Assembly (NCBI GenBank): GCA_021234155.1
Contig: JAJEKV010000052.1
Coordinates: 10,061,284-10,125,283 of the forward strand
Source of the DNA: Isoetes taiwanensis
Taxonomy: Eukaryota; Streptophyta; Lycopodiopsida; Isoetales; Isoetaceae
Length of the DNA stretch: 64,000 nucleotides
Reading direction: 5' to 3'
The notes under the pieces: generated by a model
What the model saw: only the letters and a program-made list of their open reading frames with translations
Told to the model about the DNA's origin: nothing
Databases searched by the model: none
Program-made: the position numbers and the translations under genes
In this document: in pieces, positions 1 through 64,000 of the stretch
How the letters are laid out: every line of letters begins with the position of its first letter
Numbering within the stretch: the first letter of the stretch is position 1

Positions 1-760
1 TTCGGATTCCAATCAAGGAGAACCCATTCAACCGAGGGCGGAGCAGGGGAATCAATCCCCGCTAAAGGGTATTGCTAATCAATAGGCAAGGAGTTCCTAT
101 CGGGGTTGGAGGCATGTGACCCTTCCCGTTTGGATGATTGACAAGGATTCTTCCTCGTCGACACCTTCATGTGACCAGCCTCTAATGAGACTACAACAAT
201 AGATTTGATAAAGGCTAAATGATGTTATTCATTCTTGCTCAGAATGATCGCCATACGACAGTCTCTAATTGGATAAAAGACAAGAATGCAGATCCATTTT
301 CCTTGACGTATTAAGCAAGACTACCACAGTCGTCGGATTCATTGATCCTATGGCCCAGATCGTATGTTGGGACATGTGAGCACCTCTCGTTTCGGTTATA
401 GTCATTTATGATTGGAGGCGCTTATGATTTTGAAATACTTAAGGTTTTGAGAGAATATCGAACGTCTATACAGCTTTGCCTAAGATTTTAGAATATGAAA
501 TACGGAGGCTCGAACCCTACCAAAATAACTCAATGTCCTAATAAGACTACTTTAACCAATATACCCAATGAGCTAATGTAATTATTTTTTATCTTGAATC
601 TATAATTTTTTTATAACAACCCATTCAATTGTTTTAGGGATATATAGTCTATGGTTTCAGGAATTGTTAATTTTTACATCCATATCAAACCCCCCTGAAC
701 CCCCTATTATTTTGCTACATATTGATAAAGGTTGCATAATGAGGCACTGCATTCAGACGA
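1..760. other. No gene seen
   Basis: AT-rich DNA without a convincing coding frame, RNA gene or terminal repeat. It may be old decayed transposon sequence, but nothing recognisable remains. Confidence 0.5.
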
Positions 761-964
761 TGGGATTATACTATACTTGCAAAATACCAAAGTTAGTAGA
801 AAGCAAACATCCATAAGATGCTCGATCAACTGCCCAATTGAACTAACTAAAAATGCCAATCGGTGGGATTATACTAAACTTGCAAAATACCAAAGTTAGT
901 AGAAAGCAAACATCATAAGATGCTCGATCAACTGCCCAATTGAACTAACAAAAAATGCCAATCA
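761..964. repeat. Tandem duplication, two ~103-bp copies
   Basis: Two adjacent copies (761-863 and 864-964) begin tgggattatacta and run through a shared tract ending aaaaatgccaatc. They differ by a few substitutions and a one-base indel, so the duplication is fairly recent. No coding content is seen. Confidence 0.9.
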
Positions 965-2330
965 AGTTTTATCACAGGATAGAATAAGAATAGTTTCTTA
1001 GTTACCAAATCTCTTTTTTATGGATATAATAAGAATAGTCTTTAGTTACCAAAACTCTTTTTTTATGGACATGATCAAGCGAGAGGTTGGGGAAAAGTAC
1101 CAGGCTCTAAAAAATGAAGCAACTCAAAAAAAAGAGGCTATAAATTGTGCATTCAGCTAGGCTCTAAAAAAGGATGCAATTCAAAGAAAGGGACTATAAC
1201 CCGTTCTACAGTCAGGTGAGATCCCTCTCCACATATTTTATGATATCCCCTAGACCTTCCTCTCCTTCTGTGGTATCTCCTAGACTTTGAAGTGTGTAAG
1301 CTTTGGACGCTGAAATTTTGTTTCTTGAAATTGGCCTCTTATTTAGTAACATTACCACTGTTTTGTCTTGAGATGTAATAAAGGGTCCAGACCTATCTTT
1401 AATTGCTCTTAGACCCAATAAAGATTGTTCCATGCAAGGCCACACCCTCAAGTAGCATATCAGGTCCTCCTCAAGATGCTCGATGGGGGGAGTCGAGCAT
1501 AACACTTGTGTACGAGAAGACTGGCTTCCTAGAGCTCATGCTCTTTTTTGTTGAATTGCAAACGATGGCTTGATCAAAACCCACTTCTTTCCAAAAGAAT
1601 GCTCCTTTTTTTTTAGCTCCCAGTTCTTTACAACTATTAGTGCACTCTTACATAGGATATTGAGCTGCAGGGGAGTTGCCTTATTGAAAACTCAAGCACA
1701 TCTCTCTTAGACCACATTAAGTGAATCAAAATTGCATTAATTCCAAATATACTTCAAAAAAAAAAAATCAAAATCTTGAGATGCATTCATCATAAATTAA
1801 TTAAGAACAAACGTGGCCATTGAACGATAATGTCTCTCCTATGCACATGGGTCTAAGCACAGGCAAAAACTAGAAGGCAATGGCTTGCCTCAGAACACGC
1901 CAGTGGCTTGCCTATAGAACACAGACATAACAGAACAGATACAAGCATAATCAATAAATACACATAAATAAAGGTTTCAAAGAACACAAGAATCATATTG
2001 TTCGAAAGGAAATCCATTTCGCAGCAACCTTGCACACCAAAACTATTCTCTTACATTTTTTGCTACAATAACTTGTTCTCGCATTTATGGGATACGTTGT
2101 TCTGCTCGTCAAGAATGCTCAAAGGAAGACCCTTTAAATAGCAGGATTACTTAGATCTGCGAAGAAGTTGTAATTGGATTACTAGATGTCTAGCTCAAAG
2201 CATCCACACACGCCATCACACCATGCTGCAATCGCTTGCTATAAACAACAAATCCAAAAAAAGAAATAAACATGGCTTCATATCCAATAAAAGAGACCCT
2301 CTAATTTGGGACCGTTGATACCTATAACTC
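965..2330. other. Intergenic, no gene supported
   Basis: AT-rich stretch with a smaller duplicated tract at about 985-1075 (the phrase taagaatagt...ttagttacca occurs twice) and short spurious frames on the minus strand. The longest, about 97 codons at 1212-1505, has no recognisable motif. Confidence 0.5.
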
Positions 2331-2344
2331 ACCCTGATGGTGGC

Positions 2345-2880
2345 ATTCGAAATGAGCATGTTTCATAGAGTCGGAGACACTCAACTGCATTAATCTTTCC
2401 CACAACTTCTTCCTAGGGATCGTGTCGAAAGCTTTGACAAAGTCCATAAAGCAGCAATACAAATCATATCATTTGTTTTTGTCTCCTCTATCAAGGCGCA
2501 CAATATGAAAATATGATCTATAATGAAGTGCTTCAATATAATCCCTACTTTGTTTCGCACCTCCGTTTCCTCTGCCCATGCCATCAATTGCTGCTCAAGA
2601 ATTTTGGCCAACAGTGAGCTGACAGCAGGACAGTGAGGATCATCGATCTTATGTATATAGAAACCACTCTGCTTGATCCATTGTGCAAGGAAGCCTTCCA
2701 GAAGGGCTCTGTTGAATAGATGGGTAAGGACGGGGGCAATCTGTGGCCCAACCCACTACAACAGTTTTACCTGCATGCAGGTCGTCTAAATCTATAGCCT
2801 CGCCATTTGCAAGACGTTGCAAGCCTTTAGTGACATCTGCCTCTGTTACAACTAGTGCAGGGCCTATTTGTATTGGCATG
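2345..2880 (-). pseudogene. LINE reverse transcriptase remnant
   Basis: Read on the minus strand, successive pieces in shifting frames resemble a non-LTR retrotransposon RT. First comes GLQRLANGEAIDLDD (2649-2879), the region just ahead of the RT core. It is followed by AKILEQQLMAWAEE and FIIDHIFILCALIEETK (2390-2611), matching the motif in which LINE RTs read roughly 'GF R-x-x-S-T-x-DH-x-x-x-L'. The catalytic A/YxDD motifs are not present, and at least two frameshifts separate the pieces. The arrangement resembles that of the LINE at 33768-37649, so the two may be the same broad clade. It is a dead fragment; family assignment beyond 'LINE' is not possible by eye. Confidence 0.65.
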
Positions 2881-2994
2881 TCACTAGAACTCCATTAGGA
2901 TTGTAGACCTATGTCAAATATTTCTCCTACTGCTTTGTAGAGGTGTTACTAATAGGTTGAATCGTTTCTACAGTACAATAGTATTGGAATCTGC

Positions 2995-3785
2995 CAAGGG
3001 TACCCACTCTCTTTCACATTGTTTGAATTGGACATTGATCGGCTTGAGGACTGGCTTATATAGAATGGAGATGAAAGGCCAGGCTTGCTCATCATATAAT
3101 TTTCCAACTAATATATGTGGATAACATGGACCTCTTAGCTTACACCTCAGCAAGTATGCATCAACATTTAGATGCACAAAGTACTCTTTGCTAGGCCACT
3201 AGAATGTACGTCAATTTCGAAAAAGTGCGTCTGGTGTCATCTTTGAGGCAACAGAGGCAGCCTTGCTTTATTTACCAAGATTAAGTTGTAGAAATAGTGC
3301 AAAAGTATAAATAAATAACTAGGGGTGGAGTTCACTACTACTACGTATTAGAGGACTTGTATTAGACAAGGTGTGATGACAGGTTGGAAGGTCCTATATG
3401 CAATGCAGAATAACTGTCACAGAGAAGAGCTTTATGACTGGTCATATCAGTCGCACTTGTTCAGGGTGTTGGTAGAGCTAGTGCTGTTGTATGCAATGGA
3501 AGTGGAAGCTACTTACATCACTTTTCACTTGGGAGGGCTCGGAACGAGTACAATCCTTTTCGACTCGAGCATTGGAATCAAGTCCGCGATCCTGTATCAA
3601 ATTGTTATGCAAAAGATCAGGTTCCTACTTCTTTAAATAACTACCCTGGAATGTCAAATAATATATTGTCAACTTGTGGTAAATATGGAAAACTCACACC
3701 TTTCAAACCTCGCCTACATAATGGCCATGGGTCCACAGCTACTTAAAGCTTGCTAGAAGGAGAAACAAGTCATATGGTTCTCCAG
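2995..3785 (-). repeat. Diverged copy of the LINE tail found at 4400-5235
   Basis: This stretch is a diverged direct copy of 4400-5235. Shared landmarks are ctctttcacattgtttgaat (3010 and 4408), attggaatcaagtcc/attggaatcaagccc, tatcaaattgttatg, and tattgtcaacttgtggtaaa (near 3663 and 5097). Because the second copy is a minus-strand LINE tail with a poly(A) end, this one is probably an older copy of the same LINE. Its own poly(A) and target duplication are not visible. Confidence 0.65.
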
Positions 3786-3982
3786 ATGGAATGTTCAGGA
3801 ACAGGTGGGCATAAAAGCGTATAACAATGTAGATCGTAGTTGGCTAAAATAGATAAATAGTACTTTTATGTCATACCACAATAATGGTTGGCAACAACAG
3901 TGGTTGGTGGCTCGAGAATATATGCTTAGGTCTTTTCATTGTACTTTGCAGAATAAAACTTGTCTTCCTATCAAATTGGTAT

Positions 3983-5447
3983 TTTTTTTTTTTTTTTTGA
4001 AGAAGTTTACCTAGCACAATATATTAAAAGCCCGGTAATGTTAAAAAGCAAGTGAGGAGGAACACACAACGCCCCAAAGAGGCATTACCTCGACACTCCA
4101 AAACCACAACTTTTAACTCATTTAAATTAAAGCCCGACCATCACCATCTACCACACCCAAGAAGTCCCGCCAAATGGAAAACTTAGCTCTACTAATCCAG
4201 GGAACACCAAAAATATATTGAAATAGCTTGTACAAAATTAACACCATTAAGTATATTCTCTCAAATACAATAGTATTTTGCAAACCTTAAAATCAACCAC
4301 ACAAAACCAAGCCATGCATACCCCGGATGCAAGGATGGCTATGTACGTCTGGATCTTGGAATAAAGGGATATACATGAAGCGGCAATTGTTGGCTATTCA
4401 ATCTCTTTCACATTGTTTGAATCGGGCAACACGCAGGTGAGGGCATAAAACGGAGATGAATGCTCTTGCTCTCACGATGAAGAGCCACAATAAAGGGCAA
4501 AGAGGGCTCACATGGCTTAACCTAAAGTATTAAACTCAACAAGGACATTCACAAAGTCTCCGGTGCACCACACGCCAGAGAAGCACCCGAACCTTTGGTG
4601 GGAAAGAGCTCCATGTCCACGTGTCATCTTTCGAGGCAAGGCTGAGAGACCACTTTTACCAAGATTAAGTTGTCATGAATAGCCAAAGTATAAACAAACC
4701 GCACAAGGTGAAGATACAACATCTGGATGAACCTTCCAAAGGACCACATCACCACAGGGACTATGGGTATGTGTAGACAAGGTTGCCACTTGTTCCCTAT
4801 ATGCAATCCAGCGCCCCTTGAGGCCCGGCGAGCTCGAAAGAACTAGAAGAGACTGGTCATGACCATCCCAATACCAATCCTCCAAGGTGAGTAGAGTTGG
4901 TGAATCTTTTCGCCTCCAATGGAAGCGTCCAGAGCACTTACAGATGGCGACCAAGGGGAGGGCTCAAAGGGGTAGAGGAACCCCAAGAAAGGAGAAGATT
5001 GGAATCAAGCCCGAGGTATCAAATTGTTATGGAAGAGCATCGCCGCGTGATCCTACTTAACACCCAAATGAGCTAAAGGGGATGCATGTGGAAATATATT
5101 GTCAACTTGTGGTAAATATGGAAACTCTCACACAGACGACTTTCAAAATGCCACACAATGGCGATGGATTGCCACAATAGCTAGAAGGAGAAACAATGCT
5201 CCATATGAGCGGCTCCAATGGAAACTTAGAGACCAACACCTTACTATAAAAGTGCCAAATCCAATGGTAGCCCCCATCGTGCGGACACTTCCACCAAGCC
5301 ACTTAAACAACCGCCCCTTCATCATGCCATACACAAAATTTTGAACAATCTTATCCAAAGCTTTGTATCTTACCCTGGGGAGCTAACGCCGAGAATCTTT
5401 GTATACACATAGGTGCTACAAATTTGTACTTGGACTTAAAATAGTGA
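3983..5447 (-). mobile_element. 5'-truncated LINE insertion with poly(A) tail and 17-bp TSD
   Basis: A 1,465-bp insertion in minus orientation. Its poly(A) tail appears as a T run at 3982-3998. Direct repeats flank it: tcctatcaaattggtat (3966-3982) and tcctaccaaattggtat (5448-5464), 17 bp with one mismatch, the signature of target-primed reverse transcription. Minus-strand frames inside (5143-5358 with DKIVQNFVYGMMKG; 4673-4954 with WIAYREQVATL and GDVVLWKVHP) look like the C-terminal part of a LINE ORF2 after the RT core, but are broken by frameshifts. The 5' end lies within ORF2, so the copy was dead on arrival. Confidence 0.75.
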
Positions 5448-5464
5448 TCCTACCAAATTGGTAT

Positions 5465-6545
5465 TGAAGCATGGAATTGGAATCTTTGAAGTAAAGGATA
5501 CATCATGAAGAGATTAGAGCTCGCTAAGGTTACTCATGGGTATTTTAATAACCATTCCCTATGGCATTGGTATATGCATTTCCCACCATTTAAAATGGTT
5601 TGCATTTTTATCCTATTTTATTGTCAAAAATAGCAAGTGATAGTGGTTGATTTGTTAGAAAATCATACTGTCAAGAAGTACAACACAGGTTTATAGTTAG
5701 AAATTTCGCTTTGAACGCCAGCTTCAAATCACAAGTATGCAGTTAGTGTGCTTGTGTTGTGCTATTGAGTGTGCTTTTGTTTGCCTTGTGCTATGAGTAT
5801 ATTTCCCCATGAGGATCCTAAAAGAGAAGGTAGCATTAAATACTACATTTTTTACCTATAACTATATATCAGATAGATAAAAATGATACTGCAAGGGGGA
5901 GGGAGGGGCCTCCCGGGGAGGGGGGGGAGGGCGCCGCATATGAGATGAGAGATTATGAGAGATAATTGAGGGAGGAGAGATATGAAGAGATGGTGTGGGG
6001 TTAAAAAAAATGCACTCTCTCCAATTAATGGTTAGGGGCATTCCAATTGTTAACATTTTCGTAACAATTTGACTGTCGAAACCATCTTCTTGACGCGGGG
6101 AAATAGGGGAGAACAAGGAGCTTGTTCGATTCGTCAGTCGGTCTCTTCTTCCACATATTCCTCCAAACTTTAGGTAAATAGTAGTATCAATTAAACTAGT
6201 AATGCATATTTTGTGTTGAAATGCATTTCAAATGAAATTCAGACGAAACAGATGAAATCCACTTCAAGAGCAACTAGACCGTTGCTTCCAGCAATCAGCA
6301 ATAGAGAAAAAAATACCTCCAAGACATTATTCAAGAATTACTGGTGCAATTGGCAACCTACTGTAGTAACTAGAAATTCTATGGCAAACAAGCCGACTAT
6401 GGTAACTGAAAATTCCTTTGCAATTGTTGCAAGTAATAACGTAGTTAGCATACCTTGGCATACCTCAGAAGATAAAGAAAAGCAAGCACGCTGTTGAGTG
6501 GTCAGACAATGCTACCTTTTTCTTTTTTTTTCTTTTTTTCTTTTT
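5465..6545. other. Intergenic, G-rich tract and poly-pyrimidine run
   Basis: No convincing gene. It contains the G-rich tract at 5895-5931 and ends in a long T/C run (about 6515-6552) that immediately precedes the first copy of the duplicated leader. A 94-codon frame at 6213-6497 shows no recognisable motif. Confidence 0.5.
5895..5931 (+). other. G-rich tract with quadruplex potential
   Basis: Six runs of three or more G occur within 37 bases (GGGGG-A-GGG-A-GGGG, then GGGG-A-GGGGGGGG-A-GGG). This satisfies the usual four-run rule for an intramolecular G-quadruplex on the plus strand. Whether it folds or has a role cannot be told from sequence. Confidence 0.6.
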
Positions 6546-7150
6546 TTTTTTTATATAGTTATGATTTCCGCTATGTAGGTCATGATCATCTTCTATCTTG
6601 TATGATGATATATGCACTCCCCTTGTTTTCATTTCTGAAAAATTCATATGTCACAGTTTCTATTTTAGAACATTTTCATGTTCCATATCCCCTTCTTCAT
6701 ATCGATTCATTCTTCATCTTTAGGGTGGTGTTTGACTTAACTCCTATAATGGTTTCCTTTCCACATATTTGATAATTTACCCTTTTGCTCTATTGCTTTA
6801 ATTTTTATGTTCTTTTTCCCTTATTTTTTTCCTTTAATTTCTTCTTTTTTTTTTCCTAGTCTCTTTCTTGAAGTTAGGTTTTCGTTCTCAGCTCCGTTGC
6901 TCTCACGATGGCCGCCGATGTGTCCTTAACCTTTCTCTCTCTGCCAGCCCTTGTACGGTGGCTTCAAGTTCCTTGGACAGTGATTCGCCAGCTATGTAAG
7001 TCTATAAATTGGGTTCATTTGCAAGTTTTGTTCTTCTGCTCTGTGGAGTTCCACATTTCGGCCATAGCTTGGAAGCTAGGCCCTGAAGTTTGTATGGGAA
7101 GGAAGAAAGGCGGCTTCAATAAAGCCACATTGATCAGGATGGAGGAAGAA
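6546..7150 (+). repeat. Duplicated leader plus first exon, copy 1
   Basis: About 605 bp nearly identical to 8033-8639, differing by a few substitutions and T-run length changes. Both copies start right after a T run with atatagttatgatttcc and end at ggaggaagaa. The unit holds a pyrimidine-rich 5' leader and the first 80 or so codons of an ORF starting MAADVSLTF. After the shared end this copy continues into a reverse transcriptase fragment, the other into an unrelated tail. The layout recalls the pseudo-LTRs of Penelope-like elements. Confidence 0.92.
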
Positions 7151-7885
7151 CTTCATAGGAAGGACTTCATCAGGTGTAATAATTGGCTTCTATCTCATTG
7201 TTTCCTTCAAATGGGTGGGGGCATTTGGCGACAAAAGAAAGGCATCCCTATGGGTTTTTCGTGCAGCCCTGCTTGGTGTAACTTGTATCTAGCCTGGTAT
7301 GAACTTAGATTCATTATGAAACTTGCCCATCTTAATAGGGTCGTTGACATTCCTAGGTTCCAATTTGCTTTTAGATATATTGATGACTTGTGCATAATTA
7401 ATGGTGGAGATCTCTTGGAGTTCTTCTCTATTCAATCTGATTGCACTGTTTACAATATGTTCCATCTGGGGATTAAAAATGAAACAGTTTATAGAGGAGA
7501 TTCCAAGGTCGGCCACATGATTAATTTCCTCAATGTTACTGTACAAGTTCTTGACCCTAATATTGGCTCATTTCAGTATACCAGATATGATAAGAGGAGA
7601 AATCTGGATTTCCCTGTGTTTAAGTTTATCAAAGCTAGTGGGTGCAGACCCTATGGCCAGGCTTGCAAAGTGATAATTTCACAGGTCTTCCCTTATGTTT
7701 ATGCTCATTCAAACTTGCAAAAGGCAGTTACAGACATTTGTGACCTGATCAAAGCTTTCTGCATCAATGGTTTTGTAAAGAAGGACTTGATAAGAATTGT
7801 TCTCAATACATTGAAGAATAACAATTTTCCAGGCTTACCATTCGATATTGAGGACGTCTCAAGATCTCTCATAAAAATGATGTAA
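6908..7885 (+). CDS. Chimeric ORF: duplicated N-terminus fused to Penelope-like RT C-terminal part
   Basis: A 325-residue open frame. Residues 1-81 (MAADVSLTF to the basic GRKKGGFNKATLIRMEEE) are encoded in the duplicated unit. From about residue 82 the sequence is an RT fragment: RT motif 4/5 as KKGIPMGFSCSPAWCNLY, then the catalytic motif as FRYIDDLCIING, then thumb-like sequence (HMINFLNVTVQVL, YDKRRNL). The G-x-PMG-x-x-x-SP plus Y-I-DD-L pattern, with no LINE-type or LTR-type flanking domains, is what I know from Penelope-like and related RTs. The palm's first Asp motif and the fingers are missing, so it cannot be an active RT alone. No GIY-YIG endonuclease follows; the frame stops at 7885. 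The start is the first ATG in a CACGATGG context. Whether the chimera is expressed is unknown. Confidence 0.7.
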   Translation: MAADVSLTFLSLPALVRWLQVPWTVIRQLCKSINWVHLQVLFFCSVEFHISAIAWKLGPEVCMGRKKGGFNKATLIRMEEELHRKDFIRCNNWLLSHCFLQMGGGIWRQKKGIPMGFSCSPAWCNLYLAWYELRFIMKLAHLNRVVDIPRFQFAFRYIDDLCIINGGDLLEFFSIQSDCTVYNMFHLGIKNETVYRGDSKVGHMINFLNVTVQVLDPNIGSFQYTRYDKRRNLDFPVFKFIKASGCRPYGQACKVIISQVFPYVYAHSNLQKAVTDICDLIKAFCINGFVKKDLIRIVLNTLKNNNFPGLPFDIEDVSRSLIKMM

Positions 7886-7930
7886 GTCATTTGTTTCTCA
7901 AATTCTAGTGAGTAGTTCCTTACGGGTCAG

Positions 7931-7961
7931 GTAGGGCCCCTGTGTTACAGCAGGGCCCTAC
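7931..7961 (+). other. Strong stem-loop after the RT stop
   Basis: A perfect 9-bp inverted repeat (GTAGGGCCC at 7931-7939, GGGCCCTAC at 7953-7961) encloses 13 nt that extend the stem as CTG/CAG around TGTTA. It lies 46 nt after the stop of the chimeric RT, where a 3' UTR structure for template recognition could sit. It does not show a hammerhead core. Confidence 0.7.
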
Positions 7962-8032
7962 TCTCCCTGTTGTAACAATTTAGGTATTCCATATGGATAT
8001 CAGGTGCCCCCTGATCTGCGGTTGGTGGAAGG

Positions 8033-8639
8033 TTTTTTTATATAGTTATGATTTCCTCTATGTAGGTCATGATCATCTTCTATCTTGTATGATGATATAT
8101 GCACTCCCCTTGTTTTCATTTCTGAAAAATTTATATGTCACAGTTTCTATTTTAGAACATTTTCATGTTCCATATCCTCTTCTTCATATCGATTCATTCT
8201 TCATCTTTAGGGTGGTGTTTGACTTAACTCCTATAATGGTTTCCTTTCCACATATTTGATAATTTACCCTTTTGCTCTATTGCTTTAATTTTTATGTTCT
8301 TTTTCCCTTATTTTTTTTCCCTTTAATTTCTTCTTCTTTTTTTCCTAGTCTCTTTCTTGAAGTTAGGTTTTCGTTCTCAGCTCCGTTGCTCTCACGATGG
8401 CCGCCGATGTGTCCTTAACCTTTCTCTCTCTGCCAGCCCTTGTACGGTGGCTTCAAGTTCCTTGGACAGTGATTCGCCAGCTATGTAAGTCTATAAATTG
8501 GGTTCATTTGCAAGTTTTGTTCTTCTGCTCTGTGGAGTTCCACATTTCGGCCATAGCTTGGAAGCTAGGCCCTGAAGTTTGTATGGGAAGGAAGAAAGGC
8601 GGCTTCAATAAAGCCACATTGATCAGGATGGAGGAAGAA
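8033..8639 (+). repeat. Duplicated leader plus first exon, copy 2
   Basis: Second copy of the 605-bp unit at 6546-7150, in the same orientation and offset by about 1,488 bp. It starts at a T7 run right after the 3' region of the RT fragment and ends at ggaggaagaa (8639). The single-base differences from copy 1 are few, so the duplication is recent or was maintained by gene conversion. Confidence 0.92.
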
Positions 8640-8960
8640 AAGCTGAAAGCTGAAAAAAGGAAAAAGATATTTGATTACCACAGGCCTGCGAAAATCCCTG
8701 GATCAGCCAAGAACCCTATCAATCTTGAAGGTGCAGCCAGTTCTCCTCAAGTTGCAGCAGACCCCATTTCGGTTCCTATATCTGTTCCATGCTCTTCAAT
8801 TAATGTGGATGTGGCTCCAGCATTAGATCATATTGCCCCTACTGTCCCTGCTCCTGGAGTTCTGCTGGGCGAATCTTCTCTTAAGGTTCTTAATCTCCTG
8901 GCCCAAAATCTTACCCTTTCGATTTTAATAGCCTTATGTCTTCCCCTTTTTTTCTTCTGA
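8397..8960 (+). CDS. Unknown protein, first exon candidate sharing the duplicated N-terminus
   Basis: A 187-codon frame with the same 81 N-terminal residues as the chimeric RT ORF. It continues with a basic stretch (KLKAEKRKKIFDYHR) and a Pro/Ser/Ala-rich linker (PISVPISVPCSS), and drifts into T-rich DNA where the reading becomes leucine/phenylalanine-rich and implausible. The true exon probably ends before about 8890, with a long T-rich intron after it. I do not recognise the family. Since the RT chimera uses the same start, this may be the 5' ORF of an intact Penelope-like unit, or a host exon the RT fragment was inserted into. Confidence 0.4.
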   Translation: MAADVSLTFLSLPALVRWLQVPWTVIRQLCKSINWVHLQVLFFCSVEFHISAIAWKLGPEVCMGRKKGGFNKATLIRMEEEKLKAEKRKKIFDYHRPAKIPGSAKNPINLEGAASSPQVAADPISVPISVPCSSINVDVAPALDHIAPTVPAPGVLLGESSLKVLNLLAQNLTLSILIALCLPLFFF

Positions 8961-10895
8961 TTGTTCTCTTCTTCTGGTATTTGATCCTCAGACATCTTTA
9001 GATTACTCTCTAGGTCGTTTTATAAATTGGTGTTTCTCAGATATTTCCTCTAAATTCGATCTTCAGATCTTCTAGGTTTAGATCTGATAATGGCTTTCTT
9101 TCATTTTGTATTTTCCTGGGCTCTATCTTGTTTTTCCTTTAATAGTTTCTCCTTCTTCTGTGTCATCTTTATAACCTTGTGGTATTTAGTGCCCTTATAT
9201 CTCTGCCTTATTTTTGCGAGACTAATTTGCTATCCTATGCACTGACTTGTCTCTTAGTTCTCTAGTTAAGTTAGGTCATATACTCATTTGTCTCATATCT
9301 GTCTTCTTATTGTAGTTTGGGATCATTCATATTTTATCCTGTTTAATTTAGACAGCCTATTCCATTCTTTTAACACTGTATTTCTTTCTTTTATCAGTTT
9401 TTTGTTATAGTAGATATTTATCTGGGTTAATTCATCTCAGGAGAGTTTTAACAAAATCTATAATGCTAAGTGCTTATCCTTAAATTTGTTTATCTTGTTA
9501 GATAAGTTATGTTCATGTGTCCTTTGTGTTCATATTTTCATGTATTTCTTTCTGTGTTTATTTCCTTTGTCACTTTCCTAAAGTGTAAATATATATCTGG
9601 TTTCTTTTTATTATGTTCCTTTTGTATACGGCTTATACTGTTCTAAATTTCCACCAAGGCTGTCTTATTTAGATCTAGCTCTTATATGTTTCTACCTTTT
9701 TAGTCTAGTACCCTTGTGGTGCATGCCATCTTTTAATTATATCCTTTTCTGTTAGGTTTTCTAGCTATTCCTCTCTCTATTTCAGTTTATTCTTTTGTTT
9801 TCAGTCCGCTATTATATTGTTTTTAGCCTTCAATTTAAGCTTGTTGCTGCTTTCTGTTCAGATCATCACCCGGTTATGCAGATATTCAAATTCACTGTTT
9901 ATCGTTGGCAGGAAGTTTGTTCATGACTTTGTTGTTGTTTTTCATCTTAAAAATGTTCTAGTCTGCATTAATCTTTCATGCTATTCTGCTGCAAAAGTGG
10001 CCCTGTTCTTATTTTACTATTTGCTTTCTGATTTTTACTTGCTGGAGCTTCTTTAGTATCAAAGTTCATTGTTGTCATCCTTTGTTTCTATTAAATGCTG
10101 TGGTGAAAGGCGTTAAGCTGGATGTGTTCAATGCTTACCTGTAATGGCTTTAGCAGTTACCCATTAGGCTAACTTGCTTCTGGTTCTGTTGCAGGTAACC
10201 GAACCCATCCCTCCATGTGGTTTTTTAGGAAATTCAGGGAGCAGAATCTACTGCTCAAATCTTCAAGACTTTTTGGATGTTGGCTGCTGGGAGTCATCTT
10301 TGAACTCTACTGGTTTATAGTTTCTTGATGCTATGCCATACCACTTAATGTGGTTTAAATCTTAAACATCTTTGAAGTTCTTCTGCTTTTTTACTTGTTA
10401 CTTCTATATCTTTCTAAGTTTTGAACAGTTATACTTACTCTAGTAATATTTTCTATATTTACTGTCTATTAATTGCACGTTCTATTTTAGTGACATACTA
10501 CCCTTTTGATTTAATATAAGAAATCTATTGTCGACATTTACCTATTGTCTTCATTTCCTTTTGTCATCTTTTCCTTTATAACTTGTTGGTTTTTGCTGTT
10601 TGCTTTGGTTCCTTATATGTTGTTTTCTTAGTATTTTTCTCTACTTTAACTTATGTCCTTGTTTTCCCCTCTGTATTCTTGTTCTACTTTGTTTTAACTT
10701 AAGGTTGTTTCCCTTTGTTTATTCTATTTGCTAAACTTCTTGGATCTTTTTGTCTTGTAGTATGGTTCTTGTCTAATGAATTTTTTTGCTCTCAAATCAA
10801 GGCCTAGTTTAGACGTACACCTAGTCTTTACTAGGACTGCACTTGAAAAGTCTTTCTGTTCCAAATATTTGGTCTTTAAGGCTTAGGTCTGTTTT
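8961..10895 (+). other. T-rich, intron-like DNA
   Basis: About 1.9 kb with very high T content on the plus strand and no good frame, apart from a hydrophobic 79-codon one at 9817-10056 that is a by-product of T richness. The composition and the acceptor-like tctgttgcag at 10186-10195 fit a long plant intron of the gene starting at 8397. This is inference. Confidence 0.45.
10085..10212 (+). repeat. Dispersed repeat shared with 51575-51692
   Basis: About 120 bp is recognisably shared with the 2.2-kb insertion inside element B: gcttacctgt, a ttacccatt tract, ggctaac, then ctggttct-[gt/ac]-tgcaggtaaccgaac. The similarity is strongest around an acceptor-like tgcag followed by gtaaccgaac, and is lost beyond. 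Both loci therefore carry the end of one dispersed sequence family. Confidence 0.7.
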
Positions 10896-11194
10896 TAACA
10901 GACTGGGGGTTTTTTTTTTTTTGAAGGTAAGGGGGATTTTTATATTATATAATATAAAGGTACAATGCTACAAAACAAGAACAGAATTACTACAGGAGAA
11001 TCTCAACTTCTTCATCCTGTTCTTGCCGAGACTTATTAGATGCTCTAATAGCAAGATATCATAACCGCAATTTCTGTACTTGTAAGCCTCACTCAACTTC
11101 TTCTTATGCCCAGCTGATACTATAGGATTGAATCAACATCTTCTCAACTGCCATAGTACTATAGAAGTAAGAACAGACTTTCCAAAAGCTGCAG
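10896..11194. other. Intergenic with a T13 run
   Basis: A T run at 10910-10922 followed by gaaggtaagggg and AT-rich DNA. It resembles the poly(A) end of a minus-strand retroposon, but no target duplication or coding remnant could be tied to it. Confidence 0.4.
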
Positions 11195-11644
11195 TTAAGT
11201 CCTTGAATGCTCACAAAATCCTGTTGCAAAAATAGAGATGAAGAGAAAAGGAAGTACATAGTAAAATGAGCAATGGACCTTGCTCAAAACCGCCACGACT
11301 CTAAAAATTTGATCAAACTTGCAAATTAATCGGCTAGTACACATAATGGTATATGAAACCCCAAGAAATGCTGCATTGTTGGAATCCTCAAGAATGGAAT
11401 TCGTGGCATCAAGACTGATCTTAGCTGCTACTGACTCAAATGTAGCAGTATTTGAGCAAACCAAATCCATACAGTGGATTGGTATGAAAGAGAAATTTGG
11501 CATCAGCACCAAATTATCTTCAAGCTTCAGAGCTTGAATGGCTTCTTCAATCATAGAAGTAATTGAAGAAGCAAAGAAAGTGCTAAGAAATTCCAAGTAT
11601 TTGCCACAAGCAAGTATTTGCTCGGCTATTTCTGAAAATTCCAT
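11195..11644 (-). CDS. Hypothetical ORF, unrecognised
   Basis: An uninterrupted 149-codon frame, MEFSEIAEQILACG at its start, with alternating hydrophobic stretches near the C-terminus (FYYVLPFLFISIFATG, possibly one membrane segment). No family is recognised, and no promoter or neighbour supports it. It could be chance or an exon of a decayed gene. Confidence 0.2.
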   Translation of the reverse strand: MEFSEIAEQILACGKYLEFLSTFFASSITSMIEEAIQALKLEDNLVLMPNFSFIPIHCMDLVCSNTATFESVAAKISLDATNSILEDSNNAAFLGVSYTIMCTSRLICKFDQIFRVVAVLSKVHCSFYYVLPFLFISIFATGFCEHSRT

Positions 11645-12220
11645 ATACCATCATATAACTGGTTGAGGAATCTGTAGATTAGGATCAAATCAGACTACTA
11701 TGTTCCTATCAAGGAGACATCCCTATGTCTTTCTGCTAGCAAGAAAGAGCAACAGGGAGGGAATCAAACATCTGTTTAAAGAACCTGGAGTAAATTATGA
11801 CTGCAGAAAACCAACAGAACTAAAACTTCCTTTTCTCAAAGGCTGTGCAGAGTTCCGCTCCACCTTATAGACCATGTGCCTTTTCGGTGCAATTGCAAGA
11901 ATCATAATGCTTAAAGCATTAGAGCAGAGAGACCACGTTAGTGGATTACCTGCAGGCCCTAAAGAATGCCGCCCTGAAGAAAGCTTCAAGAAATAGATAA
12001 CCTGCCAGTCTTGAATGAGCAGATCCAATAAACTATGGCAAGAGACCCTCGCTAGCCTCTGTATGGGGTCGATTTGATGCAAAAACCTCAGCAGCAGTGC
12101 CGAATCAGGGAGAAAGAAGGGCGGCCTCCCTTCTCCTGTGTCGCCCTAGCCGCAGGCGGTGTCGTCAGCGCCAAGAAACATCGCATCCCCGGTACGTGTT
12201 ATCAATGAAAGACACAATGC
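11645..12220. other. Intergenic
   Basis: No gene supported. A GC-richer patch (12110-12190) precedes the Harbinger Myb-like fragment and could be the edge of that element or of older genic DNA. Confidence 0.4.
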
Positions 12221-12926
12221 TACTTTATCAATGAATTCAAGGTGCACAACAATGGTAGTTTGAATCTTGCAAATTCACAATGGAGAGAAGTAATGAACAA
12301 GTTGCAGACAATTGTCCCTGGCTTGGAAGAATTGAGACAGTTGAAGAACAAATGGGATAAGATACAAACGAAATTTAAAGATGAAAAAGAGTCATGTGAG
12401 AGAACAAGAACTGAGCCATCTAATTGGCCATTCTATGCAAGAATGGAAGAGCTTAAGCATGGCTGTACCCAAGATTATGACATCCTAGGTGCAGATGATG
12501 ATATGAATTTTGGAGATGAGACATTCTAATCTACTGAAATGCACTTGCAATATGTTTGAAATCTTCATGACTGATGCATGTTATGAAGCTTTTGGAAGTA
12601 ATGCTTCATTTTAAGATGCTTTTGAAGATATACCAAGTACTACTAGTGAACCTCCAACTAGTGAACCTCCAAAAATAAACCTTGGTAGCTAATGGTATTC
12701 AGGTATGACAACTGTCTTTAGAGATATCAAATCAAAGAAGCTAAACTTTATGAAAGAGGAATCATGCAAGAAAATGCAGTTGGTTAAACAATTTGAGTTG
12801 ATGAGGTTTGCTAACAACCTTAAAATTGCTGAATCAATGGCTATTATGACCCAAAGTATATGCCAAATGACTAAAGGAACTCTTCTTGAGATTGCAAAAT
12901 TGGCTGCAGCAAAAGCCAATCATTGA
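12221..12926 (+). pseudogene. Myb/SANT-like protein of a PIF/Harbinger element (partial)
   Basis: The plus-strand reading from about 12221 gives INEFKVHNNGS, then NSQWREVMNKL and LRQLKNKWDKIQTKFK. This is the spacing of the Myb/SANT-like domain in the second protein of PIF/Harbinger transposons and related plant regulators. After a stop at 12529 and a gap, a C-terminal helical stretch follows (12705-12926, SKKLNFMKEESCKK to LEIAKLAAAKANH). In PIF/Harbinger the Myb-like protein works with the DDE transposase to bind the ends and enter the nucleus. A transposase fragment in opposite orientation lies 3.2 kb away (16100-16800). The 5' end is missing and the middle is broken. A host Myb/SANT gene fragment is the alternative. 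Confidence 0.6.
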
Positions 12927-14004
12927 TGGTATATACATGATCCATATGCTCATTAATCATGTGCTGAAACAATATACTCATTGTTTATAATGTATTTGCC
13001 AGGTACTTTCCAAGAGGACACTGATGTTAATGCTTTATTAGCTGAATTCCAAATTTCTAAAGTGTCCTTACAAATTCTGCTGCCAAAGTAACAGACCAAA
13101 CTATAATAGGGCACTTATATTTTTCGAACACGTCATTTGTTTTTTGGACACATTGTTTGGATTCAAAACTTTGATATTGATTGCTTGTATTGAACAGTAA
13201 ATTCTCTATATCAGACCTTTGATATTGAATGTTCTATATACTTGAATAATTCTCTAGCTTTTAGGTACAAAGCAAAGTACTCCAATCAATGTGAACACAC
13301 AACAGGCTTCACCATAAGATGCCATTGTATATCATGTTCTCTTAACACAATGCCTAAAGGTATCATTCATGTTTTTCCAATTGCTGGGCATGCTTCTTTA
13401 GTGCTTATAGAACATATGGAAATGTGGAGTTGAGAATATCTTGCTTTGGCCAGGTATTATAATTAGATCTATGCCAGACATATATCCTGATGTCCAGACA
13501 TGGGAAGAGGCTACAAAAGGGCTTAGACAATGATGAAAAGAACCTACAAAACATAGATTAAGAAGTTAGTAAACAAGGTCCATGTATTTGTTATCACAGA
13601 TAAATCACACAAATAAAGTCAAAATAGCTTACTAAGGGTGATAGCCCCGTTAGAGCATTAATGTGTGGTGGACCACAATAGTTGGATCTTTTAATTTTAT
13701 GCCTGGCAGTGACACAAAGTGCTCCAAGCTTTTCTACTTTTCTAAACAATAGTAGATATGATTTGGCCTTTCACCTATCACCTTTAGTTCGCACTTAGCC
13801 ATATTCAATCAAGACGCTAAAGATTCTAATTAAAATTCAAAGTTAACAAGCCTTATAGAGCTACTGCTACTTTGAAATAAATCTACAGTTTAAGAAACCT
13901 GGTTGGGTAGGAAGCCCATGTCTTCGCCAGGTTCGTCAAAATCTAAATGCATAATTTCCTCAACATCTCTGGCCTGAATGCCATTATCATCCGCTGCTTC
14001 ACAT
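12927..14004. other. Intergenic, probable Harbinger interior
   Basis: No gene supported; a 63-codon frame at 13242-13433 has no recognisable motif. The position between the two Harbinger coding fragments suggests transposon interior, but no terminal inverted repeat was identified. Confidence 0.4.
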
Positions 14005-15209
14005 TAAGCTAGATATTTAAGCAAGCTCAGTGAAAAACCTGAGGTGTAAAGAATGAGATAAGTGCCACAGATTGCCAATCTGTGAGGCACTAACTATTCC
14101 AATGTGTAAGTTTAACACCATTTTAATATCTTCCAAATCCTTGCATCAATGTATACTTGTATCAGATTCTTGTATCAATTTATACTTGTATCAGATCCTT
14201 GTATCAATTTATATTTGTATCATATCCTTGTATCAATTTATAACTATGAGTTGTTTGACTAGTGGCTTACAGGTATTCCATAGTCAATTGAAGAACATAT
14301 TCACATAGTTCTATCTGCTGCAATTTGATGTGGAGTTTTGGATTCACACTTGATCATCAATATTATATTGGCAGATGAAATCTTGACATACAATTGTGAA
14401 AATGGAATGGGATACTGTAGGTGAGGGGTCATGAATTTATGCCACTAACAATATCAAAAGCATAGGAATAATCTGTGCAACAAATTGTGCAACAAATCTA
14501 TGAAATAATTGTTGCAACAAATAATCTAACTAATTATTGCAACAAATATCATTGCAACAAATAATCATTGAAATAGTCTGTGAAATAATCATTGCAACAA
14601 ATAATCATTGAAATAAGCTAGATATTTAAGCAAGCTCAGTGGAAAACCTGAGGTGTAAAGAATGAGATAAGTGCCACAGACTGCCAATCTGTGAGGCACT
14701 AAATATTCCAATGTGTAAGTTTACCACCATTTTAATATCTTCCAAATCCTTGCATCAATGTATACTTGTATCAGATTCTTGTATCAATTTATACTTGTAT
14801 CAGATCCTTGTATCAATTTATATTTGTATCATATCCTTGTATCAATTTATAACTATGAGTTGTTTGACTAGTGGCTTACAGGTATTCCATAGTCAATTGA
14901 AGAACATATTCACATAGTTCTATCTACTGCAATTTGATGTGGAGTTTTGGATTCACACTTGATCATCAATATTATATTGGCAGATGAAATCTTGACATAC
15001 AATTGTGAAAATGGAGTGGGATACTGTAGGTGAGGGGTCATGAATTTATGCCACTAACAATATCAAAAGCATAGGAATAATCTGTGCAACAAATCTATGA
15101 AATAATTGTTGCAACAGATAATCTAACTAATTATTACAAATATCATTGCAACAAATAATCATTGAAATAGTCTGTGAAATAATCATTGCAGCAAATAATC
15201 ATTGAAATA
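14005..15209 (+). repeat. 609-bp tandem duplication
   Basis: Copy one (14005-14613) and copy two (14614-15209) both start taagctagatatttaagcaa and are very similar, with a few deletions in copy two. Each contains the 28-bp minisatellite and an array of attgcaacaaataatc-type units. No protein is encoded. It lies between the Harbinger coding fragments, so it may be a subterminal repeat region of that element. Confidence 0.92.
14140..14245 (+). repeat. Minisatellite, ~28-bp unit, about four copies
   Basis: Imperfect tandem units of the form cttgtatcaatttatacttg followed by tatcagat. The array is repeated in the second 609-bp copy at about 14749-14853. Confidence 0.85.
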
Positions 15210-16090
15210 ATTTGTGCAACAAAGTTGTGACATAATCACTGCAACAAATTTGAGCAATGATAAAAATAGTACACAAGAAAGCCCTTATTTCAAATAACTC
15301 AAAGTTTTTGTAAGGTTCAAAGCAATGCTCTGTCAAGACCCAAAGAGATCTATTAAGACATGTCTATTACAAGGGATTATAGAACAGATACTATCTTTTC
15401 TGCAGGTGACAGATGCAATTAGATTTGTCTTGTCTCAATGCACTGATACAATTGCCTTCACCCAAAATCATATTGGCAAGCAAGCCATATGTCAAATTCA
15501 TATCTTAAAGCTCAACAATAAATTGCTATGCAGAATCACTGCCTTATCTAATTTTGAGGTTGTAGACAAAGCAAAGACAGGTTTATAGTGGTCTCCTCCA
15601 GCTCCACACCAACTTGAAGAGACAATAACCATAGTAAGCTTTTGGTCTTGGTTAATTGTAGTGATTACATCAACAATGACTGAACCTGGATTCTTCAACT
15701 GTAACTGCTTTCTTTTGAAGCCACATTTTCCTTCGAATTCAAAGCTTATATCCATTGGCTTAAAAGCTATAGTCTCAGCCTGTGCTCAATTAAGTGGTTT
15801 GTTGGTGGCCATTGCATAGCAATGCAGAATTTACACTTTCCAAACTCACAACATTGTCCTATTATTAAGAGCGCATAAACATGCATGGCCGAGATGTATC
15901 AGAGATTCATACAATGGTGCAATGATACAATGATGGACCGTACATATTACAAAACAATACATTGATGGATGTAAGTGTTTCAAAACAGTACAAAAATCTA
16001 CTGATAGTAGATGTTAAGAAACAGTCATGATTTTGACTTTAAATATTGGAAGTTACAAAATATTACATGATTTTGATGCAGCACAAAAGT
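15210..16090. other. Intergenic
   Basis: No gene supported. Frames of up to about 87 codons on both strands (15325-15588 plus, 15498-15755 minus) overlap each other and show no known motif. Confidence 0.4.
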
Positions 16091-16099
16091 GTGCTGAAA

Positions 16100-16800
16100 G
16101 TACAAAATGAAAAATCATTGAGCAATGAAGCTACTGAACTAAAACCCTACCATCCATATTCTAAAACAACACATGCCTGATTTGATCAACCTTTTGTGTC
16201 TGTTATAATAGTTATTACCATGGTCTTGTCTTCTAGGTTTTCTGTATAAGAAGATATGTGAACCGTCAACTACACCAAAGACATTAGGTAAACTAGTTGT
16301 TGTTTTGAATTCTTCAATTATGTCCAGCAGCCTCTGACTTGTTGCCAACGCAATAGACCTCTTGTAAAGCATGGTCTTGGAACTAGTGTGATCTTCTTTG
16401 TATACTTTTTTATAGTAGACTTGCCTACATAAAATCTTTGTCTTACACGAAGGGAGCTTTCCCCATGTGCAAGGAAGCAGTATAGCTGCTACTTTCCTCG
16501 GATCTATTGGAGGCTTTACTTTTCATCCTGGTATAATGATATATGGCACTATTAATCCAACAATTTTCTCAAATGAAGCTCTTGTCATCCTGTAACTTTG
16601 TCTCGACATATCATCTTCAAATGAAGGAAGACAATTCCAAGCATGATTATCAATATTTTCCCATTGTGTGATTTGCCCAGCTGCAATCCAAAATCTTCTA
16701 GTTGGTCTTCTTAACCTAGAAGATGCTGCAAGCATCCATTGTCTGACTGTAAGTTTTCCTCTTCTAGAAATTCTAAAGGATCATCAAGCTCGTCCATTTG
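16100..16800 (-). pseudogene. PIF/Harbinger transposase, truncated
   Basis: Minus-strand pieces match the DDE_Tnp_4 (Harbinger) transposase. The N-terminal part (16523-16735) contains RRFWIAAGQITQWENID and SYRMTRASFEKIVGLIVPYI. The catalytic start (16139-16372) contains SQRLLDIIEEFK, then LPNVFGVVDGSHI, where the Asp is the first catalytic residue, and RKPRRQDHGNNYYNRHK. Frameshifts separate the pieces. The homology stops right after the N-Y-Y-N-R-H-K box, so the second Asp and the Glu of the DDE triad are gone. It is a dead copy. Its orientation opposite to the Myb-like ORF matches the divergent or convergent gene arrangements common in PIF/Harbinger elements. Confidence 0.8.
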
Positions 16801-17777
16801 AATGAGATCCATACAAAACTTTTGCAGTGCAAACCCCAGTGCTAAAAGCCTTGAGAACCATTGCAATCAATGGCAGCAGCAAAGGATCTATTTGTATAAT
16901 CTAATAGGAAATGAAATAAGAAGATTTAAAACCTCGAAGCAATTTAGGAAGAATGCATACAAGAACTTGATACATACAAGAATTATTTAGCAGTAATGGA
17001 GCTTGCAATAGTGCCAATGGAGCTTGCGTCGATAGCTTGGAAGAGTTTCCGACCTTGAAAATTTTCCAACATCCAGGAATGAAAACAGTGGCTAACAAAT
17101 TAGTAGCAAAGTTGTTAAGGTCGAGAGATTATTATCTCTAAATGTTTCTCCAACCTATAATGTCACGGTAGAAAATTCAATGGTGCATGTGGCCAAAGAG
17201 AGAGATAGAGAGAGAGAGAAGTGAAGTGTTTATTACGAGACCCAACACACACACACACACAAAGAGGAAGGGAGAGATCTACAGAGTGCAAAGATGAGAA
17301 AAAATAGTATATATAGCAAAACAATATTGAGGTAACAATGATCTAATAGCCTTTGACTCAGCTGCTTGGGCAACATTTCCCTGTGCCAAATAACATTTGC
17401 CATCTTAATAAGGCATTGATTCAGCACAAACTATTGCTGCTTTTCCACCATAAATTTATAGAGCAATGAATTTAATATTGTGACATTTTGACTTTTATGT
17501 AGTAAAGCCACATAATGGTTACCAACTATTTTCACTGATAAAAGCTGCTCAGGAAGGCATCTCTTCTTTTGAGAGGAGGATCAACATGTGGAATGCGCCA
17601 AACACTCAAACCAAAACTGCACATTCTAATAAGGCCTCACGTGTGCGGGAAACCAGTGAAGCAGCACACTAAAAGGTTCATAGGCATCTGAACCCAAGGG
17701 AAAAACAATTTGGCTAACATAACCAAAGAATAAGGAACTTGTAGTTTAAGAAAAGTAGCACATCTCAGTCCCATCAC
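16801..17777. other. Intergenic downstream of KAS1
   Basis: Contains a GA-rich simple repeat (about 17198-17220) and a CA repeat (about 17244-17261). No gene is supported. The 3' UTR and poly(A) site of KAS1 presumably lie in 17500-17777, but no single signal can be assigned. Confidence 0.5.
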
Positions 17778-20489
17778 CTAAGGACTAAAAGGGGCAAAAA
17801 CTACAACCGAGTTATGCCCCCCAAATCCAAACGAATTTGATATGCCTGAGTAAACAAATAGAACAACGTTATAAGCTGGTTATAATCTTCGCATAAAATA
17901 CAAAACTTACCAACATGAACTTCATGTTGTTTTTTCACATTTGGAACGGTGTCAAATGTAACAGCAGGCTCAGGATTCTGAACAAATTCAGACGATTCTA
18001 TTATTATTGACACAAGCATCTTACTGAGCAAATTCAGACGATTCTATTATTATTGACACAAGCATTTTACTTACGAATTGGTTAATAGTGGGATGGACCC
18101 ATCCAGTTGTGATAGCCTTGATTGTAGCTATTGCCTCTAGCCCTCCAGCGGCTCCTAAACAATGACCTATCATAGACTGCACTAGCAAGACTAAACTGTG
18201 AGGTTCAAAAGGCAAAAGCAAGAACAGTAAAAGTTTCTTGTTTAAATTTTAAGTCACCTTTGTGGAATTGATTTTCACTTCTTGTGTGTCCTTAAAGACC
18301 TTTTTTACTGCATTCACCTCTGCAAGGTCGCCTACAACAGTAGAAGTTGCATGCGCATTGATGTAGTTTACCTGAAAAATTAACTTATAAGATGTTAATT
18401 TCTATAAAACAACCTAAAGCTACTGCTCATGAGAACCTACCTCCTCTGATGCAACACCAGCATGTTCAAGGCTCTTAAGTATACATGAAGAAACACCAAG
18501 CCCACCTGCACGTGGATGTCACAGCTCCGCCCAAGTACTCTGCTAGGATTGTAGCTCCCCGTTTCATTGCATGTTCTAAGCTTTCTATAACCTTCAACAC
18601 AAGAATTTTCAGCTTAATGTTAGAACAGGGTAGCAAATTGAGAACCAAACAGTAGTAAGACTATAATATTTGATGCACGTATACTTAGACCTAGGTAATG
18701 CCATATGCAGTGACGACCAATTCGAGTATATATCCTGCCTAGCCTACATGGCTTGTGCATTAGGGACACATGAGATGTGAATTATGCTTATCCAACATCT
18801 GATAAACTATATTACATGATTTCTGGATATTTGAATAGCAACTCTCAGCTCATAACATACCAGAACGCCAGCACCTTCGCCCATAACAAAGCCCTCACGG
18901 TCTTTGTCCCATGGTCTAGAGGCAGTTTGTGGATCATCATTCCTTTGGGAGAGCGCTCTGCAGGCAATAAACCCACCTAACCCAACAGGAATTATAGCAG
19001 CTTCAGTTCCACCAGCTAACATGATATCTGCCTCGCCTCGCCTTATGTGGTTAGCAGCAGCGTAGAAGCAATAATTAGAAGTCGCACAAGCAGTGGATAT
19101 TGAGTAGTTAGGACCCATTAGCCCTAGGTCTATTCCAAGCAAAGCAGACCCCATGTTTGTAATAGAATATGGTATAAAAAATGGTGTAATCCTCTTATAA
19201 CCCTTCTCAATAAGGGACTGCACTCCATCCGAAAAGACACTAAGCCCTCCCATTCCTGATCCAACTAAGACTCCCACTTTTTGCTTGTCAATCTGCAGAA
19301 ACAGGTACTATGAATGTTACATATAAAACCAAACAAGGTCATTTTAATCATTAAAGAGATTCACATCAGCATATGCAGAAAATGAAGATGAATGTTATGC
19401 ATAATAAGAAACAAGACCAACTTAATCCTAAAAAGACATTAGTATCCAGCACTAGAAGAAATTTCAGCACTTAACATAATACATAGCAAAAACATAGCAA
19501 AATGTGTTCTTGGTGTTATATTCACATTACTCTTTTTGCCAAGCAAAAACAGAATGGTATGCAACATGACTGTACCACAACATATCATTAACAGGCATAA
19601 CAGCACATCATAAACAGACAATAAATGTAGTACACTAACGAACAACATGCTAGAAACATGAACCATTGAGTACCTTCTCAAGATTTTCTTTCCCTAGATT
19701 GGCATCCTCTAAAGCTTTTTTGCCACTGACAAGGCAATATCGTAGACAATCATCAAGTCGCCGATCATTTTTGCCATCAATATAGCCTTCAGAAGAGAAA
19801 TTTCTTATTTGTCCAGCAAATCTAGTTGGAAACTTGGAGACATCAAATCTGTCAATAAGCCCAACACCACTTTTTCCTTCGAGAAGATTGTCGTAGTATG
19901 TGTCGACATCATTTCCAAATACAGAGACGAGGCCCATGCCAGTGATGACGACTCTCTTTTTCGGGTCCCTTTCTCTTTTTGGGGCAGATACTGTCGCGGA
20001 AGCCATAGCTCGTACTCCATACCTCCTTCCTGGTTGAATCAACATAGACTACATAAGTAAATCCGCATTAGGAACACTCAGGGTCAATGCACAGATCCCG
20101 CATCCAGCATCCAGCATTGTCAATTTAACTGCATTTGCATAGACTACTGAGCAAAACCCAGAATGCAGAAGCATGCAGGGGACGCCTAACAACAGTAACA
20201 TAATTAATCTAGCCTTAAAAGCAGCTCAACTGACAGATTTTCAGTTTGCAAATAAATGAACTATGGATCAAACATATTTAAGAAAATCAAAGTACAATGC
20301 GATAAGAAGAAACGGAGAAAAGACGGAGAGCAATAGAAACTAAGTAATTAATGCAAGAAATGTACCGGAAGTGGGCTGGGAAGCTGGGAGGCAGAAAGAA
20401 GGGAGTCCAGAAGAAGAAGGGGAAGCATCCAAGGCACGAAGGCCATCGTATTGGAGCATGGAAAGGGAGGAGGATTGGACGGAAGCCAT
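17778..20489 (-). CDS. KAS1: Plastid 3-oxoacyl-ACP synthase I (KAS I), one exon frame-disrupted
   Basis: The condensing enzyme that elongates acyl-ACP with malonyl-ACP in plastid fatty-acid synthesis. Eight exons, all with GT-AG borders: 20366-20489, 19674-20029, 18861-19292, 18441-18591, 18258-18371, 18075-18176, 17911-17977, 17778-17845. Exon 1 encodes a Ser/Pro-rich plastid transit peptide ([11 protein letters not shown]). The mature part starts near [18 protein letters not shown]. Catalytic residues are present: Cys in [10 protein letters not shown], His in NAHATST, His in [12 protein letters not shown]; the glycine-rich end is [11 protein letters not shown]. Length without the lesion would be about 478 residues, normal for KAS I. 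Exon 4 is 151 nt where about 174 are expected: after LGGAV some 23 nt are missing, removing the conserved NCDAHHMT-like segment and shifting the frame to an early stop. So this is either a recent pseudogene or allele, or a sequence error. Confidence 0.93.
17978..18069 (-). repeat. 46-bp tandem duplication covering the KAS1 intron-6 acceptor
   Basis: Copies 17978-18023 and 18024-18069 differ at three positions and two lie head to tail inside intron 6. On the gene strand each ends in a pyrimidine-rich tract plus cag, so the splice acceptor is duplicated: one at 17978-17980, the other 46 nt upstream. Use of the upstream copy would add 46 nt and shift the frame. Confidence 0.85.
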
Positions 20490-20565
20490 AGCTGGATTCT
20501 GCAGAGGACCCAACAAAAAAGAGAGCATGCAAAGAGAGAGGATGTGGGAATATAAAAGGGCTGTT

Positions 20566-20604
20566 CCATTGGCTCATATTGAGTTCCTGTTTTACCTCCA
20601 CGTG
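20566..20604 (-). promoter_or_regulatory. KAS1 promoter motifs: CCAAT box and G-box
   Basis: On the gene strand, a CCAATGG sits at 20566-20572 (about 80 nt above the start codon) and a G-box core CACGTG at 20599-20604 (about 112 nt above it). G-boxes bind bZIP/bHLH factors in light-regulated plastid genes. No clear TATA box was found on this strand. Confidence 0.45.
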
Positions 20605-21662
20605 GCCATATGTTCCTTTCCAACTCAACCCATTAAGAGGAAATAAAATAAAATCTCATCCTCATCACATTAATGACATGATGAGGTCAACCAACTGTGC
20701 CATCTAGTTGTTCCTACCAATCAAAGCTGCTCAAAAATGTCTAGTGGTTAAAATATTTTGCCTGGAAAAACTATGCTACATGTCCCTTTGCAGTTCAGTG
20801 TGTGTTTTTTTTTCAATTGTTGCATTCCTTGGTTTTTCAAATTGCTTTTGCATGTCTAAACAACTGTACTCGGCCCTGGTGGCATGCTGCAAACTTCTTC
20901 TCTTGGCTTTTTAAGATCCACTTTGAGTGGTGCAGAATGTCTTCCCAAGGAGGTTAGTTTATGATAGGGCAAAAGAAATTAAATAAGAATATCTATGAAC
21001 GAGTAGCAACCAAAATGGCCTTTTGGTATGGAGTTAGTTATCCAATTTTTGTGGTGTAGACTATAGGTAATTTATGAGGTGTCAAACAATAAATAAGTAG
21101 CCAAACAATCCACAAAATGACTTTGGTTAAACTATTAGGGTTCCAAGCTCATTAATAGCAATGTCCACATGTCATTGGTTAAGACGTGTGAGAATGCAAT
21201 GCAGAGTAAGAATCGACATGGATTTCCCGATCCACTTTGATCCATATAAAAAAAGTAGAATGCCATTTTTAGAATTTTACTCATGTAGTGACCCCATTAG
21301 CACATTCTTGGTCGAACTATCTCTGCATGTCAGATTTTGGATAACATTGCCATTGCAACTTGCGTGATCGCTTTCATGGCATTATCGCCACAATCGCATG
21401 ATGTCCAATAAAGAGATTTGAAAGAGGGTTAGGAGGGGGGGAGGGGTGTTTGAGAAGAAGAAGAAGCAATTTATGTCGTGCCATATGCTGCTTTGTTCGG
21501 AAGGAGAGAATAGATTGGAATTGTTTATTATTTTCATCTATGAAACCATCAGGTCTAGGACATCTCTCTCGTCGCAAGATTTTTATCAAATATTGCCCGC
21601 TTTCACTCAGGAGGACATTGAAGGCGGCAAGAAAGCATTGACAAGCGAAAGATATCACGGGC
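20605..21662. other. Intergenic between KAS1 and element A
   Basis: No gene supported. A minus-strand frame at 21374-21709 with a weak CPRPDGF motif, reminiscent of a LINE RT entry motif, crosses the LTR border and is too poor to call. Confidence 0.45.
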
Positions 21663-24354
21663 TGCTGCCATGCTATGGCAGCATAGAAGAGCATAACACA
21701 CAATAACATGTAGACTTGAGCATTCGAGTATGAAGCTGCAGATTTGATGACTTTGATCCCCGAAGATCACAAGAAGACACTAGCTTGAAGAGCCAAGGGG
21801 AGGACATTCATTGAAAATCACACAAGCATGCAAGAAAGGAAGATTCAAGCAAAGCAATTTGAAGATTGGAAGACCCCTCAAGTGGACTTGGTATGTGGTT
21901 TGCTTTGAGTTCTTGACAAGAACACTATTTTACATGGTTCATATCTAGAGCTCATCACCCTATTCCCATTCAAAACATCACACTTGCCTCATATTCCATG
22001 TCTCTCCTTCATATCCCATAACAATTTGGCAAATAGCCTTTTTTCTAGTCAAAACATGTCATTCATGCACCATTCACACTCTACACACTCATCATGCCAC
22101 CACCATCTTGAACAGGCAAAAAATTCCACTCAATTTGGCCTCTCCTATGTTCTAAGGTCATATTCTCTCTTTAAAAGTCAAACTAGAGAGAGAAAGTGCA
22201 CAAATTCCCAAGGGAAGCATGAAGGAGTCAAACAATCAAGTATTTACACATAAGTTACAAGTTTATGTGCATCAATGCCAAATTGACCCATGTCATCACC
22301 CAAGATTGCCAAATCACCATCCACATCACCACCATGGCCATGTCATCACACACACATGTTACCCTTCATGAAAATTTATTCTCTCAAAAGTTTGACCTAA
22401 GTGAGTTATTTGGACTCTTAAGGGGACATATCATCATGCCACATCATCACTAATGCTTCCACATCATCACACACGTGTCACACACTTCATTTCCACCTCA
22501 TCAAAATTTTGACTAGAAAAAAGACCTTTTGCCAACTTGTTTGAGACATCACCACCTCATTCTGCCATGTCATCCTCCATTTGCCAACTCACCATGACAA
22601 CTTGCCACTTCATCATTTTTTGCCCCTTTTGAGCTAAAAAACCAAATATTTATTTTTGCAAAGAAGATTCTTCCATGTCATAGAGCATAAAAAAAGATTC
22701 CATTTGCAAAAAAGAATTTCCAAAAAGACCTCATATTGACCTTCATTTTTAGTTCTTGGGAATCGTGCCAAATTTCAAAAGGTAAAAATTTTTTCCTATC
22801 TATCCCCAGCTGCACTGTGCGTTAATGGGCGGAACGGACCGAATCCCATGTGGGCATAGCATGTATTATTAATAGTCCACGTGGGCTATCCCTTATATAT
22901 CCATGTCTTCCTTCAAGAAAAATGCCTGTGGGATATTTGGCTTTGAAAACTCAAGAACCCTAATTCTCTGTCATGCCAAGATCTGGATTTTCTGAACGAT
23001 CTAACAGCCTAATCATAGCAAAATGCTCCCGGATACATCTATGCTAAGCCAAGAACCTGTAAATTAAGCAAAAAGACAAGGATCCGAACCGTTTTTGCCA
23101 AGAATGGGCCGGAACAGAGCATTTTGAAAAGGGGAAATGTTCTCAGAGAAATTTCGAGGGCTTTGGGCGAAAGAATCAATCAACACTACTCATTCTGAGA
23201 CCGATTTTGAAGGACTTAAGCTTGAATCTGCCTTTCGAGCTTCAGAATCCATGGATTACCTGATGCTACTATCTTATTTGCTATTTTGAAGATTGAATTG
23301 ATCCTGTACCCAAGACCTCAGAGCTTGGGAATTTGTTTTATGATTGTGTGACTTGGAGATGAATGAAAATCCGACCCTTGGTGACATGTTTGAGTATAAT
23401 TTGCACTCTACTTTGAAAGAAAGGTAAAGCAATAAGAGAAAGTCGATAATCGAAGGTACAATTGTTCAACTCAAGTTTATTATGAATTAGTCTCATCACA
23501 TCCTGCTCTGTAGATCAAAATTCCACATCACAACTAGACTAAGCTGCATTCAGGTTTGATCATGACACTTTTCATAAGGTTTTGTGTTTGCAAGTAGATC
23601 AAGTGCATTTCCAGAGAGAAGTTATATAGACAAGAACACAAAAAGCTAAAAAAAAGGGGAGAACATAAAAAGAGCATTTATATCTAGCCTGTTAACAATA
23701 ATCTTGCTCATTCTTAAGTCAAAAATTGTATATTCAAGTCTATAGTTGTATTTCTGAATAATCAAATAGTTGTTCCTTGTTTCCAGACCATAATAAGTTG
23801 TGGAATACATCCAAAAACCAAAAAAGATCATCAAGTAATCGATTTGCTAAACTCTGCTTACTGTTTTCTGACTGTGACAGTCTTTTTGGCCAAATCTTGA
23901 ATTTCAAGGTTATCTTGCATCTGTTTATGCAAAAAGTGAGTTTGACCTTTGTGTGCAGACATATCAAAGAGAGAATCAAGCATCAAAACACAAAAAGAAC
24001 TCATATCATTTGATCTGGCAAAAATAGCTCTCTGCCAGGGATATTGACTTATTTTTGACCCAGTTAGAGGTGCAAATTTGAATGACTTGTGCTATTCCTT
24101 TGGCATCTGACTTTTGGCCTAACATTCTTCAGAACCTTAAGTAGCAATAGCATCTGAAAACATGATAAGATCTCTATTTGTTTGCAAATGGCATCTTTCT
24201 TTCTGAGGCAGTCTTTTTCTTGATTTGGGAAAGCAGTTCAAAACTTGTCTTCAGGCTTTATTCTTGGTTTTTTCTCACACAGAGTGGTTGCCTTAAGTAA
24301 CCTGGAGGTTTTAAACCATTGAGGTTGAAGGTTTTGCCAGGAATACCTTCAACA
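21663..24354 (+). repeat. Element A 5' LTR (2,692 bp)
   Basis: Starts TGCTGCCATG and ends CTTCAACA immediately ahead of the primer-binding site. The first 91 bp match 30625-30715. The first 21 nt form a hairpin (TGCTGCCAT/ATGGCAGCA, loop GCT), and the last 31 nt another (GTTGAAGG at 24324-24331, CCTTCAAC at 24346-24353). The U3 part (about 21980-22620) is rich in catcatcac-type phrases. No target duplication can be checked because the other end is lost. Confidence 0.85.
22877..22900 (+). promoter_or_regulatory. Likely LTR promoter: G-box and TATA
   Basis: A palindromic CCACGTGG (22877-22884) stands nine bases before a TATATAT (22894-22900) inside the 5' LTR, a layout fitting a plant core promoter. 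Transcription would start about 30 bp downstream, placing the U3/R border near 22930. Confidence 0.5.
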
Positions 24355-24357
24355 TTT

Positions 24358-24375
24358 TGGAGGTTCTACCGAGAT
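24358..24375 (+). other. Element A primer-binding site, tRNA-Gln type
   Basis: TGGAGGTTCTACCGAGAT, three bases after the LTR end. From memory of plant tRNA-Gln sequences, the acceptor end reads about GGTAGGACCT or GGTGGAACCT plus CCA, so this is complementary with one or two mismatches. Element B has TGGAGGTCCTACCGAGAT at the same place. Confidence 0.7.
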
Positions 24376-24399
24376 CCTACTTTGGATCTTGTGGAACTC

Positions 24400-25434
24400 A
24401 TGGCTCCTAGAAGAAGTAACGAAGCTGCTAAGCAAGTACACACTGAACCTCAAGAAAATACTGGTGTGCCTGTTGCACAGCTTGGATCAACCAGTCAAGG
24501 CACTACAGGTATACAATATTTTGAGCTTAATATGCCTATTCCTCCACCTACCTTTGACCCTAGTGTCAATGCTAACAATTTCCTAAAGATGTTTGAGGAA
24601 TACTACTTAGATTATAGTTATAAAAAGGGAAGCATGTTCTCAGAGTTCAAAAAGTGCTTCAAGAATGATGAGGTATAAGGGCTTGGCTAGAATATGTCAT
24701 CACCACAGGTGTCAACACTTGGGAAGAAATTGAGAAGCAATTCTTGGAGAGGTTTGGCTTCGAATTGCAATCTTTCAGTATAAAGCTGGGAGAAACTGTT
24801 CATCAGTATGTTGAGAGATTCCATCTGTATTTAACTAAGTTCCAAGACAACCATGTTACAAATCACACTCTACACCTTGTTGCATGTTTTATAAGAGGTC
24901 TTAGCAGTAGGCCTAGAGTCTATAGAAAAATGTATAAGCTCCAGAAATAGGAAGGCTTTGACACTATACACAAAGCCTTCGCTAAAGCTATTGAGATTAC
25001 CAATGTTTCTTCTTATCTTTCTGATGATGTGCACATGACTAATGATCCATTCATTCCAGATTATGAGCCAGAATACATGGGACCTGGTCCAGTGCCAGTG
25101 CATACTATCTAAAAAGAAAAAAAGAAGCCAAACGTGGAGGATTCAACCAGTCTTGTAGCTGAAGTCAGAGCAGAAATATCAAAAGTATCTGGCATTGTTG
25201 GAGGTCACAAAACAACTTCAAGAAATGAAAACTTCGAGGCCTGAGAGGAAGACTTATCCACCTTATACACATTGCCAAAGAGATACTCACTCTTCTGATT
25301 ATTGTTGGTATAGACCATGCACAAAATGTGGAAAAAGGGGTCATTTTGGTAAGGAGTGCTCAATCTGTGCTTGTTGTAAGGCAATTGGACATTATGAGGA
25401 AAGGTGCAGTGTAAAAGAGTATTTTGCTAGATAG
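24400..25434 (+). pseudogene. Element A gag with three zinc knuckles (frameshifted)
   Basis: Starts MAPRRSNEAAK, with a Pro-rich stretch (NMPIPPPTFDPS) and the capsid-like segment YYLDYSYKKGSMFSEFKKCF. It continues in another frame as WEEIEKQFLERFGF and VHQYVERFHLYLTKF. The nucleocapsid part has a damaged knuckle (HCQRDTHSSDYC, first Cys lost), then CTKCGKRGHFGKEC and CACCKAIGHYEERC. Gag packages the element RNA into particles. At least three frameshifts or stops (near 24676, 24950 and 25112) kill it. Element B carries the same three-knuckle array, undamaged. Confidence 0.85.
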
Positions 25435-25530
25435 GAAGTAGTCAAGGCTACTGAACCAAGTGCTGCAAATAGATTTGCCCCTGAACCAAGTCCTTCTGCC
25501 TCAGTTAGATTTGCTACTATTGGTGAACAA

Positions 25531-26655
25531 ATGCTTGTGCAGAATGAATATGATCCAGGTGCTTTCACATGTGTAGCTAAGGTAGGCAAGAAAACTCTAA
25601 CTAAAGTGCTACTTGATGGGGGATCGCCTGTAAATGTTATGCCCCATCATGTGATGAGAATGTGTGGTCTGGAAATAGACAGGACAGCACCTATGGTGTT
25701 AAAATCTTTCTCAAATTCCAAAATAAATCCTATAGGCATATTAAGCAATGTTCTGATAAATGTTGAAGGAATTGTGGTTGCTGCTAACTTTGTGGTGGTG
25801 GCCTTTGAAGGAATGGATGACAACACAGATATCTATGACTTGCTCTTAGGGAGAAGATGGTTATCCATAGTTGATGCCAGACCAATTTGGTCAAAAGCAG
25901 AATGTACAATATCAGATGGCAAGAGAACAGTAACCCTTCTAAATAAGTTAGGTGAGTTTGAGTCTATCAGTTTTATTGAAGAAGACTTGTTAGTGCCAAA
26001 TCTTTTTGGTGAATATGAAACGTCCATTGCTGTCTCAAATGCAAAGTCAGCACTAACAGCAAAGGATGCTGCAACTTCACAAGAAAATTTTGCCTTCTTA
26101 TGGTTCGATGGAGGAGTTTCTAAAAAATTAAATATTGCTTCTTATGCTGCCATTTTAAAAGACAAAAACAGCAGGCTCTTGGCCAAAGTTGGCAGGATTC
26201 ATCCCAATACTACATCAAACATGGCTGAATATAAGGCAATTATTGCAGGGCTTCAGGAAGCTAAACATATTGGCATAACTAACATTGTTATCTTTAGTGA
26301 TTCTCAATTGGTTTGCAGACAAATTTTAGGTGAATATCAAGCCAAACAGGAGGAAATGATGGCATTTAGAGACCAAACCATGGAAGAACGTGCAGGATTC
26401 AAGAGTTGGGAGCTGCAACATGTGACAAGAGACCTGAATGCTGAAGCAGATGCCCTTTGCAAAAATGTCCTATTTGAACATTTATCTGAGGGAGCAATCA
26501 AAGAAGAAGAACTGGAGGAAGAAGACTTAAGGCAATTACATCCCATCCTGTTGATCAATGCAAACAATGAAAAACAGGCAGGGGAGGTAAACATGGGAAA
26601 AAAATGGCCAAGAGAGAATCTTGTATGTTGGAGATCTTTTCAAAACGGAAGATGA
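25531..26655 (+). CDS. Element A protease plus upstream RNase H
   Basis: A 374-codon open stretch. Residues about 15-130 are a retropepsin-like domain: the active site reads LLDGGSPVNVMP where D[T/S]G is usual, with the later ILG-like motif LLLGRRWL. Residues about 190-320 form a complete RNase H of the archaeal/plant type: FLWFDGGVSK (Asp), SNMAEYKAIIAGL (Glu), IFSDSQLVCRQI (Asp) and LNAEADALCK (Asp). The final residues (from about 26600) are out of frame after an A7 run (near 26600) where RT begins in the next frame. In other Ty3/gypsy elements an RNase H at this place is not the rule. Confidence 0.88.
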   Translation: MLVQNEYDPGAFTCVAKVGKKTLTKVLLDGGSPVNVMPHHVMRMCGLEIDRTAPMVLKSFSNSKINPIGILSNVLINVEGIVVAANFVVVAFEGMDDNTDIYDLLLGRRWLSIVDARPIWSKAECTISDGKRTVTLLNKLGEFESISFIEEDLLVPNLFGEYETSIAVSNAKSALTAKDAATSQENFAFLWFDGGVSKKLNIASYAAILKDKNSRLLAKVGRIHPNTTSNMAEYKAIIAGLQEAKHIGITNIVIFSDSQLVCRQILGEYQAKQEEMMAFRDQTMEERAGFKSWELQHVTRDLNAEADALCKNVLFEHLSEGAIKEEELEEEDLRQLHPILLINANNEKQAGEVNMGKKWPRENLVCWRSFQNGR

Positions 26656-27676
26656 AGGTAAAGTTACTCAAATCTTTGAGGAGTGGAAGGATATTTTTGC
26701 TTGGGATTATAAAGAGCTACTAGGTATCGACAAAAAGGTTTGTGAATTTGAAATAAGAATTAAGGAAAATGAAAAACATGTAGTGCAGAATTTAAGAAGA
26801 ATAAATATTGCTTTGCTTGACCTGATAAAAGAAGAGCTTTTTAAAATGAAGGATGCAGGCATCATAGCAAAAATAGTAAATCCTGATTGGTTGTCGTGTA
26901 TTGTGCCAGTTGAAAAAAAGAACAAAACAATAAGGATTTGCATTGATTTTAGAGATCTGGATAAGGCCTCTGTGAAAGACTGCTACCCCTTACCTCTGGA
27001 ACAAGTTTTACATGTTGTTGCTGGAAAAGAAATCTACTCATTCTTAGATGATTTTTCAGGATTCAATCAAATTAGCATCAAGGAGGAAGATCAGCCCAAG
27101 GCAGCATTTATTATACCTTGGGGCACTTTTGCTATGAAAAGGATGCCTTTTGGCTTAATGAATGCTTCAACAACATTTCAGAGAGCAATGGATGATCTTT
27201 GCTTGGGAACTTGTATGAATGATCACTTGAATTATCTGATTAAACTTTTTACTTTGTGCCGAAAAGGGGGAGTAAGCCTAAATCCCAAGAAGTGCATGTT
27301 TCTATGTTCCAGAGGAGATCTATTGGGGCATGAGATATCAATAGGAGGTATTCAAGTTGCTGAAAGCAAAGTGCAAGCTCTGAAAAGGCTTACACCACCC
27401 AAAACCATCAAGCAGGTGAAAAGCTTTTTAGGAATGACAAGCTTCCTCAGGATGTATGTGCCACATTTTTCTCATATAGTCAGCCCAATCACAGATCTGA
27501 CAAAGATAGGAAAGTTCACAAAGCAAGAAAGCAAGCATATACTTGTAAATTGGAATGAGTCTTGTCAAGAGACTTTTAACAAGATAATTCAAGCAATCTA
27601 TGAATCTATCTTGCTTGAACCTCCTGATCCCTCAAAACCTTTTCAAGCTTATATAAGCATCACAAAAGAGCCATAG
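26621..27676 (+). pseudogene. Element A reverse transcriptase, catalytic loop deleted
   Basis: Ty3-type RT: IFAWDYKELLGID at the entry, IRICIDFRDLDKA, then FLDDFSGFNQI (first catalytic Asp), FAMKRMPFGLMNAS. Where element B reads FQRTMD, a 17-residue segment and then FLDDLC, this copy reads FQRAMDDLCLGT, so the strand carrying the FLDD hairpin is deleted in frame. Two Asp survive by chance of the junction, but the spacing is wrong, so the enzyme is dead. The connection and RNase H follow, with a frameshift near 27655. Confidence 0.9.
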
Positions 27677-28010
27677 GGGTAGCTTTACTGCAGGAAAGCA
27701 TGATCATCACCTTTGCAAGCAAAATTTGGTCAGATACAGAAGTTAGGTACTCTAGACTCGAGAAAAGTGCAGCTGCTCTCATATTTCTGATAGATAGACA
27801 AGGCTACATCTTTCAAAATAGTGAGATTCAAGTCATGATGAGGCAAGATCCTATGTCCCTGCTTTTTGTTAAAAATCCACACAAAGTCAAGATATACAAA
27901 TGGGCTTGCAAAGTCCAGACATACAACTTGAGTGTAAAAGTGATCAAAACAATTGATGATCCCAGTGCTTATCTTCCTTATGCTCTCTTTAAACATGAGG
28001 ACCAAGAAGG
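27640..28010 (+). pseudogene. Element A second RNase H, degenerate
   Basis: After RT the usual Ty3 RNase H is recognisable: AIGVALLQES (in a shifted frame), EVRYSRLEKSAAALIF, then YKWACKVQTYNLSVKVI. The first Asp motif (normally x-x-D-A/S-S) reads AYISIT, without Asp. The upstream RNase H has all four acidic residues, so cleavage of RNA in the hybrid was presumably its job. A frameshift sits between 27640 and 27700. Confidence 0.75.
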
Positions 28011-30155
28011 TTTGGAAGAATGTGAAAACAATGTCAATGCTAACTTGGTTGTTACTTACATGGAAGAAGCAGATTGGCAAGAAGAAATAAAAAAGTACCT
28101 GGAGTTTGGAGAGCTGCCTCAAGAACTGAATGCCAGCCAGCAAAGAAGATTCAAGGAAAAATGCAGCAAATTTAGACTTATAAATGACATTTTGTGCAGG
28201 GTTGACAAGGAAGGCGTACTAATGAGGTGTGTGGATAAAGGAGAGTCAGATTTGGTTATGGAGGCTTGTCATAATGGAGTATGTGGAGGACATTATGCAG
28301 CTGACACAACAGCTAAGAAAATATTGAGGTCTGTGAACAGTGGTATTTTGGTATTGACATTGCTCCTTGGCAATGGTTTCAGGAGACATATGGATTGTTG
28401 GATAAAGATATCAGTATATGGGCTTATGTAGCAAGCGCTCTTCCTCTAATTAGGAAGGTGGGTAACAAGAGATGCTGGAACTTTGTTCAAGGTATTAAAG
28501 AAGGCAAGAAGCTAGTCAGTTCATGCTACAGATTGCTTACCTCCTCAAATACTTTATCACCTTCTCGAAAATGGCACTTACAGACTTTGCCTTCTCAATG
28601 GCAATCCATCTGGAACCTTGTTTGGTCTAAATATAATCCTCCAAAGGTAAATGTTCTACTTTGGCAGGTGATTCATCGCTCTTTGAGAGTTAATGAGATG
28701 GTTCATCGCTTTAAGCCGGGAGTAAGCCCACTTTGCCCAATGTGTGAGCGGTGCATTAAAACATTGGAGCACTATTTATATTTGTGTGCAGAGCTGAGTA
28801 GTCTTAGGTCCTGGCTGCATTCTCTTTTTGGAGTATCTAAAAATCAGTGGACTGCTTCTAAAAGGATTGCATTTCACATGGCAAAGTCTTGGCTAATATG
28901 GAGTGTATGGAAGCGAAGGCGAAGAAAGGTCTTTTATGATAAGCGTATTTCTTCTCAGGTGGTGCTTCAAGAAATTCGTAAGAAGTTGTATAATTGCTTT
29001 CAGATCTCCAATTGGCCTGATCGTATTAAAATTCCAATATGAAGTGATCATCTAAAAGTGATTGATGCTTCTGGGACATTTCTTACTTCTGGAAGTACTT
29101 TGTAATATTTTGAGTGAAGAAAATATTGAGGTCTGGATACTTTTGACCTACTCTTTACAAGGACTGTTATGAGAAAATCAGGAGTTGTCATAAGTGCCAA
29201 ATATTTGGCAAAAGAATTCTACAACCTGTATCTCTCACAGCCATAACTACACCTGGACCATTCCAAGTTTGGGGGTTGGATTTCATTGGCCCTATAGATC
29301 CTCCCGCTTCTGATCAACATGAATATGTGCTTGTTTGCAACAGATTATTTCACAAAATGGGCTGAGGCAGCACCTCTGAGCCAAACTAATGCTTTGACTA
29401 CAACAAGATTCTTACATAAAAATATATGTGTCAGGTTTGGTATTCCATTCAAATTGATATCTGATAGAGGCAATCAATTCATTAATGAAGTTATTGCAAC
29501 TTTGCTGACCACACTTAAGGTGAAGCATGTGAAAAGCTCCTCCTATTATCCTCAAGGGAATGGTCAGGCAGAATCCACCAACAAAGTTGTCAAGTCAATT
29601 CCGCAGAAGACCATAGATATTTCTAAAAGAGATTGGCATGTCAAATTACATTATGCATTGTGGCCCTACAGGACTACTATTAAAACAGCTACTAGGCACA
29701 CACCTTTCAGCTTGGTGTATGGAATAGAATCAGTTGTTCCAGTGGAGCTTGAGTTACCATCTTTGAGACTGGCATACAAGATTAACTTGGAAATGGAAGA
29801 GGCACTCAAAGATAGATTTGCTAGGTTGCTGCAGTTAGAGGAACATAGATTTGAAGTTGAGAATGCCATTCTGTTGAAAAAGGCAAAGGATATAGCAGCT
29901 TTCAAGGCTGCTCATAAACTTCAGGGCACTTTCAAGAATGGTGAATTGGTGCTGAAATGGAACAAAGCCAAAGAGAAAATAGCCAACAAGTTTGAGAATT
30001 TGTGGGAAGGACCATTTGAAGTCATTGGTACAGCAGGCAAAGATTCCTATTGGTTAAAATCACTAACTGATGGTAATGAACTGCTCAACCCTGTCAACAT
30101 TCTACATCTCAAGAGGTATTGGCAACAACATGTTGCCTTGATTTTATTTGAATAA
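28011..30155 (+). pseudogene. Element A integrase, split by a LINE fragment
   Basis: N-terminal zinc domain: His motif ACHNGVCGGHYAADTTAKK (to 28333), then, after the 783-bp insertion and one duplicated target, CHKCQ around 29194. The catalytic core follows in 29265-29700: LDFIGPID, ISDRGNQFINE and NGQAESTNK carry D, D and E. The C-terminal part runs to 30155 (FKNGELVLKWNKAKEK, LWEGPFEVIG) and ends without a chromodomain. Removing the insertion and one TSD copy would join the halves, so the element's integrase was open when the LINE landed. Confidence 0.9.
28334..29116 (+). mobile_element. 5'-truncated LINE fragment inside element A integrase
   Basis: A 783-bp insertion flanked by a perfect 19-bp duplication, aagaaaatattgaggtctg (28315-28333 and 29117-29135). 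It is open from its first full codon (28335) to the stop at 29042, about 235 codons of a LINE ORF2 C-terminus: IWNLVWSKYNPPKVN, LLWQVIHRSLRVNE, CPMCERCIKTLEHYLYLC (the zf-RVT zinc ribbon) and WLIWSVWKRRRRKVFY. The 3' end is ggaagtactttgtaatattttgagtg-like without a poly(A) run. The frame is intact, so the insertion is young relative to the host element. It differs from the poly(A)-tailed LINE at 3983-5447. Confidence 0.93.
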
Positions 30156-30599
30156 GTATGCCTTAGAGTTAGTTATTAGTTTGCTCTAGGTTTGTGCTGC
30201 ATAGATTAGTTCTATTTTATTAAGAAGCTTAAATAGGTTGAGTAGTGAGTAGTGATTTCAAGTAAAAAAGGACTAAGCAATTTTTCAAGTGCTTGCAAAA
30301 GTGCAGGATCAAAGATCATCTAAGAGCATGATGCAAGTTGTATTCACATTTGCCCTCACAATTCATCTCATTAGGTTGTTGACATATCTGCCATAACAGC
30401 AACTCAAGTTGTGTTCTAATATTCACTTGTCATGCAGGTTCACCAGTCATTCCATCACCATTCTCCATTAGTTGACCAATACCATGAATACTTGACTTCT
30501 ACTCCACACAAAGTTCCCATGTTGCCTATCACCTTCCCATCTAAGGCAACTATCTGAAGACAAAGGAGAATTTCTTTAGCTCCAAGGGGCTGGCAGACC

Positions 30600-30624
30600 A
30601 GCCTGCTTTCTTTTTTTAGCATGA
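30600..30624 (+). other. Element A pre-LTR tract
   Basis: Ahead of the 3' LTR stub lie AAGGGGCTGG (30577-30586), ACCAGCC, a T7 run and AGCATGA. Element B has AGGGGACCAGCCC, a T8 run and GGGCATCA at the same place. The shared order suggests the polypurine-tract region of this lineage, although the purines are not directly against the LTR. Confidence 0.45.
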
Positions 30625-30715
30625 TGCTACCATGCTATGGCAGCATAGAAGAGCATTACACACAATAACATGTAGACTTGAGCATTTGAGTATGGAGCTG
30701 CAGATTTGATGACTT
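30625..30715 (+). repeat. Element A 3' LTR stub (91 bp)
   Basis: Matches the first 91 bp of the 5' LTR (21663 on) with a few differences, including one mismatch in the terminal hairpin. The homology ends abruptly at gatgactt. The remaining 2.6 kb of the LTR was deleted. Confidence 0.9.
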
Positions 30716-31922
30716 CACACCCTCAATTTTTTATAGATTTGGATTAAAAATTTGGGCGCTCCAGATAGCCCATGGTCTTTTATTGTTGGCCCCTTTTTTT
30801 CTTCGCTCTAGCCTCTTCTCAAAGCACAGAAGAGGTCGTCGGATTAAGGCTCTCTGCAAAGCACATTGGGCTTCAAAATCAAATCGCATGTAAGGCATCG
30901 AGATAATTTTTCTAGGGTTTCTTCTTACATTTGGGCATTCATTCTAGGGTTTCTTTCTCCCAACCATAAATTATAGAACACAAATTTTGGAAAATCAGGG
31001 CAGCGTTCGGAACTGTGGCTAAAGGCTTGGGCTGTATATATATTGTTATAACAAAGCCTAAGACAAACAATATTTATTTGTAATCTTAGGTGGATGCTGT
31101 ATATTATGACAATGGCGTGTTGGCATTCTTTCTTATCCTTTAACCAGAGGTATGTTAAATCTATCGCTCTCTGTCTATGAGGTTTCAAAGGAGGATGATA
31201 CAATGAGTCTTTCTACATCTAAACTCACTGATAGCATAAGCAATCTCCAGGAAGTGCGCGATGAAGTTCAATCTTTACTTCAATGTAATAATAACATCTT
31301 CATGACGACAAGATCATTCAATTTGCCAATTCTTATTTGAGATTTTTGGACTTGTCCTTTTTGTGGCTCATGAGTTAAATACTAATTGTGTGGAGCATAT
31401 AAATTTGGGGAATGAAATCAGTTCAAACAAGGACAACACCATTGAGAAAAACAGAGTGTATTGTTTTAGGGCTCCTTGGTGCAAACTCTCCATCCTTTTG
31501 TTGATTTAGCTTGTTGTTTTTGCAGTTTAGGTATTGAAGGGCACCAAGAATAACAAGGTAAATCTAAAGTGCTTAGCTGGTCTAAGGCATATGATAATCT
31601 ATGAATTTGATTTGATCTTCATAGGATGTCACGTGAAAACAATGAGTGATGAAACAAAAGCATTTGTTAAAATCTTAGAGGAATTAACATGAAGTTGTCT
31701 GTTTCTTAAATCAGAGCGTGCTAAATCTAGAACCATGGAGTTGAATATTGGGTCTTCACTACATTATGTCCCCTTTGATTTTTCTTATTATGTGTTGGAT
31801 GGGCATATATGTCCTTTGCTACTCAAGAAGAACAGAACTGCATAAGACGTATAAGTCAAAACATCCAGCATTGTTTCTTTTGGGTAGAAAGAAAGCAAAT
31901 CTTCATTGTTGCTGACATTTAG
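30716..31922. other. Intergenic, possibly remains of a host gene
   Basis: No gene can be called. A 62-codon frame at 31152-31340 (SKLTDSISNLQEVRDEVQSL) looks like a helical exon but lacks a recognisable family. It lies upstream of the TauE/SafE-like exon and might be unrelated. Confidence 0.35.
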
Positions 31923-32016
31923 GAAATAGAACAATATACCCCTCTTCCATTAATGGCTATATTTACTGGAGTTTTGGGTGGTGTGCTGGGCATTGGAGGT
32001 GGCATGATCGTTAACC
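31923..32016 (+). pseudogene. Orphan exon of a TauE/SafE-family transporter
   Basis: An exon-like piece begins after an acceptor (gacatttag) and reads PLPLMAIFTGVLGG then VLGIGGGMIVN. This is the glycine-rich motif of plant sulfite exporter TauE/SafE membrane proteins, where G-G-L/I-x-G-I-G-G-G-x-x-I-x-P is typical. The homology stops at the Asn where the family continues with Pro-Leu; AT-rich low-complexity DNA follows. No other exon was found nearby, so it is a gene fragment, perhaps carried by a transposon. Confidence 0.5.
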
Positions 32017-32951
32017 ATGTCATTTTATTTTATTTTTATTTTTTTTTATTTTTATTTTAGAGTAAGAGTAGATTTTTCCGTTGATCAAGAAAAACCATAC
32101 AGCATTCTTCTATAGGATAGCAGAACATGATTAAACCATGAAGCCAAAATAAACCATACAGTCCCCTTACCATGTAAATGATCATCAGTAAAAGATAAAC
32201 TAACTTTTTCAAGAAAATTTACTGCTTAATAAGTCAATGTTTCTAAAAAAGTCAAAAATAGAAATTTAGCCTCGAATTGAGAGCTTCCAGCAGCGAAGTC
32301 TTCAAAATTTTCACAATCCAAGACCCAAGGTATATGATATTACTCCATTTGGATGTTGAAGGAGTAACCAAGTTCCTTTCCAAAATAGAGCTGGTCCATA
32401 TCCTAAAAGAAGTTTACAAACCATAAACCCATTACTAGAGGATTTTTTAAAGTTGAAATAATGGCATGCCAAAAAGGTCAAATCCAGTTTAAAGAGGTCA
32501 TAGAAGGGATGAGTCAAATCTGGCATTCTAGAAGGAATAGAAGGCATCTACAAATCCAAAGGTATAATTGCCCTCAATCATCTCATTGACTTCATTAAAG
32601 AGAGGGTCAAAGTCTTCCATGTCCAAAAGCAAAAAAAGTGAGCCATACAAATCTGCTAATGATTTATAGAGTTCTCTGTATCTACTGAGCTGTCTGTCAG
32701 TCATCTAGTAATGGCACATGAAGAGGACGCAATTCCTATTTGTTGGCAGCAAGTGCAGATTCAGATGCAGTCATAGTGGCACAACGAAAGGCGACAAGAG
32801 CGCAGCATCCGGAGTGGGGGCAGTGGCAGGTGAGATAACTAGAGTCGGGCGTTGAGCTGGAGCAAACAAAGTAGGAGAGGGGCTTCAGTAGAAGGAATTT
32901 GAGTATTTGCAGCAGTGCTTGGTGGTCGGAAGATCCGCATCTTGCCTCATC
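32017..32951. other. Intergenic, low-complexity start
   Basis: Starts with an AT-rich tract (about 32022-32060, tttttattt phrases), then unremarkable DNA. A 78-codon minus-strand frame (32311-32547) has no convincing motif. Confidence 0.4.
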
Positions 32952-33710
32952 TTAGTCAACATATAAGGGATCCCCTTTAATTGCTTGCCCTGGCACAAGA
33001 GTGCCGTGATGGCTTGCCCTAACAATGTGTACTGGTGCATGGAGTGTTATATAGGTGATGACCAGCATCTGGAGGCATTCAATGAGTTTCTCCCATTCTC
33101 CCTCTGGCAGGACACAGAATACCATATTATAGTTCCTCCATCTGAGCTCCTGGAGCTCTTTGATGCTCTGGTTAATGTTGACCATGTCAACAGGCATTGT
33201 CTGATACCTGGAAGTTCTGGGGTGGTTGGCATTGAGGGCATGGCGATGCAGGCTGATGTGATATCCATGCGGGCTGACGTCACTCGAGCATTTCAACATG
33301 TGCATCCTCTGCGAGATGTGGGATGGCATGTGCCTTCTGAAGCTGGGACTTGAGCTTCTGTTGGAATCGTTTCTTCCTTGCCAACTCGCTCATATGCTGT
33401 TGCAATTTTTCATGAGCATCTGCATGGAGGCCCTTACCTTGTTGGGCGATGATTGCACCCAGCTTTTGCACCTCCAGGTCTCGAGTAGCAGAGGTGTGCT
33501 CTAGTCTCTGTAAGCAGGAGTCGAGTGCAGGGTTCATTGCTGATGAGGCCATTTCCGGTGCCTTGGCTCTACTCTGAAGGGATCAGAGCTATGATTGACT
33601 CTCTTCGATGGTGGCCTGGATGCTTCGCACCATGGTGGCAGTGATCTCCTCAGCTTCTGATCGAAGGTGGAAGATGGCAGCCATTGTCTCCTGCTCATAG
33701 CATTGCCTAT
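32952..33710 (-). pseudogene. Unknown coiled-coil protein, broken
   Basis: Minus-strand pieces read ETMAAIFHLRSEAEEITATM, then SCLQRLEHTSATRDLEVQKL, EKLQQHMSELARKKRFQQKL, and after a frameshift (33280-33329) INQSIKELQELRWRNYNMV. The heptad-like spacing of hydrophobic residues suggests a long coiled coil. I do not recognise the family; a retroelement structural protein or a host gene fragment are both possible. Its upstream end meets the 5' end of the LINE (about 33710-33768). Minus-strand frames just beyond the LINE (37670-37900; SEKQQVVGMETHIQQMDDNI) have the same character, so the LINE may have split it. Confidence 0.4.
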
Positions 33711-33767
33711 TATTATTTGAGTTTGCCTTTATTATATTTGAGTTTTGAGCGCCTAGTTGAGTTTCGA

Positions 33768-34400
33768 ATGACGAGGTCGGGCAAGAAACATGCCGGATCA
33801 CCTGAGAAAGCTGAGTACGAAGGAGATTCTGCATCGATACTATCCATGATCACGGAAATGAAATCGGCCATAGAGGACCTCCGAGAGATGCTAGGAATTG
33901 AAAGAAGCTCTGTCACAGAAATACGAAATTAGGGTTCCTGATATGAATGAGATCACGCATGTGGTAGCAGAACAGTTAGTGAAACATGATGAGGTAAATC
34001 ACAGAATCCAAAGAACAAGAAATTAGAGCACGAAATCTCAAAACTCGTGTCCGGAAGAGGAAGAAAATGAAGATATAAATCAGATAGTAGACCATTTTTT
34101 TAAGGACACTATGAAACTCCATGAGCCCCAAATCGTGCATTGCAGAAGGTTGGGGAAGCCAGGGCATTACCATCGTCCAATCCTGATCAAATTTGCGGAT
34201 GTAGATGCACGTGGTAGGTGCTTCCAATAAATCGGCCGAAAAAGGGAGGAAGCTCGGGCGGATGTTGATCTCACTCCGCCCAATTAGAAGTCCGTAAAAG
34301 AGTGGGCGAAGGTGAAAGAAGGAAGGGATGCAGGTTTTATAGCATACTTGGACAGAACTGGGAAAGCTGTGGTTACATCTAGAAAGAAGAATAATTAGGG
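33768..34400 (+). pseudogene. LINE ORF1 (nucleic-acid binding), frameshifted
   Basis: Starts MTRSGKKHAGSPEKAEYEG, followed by a helical coiled-coil segment (SMITEMKSAIEDLREML). After frameshifts comes a stretch like the RRM/L1-type ORF1 core: IVHCRRLGKPGHYHRPILIKF and IGRKREEARADVDLTP, then GFIAYLDRTGKA. ORF1 proteins chaperone the LINE RNA. The order coiled coil then RRM-like core fits L1-type ORF1. Stops near 33932 and 34025 break it. Confidence 0.65.
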
Positions 34401-34404
34401 AATT

Positions 34405-35104
34405 TGGACCCTAAGGGCACTGGCTTGGAATGTACATGGGCTATCTCAAGCCAAGGTACATGCACGCGGAACATGTCCGGAAGCAAGCGGATATTTTATT
34501 GTTCTCATAAACTTGGGAACACCAAATGCGAGGTTTACCACAGATTGAAGGTTTTGATATTTTAGGATCAGCCTGGAATACCAAAGAGATTGGTGTGGGA
34601 CGGGGACATGGTGGAATTGCAGTTTATATCCGTAATGACTTAAGATGTATTGCCAAGATCCTGAAAAAACACAGACATAATCAGTTCATATGGATTGAGC
34701 TGATTCTTAGTAATAAAAAGATCTATCTAGCCAGCTGCTATTTTGCTCCCTTAAATATGAAGCTATATCAGAGCAAAGACATGAATAAGGACAGTCCTCT
34801 TCATGACTTAACCACGGATATCATTGAATTCAACAGACTAGGAGAAGTATTAATTGTTGGCGACTTTAATGCTAGAACTGATGGACTGCAAGCAATCTCA
34901 TATGAGAATATAGGAGACCACCTGTTAGAAGAATATAGTGAGCATGAATATATCAGATCTGCAATGGACAAGGTGAAGAATAACATGGGGGAATATTTGG
35001 TGGAGCTTGCAACAATATGTAATTTGAGGATCTTGAATGGCATCACACGGTTTGAAAACACGGATGGATTCACATGTTTCACTCCCACGGGGAGCCCGAT
35101 CTGA
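34405..35104 (+). pseudogene. LINE ORF2 endonuclease domain (EEP/APE type)
   Basis: LRALAWNVHGLSQAK (near 34407) is the entry strand of an apurinic-type endonuclease. The domain continues at 34526 with GIAVYIRNDLRCIAK, IWIELILSNKKIYLASCYFAP and EVLIVGDFNARTDG, the G-D-F-N-A catalytic motif. It nicks target DNA for priming. A frameshift near 34500 and a stop at 35104 interrupt it. The terminal S-D-H motif is read in the next piece as EVESDHAGLWFEL (35168-35207). Confidence 0.85.
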
Positions 35105-35139
35105 TGGATTACATCTTTGGCCAATAAGCAAAAAATTGA

Positions 35140-37569
35140 TTGCACCAGTTTGTGATTTTGGAGAAAGAAGTGGAATCTGATCATGCGGGTTTATGGTTTG
35201 AGTTGAGCGGACAGGTGCATAGACAACCCGTTATGAGAACTTTTACTCCCAAAATCAAACTGGACTTTAAACAGAGAGAAAAATATCAGAGACATTTGGA
35301 CTCTATGCTAACAAACTTGCAGTGGATGGGAGATCTCGAGATAGATTCCCAAAATTTGACCAAACCCGATGTTAGAGGCAGCCAGTATGGGATTTGGTGT
35401 AACCACAAAAGACAAGGTGGGCGCCCTTGCAACAGTTGGTGGGATGATGACTGTAAGAGGGCGAAGGCTTGTTTGCCAAAAAACTGCAAGGTAAAACCCA
35501 AATGGTATAAGAAACTCATCAAAGAGAAGAAGAGCCAAAAACAGTCCGAGCTTTCTCATACACTTCACGAGAATCCCAAATTGTTCGGAAAAACCGCAAG
35601 GTAAATAGGTTGACACGGATTTGAAGGTAGATGATCTTCTTTCTTTGGTTCAGTATTTATTTTTTTAAGAGGCTGGTGGAATGCCAATAATCAAGATACG
35701 AAAAGAGATCTTTGATGAGGAAGACGTGGAGGCTCAACTCAAGCTTAATGAAAAATGGGAAAGCTCCAGATTTGATGGGTTTGTCGCCGAACCGATGAAG
35801 TGGGCGGATGGCGAATGATACACCAAATAACGAGACCTCATGAACATGGTCAGACGGCATGGTTTACCAAAATCCTGGAGGGAATGCGAGGATTGTCCCA
35901 ATACACAAGTCCGGCAAAGAAGAAGGATGTGCGTAATTACCGCACCATAATGATTGGTAGCGTGTATTCTAAACTTTTGGGAGGCCTCTTAGAGCAAAAA
36001 AATTACCGAATGGGCGTAATGCCATGACAAGAGAGCTCCTTTGTCGCAGGTTTCGGGAGAAAACACAATACTTTGGACCATCTTCTTACTCTAAGAGTAC
36101 TTTTTGAACAAGCCAAGAAACCGAGACAAGCTCTTTACTTGGCATACATCGATTTCTCGAAGGCCTTTGATACCGTTCCTCGAGAAACTGTGGTTGAGGA
36201 TGGAACAACTTGGTGTTCCATCCGCTTTGAGAGGGCAAGAGTAACGATTATATGAAGAGGTGCTTGCCGATTGTCTCTGAGAGGTGCCACATGAAATTCA
36301 AGCACGATGGGAGTTCGCCAAGGATGTTTCGTCGTAAACCACATTCGGACTCTATATAGATGAGTTGGAGGAGTGGTTATTATAGGAGTATGACAGGCTG
36401 GAGCCAAGTTAGGAAGTTCTATAATACAATTACTGTTGTATGCAGATGATGTAGTGTTGATGGCAGATTCCCCAGAAGGCCTACAAGAGCATTTAGACAA
36501 TCTGAGTCATTTATGCACATCCAGAAGCATGAAAGTGAATCTTTCTAAAACAAAGACTATGGTGATTGGCACCACAAAACATCCGATTTTTTCATATCAG
36601 GGAGAGCAATTAGAGGATGTTGACTGCTATAAGTATTTGGGCCTGGAGATTTGCACAAATTATAAATGGAAAGAATGTGTGCGAAAACGCATCATGGGAG
36701 GTAAGGCTGCGTTATACTCTATGCTGTCTAAATGCCACAATTCATCTCTATCTAGTTGGGAACTTAAAAAGATGCTTTTTAAGACCTTGGTGCAGACAGT
36801 CGTCTTATACGGTGCCCCCATCTGGGGCCCTTCAGTACACATTCGCTCATGGAATCAGATAGAACAGGTCCTAAAGATTTTTATCCAAGAGGAATTAGGG
36901 GTGCACAGGCAGATTCCTTATGCAATTTTGTTGGCAGAAACAGGGCTGCTCCCTTTAGAAGCGGAAGCTTTATGCTTGACCATAAACTTCGTGAACAGAG
37001 TAAGGAGTATGGATATAAATAGATTGCCAAGAATGGCAATGGAATTGCCATCAGGGTGGCTTCAAGAGGTATATATGTGGGCTGGTAGATGGGGGATAAT
37101 GGTAGAAAACTGGCCGGATTCGGAGATCAGTGTAAGGGAAGCAATTCAAGAAAATTCTGTTAGAAAATTATGGGAAAACTGTGGATCAAGGAAGATCTTC
37201 TATCAAACAGAAGTAAACCTCTCGCTCATATATGCCAGCGCGGACTACCTGAATGCTCCTATATCTAAACAGCTGAAGAAAACAATTGCAAGATACAGAT
37301 CGGGTTCACATGCTTTGAAAGTGGAAACCGGGCGTTGGATGAATTTAATCCGAGAGGATAGAACATGTGACATTTGCCGATCGGGCGAAGTGGAAGATGA
37401 GAAGCATATTTTTCTACAGTGTTCTGCCTATCAGCACATACGGGATCGGTATGGTATTTGTCAACCAAATTTTCATTCTTTACTATCACTAGATTCTAGA
37501 TTGCTAGGCTGTTTTATGAGATCAGTGGAATCTCACAGAGATTTACTGCTCAAAATTCAACAACAATAG
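35140..37569 (+). pseudogene. LINE ORF2 reverse transcriptase and C-terminus
   Basis: Fragments in order: the end of the endonuclease (SDHAGLW), a linker (35140-35604), RT entry GFGRKHNTLDHLLTLRVLFEQ (about 36050-36110), first catalytic motif LAYIDFSKAFDTVPR, GVRQGCF, then an uninterrupted 377-codon stretch (36436-37569). That stretch starts MYADDVVLMADSPEG with the catalytic YADD and includes LSKTKTMVIG and YKYLGLEI. The C-terminus has a zinc motif, CDICRSGEVEDEKHIFLQC. Frameshifts occur near 35604, 36027 and 36250. The 3' UTR follows with the ATT tail. The fragment at 2345-2880 seems related. Confidence 0.9.
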
Positions 37570-37629
37570 CGTTACTCATTGTACTCTGTTTGCTTCAGGA
37601 CCCTTAGGGTCCAACGAAGCACGATCATA

Positions 37630-37649
37630 ATTATTATTATTATTATTAT
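37630..37649 (+). repeat. (ATT)n microsatellite, LINE 3' end
   Basis: About six ATT units close the LINE 3' UTR. RTE- and L2-like LINEs often end in such short repeats, whereas L1 ends in poly(A). Confidence 0.85.
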
Positions 37650-38414
37650 CTTATGTCGTGACCTCAATGGTGGTGGATAGGCACGTGCGCTTGTAGGCCT
37701 TTCGAACTGCGCTATCAGATGTTATCATCCATCTGTTGTATGTGGGTTTCCATCCCCACAACCTGTTGTTTCTCCGAGCCAATTGCCTTCTGAGCACCTG
37801 GGGTACTGGGGACTGCATCTCTTCTACTAGGCTTGCAATCCGGGCAGTGTTACTCTCAAATCTTGCCTTGATTCATTTCCATGTCTCTATCGATGCTGCC
37901 GAATATCGCTTCATGCAAAACAACCCATGACAATATATTTGCAAATGCTTTCGTCTGATAAAGACAATATTCATTCTGCTTATTCCTCGGGCATGAAGCA
38001 TTTTTAGTTTCTTTTGCTTCAATTATGAAGGGGTTGGTTTGGACCAAAGTGCTTGCCATGGTACATTAGGTGGCACTAGGACAAGCGTTGGCACCCTGCT
38101 GGTTCTCATTATGCCACTACAAGAACATTACGTAGAGACAAACATTTGCACTGCTATTGGATGGCTTTTGCATGAAACTGTGTGCATGTTTTATAGACCG
38201 ATTTCCACTTCTATGGTTTTTCATTTACAACAAAGCACCCAGGCAGCTTGGAGAGCTTTTGCATGAAATACTATTTGTCGGAGAAGTACCAGGTAAATGT
38301 TTATGCCTTGTATGTCACATTATGTTTATCCCCTTGTCATCTCGCTTATAAGTCGAGTTTTTCGCTGGCATGTCTTATAGTCCGTGCAGTGTTTTTTACA
38401 TGTCGCAGAGAAGT
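37650..38414. other. Flank between LINE and chromovirus C
   Basis: No gene called. Minus-strand frames at 37670-37900 resemble the coiled-coil ORF on the other side of the LINE. The rest (37930-38414) shows nothing recognisable. Confidence 0.4.
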
Positions 38415-39950
38415 TGGGACGTTCTAGGTATTTACACGGTATACGTATGCATACCATGACACGTCACCAACATGTAACTAGGCCCTAGGGGTCAATTGGG
38501 GTTACCTAAAATGGATTTTGTTAGCTATGCTAATAAGATTAATGGATAATTATGGATTTTATTAGCATAATTAACCTAATTATGCTAATTAGAGTATAAT
38601 TAATTAAATGTCCCCAATGGGCCACCTGGCCTAAATCGATTGGCCAAGAGAGACTTGCTATTTTGGGTGGAGAAATAGGGGTCCTACCCCTATTTTTGCC
38701 CAAATTCGAATTGGGAAAAGAGGAGGAGCAGCAGCTACCAGCCTTACCCAGTTTTTGCCAGTTCTTGCCATCAAACCCAAACTATGGAAGCCTTCCGTGA
38801 TAACGGCTCCAGCCAAGAGACTGGTTAGTCCCTAGATAGCTTCTATTTCGGCTAACACTTCTTTGAATAGATGGAATGATTAAATTCTCTTTCGTATGTT
38901 GTTTGGTTGGTGATGGATATTTAGATGGTGTTTGTATTCTTTCTTTCTGCTCCCTCCGTGTATTGGGGTTAAGGGATGGGTAGAGACCTAAAGGCCAGCT
39001 AGAAATAGAGATGTTCCTAGCTAGAACCCTTAAATCCTAGTAATTGCGGCCTGTGCACAAGAGCCAACCTGGCTGAGATGCTATGATGTGGTTCAAGTAT
39101 GACGGTGAATCGGGGGTGGGGTCCTGCCTAGCGCAGCTACAGGACTCCTATAGTGTGCTAGGCTTACTGGGTCCTTTGAGAGGGCTGGGGTATGGGTCCG
39201 ACACTCCCAGGTCATGAGAGGCGTTGCTTATATGGCGCCGGACTCCGTAGGGCGGGTGAGCCGACCTTTAGATTTAGGGGGAGTAAGTTAGTCATGATGC
39301 AAGGGTCAGCGATGTGGCGCGTGTTGTCTAGCACACCCAGGGGGATCCGGCTATGCTCTCTGGGGGGGGCCTCGACCTGGGCCAAGACGGACCGGGAGAT
39401 ATAACCCAGAGTAGTCCCGTAGGGTGATTCCTTGGGATTGCATCTCCGGAAGGCTACAAGCACGTCATAGCATGATTTAGCATATCTGCAAAGTGTGCAC
39501 AGGAGGGGCGGATGGAATAGACTACCCTAGCCATTGTCTTATGCCAGCCAACGCCATGTTATGTTTTCGTCTGCTGTTATCTTGAGGTCTGGTTGTCACT
39601 TGACCCCTTGGAGTCTGAGCCTTGGGTAGCGCCTTGTTATAATATATTGTTCATATTATTGATGGTTGTACTTTCCTGTCGTTGATGATGATGGATGGGC
39701 CACCCTTCGTGGTGGTATATTATTTTAGCATGATTGTTGTATGCGAACGTGTATGTATGCTTCCGCTGTATAGGATTTTCCATAGAGGACGTGGGACAAA
39801 TGACACCTCCGTGTTTCTCGCCCGGACACTTGGCCATCCCAAGCGGTCCGAGTATGACGGAGGGCCTTACCATGGCGATGTAATCGCCGTGGGAGGGGAA
39901 TTCCCGTATTTGTACGATGGGAGCATCGTATAGATTCCTGAAGAGTCATA
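38415..39950 (+). repeat. Element C 5' LTR (1,536 bp)
   Basis: Begins tgggacgttctagg (TGTGACGTTCC in the 3' copy) and ends gaagagtcata. It is colinear with 61924-63466, with many substitutions and short indels, so the element is old. The inverted solo LTR at 45827-47626 is a more distant relative, sharing for example the ccctccgtc-actcggacc box in reverse. Confidence 0.93.
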
Positions 39951-39951
39951 G

Positions 39952-39963
39952 TGGTATCAGAGC
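39952..39963 (+). other. Element C primer-binding site, initiator tRNA-Met
   Basis: TGGTATCAGAGC one base after the LTR end. It is the standard plant initiator-Met primer-binding site of chromoviruses and many copia elements. Confidence 0.95.
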
Positions 39964-40580
39964 ATGATTTTGGTGGACCAAATCATTGCACTGACCATAA
40001 TCTAACTTGTTAGTTGACGGTACTTTTTCTTAGGTTAAAGTATTCCAACTCTATAGTTAGCATGTGAGTGACCTAATTATGAGAGGAATAACTTAGCTGT
40101 GTAGGAGAGTGTTCTATAGTAGAGTGATTAGTGTTAGATGGTGGAGCCAGAGGTTCGAGTTTTGTAGGCGCCATAACTTTCTCTAGGGTATCTCGGATGG
40201 ACGAGATTTTTGCTCCAACGTGTCGGGCATGGACCAAATACCCCAAGGACGTCATCATCCGGCATCAAAATGGCATGAAAGGGGGCTAAAATCCTACTCG
40301 GGCGCCGCTCTAGTTCGGGCGTATCAGAATCTAAAATGGAGAACGTATAACCAAGGCAGCGCCCGACCGTATAAAATGCGGATACAGCCGTATAAAATTT
40401 TAAAAAAAAAGGGGCAAAGTGACGTTTTTCCTTTATTGTGCCTCCGTCACGTATCCGCCTAGCCCGTCCGCTAGCCGCCGGAGCTGAAGCTCAAAGCACT
40501 TTGCCTTTACTAGCACCCAATGCCACCCTCGCCCCTTAGCGCCTCCTTTCATGACTCTTTTCCACCTAGCGCCCATGAAT
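39964..40580 (+). promoter_or_regulatory. Leader of element C with TATA-like motifs
   Basis: No coding frame of note. Two TATAAAA motifs (40370-40376 and 40391-40397) lie 185-210 bp above the ATG at 40581, followed by a C/T-rich stretch. The MARTK ORF could therefore have its own promoter, but spliced expression from the LTR is equally possible. Confidence 0.35.
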
Positions 40581-41845
40581 ATGGCACGCACCAAAAGCAC
40601 CCAAAGCTATGGCACTCTTATTGTACCTCAAATTTTTGCTCAGCTAGGAGAGCATCTAGCTATCGACCATGTCACGGTCGAGTTACTCTTGGTCCAGCTG
40701 GTGCAACGTTTTGTTGCCGGGCAGAGGATACCATACCCTATCTTCCATCTCTCTGAGCACTTTTTGATAAAGCTTAACCTTCTTCAGTAGCCTTACACTA
40801 TAGTCGAGCAACCTGACCAAGTTATGATGTTGGTTAAGTTTTATCCCCCCATGTGCGAGGAAGTCCCTGAGGAGGAAGCTATCCGGAGAGATGCCGCCCG
40901 AGTCAGAGAGCTAGCCCTGGGGATGACACAAGGGAGATGGAGAGGGGGGACCCAGAGGCTCGGGGGCATGAATATATTTACCTGGGTGATGGGAGAGCCA
41001 TCATCAACTGCAACCACTTTGACCTTCCCCCATATGAATATGATGAGGCCACCCAAAGCTTTACTTGAGGTGAGGTCCCATCCCATTTTTCGCTAGATTA
41101 CCTGATAATGATTCAGCTGGACATGCAAGCCCGGCCAGACTGCTACCGTGCAGAGCTGATTCAAAGGATCACGGCCCGACGCTTTGCAGAAATGGAGGAG
41201 AGTATGGCTGCCACCCGTGCTGCTCTGGGAAGAGGCCGAGAGGGCTGAACAGCAGCGGCAAGAGGAGGAGCTTGCCAAGCAGACCCAGGACCAGCAGCAG
41301 CAGCAGGCCAATACAGAGCAAGAGACCCAGCAGGGCCCCGACCCGGCAGAAAAGCCTGCCGTTAAGAGACGGCACAAATCCACCACCCACAAGTCTGGGA
41401 GCCAGAACAAAGAAAAGCTCAAGACTGTTGGGGGTATTGGGAAGGCCACAAACACTGCCCGCCGGCAAGAACGAGTGGATGCGGCACGGCCGCACCCAGT
41501 GTCATGGGGCAAGACCTTGCGCAACGCAGACTCAGCGGGCGGTGACTCCAACATCGGTTTAAACCGGGCACAGTGGCCTTACGGGAGATCCGTAAGTACC
41601 AAAAGACCACGGAGCTACTATTACGGAAGCTTCCCTTCCAGCGGTTGGTTCGCGAAATTGCCCAAGAATTCAAGACAGACCTGTGGTTCCAAACTTTTGC
41701 CATATTAGCACTGTAGGAGGCTGCCGAGGCTTACCTAATAGCCCTTTTTGGCGATGCTAACCTTTGTGCTATCCATGCGAAAAGGGTTACCATTATGACG
41801 AAGGATTTGGCTCTCGCCCGAAGAATTCGGGGAGACCATAATTAG
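40581..41845 (+). pseudogene. Histone H3-containing fusion ORF in chromovirus leader
   Basis: Starts MARTKSTQSYG, the first five residues being those of histone H3. An unknown segment follows (PQIFAQLGEHLAIDHVTVEL; HFDLPPYEYDEATQSF), then helical ELIQRITARRFAEMEESM, a Glu/Gln-rich stretch (EEAERAEQQRQEEELAKQ) and a basic linker (KRRHKSTTHKSGSQNKEK). Codons 41549-41845 form an H3 fold aligned without gaps to H3 residues 38-135: [38 protein letters not shown], then [12 protein letters not shown] and LARRIRG. Relative to canonical H3 it has Arg83 to Trp, residue 87 Phe, Glu105 to Gly, Pro121 to Thr and a stop at Gln93. Loop 1 is not lengthened, so it is not CENH3-like. Stops (40788, 41549 upstream frame, 41693) and at least two frameshifts break it. 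Known: H3 pairs with H4 in nucleosomes. Inferred: the element captured a host H3 as the C-terminus of an accessory protein. Confidence 0.85.
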
Positions 41846-42071
41846 CTTGTTCATCAAGCATCTTCCTTGTATCAATTTTGTATAATATACGAATATAACC
41901 GACTTTTGTTAGAAAAATAAATAAATAAATAAATAAATAAATATAATAATTATTTAACTACTGACACTGACGTCAGCATAAAAAGTAAAAAGGGTACTTA
42001 GACCCTTAGGATTTCATTTGTTATCTCTTCTCTTCTTGTTTCCTCCTCCTCCTCTACGCCTTGCAGCGCCA
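41846..42071 (+). promoter_or_regulatory. (AAAT)n microsatellite, TGACGTCA box, pyrimidine tract
   Basis: After the H3 stop come about eight AAAT units (41908-41942). A perfect TGACGTCA palindrome (41968-41975), the binding site of plant TGA/bZIP factors, lies next to a TATA-like cataaaaag. A pyrimidine-rich tract ends in ccttgcag (42059-42066), six bases before the next ATG. So this could be a promoter for the acidic ORF or a 3' splice site feeding it. Confidence 0.45.
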
Positions 42072-43591
42072 ATGACGACCTCAACCCTCCTCCAATGGTA
42101 TCAGGACGGAGAGCACTGGGGCTCCCAAGTTCCCTTTGACCTCCTACAGCCCTTTTTGCTCCAAATAGACCTCATCGCCAACATGCAGAGCCATCCCGAC
42201 TATGCAGGCTTTCTTGGGTTTTATACTCAAGAGATGCTCCCTCTTTGCATTCCTTTAGGGGATCCACCCCGTCTCTACTTAGAGAGAGATGCGGTAAGAG
42301 AAATGCTGGGAGGAGACACGTATGCATATGATGTTTTCAAGGGCAAACTTAATGGAGCTGCAGTCCCCCAGTGGTGACACATGAGGGCCAACAATACCTT
42401 GAAGTGGCCTTCATGCTGGCCATTCTTATGGACCAGTACGTAGAGGATGACACCCTGCCGGCAGAGAAGGGCAAGGTACCTGAATTCTCGGATGAGGAAG
42501 AAGATGAGTACATCCGGGAGGATGACTTTGTCCGGTGGAAGCAGTTGGCAGAACAGATGTCGCCACACTGAGATCAGGGGGCACGGCTGACGAGATTGGA
42601 CGCCCTCACGGTTATCTATCACCAAGGGCAGGAGTTCCTCCTATTGGAGGATATCATGTGGACATACCATGTAGTGACCGGCTTGAAGGGCCGAACTAAA
42701 GCACAGGTGCTTTATGAGCTTGCAGAGTACTGCATGGATGACTTTATTGATTTTACGCCAGTTGAGCTCCCTACAGAGGTACAACAGCTGCTCCAATTCC
42801 ACCAAGAAACCATCGAGCCGGCTGATACCCTCCTTCGGCTAAGGGATCTTGTGCTTCAGGATCCTCCATCTCAGCCTCCTCAGGAAGCTTTTATGGCCAT
42901 GGGACCTCATGTCCCAAATATTAATATGGCCGACATTCCTTCCGAGTCGGATGAAGAAGGGGAAGATCCTTACCATAACCCCAGTCATCTAAGGGAGGAA
43001 AAACAAGAGCTTAAGGAGGAAGAGGTCACCATGGACCTCGATAAGGAAGTGGCTACCTCGGTCACACCAGAGGTTAAAGCATTGGGGAATCACCTCACAC
43101 ACTTCTTCCTATCTGCTTTTTTGGCAGGGACAGATCCTTTTTGTACCCGAGACCTAGCTCCGGAGGCCGAAGCATCGTGGTGGAACCTCCGTGCATTGTC
43201 CACCCTGGCCGGCCATAAGAAGCTCCCTTATCGCATATTCACTTATGTGCTAGTGCACTGGGACTTCGCTTTTACCGCCTTGGGTCAGGAGATAGCACTA
43301 TGGATGAGCATGAAGCTTCTTGTGGCAGCCCCTCTGGCCACTGCCTATCCACCAGAGGTTGCTTCTCTTGCGGCCACCACAGTTGATCCAGGGATTACTC
43401 TACTGCATCATCGGCCGCCACCATCACCTCCTACGCGGATACATATCAGGCATTATAGAGTATGGCCTTTGGCCGCTCCAATATATGAATTATTGCATCA
43501 ACACTTTCGATGCCTTTTTTTTAATACAGAAAAATTGTTTTTCCTACATTACTTGTCTCTCTTCTTGAGGACTTCGAAGTATAAGGAATGA
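42072..43591 (+). pseudogene. Acidic accessory ORF of chromovirus leader, unknown family
   Basis: About 500 codons with two lesions. It begins MTTSTLLQWYQDGEHWGSQ, runs to 42375 and then shifts frame (VTHEGQQYLEVAFMLAI), meets one TGA (42569-42571) and stays open from there to 43591. Parts: a globular N-terminus, an acidic patch (FSDEEEDEYIREDD), a helical central part (YELAEYCMDDFIDFTP), a second acidic stretch (IPSESDEEGEDPYHNP; EEKQELKEEEVTMDLDKEV), then a hydrophobic C-terminal domain (FFLSAFLAGTDPFCTRD; YRIFTYVLVHWDFAFTALG). I recognise no family. Acidic patches are typical of proteins that handle histones, which is of interest next to an H3-like ORF, but that link is a guess. From about 43420 on the frame looks non-coding. 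Confidence 0.55.
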
Positions 43592-43627
43592 CTTATAAAT
43601 TGTATATCTATTCTTGGGTTGTTACAG

Positions 43628-43990
43628 GAGTGGAAGAGCCATACGACCCGACGAAGGGCGTCGAAATTGTTACAATTCTTCGTGACCACGCTTTCCAAGA
43701 TCTCAAACTCAAGCTCCGCCGAACTTGGTCATATTGGGACTGTACCAAACAAGAAGCCTTCGAGGATGCCGACGACCACCTTTGGGAGTTGTACTACGCG
43801 CTCCACGACCTTTTTAACCTTTTAACTATCAGCCCAACCCTCGAGTATCAGGATGTGATTATCTAGGCTTGGGCTAAATACAAGTTAGTTCGTGCGATAA
43901 GGGACAACATCTCTTACTCGATCCTCTATCCCCTTACCACACCCTAGATCAACCCGTTTGTAACTCCCCTTGTACAAATGTAATTTCCAG
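43628..43990 (+). pseudogene. Third leader coding segment, probable exon
   Basis: Begins after an acceptor-like ttgttacag (43619-43627). It reads EEPYDPTKGVEIVTILRD, KLKLRRTWSYWDCTKQEAF and ELYYALHDLFNLLTI. After a TAG (43864) it stays plausible in frame (AWAKYKLVRAIRDN) to about 43940. It may be the last exon of the acidic ORF's gene, since the frame between 43420 and 43628 looks intronic. Family unknown. Confidence 0.4.
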
Positions 43991-44192
43991 TCCTGTTGGG
44001 TGTTTCTGGCATTATGCCTTTGTAATTTTACGTATATTTCAACATCAAGTGTTTTTTTCGCACTACTTTTGTTATAGTTATCTAGCATAATGTGCTTATC
44101 TCCACTTCATTTGTATCTTAGACGGTGCGTCCTCCCCAATGGCTTACACGATTGCGTAGGGCCATCTTACGCCTAAACATGAGCTCACCATT
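43991..44192 (+). other. Untranslated stretch before gag with acceptor-like site
   Basis: T-rich sequence ending in ttgtatcttag (to 44121), which looks like a 3' splice site about 70 bp before the gag start. Together with 42059-42066 and 43619-43627 it suggests that the leader is spliced. Confidence 0.35.
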
Positions 44193-45778
44193 ATGAAGCG
44201 ACAGCTTACTGAGCTTCAAGCATATGTATTGCAAACTAATCCACCATTGGAACACAGGAATATGGGCCTGAGATTCCTGTTTTACCGAACCAACAGCCAC
44301 CACCACCCGCACCAGCACCTGTGCCAGTTACAGCTACTCGATCTAAGAGAGCACGCAATAGTTCATCCTCTGATGCCACCTCTGAGTCTTCTAACTCATC
44401 GGATTCCTCTGAGAACGAGGTTGACTATGCAAAAGCTAAGAAAAAAGATTACCAGAAAACAGTGGACTCTGCCATCACTAGTATTTGGAAGAACCGTAAG
44501 TTAGCGCAGTTCTCATGAAAAACCAGGTCCAGAGTTGATGTCGAATCTTGGTTGGATGAAATGCAGGAGTTCGGCAAGTCGTATGGAATGACCGAGAAAG
44601 ATATTGGAAAAGTTGCCACCACAAACCTTACAGGGTCTGCCCGTATATGGTGGAAGGGATATGCCCGCTCTCACGGGCTGACGAGAGGAAGGTGTCGTTA
44701 TAAGGTCTTTGCTAAAGCCTTCAAATCTCATTATATTCCCAGATCTCATCGCTGTCAACAGATCCAAACCTTTTATCGCCTAGAACAGAAGAACGTGACC
44801 GTCACCGTCCAGTCATATACAGATGAGTTCATGAGGTGGCGTTTGTACGTCCCAGGGATAGATGAGCGCAGGGCAGTTGAGGGGTACATTGAGGGGTTAT
44901 CCCCTACCTTGAGGAAGATGGTTCGAGCAATAGACCCTAAAACAGTCGCAGAAGCAGAGGTTAAAGCCCTTAGCCTAGAAGAGGACGCTCCTAGGTACCA
45001 GCCATCGCGACCCTCTTCTTTTGGGCAGAACAAGGGGTGTACACCTTACAGAGGGCGCTCGCCTAGTCTGGGGCCTCCAGCCTCGACCAGATATCAGAAG
45101 CCAGAGAAGAAAGTCTCCTTTACAATTCCAGACAAGTCCACCAACACCACGGGAGCTTTCAGAGATATCCTCCAAGCCATTCCTAAGGAGGCTCGTGACC
45201 AGTTACGCCGGGACAGGGCTTGCTATCGGTGCTTCCGCCCAGGACACCATATGCAAGAATGCCCCTACATCACACAAACGGTGCAGGCCGCCCTTGCCGA
45301 AGTGGATTGGGAAGGTGCAAGGGGCCCAAACCATCCAGACAATGCTGCTGACGATGACGCGCCTGACTATATACAAGGTGAGTCTCATATCTCTGCTGGC
45401 ATTGAAACGGGCCAAGCCAACCATCAGCCTTCTGTCATTTCCACGGTTGGCCAAGTAGATTGTAAGCCTTTCATTATCCTCATGGACACTGGCAGCACGC
45501 ACAATTTTGTATCTCCTAGAAAAGAAGAGACGTTGCAGCTCATTCCCTTGAAGTCCAAGCCACGTCCAATTATGTTGGCCAGTGGGGCTGTACACCACAC
45601 ATGGGGTCGACGCATTAATTTGAATATTCAGCTGCCAGGAGCACCTGTTGCTCTAGGCGTGGAGATAATCTATATTGATCATTATGATCTCAATGTGGGA
45701 ATGGAGTTCCTGACTGCTGCCAAGGCCAACATTGATTGCAAGGAGTTACCTTTAATGCAGCCAACGGAGCCCAAGTGA
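44193..45778 (+). pseudogene. Element C gag and protease
   Basis: Begins MKRQLTELQAYVLQ, shifts frame near 44270 into a Pro-rich (PPPPAPAPVPV) and Ser-rich basic segment (RSKRARNSSSSDATSES), meets one TGA (44516-44518), then is open for 408 codons. The capsid domain reads WWKGYARSHGLTRGR and FMRWRLYVPGIDERRAVEGYIEGL. There is a single knuckle, CYRCFRPGHHMQEC (about 45219-45260), and a retropepsin, IILMDTGSTHNFVS with normal DTG, ending NVGMEFLTAAKANIDC. The reading continues in another frame past 45778 to the solo LTR. Gag and protease are fused as in chromoviruses. Confidence 0.92.
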
Positions 45779-45826
45779 CCATAGCAGGTAAACCGGTTGT
45801 TCCCATTATGCAATGTATCTCATTAC

Positions 45827-47626
45827 TGTGACGCTCCCTGAATATATACGGTGCTCCGGATGTATACATACAGGGACTTCCCCCTCCCATGGCAATCAGC
45901 TCACCATGAGCAGGGCCCTCCGTCTAACTCGGACCATCCGTAGAGAGATGCCCGGGTGAAGGACACGGAGGTGTCATTCGGCCCACGCCTTCAATGGGAC
46001 TCCTAAGTTGCGGAAGCGTGAATACATGTTAGCACACATCATAAATCATATATAAATAACCACCACGAAGGGTGGCACATCCATCCAAGTACTAACGGCA
46101 AAAAATATGCATCTAATCCTAAGGAAAACACCCCAAACCCCAGGTTCTACACCGGTTCAGACTCATGTGAGGATGGACCGGCGGCTTCCGGTCTCAAGAG
46201 ATCAAGGGCGAGGTATAACACGGCGTTGGGGCATAGAAACGATTGGCTAGGGTTGTCCACTCCATCCGCCCCTCCTGTGCACACTTTGCAGATGAGTCGA
46301 ATCATGCTATGGCGTCACTATAGCCTTCCGGAGACGCAGACTCAAGGTACCACCCTTCGAGCCTACTCCAGGTTACATCTCCCTGGTCCGATGAGGCAGG
46401 TCGGGGAAGTGTCCCCTTCCAGGATCGCAGTGGTTCCATGGGTGAGCTAGAGAATACGTGCCCGTGTATCCCCCTCGATCCGCATTTACCCGACCTACTC
46501 CCTAACTTTATCATCAAAGTACGGAGGATGCCCCATACGGGTCACACCTCTCGCACCCGTGGAGTGTCGGACCCATACCGACCCCCTACGTGACCGACAG
46601 ATGCCTAGCCCACTTTGGGGAGTCTCGGGGAGCCTTTTATGTTAGGTGCAAGACCCCACCCCCACTTCACCACTGCGTCCCTTCTACGTGCCGTATCGGC
46701 GACCCCCGCATCGTGCGGAACCTACTCCCCTAACTTTATCATCAAAGTACACGGGATGCCCCATACGGGTCACACCTGCGCACCCGGGGGAGGGGACCCA
46801 TACCCGCCCTCGTGGACAGGACTATCGGGGCCTAGCCCCTTTGTAGGAGTCTCGGGAGCCTTTATGTTCGTGCAAGACCCCACCCCCACTTCACCACCTG
46901 CGTCCCTTCTCTGGTGCCGAGCAATTCCATAGCATCCACGGCCCGATGGTCTCTTGTGCACAGGCCACAACTAATGGGAATAATACAGGGCCCTATCTAG
47001 GAGCATACTACAATACATGGGCTCAGAGGTCTCTATCCCCCAGTAATCCCCCATCGAGAGTGCTAACTAAGCAAAGAACTACTAAACCATCAACCAAAGC
47101 ACATACAGAGACTAGAGATGAGAATACTCACCATATCAATCAAGGGTTAGCCTAATGGGTAAAACCACGTAGAGAAAACAGAGAGAGAACACACCTTTAG
47201 AGGCTTATGCTATAAATTAACAAGGTAACCTACTGACTAACCGTCAAATCGGTCTTGGGCCGCTCCGTCTCGACTAACTGAAGGGCGCCTGGCGGTTGCT
47301 TCTCCTCCTCCATCTCCAATTGCTCCTAATTCGAATTGGAACACAAAAGCCCTAATTTGGGTGTCCAAAATGGAAACCCTGCCTTGCCCAATCGATTTTG
47401 GCCAGGTGGCATGTCATTAATTAACTAATTTGGTATTTTAGCCCTTTTTAATATTAGGATAAGCCCTAAATTCGAATTAGGGTTTTGGGTTAGGTTTCCA
47501 CTTTTATAATTTAATTATTAACATAGCTAACCTTAGCTTATGGATAATTAATGTGCCATTAATTATTCATAGTGACGTGTCATGTATTTATACTTAAATA
47601 TGCGTATAAATATGTGGAACGTCACA
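45827..47626 (-). mobile_element. Inverted solo LTR of a related gypsy family, TSD attac
   Basis: 1,800 bp, starting TGTGACG and ending CGTCACA on the plus strand, flanked by perfect 5-bp duplications attac (45822-45826 and 47627-47631). It resembles element C's LTR in inverse orientation (boxes ccctccgtc, cggaggtgtcatt, accacgaagggtgg), but is clearly more diverged than C's own two LTRs are from each other. The internal region was lost by LTR-LTR recombination. It separates C's protease from its RT. Confidence 0.92.
46493..46935. repeat. 229-bp tandem duplication within the solo LTR
   Basis: The phrase cctactccctaactttatca recurs at 46722 (with one extra c), and gcaagaccccacccccactt recurs with the same offset. 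The two copies differ by small indels. C's own LTRs show only one copy of the corresponding region. Confidence 0.85.
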
Positions 47627-47631
47627 ATTAC

Positions 47632-48505
47632 GCCAGTTGCATAGGGCTATCAAGAAGTCTCGGATTATTGGCATGATTCGACTTGATTCAGTAGAAGCCA
47701 AGTCTGAACAAGATGAAGTTCTTGACACCTTGCCTCCAGCAATAGCAGTTGTTCTTCGGGAGTACCATGATCTTTTTCCCGAAGAAATTTACCGATTGCC
47801 ACCATTTAGAGGCGTGTAATGTGAGATTACCTTGGAACAAGGTACCAAGCCTACTAGTAAGGCTCCATATCAAATGAGTACTCCTGAATTAACAAATCTT
47901 AAGAAGCAGTTGCAAGAGCTCCTCAAATTAGGCTTCATTCGACCTAGTGTATCACCTTTTGGGGCCCTGATACTCTTCGTCAAGAAGAAGGATGGCACGT
48001 TGAGAATGTGCATCGATTACCGACAATTGAATAAGCATGCTATTAAGAATCGGTATGCTTTACCGCGTGCCAACGATCTGATGGATCAATTGCAAGGGGT
48101 TAAGTATTTTACGAAAATTGATCTTCGTTCGAGATATCACCAGATACGAATCAAGGAGGATGACATTCACAAGTCTGCCTTCCGGACGCGCTATGGGCAT
48201 TATGAGTTCATTGTGATGCCATTCGGCTTCACCAATGCCCCGACCACCTTCATGAGACTGATGAATGATGTCTTCCATGAATATCTTGATGATCTTGTCA
48301 TCATATTCTTTGATGATATCCTCATATACAGTAAGACCTTAGAGGACCATGAGTGGCATCTTGGGTTGGCCTTACAGAAACTGAGGCGCCACCAACTGTA
48401 TGCCAAATTCTCCAAGTGTCGGTTTGCAACTACCAAGGTTGATTACCTGGGACATATTGTGTCTGAGGAAGGAATAGCCACAGATCCAGCTAAGATTGAA
48501 GCAGT
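47632..48505 (+). pseudogene. Element C reverse transcriptase, 5' part
   Basis: From the protease-RT linker (LPPAIAVVLREYHDLFPEEI, one TAA at 47817-47819) into a clean [37 protein letters not shown] (first Asp), [15 protein letters not shown], and the catalytic [18 protein letters not shown] in place of the more usual YIDD/FLDD. It ends at [15 protein letters not shown] and DPAKIEAV, where element B is inserted. It continues at 59278. Confidence 0.93.
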
Positions 48506-48576
48506 TGTTGCCCCAATTTCTGGCTCTTTTGAGGCAACTATTCTGCTTTGGTATAGAACCTCCAAAACTAGTCTTA

Positions 48577-49280
48577 AGGGCCTAGTTCTACCCTTCAAAA
48601 CAGAGATTAAAAACGAAGGCAAACTTCCTTCTGTCTATTTCAAGAGAAAGAATTGCAAACGTGATCTGTTGTTTCAACCCTTAACCTCCTATTGCAAGGC
48701 AAGGAACGATTTACAAAAGGATGGTTTTGCATTCAGATAGGGAAGATTCTTTTGTAGGGCACACAAAAGATCCAAGTTCTCTCCCTCTTTTTCAAAGAAG
48801 AGAAATGGATCTGGAAGAACAATGCTCACCACCTTCTATTTGCTGGCAAAAGAAAATGATCTAGAAGGAGAATCTTTCTATTCCAATATGGGTGATATTT
48901 TGCAGAGTGCACAAAGATCCAGGTTCTTAAGGGCCTAGTTCTACCCTTCAAAACAGAGATTCAAAACGAAGGCAAACTTCCTTCTCTCTATTTCAAGAGA
49001 AAGAATTGCAAACGTGATCTGTTGTTTCAACCCTTAACCTCCTTTTGCAAGGTAAGGAATGATTTAGGAAAGGATAGTTTTACATTCAGATACGGAAGAT
49101 TCTTTTGTAGGGCACACAAAAGATCCAAGTTCTCTCCCTCTTTTTCAAAGAAGAGAAATGGATCTGGGAGAACAATGCTCTCCACCTTCTATTTGCTGGC
49201 AAAAGAAAATGATCTAGAGAGAGAGTCTTTCTATTCAAATATGGGAGATATTTTGCAAAATGTACAAAAGATCCAAGTTC
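48577..49280 (-). repeat. ~351-bp tandem duplication inside element B LTR
   Basis: The phrase cttaagggcctagttctacc opens both units (48577 and 48928) and both carry caagttctctccctcttttt. The same duplication exists in the other LTR (57750 and 58102), so it was present before insertion. Confidence 0.88.
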
Positions 49281-49821
49281 TCTCCCTCTTTTTCAAAGAA
49301 GAGAAATGGGTCTAAAAGGACAATATCTCAATCCAAGGCAGAACTCCTTTGCAACGGTATAAGGAAAAAAGGTGCAGTAATATGTGAAGAACAAGGAAAT
49401 AGAAAAGCAATTGGGACGAAATTATGCTTCTTGTATTCCTGAAAAGGGACTAAGAAATCGAAATAGCTTCCTTGAATGAATCCGAAAATGGTTTTAGATC
49501 AGCAAGAACATATCAAATGCATATGATTTTAACATTGCTTGAATAGAATAGAGAAAATAACAGTTCAATAACCCGGTTTTTGAAGAAGTCTCTGATGGAA
49601 ACGAAGCTTTTGTGAAATCCGTTCCCCCTGTAACTGAGTTCCCCCCGTTCTTATGCTTCTTGAAAAATACTTGCAGACAAAACCATACCTGGCAACTCAT
49701 AATTACAGGTACCACTTCCCTCCACGAATGTAGCAGCAATAAATTCTAAGCTCCAGCCACCAGTTCACGATCTGATTAACCCTAACTGTCTTCTTGGTAT
49801 TTTCCTTTTTTTTTTTTTTTT

Positions 49822-52053
49822 ATTATAACTAACAATGGGATGCTGGATGACATTTTATTATTATTTGACATTTTGAGAAATGTTGGCAGTATGACATTGG
49901 ACCAACATTATGACAACTTACAAATGACATAGATTTGCAGTTGTTGGCAATTGTGCAGGAAATACACTTAAAAAGGTGAATGCGGCTATGGAAATGGATA
50001 CACATGAAAAAATATCCTATATTATATTGTATATAGCTGAAATATTAAGGTATTTGGGCACCGGCCATGCCTATTATCAAATAGGACGAAAATGTTAAGA
50101 TACTTTCCAAGCAATATGGCAAATATGGTAAGAAAAATACTTCTTTGCTTCTTGCTTCTTATCGTTGATACAAGGGAAAATAGTGATACATATGCAAATG
50201 ACATGGATCTCTACATATGCCCGTATGTGACCTTTGGAATTGTTTTTTACAAGTTCTCACAACTATGGTTTCAGTTATGTCTCCAAAAACATGTCACTTT
50301 AGGGTAACATTTGTGACGAAATGGATGGCCGTAACTACAGTTAAGGCAAATGACCTTGCTATGGACAAGATGCAACTCGGCATGCCATGCAGGTAAGTTT
50401 TCTTATAAACAGGCCACATGGATGGCAATTCTGTTAGGGTTTGAGAGATACTATCTGCAAGTCTTGGCTTTGTGTAAACTAGCACAGACGGTAATAAGGA
50501 CTGGCAAAGCATTTTACCTAATATAACAGTGTCGCTCTCAAATATGGAAGACAAGTAGGCCATGCAAGCATAGAGCCGTCGAGCAAGCCAAGAGCTGCAT
50601 TCCGATATGCATCCTGCATTCAGATATGCATTCCAGTACACGCTGAAATTCTTCTTCTAATGTTGTAAGCTAGGATTTGCTATTTCCATGCTTTGGGCTA
50701 TGGCTAAAAAGAATGAAGACCTTGGTAATAAGCCTGCACACATATGCAGAGTGGCTGCAAATTCTATTGTAGATCCGGACAGGCATAAAATAGATGTTCA
50801 TGGCAGTAGTTTTGATCAGTGCACAAGCACATCAGACATGAAAAAAATGCTAATTCCAGCAAGCAAATGGAGCATGAAGCTGATGCAAATTCCAACAAAC
50901 AAATGGAGCATAAAGCTGAGCAAAGTTCACAACTGGACGCACATCAGGTTAATTCTTTGACATTTTGATAATGTAAGCAATTGCTTTCAAATATACAGCA
51001 GCTTAGTAGCTACATTAAATTAGCTTACTGTTTGCAAGAGCAATATAAGTTGAATTTTACATTGCACGTCTTTTGAGTCATCATATAAATTGAATTTGCA
51101 TAATATTGCACATTAGATGAACTTTTTGGACAGGGATCTACTTAAATGATTGTAGATATGTGTAATAAAGCTGAAAATTAGAGAACTATTTGCAGCATAT
51201 GCAGCATAGAAAGATGTGAGAAGTAACTCTCTGTAAATGACTTTGAACTTCTTGTGCATTTTGGCTTGGAGCTACGTGGTCTTCATATCTTTTTAAGAAA
51301 CTTGTAACTGAGCGGAAGGGGATAGTATGTTCTAGAATCTTAGAATGCATTGTGATGATAAAATGCATGTGAGAAACTCTGTTGCTAGTCCTGAGAGAAT
51401 CGAGCTGCACCATTTGGCCCTACAGTTAGCTACTGTGGTGGGTGTACATATTAATCTAAGGCTGCTTTCTAACTGTGATATACGGTTGGCAGCATAATAT
51501 GGTAAGGACATGCTAATAATGTAATAATCTGATGTTTGCATGTCTACACTATTCTTTTGCCCATTTCAGGGGACTTTTTACAAAGTGAAGGGTGGTAAAC
51601 CCAAGAAGTTCACAGCTTACCTGTTAGTAGCTTAGGCTTTTACCCATTCTTTGGCTAACTGTCCTCTGGTTCTACTGCAGGTAACCGAACTCCTTGCTCT
51701 TTGTTTTGAAGTTGTGAGAAATGCAATAGTTTATTCGTTTACACGGCATGAAAGCTAAGGATGATTCAAGATCAACTTTCAACATGGCTTCAACAGCAGA
51801 TATCACTTTGAAAGTATACTTTTTTATTCTCAAATGGCAATATATTTTGTGGTCTTGGATATAAAGATCAAGAAATGATTACTGTACTTCTTCTCAAAGT
51901 ATTTAATGGAATTAAATTTTTGATACTTTGTAACCAGATTAAGGCTTAGGTTAGTTGGCACCTGTTCTAACCTAAGGCTGCCAATTGTATCTGAAAATGG
52001 TCTTTGCATGAAGTCCATTGGATGGTAAAAGTCTGTGTAAACGGATTTAAGGG
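49822..52053 (+). mobile_element. 2,232-bp insertion of unknown type in element B LTR
   Basis: The LTR poly-T tract is present on both sides as T16 (49806-49821 and 52054-52069), while the other LTR has one run (58941-58957), so the T run is the target duplication. The interior begins attataactaacaatggga and ends gtaaacggatttaaggg. It has no terminal inverted repeats that I can see and no convincing ORF (longest 115 codons, no motif). A stretch at 51575-51692 is shared with 10085-10212. A non-autonomous retroposon is most likely; a captured intron-containing gene fragment is possible. Confidence 0.8.
51575..51692 (+). repeat. Dispersed repeat shared with 10085-10212
   Basis: Contains cagcttacctgttagtagct, acccattctttggctaac and ctggttctactgcaggtaac, in the same order as the copy 41 kb away. 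Similarity ends soon after gtaaccgaac. Confidence 0.7.
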
Positions 52054-52384
52054 TTTTTTTTTTTTTTTTCCAAATAGTCTTCAACGTTTTAACAAACCTA
52101 GATTTCAGAATAGAAATAGCAAACCATTAGAAGCCTAGGTTAACATGCATTTTTTTCTTTTCCATTTGGAATCCTGCATTTATACTGTGCTGTAGTAACT
52201 CCCCCACAACCATGAGTATGCCTTGGGCAATTTCATGAGGTGATCCAACTCACCAGGCCTTCAAAATATTCAGATGAGCACTCCAAACATCTCCAAATCT
52301 TTAGCTCCAAATAATCCTAGAAAAAAAACTACATGCCCAAAAAATGTCAGTACGGTGGACTTTGTTGCCTGAATCCAGGCAACA

Positions 52385-52432
52385 TGATGCCCAAAAAAAA
52401 CATTGGGCTGGTCCCCTCAGCTTTGAATGCTT
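52385..52432 (-). other. Element B pre-LTR tract
   Basis: Between the integrase stop and the 3' LTR, the element strand reads AGCTGAGGGGACCAGCCC, AATG, T8, GGGCATCA. Element A has the same order, so this is a lineage-typical polypurine-tract region displaced some 20 nt from the LTR edge. Confidence 0.5.
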
Positions 52433-53695
52433 CTAAATCCAGTATTTCTTCAAGAGATAAGCATTGACAGGATGAGGAAGTTGGTGCAGCTGCATGTCTG
52501 TAAGAAAATAAGAATTAGCACCAGCATGGCCTTGAACAAAAAAGGGTCCTTCCCACAAGTGTGCGAATTTGGGGGGCATTTTTTCTTGAGCTCGATTCCA
52601 CTTAAGGACAAGTTCCCCTTTCTGAAACTGATTATGTATCCTATTGTTTCTCGAGAATGTGGCCGCTTCTTTCTTTTTTTGTACTGTAATTTGCTCAAGT
52701 GCTTGAGCCCTGCCTTCGTCTAATGCCTCCAACATCATCAATCTATCCTCCACTGCTTTTGTTGCCGGTAAAGACTGCTGACATATTAGCTTGAGGGCTG
52801 GAATTTCAATATGAAGTGGAAGAGTGGCTTCGAGTCCATAAACCAACTCAAATGGAGTATGACCTGTAGCTATTTTTTGGGTAGTTCTAAATGCCCAAAG
52901 AGCGTTGGGTAGTTGCAGATGCCAATCACGTTGGGATGCATTAACTGTTTTTTTGAGGATGCCTTTCAAAACCTTGTTGGATGACTCTGCCTGCCCATTT
53001 CCTTGGGGGTAATAAGACGAACTCTTGGTATGCCTGATTTCGAGTTGCCTGGTCAACACTTGCATAGTATCATTCATAAACTGGCTACCCCTATCAAATA
53101 GAAGCTTTTGAGGCACTCCAAACCTGCAACAAATGTGAGTAAATATGAAGGAAGCGGTACTTACAGCAGTCGCTTCTCTCAATGGTACAGCTTCCACCCA
53201 TTTGGTGAAGAGGTCTGTTGCAGCGAGAATGTAAGCATGCTGCCCAGATGAAGGTAGCTCTATCTTTCCTATAAAATCCAGTCCCCAACATTGAAACGGT
53301 CCAGGTGAAATGATCCCCGTCAGTGACTCTGGCTGTAAGATCCTTCTCCCATGCAATTGACATTTTTGACACCGCTTAGTGTGCTCATGGCAGTCTCTAA
53401 ACATGGTAGGCCAATAATATCCTGCGCGCAGTATTTTCTTTGCTGTGGTATCTGCTGAGAAGTGCCCTCCGCAGATCCCTTCGTGACAGTCCTGCATCAC
53501 CAGCTCCTGTTCTTCTTCATCTAGGCATCTGAGGTAAATCCCATTTCTGTCTTTCTTGCATAAGACATCGCCCAACATGGCAAATCCTAGACATTTTTCC
53601 TTGAATCTCCTAACTGCGCTCTTGGTCAAGCCTTCTGATAGTGTTTGATATTGCAAAAACTTCTGCAATGGTGTCATCCAGGTACTTTCTGCCAC
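52433..53695 (-). CDS. Element B integrase, intact
   Basis: 420 codons without a lesion. The zinc domain is HEGICGGHFSADTTAKK plus RCQKCQ. The DDE core has Asp in CWGLDFIGKIE, Asp in LLFDRGSQFMND and Glu in GNGQAESSNK. The C-terminal part has FQKGELVLKWNRAQEK and HLWEGPFFVQG and ends VNAYLLKKYWI without a chromodomain. Inserts the cDNA into the genome. The start used is an internal Met; the protein is released from a polyprotein that continues upstream as the degenerate RNase H. Confidence 0.93.
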   Translation of the reverse strand: MAESTWMTPLQKFLQYQTLSEGLTKSAVRRFKEKCLGFAMLGDVLCKKDRNGIYLRCLDEEEQELVMQDCHEGICGGHFSADTTAKKILRAGYYWPTMFRDCHEHTKRCQKCQLHGRRILQPESLTGIISPGPFQCWGLDFIGKIELPSSGQHAYILAATDLFTKWVEAVPLREATAVSTASFIFTHICCRFGVPQKLLFDRGSQFMNDTMQVLTRQLEIRHTKSSSYYPQGNGQAESSNKVLKGILKKTVNASQRDWHLQLPNALWAFRTTQKIATGHTPFELVYGLEATLPLHIEIPALKLICQQSLPATKAVEDRLMMLEALDEGRAQALEQITVQKKKEAATFSRNNRIHNQFQKGELVLKWNRAQEKMPPKFAHLWEGPFFVQGHAGANSYFLTDMQLHQLPHPVNAYLLKKYWI

Positions 53696-53703
53696 GATGA
53701 TAT

Positions 53704-54180
53704 TTAAATCTGTTTCATGGATATCCTCCTCTGCAGTGATGTTATGAGAAAAAAAAAAGCGTAAGGCAGGTATAGGCTAGGATTTCGCCTACCATCAAAG
53801 ATTTCCACTTGTAGGTCAAACCTTGATAGCTTGACTGCCCATCTGTAAAGCTTGTCCTTTTTCTCCCCTTTATTGAATAGGATTTTGATGGGATTGTGCT
53901 TCATATCCACAACAAAGACCAACCCTGCTGCATATTTTTCATACTTGGGGTACCTTTCTTCTGTGCTGGTCCATTGTTTTCCAGAGTAAGCTATTGCTCT
54001 CTTTCCTTGTGTTAAAGAAATACCTACAGCTCTACTGGTGACCGTTTCTTGCTCAATATTTGGGGACCCTAAGGCTGGTTCCCTACTAAGAACTGCAATA
54101 ACAATTTCAAAAGCTTCTTGACATTCGCGGGTCCAGGTGATGGAGACATATTTGCTCTTGCCTTTCTCTACGTGTCCTAC
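53704..54180 (-). pseudogene. Element B second RNase H, degenerate
   Basis: Reads AVGISLTQGKRAIAYSGKQW, TEERYPKYEKYAAGLVFVVD, then LYRWAVKLSRFDLQVEIFDG. This is the fold of the Ty3 RNase H, but the first catalytic Asp motif is replaced (VTSRAVG) and the third Asp is also absent. The loss is shared with element A, so it is a trait of the lineage. The piece up to 53922 also has frame breaks. Confidence 0.75.
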
Positions 54181-54957
54181 TCATGTGAGCCTTGATATAG
54201 GATTGATAATGTGAGCAAAATTAGGAACATGCAGCCTGAGGAAGCTCATCATACCTATCAAGCGCTTCACTTCCTTCAAATTGCTTGGTGGTGGAAGCCC
54301 TTGGATAGCTGCTACTTTGTCGTCCGCCACTTGAATCCCTGCAGCTGAAACTTCATGGCCAAGCAACAGTCCCTTTTGGGTCCAAAAAATACACTTTTTA
54401 GGGTTAAGACACACGTTGAAATCCCTGCACAAAAGGCACAGTTGCCTGATCATATAGAGATGATCTTCTCTTGTGGTAGCTAGGCACAAATCGTCAAGAA
54501 ATATTCTGAAGTTTTTGGTAGGCATAGATCTGAATACTGTGTCCATTGTCCTTTGGAATGTTGAAGGTGCATTCATAAGCCCAAAGGGCATCCTTTTCAT
54601 GGCAAAGATCCCCCATGGTATAATAAATGATGTCTTTGGTTGGTCATCCATTTTCACACAGATTTGATTAAAGCCCGAAAACCCATCCAAAAAAGAATAA
54701 TACTGATTACCTGCTACAGCGTGCAAGACTTCTTCGAGAAATGGTAACGGATAGAAATCCTTAAGAGTTGCCTTGTTAAGCTCTTGGTAATCCTCACAAA
54801 TTCGTAGGCTCCCATTTTTCTTGCAGACCGGTACAATGCATGAAACCCAAGTGGGATTGATTACCTCCACAATAAGACCAGATTCCAACATCTTTTTTAT
54901 TTCGGCTTGTATCAAGGGCAATAGGGCTGGATTTATCCTCCTCAACTTCTGCACCAC
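54181..54957 (-). CDS. Element B reverse transcriptase
   Basis: 258 open codons. Motifs in order: LRRINPALLPLIQAEIKKML, SLRICEDYQELNKA, SFLDGFSGFNQI (here the second Asp of FLDDFSGF is Gly), FAMKRMPFGLMNAPSTFQ and the catalytic FRIFLDDLCLATT. The connection follows (CLNPKKCIFWTQKG, LLLGHEVSAAGIQVADDK). Domain length is normal. It follows the RNase H/linker with a one-frame shift near 54950. Confidence 0.92.
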   Translation of the reverse strand: MVQKLRRINPALLPLIQAEIKKMLESGLIVEVINPTWVSCIVPVCKKNGSLRICEDYQELNKATLKDFYPLPFLEEVLHAVAGNQYYSFLDGFSGFNQICVKMDDQPKTSFIIPWGIFAMKRMPFGLMNAPSTFQRTMDTVFRSMPTKNFRIFLDDLCLATTREDHLYMIRQLCLLCRDFNVCLNPKKCIFWTQKGLLLGHEVSAAGIQVADDKVAAIQGLPPPSNLKEVKRLIGMMSFLRLHVPNFAHIINPISRLT

Positions 54958-55706
54958 TGCGTTACCCCGGGTTTTAGTTTAATTTTGAACTCACAAACAT
55001 GAGTTAGTATTCCCTTCAACTCGTCATAATCCCAGGTGAATATATCTGACATCTCTTGGAGTGTCTTTTGTAGGATTTGTAAGTCTCCTGGTTCGATGTT
55101 CATTCCTACTGCCATCTGTCTTTCCTTCCCATTTTTTGTCACCAGAACTTGCTGCACACTTGTGTCTTTGCCAGTGTCTATCACCAAAACGGGATGCATA
55201 TGTTTTAGAGCATCTTCTGGGAGATCTTCCTCTGATATGGACTGTTCTTTCAGGTAATCCAATAAGGTCTCTCTACACACCAAATCAGCCTCCATATTGT
55301 CTCCTCTAGGGATGTGCTGTATGCTCCACTGTCCAAAGTATTTCAATTTCTCCAATGCTAGATTTTTGTATCTGCACATATCCTCATGCTTGGCCTAAAA
55401 TTCGCCGGTCAATTGCTTACAGACTAACATGGAGTCTCCAAAAATATGTAGCTGTTTAAATCCCAAATCCATTGCTTGATTAAGACCCATGAGGAGAGCC
55501 TCATACTCTGCCACATTTGAAGTTTTTCCTGACCGAGCAACTATTCTTTTACATGAGTCCTTAAGAACTGCCCCCGCAGCTGCCACTTGAGCCCTTTTTG
55601 AAATCCCACCATCAAACCATAAACTGGCAGTTTTGTTATGTTGAGATAATGGCCTCCTGAGCACTGTTTCCGAGACGACAGTTTTGTTTTCATCATCAAC
55701 CCACAA
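54942..55706 (-). pseudogene. Element B upstream RNase H and linker
   Basis: RNase H of archaeal/plant type, before RT: ASLWFDGGISKRAQV (Asp), TSNVAEYEALLMGLN (Glu), LHIFGDSMLVCKQL (Asp), then after a stop (55395) IQHIPRGDNMEADLVCRETL (final Asp). All four catalytic acidic residues are readable. The linker to RT runs ILQKTLQEMSDIFTWDYDEL. It digests RNA in RNA-DNA hybrids during cDNA synthesis. Apart from the TAG-type break near 55390 it is well preserved. Confidence 0.87.
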
Positions 55707-56386
55707 TGTCCTGTATTGTCTTCATGCTCAGTTGTTAAGGTTGCGTCAGAACTGTCTATCTCCCAAAGTCCCATGCCCTTAGACTGCAACAAGTCTTCTG
55801 CCTCCATGAACATGAGCTCCTCTCCACATGGCGGGCCAATTCCTGCCCCTTCTCTATTGTATAATACTGTCCTATTTGTGCCGTCTGTAATGGTACAAGT
55901 CCCCTGAGACCAAACTGGTCTAGCATCAACTGTACGCATCCATTTCCGTCCCAAAATCAGGTCATACAAATTACTGCAGTTGTCTGAGCCAAAGGACACC
56001 ACCACGAAGTCTGTGATGGCAAGTACTCCTCCCACATCAATATTTACATTGGTGATCATCCCTATGGGCTTAACTTTGTGGTTTACAAAAGACTTCAACA
56101 TGAGTGTGGTAGAAGCATCAATCTGCATCTTAAGTTTATGCATGATATGTAAGGGCATAACATTCAACCCTGAACCCCCGTCTAAGAATACATTTTTCAG
56201 AGTAACATTATTGAGCACGGCTTCACACATGAAAATACCTGGGTCAACATTTGCTTTGGGTAATACGAGATTCATGGCACAGTATTCTTGATCTTCCTCC
56301 ATGAGCTTGAAGAGTTGTTCCCTGTATTTTGGGGCTGCTTTGAGTAAGGTCACCAGGTCTATGTTGACCCTCGCATTCTTTAACAA
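55707..56386 (-). CDS. Element B protease
   Basis: Retropepsin-like domain with active-site motif VFLDGGSGLNVMPL, then VVSFGSDNCSNLYDLILGRKW. DGG replaces D[T/S]G exactly as in element A. Reading continues from MLKNARVNIDLVTLLKAAPK. It should cut the Gag-Pol polyprotein; catalytic competence with Gly in place of Thr/Ser is uncertain. The frame runs on past 55707 to about 55541 but is out of phase with the RNase H. Confidence 0.8.
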
Positions 56387-56523
56387 CTGTGCTATTTCAC
56401 AATTGTCTGATTGTTGTTTCTGCTCTGCTTTGTGAGTTGGAGCAGTAACTCTTGGAGAGTCTTTTACCTGCTGTACCCTGGTCTGAACTGCAAGGACCTG
56501 CTCCCCTTCTTCATGGACTTCTA

Positions 56524-57640
56524 CTAGGCAGAAGGTGTGCTGGCTTCCTCCTTTTTAGCATTCTTATCTCGATCTTGCTTAGAGAGGTACTTTTTTACCA
56601 AGCACCTATCATCTAAATGCCCAACTTCTTTACAAAATGAACAGATTGGGCACTCTCGCCCAAAGTGCCCTCTTTTCCCACATTTTTGACATGGTTTTGA
56701 AAAACATCTAGCCTCCAAATGTCCCATCCTATTGCAGTAAGTACATACTAACCCGGAGTTTGAGGGAGAAGTCTGCTGCTGGCTTTTGACTGCTTCTGCT
56801 AACTGTTTGGAGACCTCCATTAGGCTTTGCATGCTCAGTTCCAACTTACTTGTCGCCTTAGCAACCTCAGCCTTAATTTCTTCTTCCAACTTTGTCTTCT
56901 TATCTTTAGCGAACGTTGCTAGACACGGTTCTACTTCTTGATCCCACTCATGATGGTTGTAATCAGCTGCATACCCTGGTCCTTCTTCCTCAGGTAAAGA
57001 ATGCTGCAGTTTTGATAGTTCTATGGCTTTAGAGAAAGCTTTATAGACTGAATCCAATAACCCCAAACTTTGCAGCTTGAACATTTTCCTGTATAACCTG
57101 AAATGTGGTTTTAAACCCGCCACAAAAAAACACACCATATGATCCGTAGGTGTTTCCACTTTCTGTTCCTGACGTCTCATGAGATAAGAATTAAATCTCT
57201 CCACAAAAAGGTGTATGCTCTCGCCTCTCCTAATGGTCATGGTGCAAATCTCTTGTACCAAACCATTCTTGGTGCTCACAGTTCCAAATCTTTCCAAGAA
57301 ATTATGCACCAATACCTCCCATGGTTATTTGGCAGCTCTGTTGATAAAGAAACCATCCCTTGGCATCTCCTTTCATTGCAAGGCCAAAAACTGAAATCTT
57401 GTCACCTTTCTTCTTGCCAAAGTCTGCATAATATTCCTCAAAGTGACTCGAAAATTCAGTGGGATTTTTAGATCCATCGAACGTAGGTACTGGAGTAGGC
57501 AGATTCACCTCGATTTGATAGGGAGGAGGCAGAGGAGGAGGTGCTGCCACTGCATTGCTACCTTCTCCTGCATCTATTTCTCGTGCATCAGCTTCACCTG
57601 TATGTTTCCCTTTTGGCGGCATGTTCATGTCCTTAGACAA
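56524..57640 (-). pseudogene. Element B gag with three zinc knuckles
   Basis: Starts with MNMPPKGKHTGEADA, then a Pro-rich part (PPPLPPPYQIEVNLPTPVP) and the capsid-like FEEYYADFGKKKGDKISVF. After a frameshift near 57305 it continues NFLERFGTVSTKNG, HLFVERFNSYLMRR and a coiled-coil-like helix (KTKLEEEIKAEVAKATSKLE). Three adjacent knuckles follow: CTYCNRMGHLEARC, CQKCGKRGHFGREC, CSFCKEVGHLDDRC. Most Ty3/gypsy gags have one. Ends at a stop at 56524. Confidence 0.9.
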
Positions 57641-57656
57641 TGCTTAGATCCAAGGT

Positions 57657-57674
57657 ATCTCGGTAGGACCTCCA
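57657..57674 (-). other. Element B primer-binding site, tRNA-Gln type
   Basis: On the element strand, TGGAGGTCCTACCGAGAT starts five bases after the 5' LTR. From memory of plant tRNA-Gln, at least the first 13 bases are a perfect complement of its 3' end. One base differs from element A's site. Confidence 0.72.
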
Positions 57675-57679
57675 AAGAA

Positions 57680-59272
57680 TGTTGCCCCAATTTCTGGCTC
57701 TTTTGAGGCAACTATTCTGCTTTGGTATAGAACCTCCAGAACTAGTCTTAAGGGCCTAGTTCTACCCTTCAAAACAGAGATTCAAAACGAAGGCAAACTT
57801 CCTTCTCTCTATTTCAAGAGAAAGAATTGCAAACGTGATCTATTGTTTCAACCCTTAACCTCCTATTGCAAGGCAAGGAATGATTTACAAAAGGATGGTT
57901 TTGCATTCAGATAGGGAAGACTCTTTTGTAGGGCACACAAAAGATCCAAGTTCTCTCCCTCTTTTTCAAAGAAGAGAAATGGATCTGGAAGAACAATGCT
58001 CACCACCTTCTATTTGCTAGCAAAAGAAAATGATCTAGAAGGAAAATCTTTCTATTCCAATATGGGTGATATTTTGCAGAGTGCACAAAGATCCAGGTTG
58101 TTAAGGGCCTAGTTCTACCCTTCAAAACAGAGATTCAAAACGAAGGCAAACTTCCTTCTCTCTATTAAGAATTGCAAACGTGATCTGTTGTTTCAACCCT
58201 TAACCTTCTTTTGCAAGGTAAGGAACGATTTAGGAAAGGATAGCTTTACATAGGGAAGATTCTTTTGTAGGGCACCTCTTTTTCAAAGAAGAGAAATGGA
58301 TCTGGGAGAACAATGCTCTCCACCTTCTATTTGCTGGCAAAAGAAAATGATATAGAGAGAGAGTCTTTCTATTCAAATATGGGAGATATTTTGCAAATGT
58401 ACAAAAGATCCAAGTTCTCTCCCTCTTTTTCAAAGAAGAGAAATGGGTCTGGAAGGACAATATCTCAATCCAAGGCAGAACTCCTTTGCAACGGTATAAG
58501 GAAAAAAAGGTGCAGTAATATGTGAAGAACAAGGAAATAGAAAAGCAATTGGGACGAAATTATACTTCTTGTATTCCTGAAAAGGGACTAAGAAATCGAA
58601 ATAGCTTCCTTGAATGAATCCGAAAATGGTTTTAGATCAGCAAGAACATATCAAATGCATACGATTTTAACATTGCTTGAATAGAATAGAGAAAATAACA
58701 GTTCAATAACCCGGTTTTTGAAGAAGTTTTTGATGGAAACGAAGCTTTTGTGAAATCCATTCCCCCCATGAATCGAAGTTCCCCGTTCTTAGCTTCTTGA
58801 AAATACTTGCGACAAAACCATACCGACAACTCATAATTACGGTACCACTTCCCTCCACTTAATGTAGCAAGCAATAAATTCTAAGCTCCACCCACCGGTT
58901 CACGATCTGATTAACCCTAACTGTCTTCTTCGTATTTTCCTTTTTTTTTTTTTTTTTCCAAATAGTCTTCAACATTTTAACAAACCTAGATTTCAGAATA
59001 GAAATAGCAAACCACTAGAAGCCTAGGTTAACATGCATTTTTTTCTTTTCCATTTGGAATCCTGCATTTATACTGCGTTGTAGTAACTCCCCCACAACCA
59101 TGAGTATGCTTTGGGCAATTTCATGAGGTGATCCAACTCACCAGGCCTTCAAAATATTCAGATGAGCACTCCAAACATCTCCAAATCTTTAGCTCCAAAT
59201 AATCCTAGAAAAAAAGCTACATGCCCAAAAAATGTCAGTACGGTGGACTTTGTTGCCTGAATCCAGGCAACA
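57680..59272 (-). repeat. Element B 5' LTR (1,593 bp)
   Basis: On the element strand it starts at 59272 with the hairpin TGTTGCCTG/CAGGCAACA (59251-59272, 4-nt loop) and ends GGGGCAACA at 57680. A TATAAAT (59066-59072) lies about 200 nt in. It carries the ~351-bp tandem duplication and one T17 run where the other LTR has its insertion. Confidence 0.93.
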
Positions 59273-59277
59273 GCAGT

Positions 59278-59895
59278 GAAGGATTGGCCGATTCCAACCA
59301 ATGTGTCTGAGGTTCACAGCTTTTTGTGGTTGGCCGGTTATTACCGTAAGTTTGTCAAAGACTTTGCCAATCTCGCCGCGCCCTTAACGGACCTAACCAA
59401 GCATGAAAAGATTGGGGATTGGATGGCACACTGGAAAGACAAAGTTCAAGCCGGATTCCAGTCATTGAAGGATGCTTTGACAATGGCCCCAGTTCTCACC
59501 TTGCCAGATCCTCAGAAGGATAAGTGGGTCGATCGCCACGGATGCTAGTAAGATAGCTACCGGTAATGCAAGAAAGTCGGGTCATCGAGTATGATTCTAG
59601 AAAAATGAATGATACAGAACAACAATACCCCACGCATGATCAGGAGTTGCTTGCGGTTGTGCGTGCCTTGCGTATTTGGAGGGATTATTTACTTGGGAGG
59701 CGATTTCAGTTGGATACTGATCAGCAAAGCCTCCAATACATTTTCATGCAACCTCACCTCAACTTGAGACAAAGACGATGGATGGAATTTCTTGAGGAAT
59801 ATGAGTTTGAGGTCATCTATAAGCCGGGCAAGCATAATGTTGTTGCTGACGCGCTTTCCAGACATCCATTGGTCACTCGAACGCATCAATTGTAA
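59278..59895 (+). pseudogene. Element C RT 3' part and RNase H
   Basis: Continues the split [27 protein letters not shown] and [14 protein letters not shown]. The RNase H follows with frame breaks near 59540: [12 protein letters not shown] (Asp), THDQELLAVVRALRIWRDYL (Glu), FQLDTDQQSLQYI (Asp), KHNVVADALSRH (Asp). All four acidic residues are present, so this element, unlike A and B, uses the standard RNase H after RT. Confidence 0.92.
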
Positions 59896-61447
59896 TGCTA
59901 TATCCATGCTCTCTAGTGAGTTTGGGAAGCAGATACAACAAACTCTTCCCATGGACCCAGAATTCCAGGAAATATGGCAGAGTGTATCCAAGGAGGCCAG
60001 AACAGACAAGGAAAGGGAGGCCTTTTGCCATTACAAGAAGGAAGCTGGACTCCTTTATTATATTGTAAGTTATATGTTCCCGAGACATCCGGGGTTCGTA
60101 AGCTCATTCTTTATGATACACATAGCAGTCCCATAGTGGGGCATGCAGGATTTATGAAGACATATTTCAAGATCCGCTCCACTATTTTTGGCTAGGCATG
60201 AAGAAGCACATTGCTAGATACATTAAGCAATGTCAGATCTATCAGCAAACGAAGGCTGAGCAAATGCATATTCAAGGGAACTGCAACTCCTAGATGTTCC
60301 CAATACAAAATGGGAAGTTATTACCATGGATTTTATCGTGGGGCTTCCGCGCACCTTAAGGGGTTTTGATGCCTTAATGGTGGTGGTCGACAAACTTTCT
60401 AAGATGGCACACTTTCTGCCATGTCGTACCACGGACACTGCATTGGACACCACCTTGTTATTTACCAAGGAGGTATTTCGTCTTCATGGGATGCCCCGTA
60501 CCATTATATCGGACCGGGATCCTAAGTTTGTTAGTGCATTCTGGAAAGATTTCTTCAGCACTATTCAAACTAAGCTTGCCATGAGCACAACTTATCATCC
60601 CCAAACAGATGGTCAAACAGAGCGTACCAATCGCATAATTGAAGATATGCTACGTAACTACGTCTGGAATAAGCAATCTCAATGGGCAGATTATATATTT
60701 GGTAGAGTTTGCCTATAACAGCACTAAACAAGAGTCCTCAAGGATGTCTCCTTTTATGATAAATTATGGCTATCAATGCCTCACTCCGGACACGTGGCAT
60801 AATCCAGTTTCCAAGGTAGGTGGAAGTTTCTCAGTAGCTGCTTACAGATATGCAGGCGCTTGTGGAAGAAGTTAGAGCATACTTGCTAGCTGCGAGAGGT
60901 CGACAAAAGTCTTGCCGATCGACATCGGATGCTGCGAGAATTTCAGGTCGGTGATTCGGTTTGGCTAAAGATCAAGGTGAAGCAAGCCAAACTTAAAATT
61001 GGCAATTGTAAAAAGCTTGCACCTAGATGCACGGGTCCTTTTCAGATAACCGAAAGGATAGGTTCTCAGGCCTACCGATTGGAGCTACCTGCACATTTAA
61101 AGATCCATAAAGTTTTCCACGTAAGTCTTCTCAAGAAGCATAATCCTGATCTAGAAGAGGTTCTTGACACACTAACACTTCTGGAGATGACCGAGGATCA
61201 GTTGGAGATTGTGTCTGAAGCTCTCCTTGATCGCGCATATAACCAAACCCGTCGAACTCAAATTTTGCAATACTTGGTTAAGTGGAAACACTTACCCACA
61301 GAAGACGCAACATGGGTTCTTAAAGCGGATTTGGACAAGACTTACCCAGACTTTATGAAAGAATGTCGGGGTCAAACCATTCGAGATGCGATCAACTCCA
61401 ACCCTAACGGTAAGCATTGTGTTATGCGTCCGACAGGGGTCATATGA
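59896..61447 (+). pseudogene. Element C integrase with chromodomain
   Basis: N-terminal zinc domain: HSSPIVGHAGFMKTYFKI, then YIKQCQIYQQTK, where the second Cys of the C-x-x-C pair is Tyr. Core: ITMDFIVGLPRTLRG (Asp), TIISDRDPKFVSAFW (Asp), QTDGQTERTNRIIED (Glu). C-terminus (60929-61447): VGDSVWLKIKVKQAK, GPFQITERIGSQAYRLELP, HKVFHVSLLKKHNPD. The chromodomain is at about 61240-61370: RRTQILQYLVKWKHLPTEDATW. Chromodomains of this kind steer integration to marked histone H3 tails. Stops at about 60196 and frame changes near 60060, 60715 and 60870 break the ORF. Confidence 0.93.
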
Positions 61448-61908
61448 GAGAGATCCGACATGGATTATTCTCGGGGTTGGGTTACATGCATCTTAGGTGG
61501 GGGAACTGGACATATAGGCATTCATGATAGGATGCATTCGTCCGCAGCTATAATGGGAATATGGCCATTCCTTACTCTGCGATGACATGCAAGCCTTAGG
61601 CATGATAGGATTCTTGCATTCATATAAGGAGGTGGTCCCTTCAACCACACTACTTGAATTAATTTTGTAAAGACTGATGTACTTTACTTCTACAGGCCAG
61701 TAGGGCGTACTGATAGACTGCAGAAGAAGCTAGGCCTCAGCCTGGAGGCCAACTCTTGTCTTTGAGTATTACTGTTCTTACCACTTCTGTTTGTTAAAGG
61801 ACTTCTGTCCTATCATCTGGATATGTAATCTTCTGTTGACTTTAATAAGTAAGAGTTGTCTTTTCTATATTTAATCTCCACTAACTCTAATGCTGAGGAC
61901 AACATTAA
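61448..61908 (+). other. Element C 3' untranslated region
   Basis: About 460 bp between integrase and the polypurine tract with no coding frame seen. Confidence 0.6.
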
Positions 61909-61923
61909 TCCAAGGGGGGAGAA
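61909..61923 (+). other. Element C polypurine tract
   Basis: ccaaggggggagaa lies directly against the TGTGACG start of the 3' LTR, the expected plus-strand primer. Confidence 0.9.
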
Positions 61924-63466
61924 TGTGACGTTCCAGGTATTTATACTCTATACGTATGCATACCATGACACGTCACTAACATGTATCTAGGCCCTAGGGG
62001 TCAATTGGGGTTACCTAAAATGGATTTTGTTAGCTATGCTAATAAAATTAATGGATAATTATAGATTTTATTAGCATAATTAGCATAATTAACCTAATTA
62101 TGCTAATTAGAGTATAATTAATTAAATGTCCCCAATGGGCGAGTGCCACTTGGCCTAAATCGATTGGCCAAGAGGGACTTGCTATTTTGGGTGGAGAAAT
62201 AGGGGTTCTACCCCCATTTTTGCCCAAATTCGAATTGGGAAGAGAGGGGAAGCAGCAGCTACCAGCCTTATCCAGTATTTATCAGTTCTTGCCATCAAAC
62301 CCAAACTATGGAAGCCTTCCGTGATAACGGCTCCAGCCAAGAGACTGGTTAGTCCCTAGATAGCTTCTATTTCGGCTAACACTTCTTTGAATAGATGGAA
62401 TGATGGATGGTGATGGATACTTAGATGGTGTTTATATTCTTTCTTTCTGCTCCCTCCGTGTATTGGGGTTAAGGGAAGGGTAGAGACCTAAAGGCCAGCT
62501 AGAAATAGAGATGTTCCTAGCTAGAACCCTTAAAACCCAGTAATTGCGGCCTGTGCACAAGAGCCAACTTGGTTGAGGATGCTATGATGTGGTTCAGCAC
62601 CAAATAACGAGTATGACGGTGAATCGGGGGTGGGGTCCTAAGGGGCTGGCTCTGAGGACTCCTATAGTGTGCTAGGGCTTATAGCCTGGTCACCGAGAGG
62701 GCTCTGCATGGTTCCGGACACTCCTCGGTCGCAGAGACGCAGGCCTATATGGACGCCTCGATTGAGAATGGGCAGTGAGCCAGCCTTTAGATTTAGGGAA
62801 GTAAGTAGATGATGCACGATGGGGGGTCACCGATGTGGCATGTGTTCTCTAGCACACCCGTGGATCCGCCATGCTTTGAGGGACGGGGCGCCCTCGCCCG
62901 ATCGGACCGAGATGTAACCTAGAGTAGTCCCAGAGGGTGATTCCTTGGGATTAAGGGGAAGGCTACAAGCACGCCATAGCATGATTGACCCTATATCCGC
63001 AAAGTGTGCAATGCAGAGGGGCGGATGGAGTGGACTACCCTAGCCATTGTCTTATGCCGCCCAACGCCATGTTATGTTTCCGTCTCGCTATTATCTTGAG
63101 GTCTCAACATCGGCCTGACCCCTTGGAGTCTGAGCCTTGGGTAGTGCCTTGTTATGATATATTGTTCATATTATTGATGGTTGTACTTTCCTTTCGTTGA
63201 TGATGATGGATGGGCCACCCTTCGTGGTGGTATATTATTTTAGCATGATTGTTGTATGCTAACGTGTATGTATAAGCTCTTCCAGATAGGATTTCCCATA
63301 GAGGACGTGGGACTAATGACACCTCCAGTTTTTCGCCCCGACATTTTGGCCATCCCAAGTGGTCCGAGTATGACGGAGGGCCTTACCATGGTGATGTAAT
63401 CGCTGTGGGAGGGGAATTCCCGTATTTATACGATGGGAGCATCGTATAGATTCCAGAAGCATCACA
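61924..63466 (+). repeat. Element C 3' LTR (1,543 bp)
   Basis: Starts TGTGACGTTCC and ends AGCATCACA, colinear with 38415-39950. The terminal sequences TGTGACG and the end -CACA are shared with the inverted solo LTR. Confidence 0.93.
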
Positions 63467-63467
63467 G

Positions 63468-63493
63468 TGGTGTCAGAGCATGATTTTGGTGGA
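63468..63493 (+). other. Second primer-binding site after the 3' LTR
   Basis: TGGTGTCAGAGC followed by atgattttggtgga, matching the leader just inside the 5' LTR (39952-39977) with one change in the primer site. A normal 3' LTR is followed by the target duplication and flanking DNA, so this is the start of another internal region, cut after 26 bases. Confidence 0.9.
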
Positions 63494-64000
63494 TGACCAT
63501 TTATGTTGTGCTTTAAGTGAATGCATATTTCTTGAATCCTCATTTGCAATCCTGCAAGTCGATGATAGAAGGTCTACAAGTAAATATATATAACATTTTC
63601 AGAGCATATAGATGCGCACACCTATATATGCATAGCAAAATAACTACATTCACCTCTACATCTGCCTTGCAACATTGGGCACCTGCTAAGGAATTGGCAT
63701 TTTGATATTAGAAGCTATAGGACAAATTTGATCATTCTGTATTTCTTAGTCGATTACGAAAACACATTCTCAGACACACACCACACATTACACATGATGA
63801 GACTCGCACTCACCCATGTCATTTTTAGCACATACTACACATGATGAGACTTGCACTCATCTACTTACCACCTGATGGTAGCCACATGCACCAAAATCCC
63901 TCATATTACGATATTATTTGTAAAAGTCCTTATAAAACAACTCTCTCATGTTGAACAATAGAAAAAAAATAAAGACTAAACCCAACATACAATTTCTTAG
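63494..64000. other. Right flank, no gene seen
   Basis: A 54-bp direct repeat (cacatgatgagact at about 63794 and 63848) is the only structure noted. No coding frame or end of element C was found. Confidence 0.5.

Follow-up and report, generated by a model that had tools for sequence, protein, structure and literature searches.

A high-copy chromovirus of Isoetes taiwanensis with an accessory protein that ends in a host-type histone H3 core

How does the core of histone H3 come to lie between the 5' LTR and the gag gene of a plant retrotransposon, and is it still a working part of an element protein? The question is raised by a decayed open reading frame, ORF1, in a stretch of 64,000 bases of the Isoetes taiwanensis genome (G000:C1059:10061284-10125283), which we refer to here as the window. 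A first-pass annotation of this DNA had placed ORF1 in an LTR element, element C, and had proposed that a host H3 was captured there as part of an accessory protein. It had assumed a fern host; I. taiwanensis is a quillwort, of the class Lycopodiopsida. Our analysis bears out that a Ty3/gypsy chromovirus carries a host-type H3 within one of its accessory proteins. We regard it as practically certain that ORF1 of this high-copy chromovirus encodes a protein of about 410 amino acids, consisting of an element-specific N-terminal domain, a basic linker and a host-type H3 core, and that it has been kept by purifying selection. The explanation as a whole is on balance probable; its mechanistic part, in which this fusion protein would act as a chromatin tether, is somewhat less likely than not.

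Element C is laid out as follows, with all features on the plus strand.

38415..39951, + strand: 5' LTR of element C, decayed
39952..39963, + strand: primer binding site TGGTATCAGAGC, which we take to be of the tRNA-Met type
40581..41220 (end approximate), + strand: N-terminal domain of ORF1 (N-domain), decayed
41221..41551 (start approximate), + strand: linker of ORF1, Gln-rich and then basic, decayed
41552..41845, + strand: H3 core (residues 39-135) and stop codon TAG, from Pfam, PDB and alignment
41846..42071, + strand: spacer separating ORF1 from ORF2; an (AAAT)n repeat lies at about 41913-41943, the palindrome TGACGTCA at 41968
42072..43591, + strand: ORF2, a decayed accessory ORF
44552..45778, + strand: gag capsid and protease, with zinc-knuckle matches under the cut-off
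47832..48740, + strand: reverse transcriptase; at about 48506 pol gives way to a nested element
59566..59895, + strand: RNase H
60326..60718, + strand: integrase core
60929..61447, + strand: integrase C-terminus with a chromodomain at about 61217-61360 (PF00385, E 4.4e-9)
61912..61923, + strand: polypurine tract AAGGGGGGAGAA
61924..63467, + strand: 3' LTR

The window thus holds the LTRs, primer binding site and polypurine tract of a Ty3/gypsy element, with gag, protease, reverse transcriptase, RNase H and integrase in Ty3/gypsy order, and the chromodomain at the integrase C-terminus (36.6 bits, with a cut-off of 25.1) places it among the chromoviruses. The 5' LTR begins with TGGGACG, compared with TGTGACG in the 3' LTR. 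Between the paired LTRs (38415-39977 and 61924-63493), identical stretches alternate with strongly diverged ones, and on the 3' side the similarity extends about 26 bases beyond the LTR end, through the primer binding site. The nested element (48506-58956) is a younger LTR element whose LTRs are 94% identical and whose genes lie on the minus strand. Reverse transcriptase ORFs that belong to a different kind of element, with RVT_1 matches below the cut-off, were seen at 6908-7885 of the window and at L078:5262-7316 (-); the former overlaps a 99% duplicated stretch (6546-7150 and 8033-8639). ORF2 gave nothing above the cut-off against Pfam, and its counterparts are open over 353 codons at L071:282-1340 (-) and 432 codons at L075:3-1298 (-).

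Some smaller signals accompany the two accessory ORFs. A pyrimidine-rich tract ending in AG, resembling a splice acceptor, lies shortly before the ATG of both ORF1 (40550-40580) and ORF2 (42040-42072) in the window, and a tract of this kind also precedes ORF2 in eight unbroken copies (L067, L069, L071, L072 and L074-L077). The palindrome TGACGTCA contains ACGTCA, a hexamer known from histone promoters in plants. GACGTCA occurs within 330 bases after H3 in seven of the eight unbroken copies and in 13 of 31 window-type copies. One further TGACGTCA was seen in the window, which is about the number expected by chance.

In the window copy, bases 41552-41842 align without gaps to H3 residues 39-135 and run directly into a TAG at 41843-41845. 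Identity to plant H3 is 77 of 97 residues, and the 20 differences include an internal in-frame TAG at 41714-41716. The histone profile PF00125, which the first-pass annotation had suggested as a check, matched both pieces of this core (E 4e-17 and 2.6e-14), and PDB H3 chains were matched with E values of 2.7e-25 and 1.2e-16. The gapless alignment, which had been drawn from residue 38, held from residue 39 to 135, whereas its start had to be moved: residue 38 is Gln in the window copy, and the stretch just upstream does not line up with that of the other copies, where KPHRF or a close variant stands in most cases. As described earlier, ORF1 is decayed here, being interrupted by stops and frame changes; it was read in three frames. 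We found no counterpart to the second H3-like end that had been claimed. Upstream of the fold in the window copy, scores for a canonical H3 tail did not exceed those of shuffled sequences, which reached the tail score in 57 of 200 and 28 of 150 cases in two runs. In other copies, too, the H3-like stretch starts at about residues 36-38, with non-tail sequence preceding the fold. A simulation on the window copy alone indicated conservative changes with P values of 0.005-0.08, depending on the setting, a suggestive result that is superseded by the multi-copy tests described below.

Copies were sought across 1,658,258,908 bases in 1,110 contigs; the numbers of first-look candidates given here are rough and should not be taken for numbers of copies. 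Using 40581-41845 as a DNA query, we scored 40 of 1396 such candidates and obtained 42 listed matches; leaving aside the window's match to itself, those over the full 1265 bases are 75-86% identical. Of 39 window-like copies fetched, 35 contain the H3 core in whole or in part, and six of these (L025, L028, L029, L032, L034 and L046) retained fewer than 80 codons of it. L044, L045 and L047 gave no H3 match and the match in L040 was not H3, the first-search matches of these four having stopped before H3. A canonical H3 query, for which 150 of 9022 candidates were scored, recovered among these 15 host H3 genes (96-98% identical) and, at 71-86% identity to H3, a further 135 H3-like copies. In 49 of the 135, the match ran without a stop within an open frame 400 or more amino acids long, and an element-type core was found in all 15 of the 135 that were fetched. 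Eight unbroken ORFs of 408-421 amino acids contain, in natural sequence, the N-domain, linker and H3 in a single frame; PF00125 matched the one in L074 with E 2.5e-41, and the whole H3 fold is present. The window core is 89-90% identical to the H3 of another of them, L072. An N-domain query (150 of 3610 candidates scored) yielded matches that were all at least 77% identical, dozens of them in frames open over 400 amino acids or more.

Two of three unbroken ORF1s that we traced downstream continue into ORF2, gag-protease, integrase, chromodomain and a related LTR, with gag-protease 64-66% identical to that of the window. The fusion in one open frame, which the first-pass annotation had named as a test, recurs in further copies that share this gene order. 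Gag, protease, reverse transcriptase, RNase H and integrase were all found in L080; reverse transcriptase and RNase H were not found in L079, and the chromodomain stretch of the window was matched in both. The third unbroken ORF1, in L074, is followed by ORF2 and then by other sequence. The LTR pair of the L069 element shows 45 mismatches in 1600 columns (95.3% identity), indicating a fairly young element, and no 5' LTR of L072 was found in the stretch fetched.

Could a processed H3 pseudogene simply have inserted by chance into one copy? The AAAT repeat about 70 bases past the stop does resemble a worn poly(A), and the fold begins without a tail. The fusion is nevertheless present in 35 of 39 window-like copies and in diverged subfamilies, so that the H3 is not solitary and a single processed pseudogene is ruled out. 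Nor do the flanks show the TSD that the first-pass annotation had associated with such an insertion: 41000-41560 and 41870-42030 have no word of at least 7 bases in common, a shorter duplication being compatible with this result. We give chance insertion a negligible probability.

Copies were also picked by gag, with 102 of 17874 candidates scored. A scored H3 or ORF1 match was located upstream, on the same strand and within 12 kb, for 13 of the 102 gag matches, and in 10 of these 13 cases it lay 2.7-3.04 kb from gag; the control on the wrong strand or side gave 2 of 102. This count included all 135 H3 matches, all 102 gag matches and 30 of the 42 ORF1 matches, the shorter ones having been omitted. 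From the other 89 gag copies, 20 were drawn at random and 900 bases at the expected place of H3 were inspected. H3, whole or in part, was seen in 12 of the 20, and a decayed H3 just past the inspected 900 bases of L085 raised this to 13. The remaining seven had no H3 within the stretch inspected. In two of them, L092 and L098, ORF2 was present at about 42% identity and the stretch fell short of the place of H3; in L088, L093, L095, L097 and L099 neither accessory ORF was found within it. L087 and L101 carry other H3 types, with differing states in the 86-105 region (FQAF... and SDANL), which suggests that several old lineages of element H3 may exist.

Within ORF1, constraint is strongest on H3. 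By Nei-Gojobori counts over the eight unbroken ORFs, pN/pS was 0.045 for H3, 0.156 for the N-domain and 0.308 for the linker. For H3 in 15 element copies it was 0.036 (bootstrap 0.012-0.069), compared with 0.046 in 15 host genes; both the 15- and the 8-copy sets were found through H3 similarity, which favours low values. Copies selected by gag avoid this bias and gave 0.108 (bootstrap 0.077-0.145), with n = 7, these being the copies left from the 12 with H3 after omission of the partial or broken L084, L087, L089, L094 and L102. In 27 decayed window-type copies the value was 0.18, owing partly to decay after insertion. Window-type rows entered the first pN/pS estimate if 90 or more codons were aligned (28 of 37); for the trees and later estimates the minimum was 92 (27 of 37). 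A comparison of L069 with L072 gave identities of 96/98 for H3, 92/94 for the integrase core, 61/67 for the C-terminal part of integrase, 352/392 for gag-protease, 84.7% of 249 for ORF2, 156/205 for the N-domain and 75/107 for the linker.

These values bear on whether the H3 fragment is a functionless passenger that was captured and then spread by hitchhiking, as in Pseudocercospora fijiensis, where hAT transposons multiplied H3 copies that were later inactivated (PMC6710886). The broken window copy and the decay of many window-type copies fit such a history. A pN/pS of 0.036-0.108, the many unbroken ORFs and an H3 far less diverged than the remainder of ORF1 do not, and we consider a passenger very improbable.

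Constraint is also seen at individual sites. We assumed 29 core positions to contact DNA, H4 or the second H3 (11 of Arg type, 5 Lys, 5 in the H3-H3 bundle and 8 hydrophobic). At 28 of them all 15 copies have a residue also seen in the host, and K79 was kept in 14 of 15. Among the gag-selected copies (n = 7), sites 42, 64 and 72 were altered in one and sites 128 and 131 in two. Window-type copies have derived states relative to host H3 at positions 41, 57, 62, 86, 87, 89, 101, 102, 105, 107, 121, 124 and 125; changes at 86, 87, 89, 102, 105, 107, 124 and, mostly, 125 are nearly universal in the element. Residues 87-90 form the patch by which chaperones distinguish H3.1 from H3.3, and an altered choice of chaperone is a reasonable guess from the changes there. 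Host-like constraint across the fold is best explained by a core that still pairs with H4, in a nucleosome or in a chaperone complex; we predict that the element H3 is likely to pair with H4 and to dock on nucleosomes.

An alternative use of the same residues would be packaging, with the H3 core and basic linker condensing element RNA or cDNA in gag particles much as a nucleocapsid does. It would suit a basic linker placed directly before the H3 core and the occurrence of ORF1 and gag in one element, and the fact that some viruses encode their own histones also speaks for it. However, the sites assumed to contact H4 and the second H3 are conserved no less strictly than the Arg residues that contact DNA, which would be needless for simple condensation. 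We judge packaging to be improbable.

What precedes the H3 core is more variable. When compared with the unbroken ORF1 of L072, three pieces of the window N-domain show 49, 52 and 62% identity, and a piece of the window linker shows 47%. The N-domain gave nothing above the cut-off against Pfam and PDB, no relatives were confirmed in the viral and prokaryote contig collections scanned, and two AlphaFold models from shallow alignments were poor (mean pLDDT 42.3 and 50.7). In the window copy, the ATG at 40581 opens MARTKSTQ..., which had been taken for a remnant of the start of H3. MARTK was seen in the window's subfamily alone: 14 copies out of 32 covered there have it, counting the one in the window, but none of the eight unbroken ORFs does, their starts being MAITK, MATTK or MANTK. 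The common feature is thus MA-x-TK, and the relic interpretation was abandoned. MARTK may mimic the tip of H3 in one subfamily.

Where did this H3 come from? Trees separated host from element H3 cleanly (1.0 with 57 sequences, 0.999 with 64). As they were built from host and element H3s, a single capture is the simplest reading of this split and not a proof: one old capture, retained by selection, would account for it, and multiple captures from one extinct or unsampled H3 may also have occurred. Synonymous sites between host and element are saturated (mean pS 0.926), and third-position GC is 0.39-0.49 in host genes versus 0.54-0.66 in the 15 element copies, so that the capture looks old and is beyond dating by synonymous sites. 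L086 retains H87 and Q125, states found in host genes, as would be expected of an early branch. CENH3, which has a divergent core and a longer loop 1, was rejected as a source, since the 15 best copies fetched align gaplessly to canonical H3 and are close to it.

How might the protein act? The H3 core would pair with the host's H4 along the pathway that H3 and H4 normally take (chaperones and nuclear import), and the element H3, its tail replaced by the element's own 300-amino-acid part, would then be deposited in nucleosomes or dock as an H3-H4 dimer. Such a chromatin-bound handle could keep the complex of gag and integrase at target chromatin, alongside the integrase chromodomain. We propose this tether for the integration machinery tentatively, as one possible mode of action; because the N-domain has no recognised relative, its own part in tethering is a guess. 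It is also conceivable, if doubtful, that a tail-swapped H3 variant and host H4 form parasite nucleosomes in chromatin, which would mark or hold sites of integration and expression.

A different consequence of the missing tail would be protection from silencing. If the element H3 entered chromatin over the element or its cDNA, replacement of the modifiable tail (K4, K9 and K27) would leave such nucleosomes without silencing marks. The start of the H3-like stretch at about residues 36-38, without a canonical tail upstream, and the retained core surfaces are in line with this idea. The integrase chromodomain, though, is of a kind thought to prefer methylated H3, which counts against it. We therefore find an anti-silencing histone unlikely and favour the tether as the mode of action of the fusion protein.

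Genetic parasites that encode a core histone fold are known among viruses, in the form of the bracovirus H4 and the histone doublets of Marseillevirus. Their carriers are large DNA viruses, not retrotransposons, and none of them is known to have an H3 core at the end of an element protein. PMC6710886 describes hAT transposons that captured H3 in the Dothideomycete fungi P. fijiensis, in which 90% of H3-like sequences are truncated and all but the original gene are inactivated, and Pyrenophora tritici-repentis, in which many H3 copies are potentially active. There, too, a mobile element captured and amplified an H3 coding sequence; unlike these DNA transposons, the Isoetes element is an LTR retrotransposon, with H3 fused in frame and strongly constrained (PMC6710886). 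ORF1 resembles the aORFs of plant LTR retrotransposons in being an extra ORF outside gag-pol in many copies of a family, whereas aORFs mostly lie between pol and the 3' LTR, and the word "histone" is absent from the main text describing them (PMC7264820). Orchid Ty3/gypsy elements with an m6A RNA demethylase domain are likewise reported to have acquired and kept an extra domain, one that differs from the Isoetes H3 in kind and function (PMC9289625). "Histone" is also absent from the main text of the genome papers on I. taiwanensis (PMC8566536) and I. sinensis. A literature search by title and start of abstract, mostly outside subscription papers and preprints, returned no retrotransposon with a conserved H3.

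If our reading is true, one of the best conserved proteins of chromatin has passed into the service of a retrotransposon and has stayed under host-like constraint there, which would give a mobile element a direct route to enter, mark or evade chromatin. A core histone would then join the host functions captured by retroelements, and a natural tail-replaced H3 would be available to structural work. The long-standing question of how chromoviruses choose heterochromatin and survive in it would thereby become testable.
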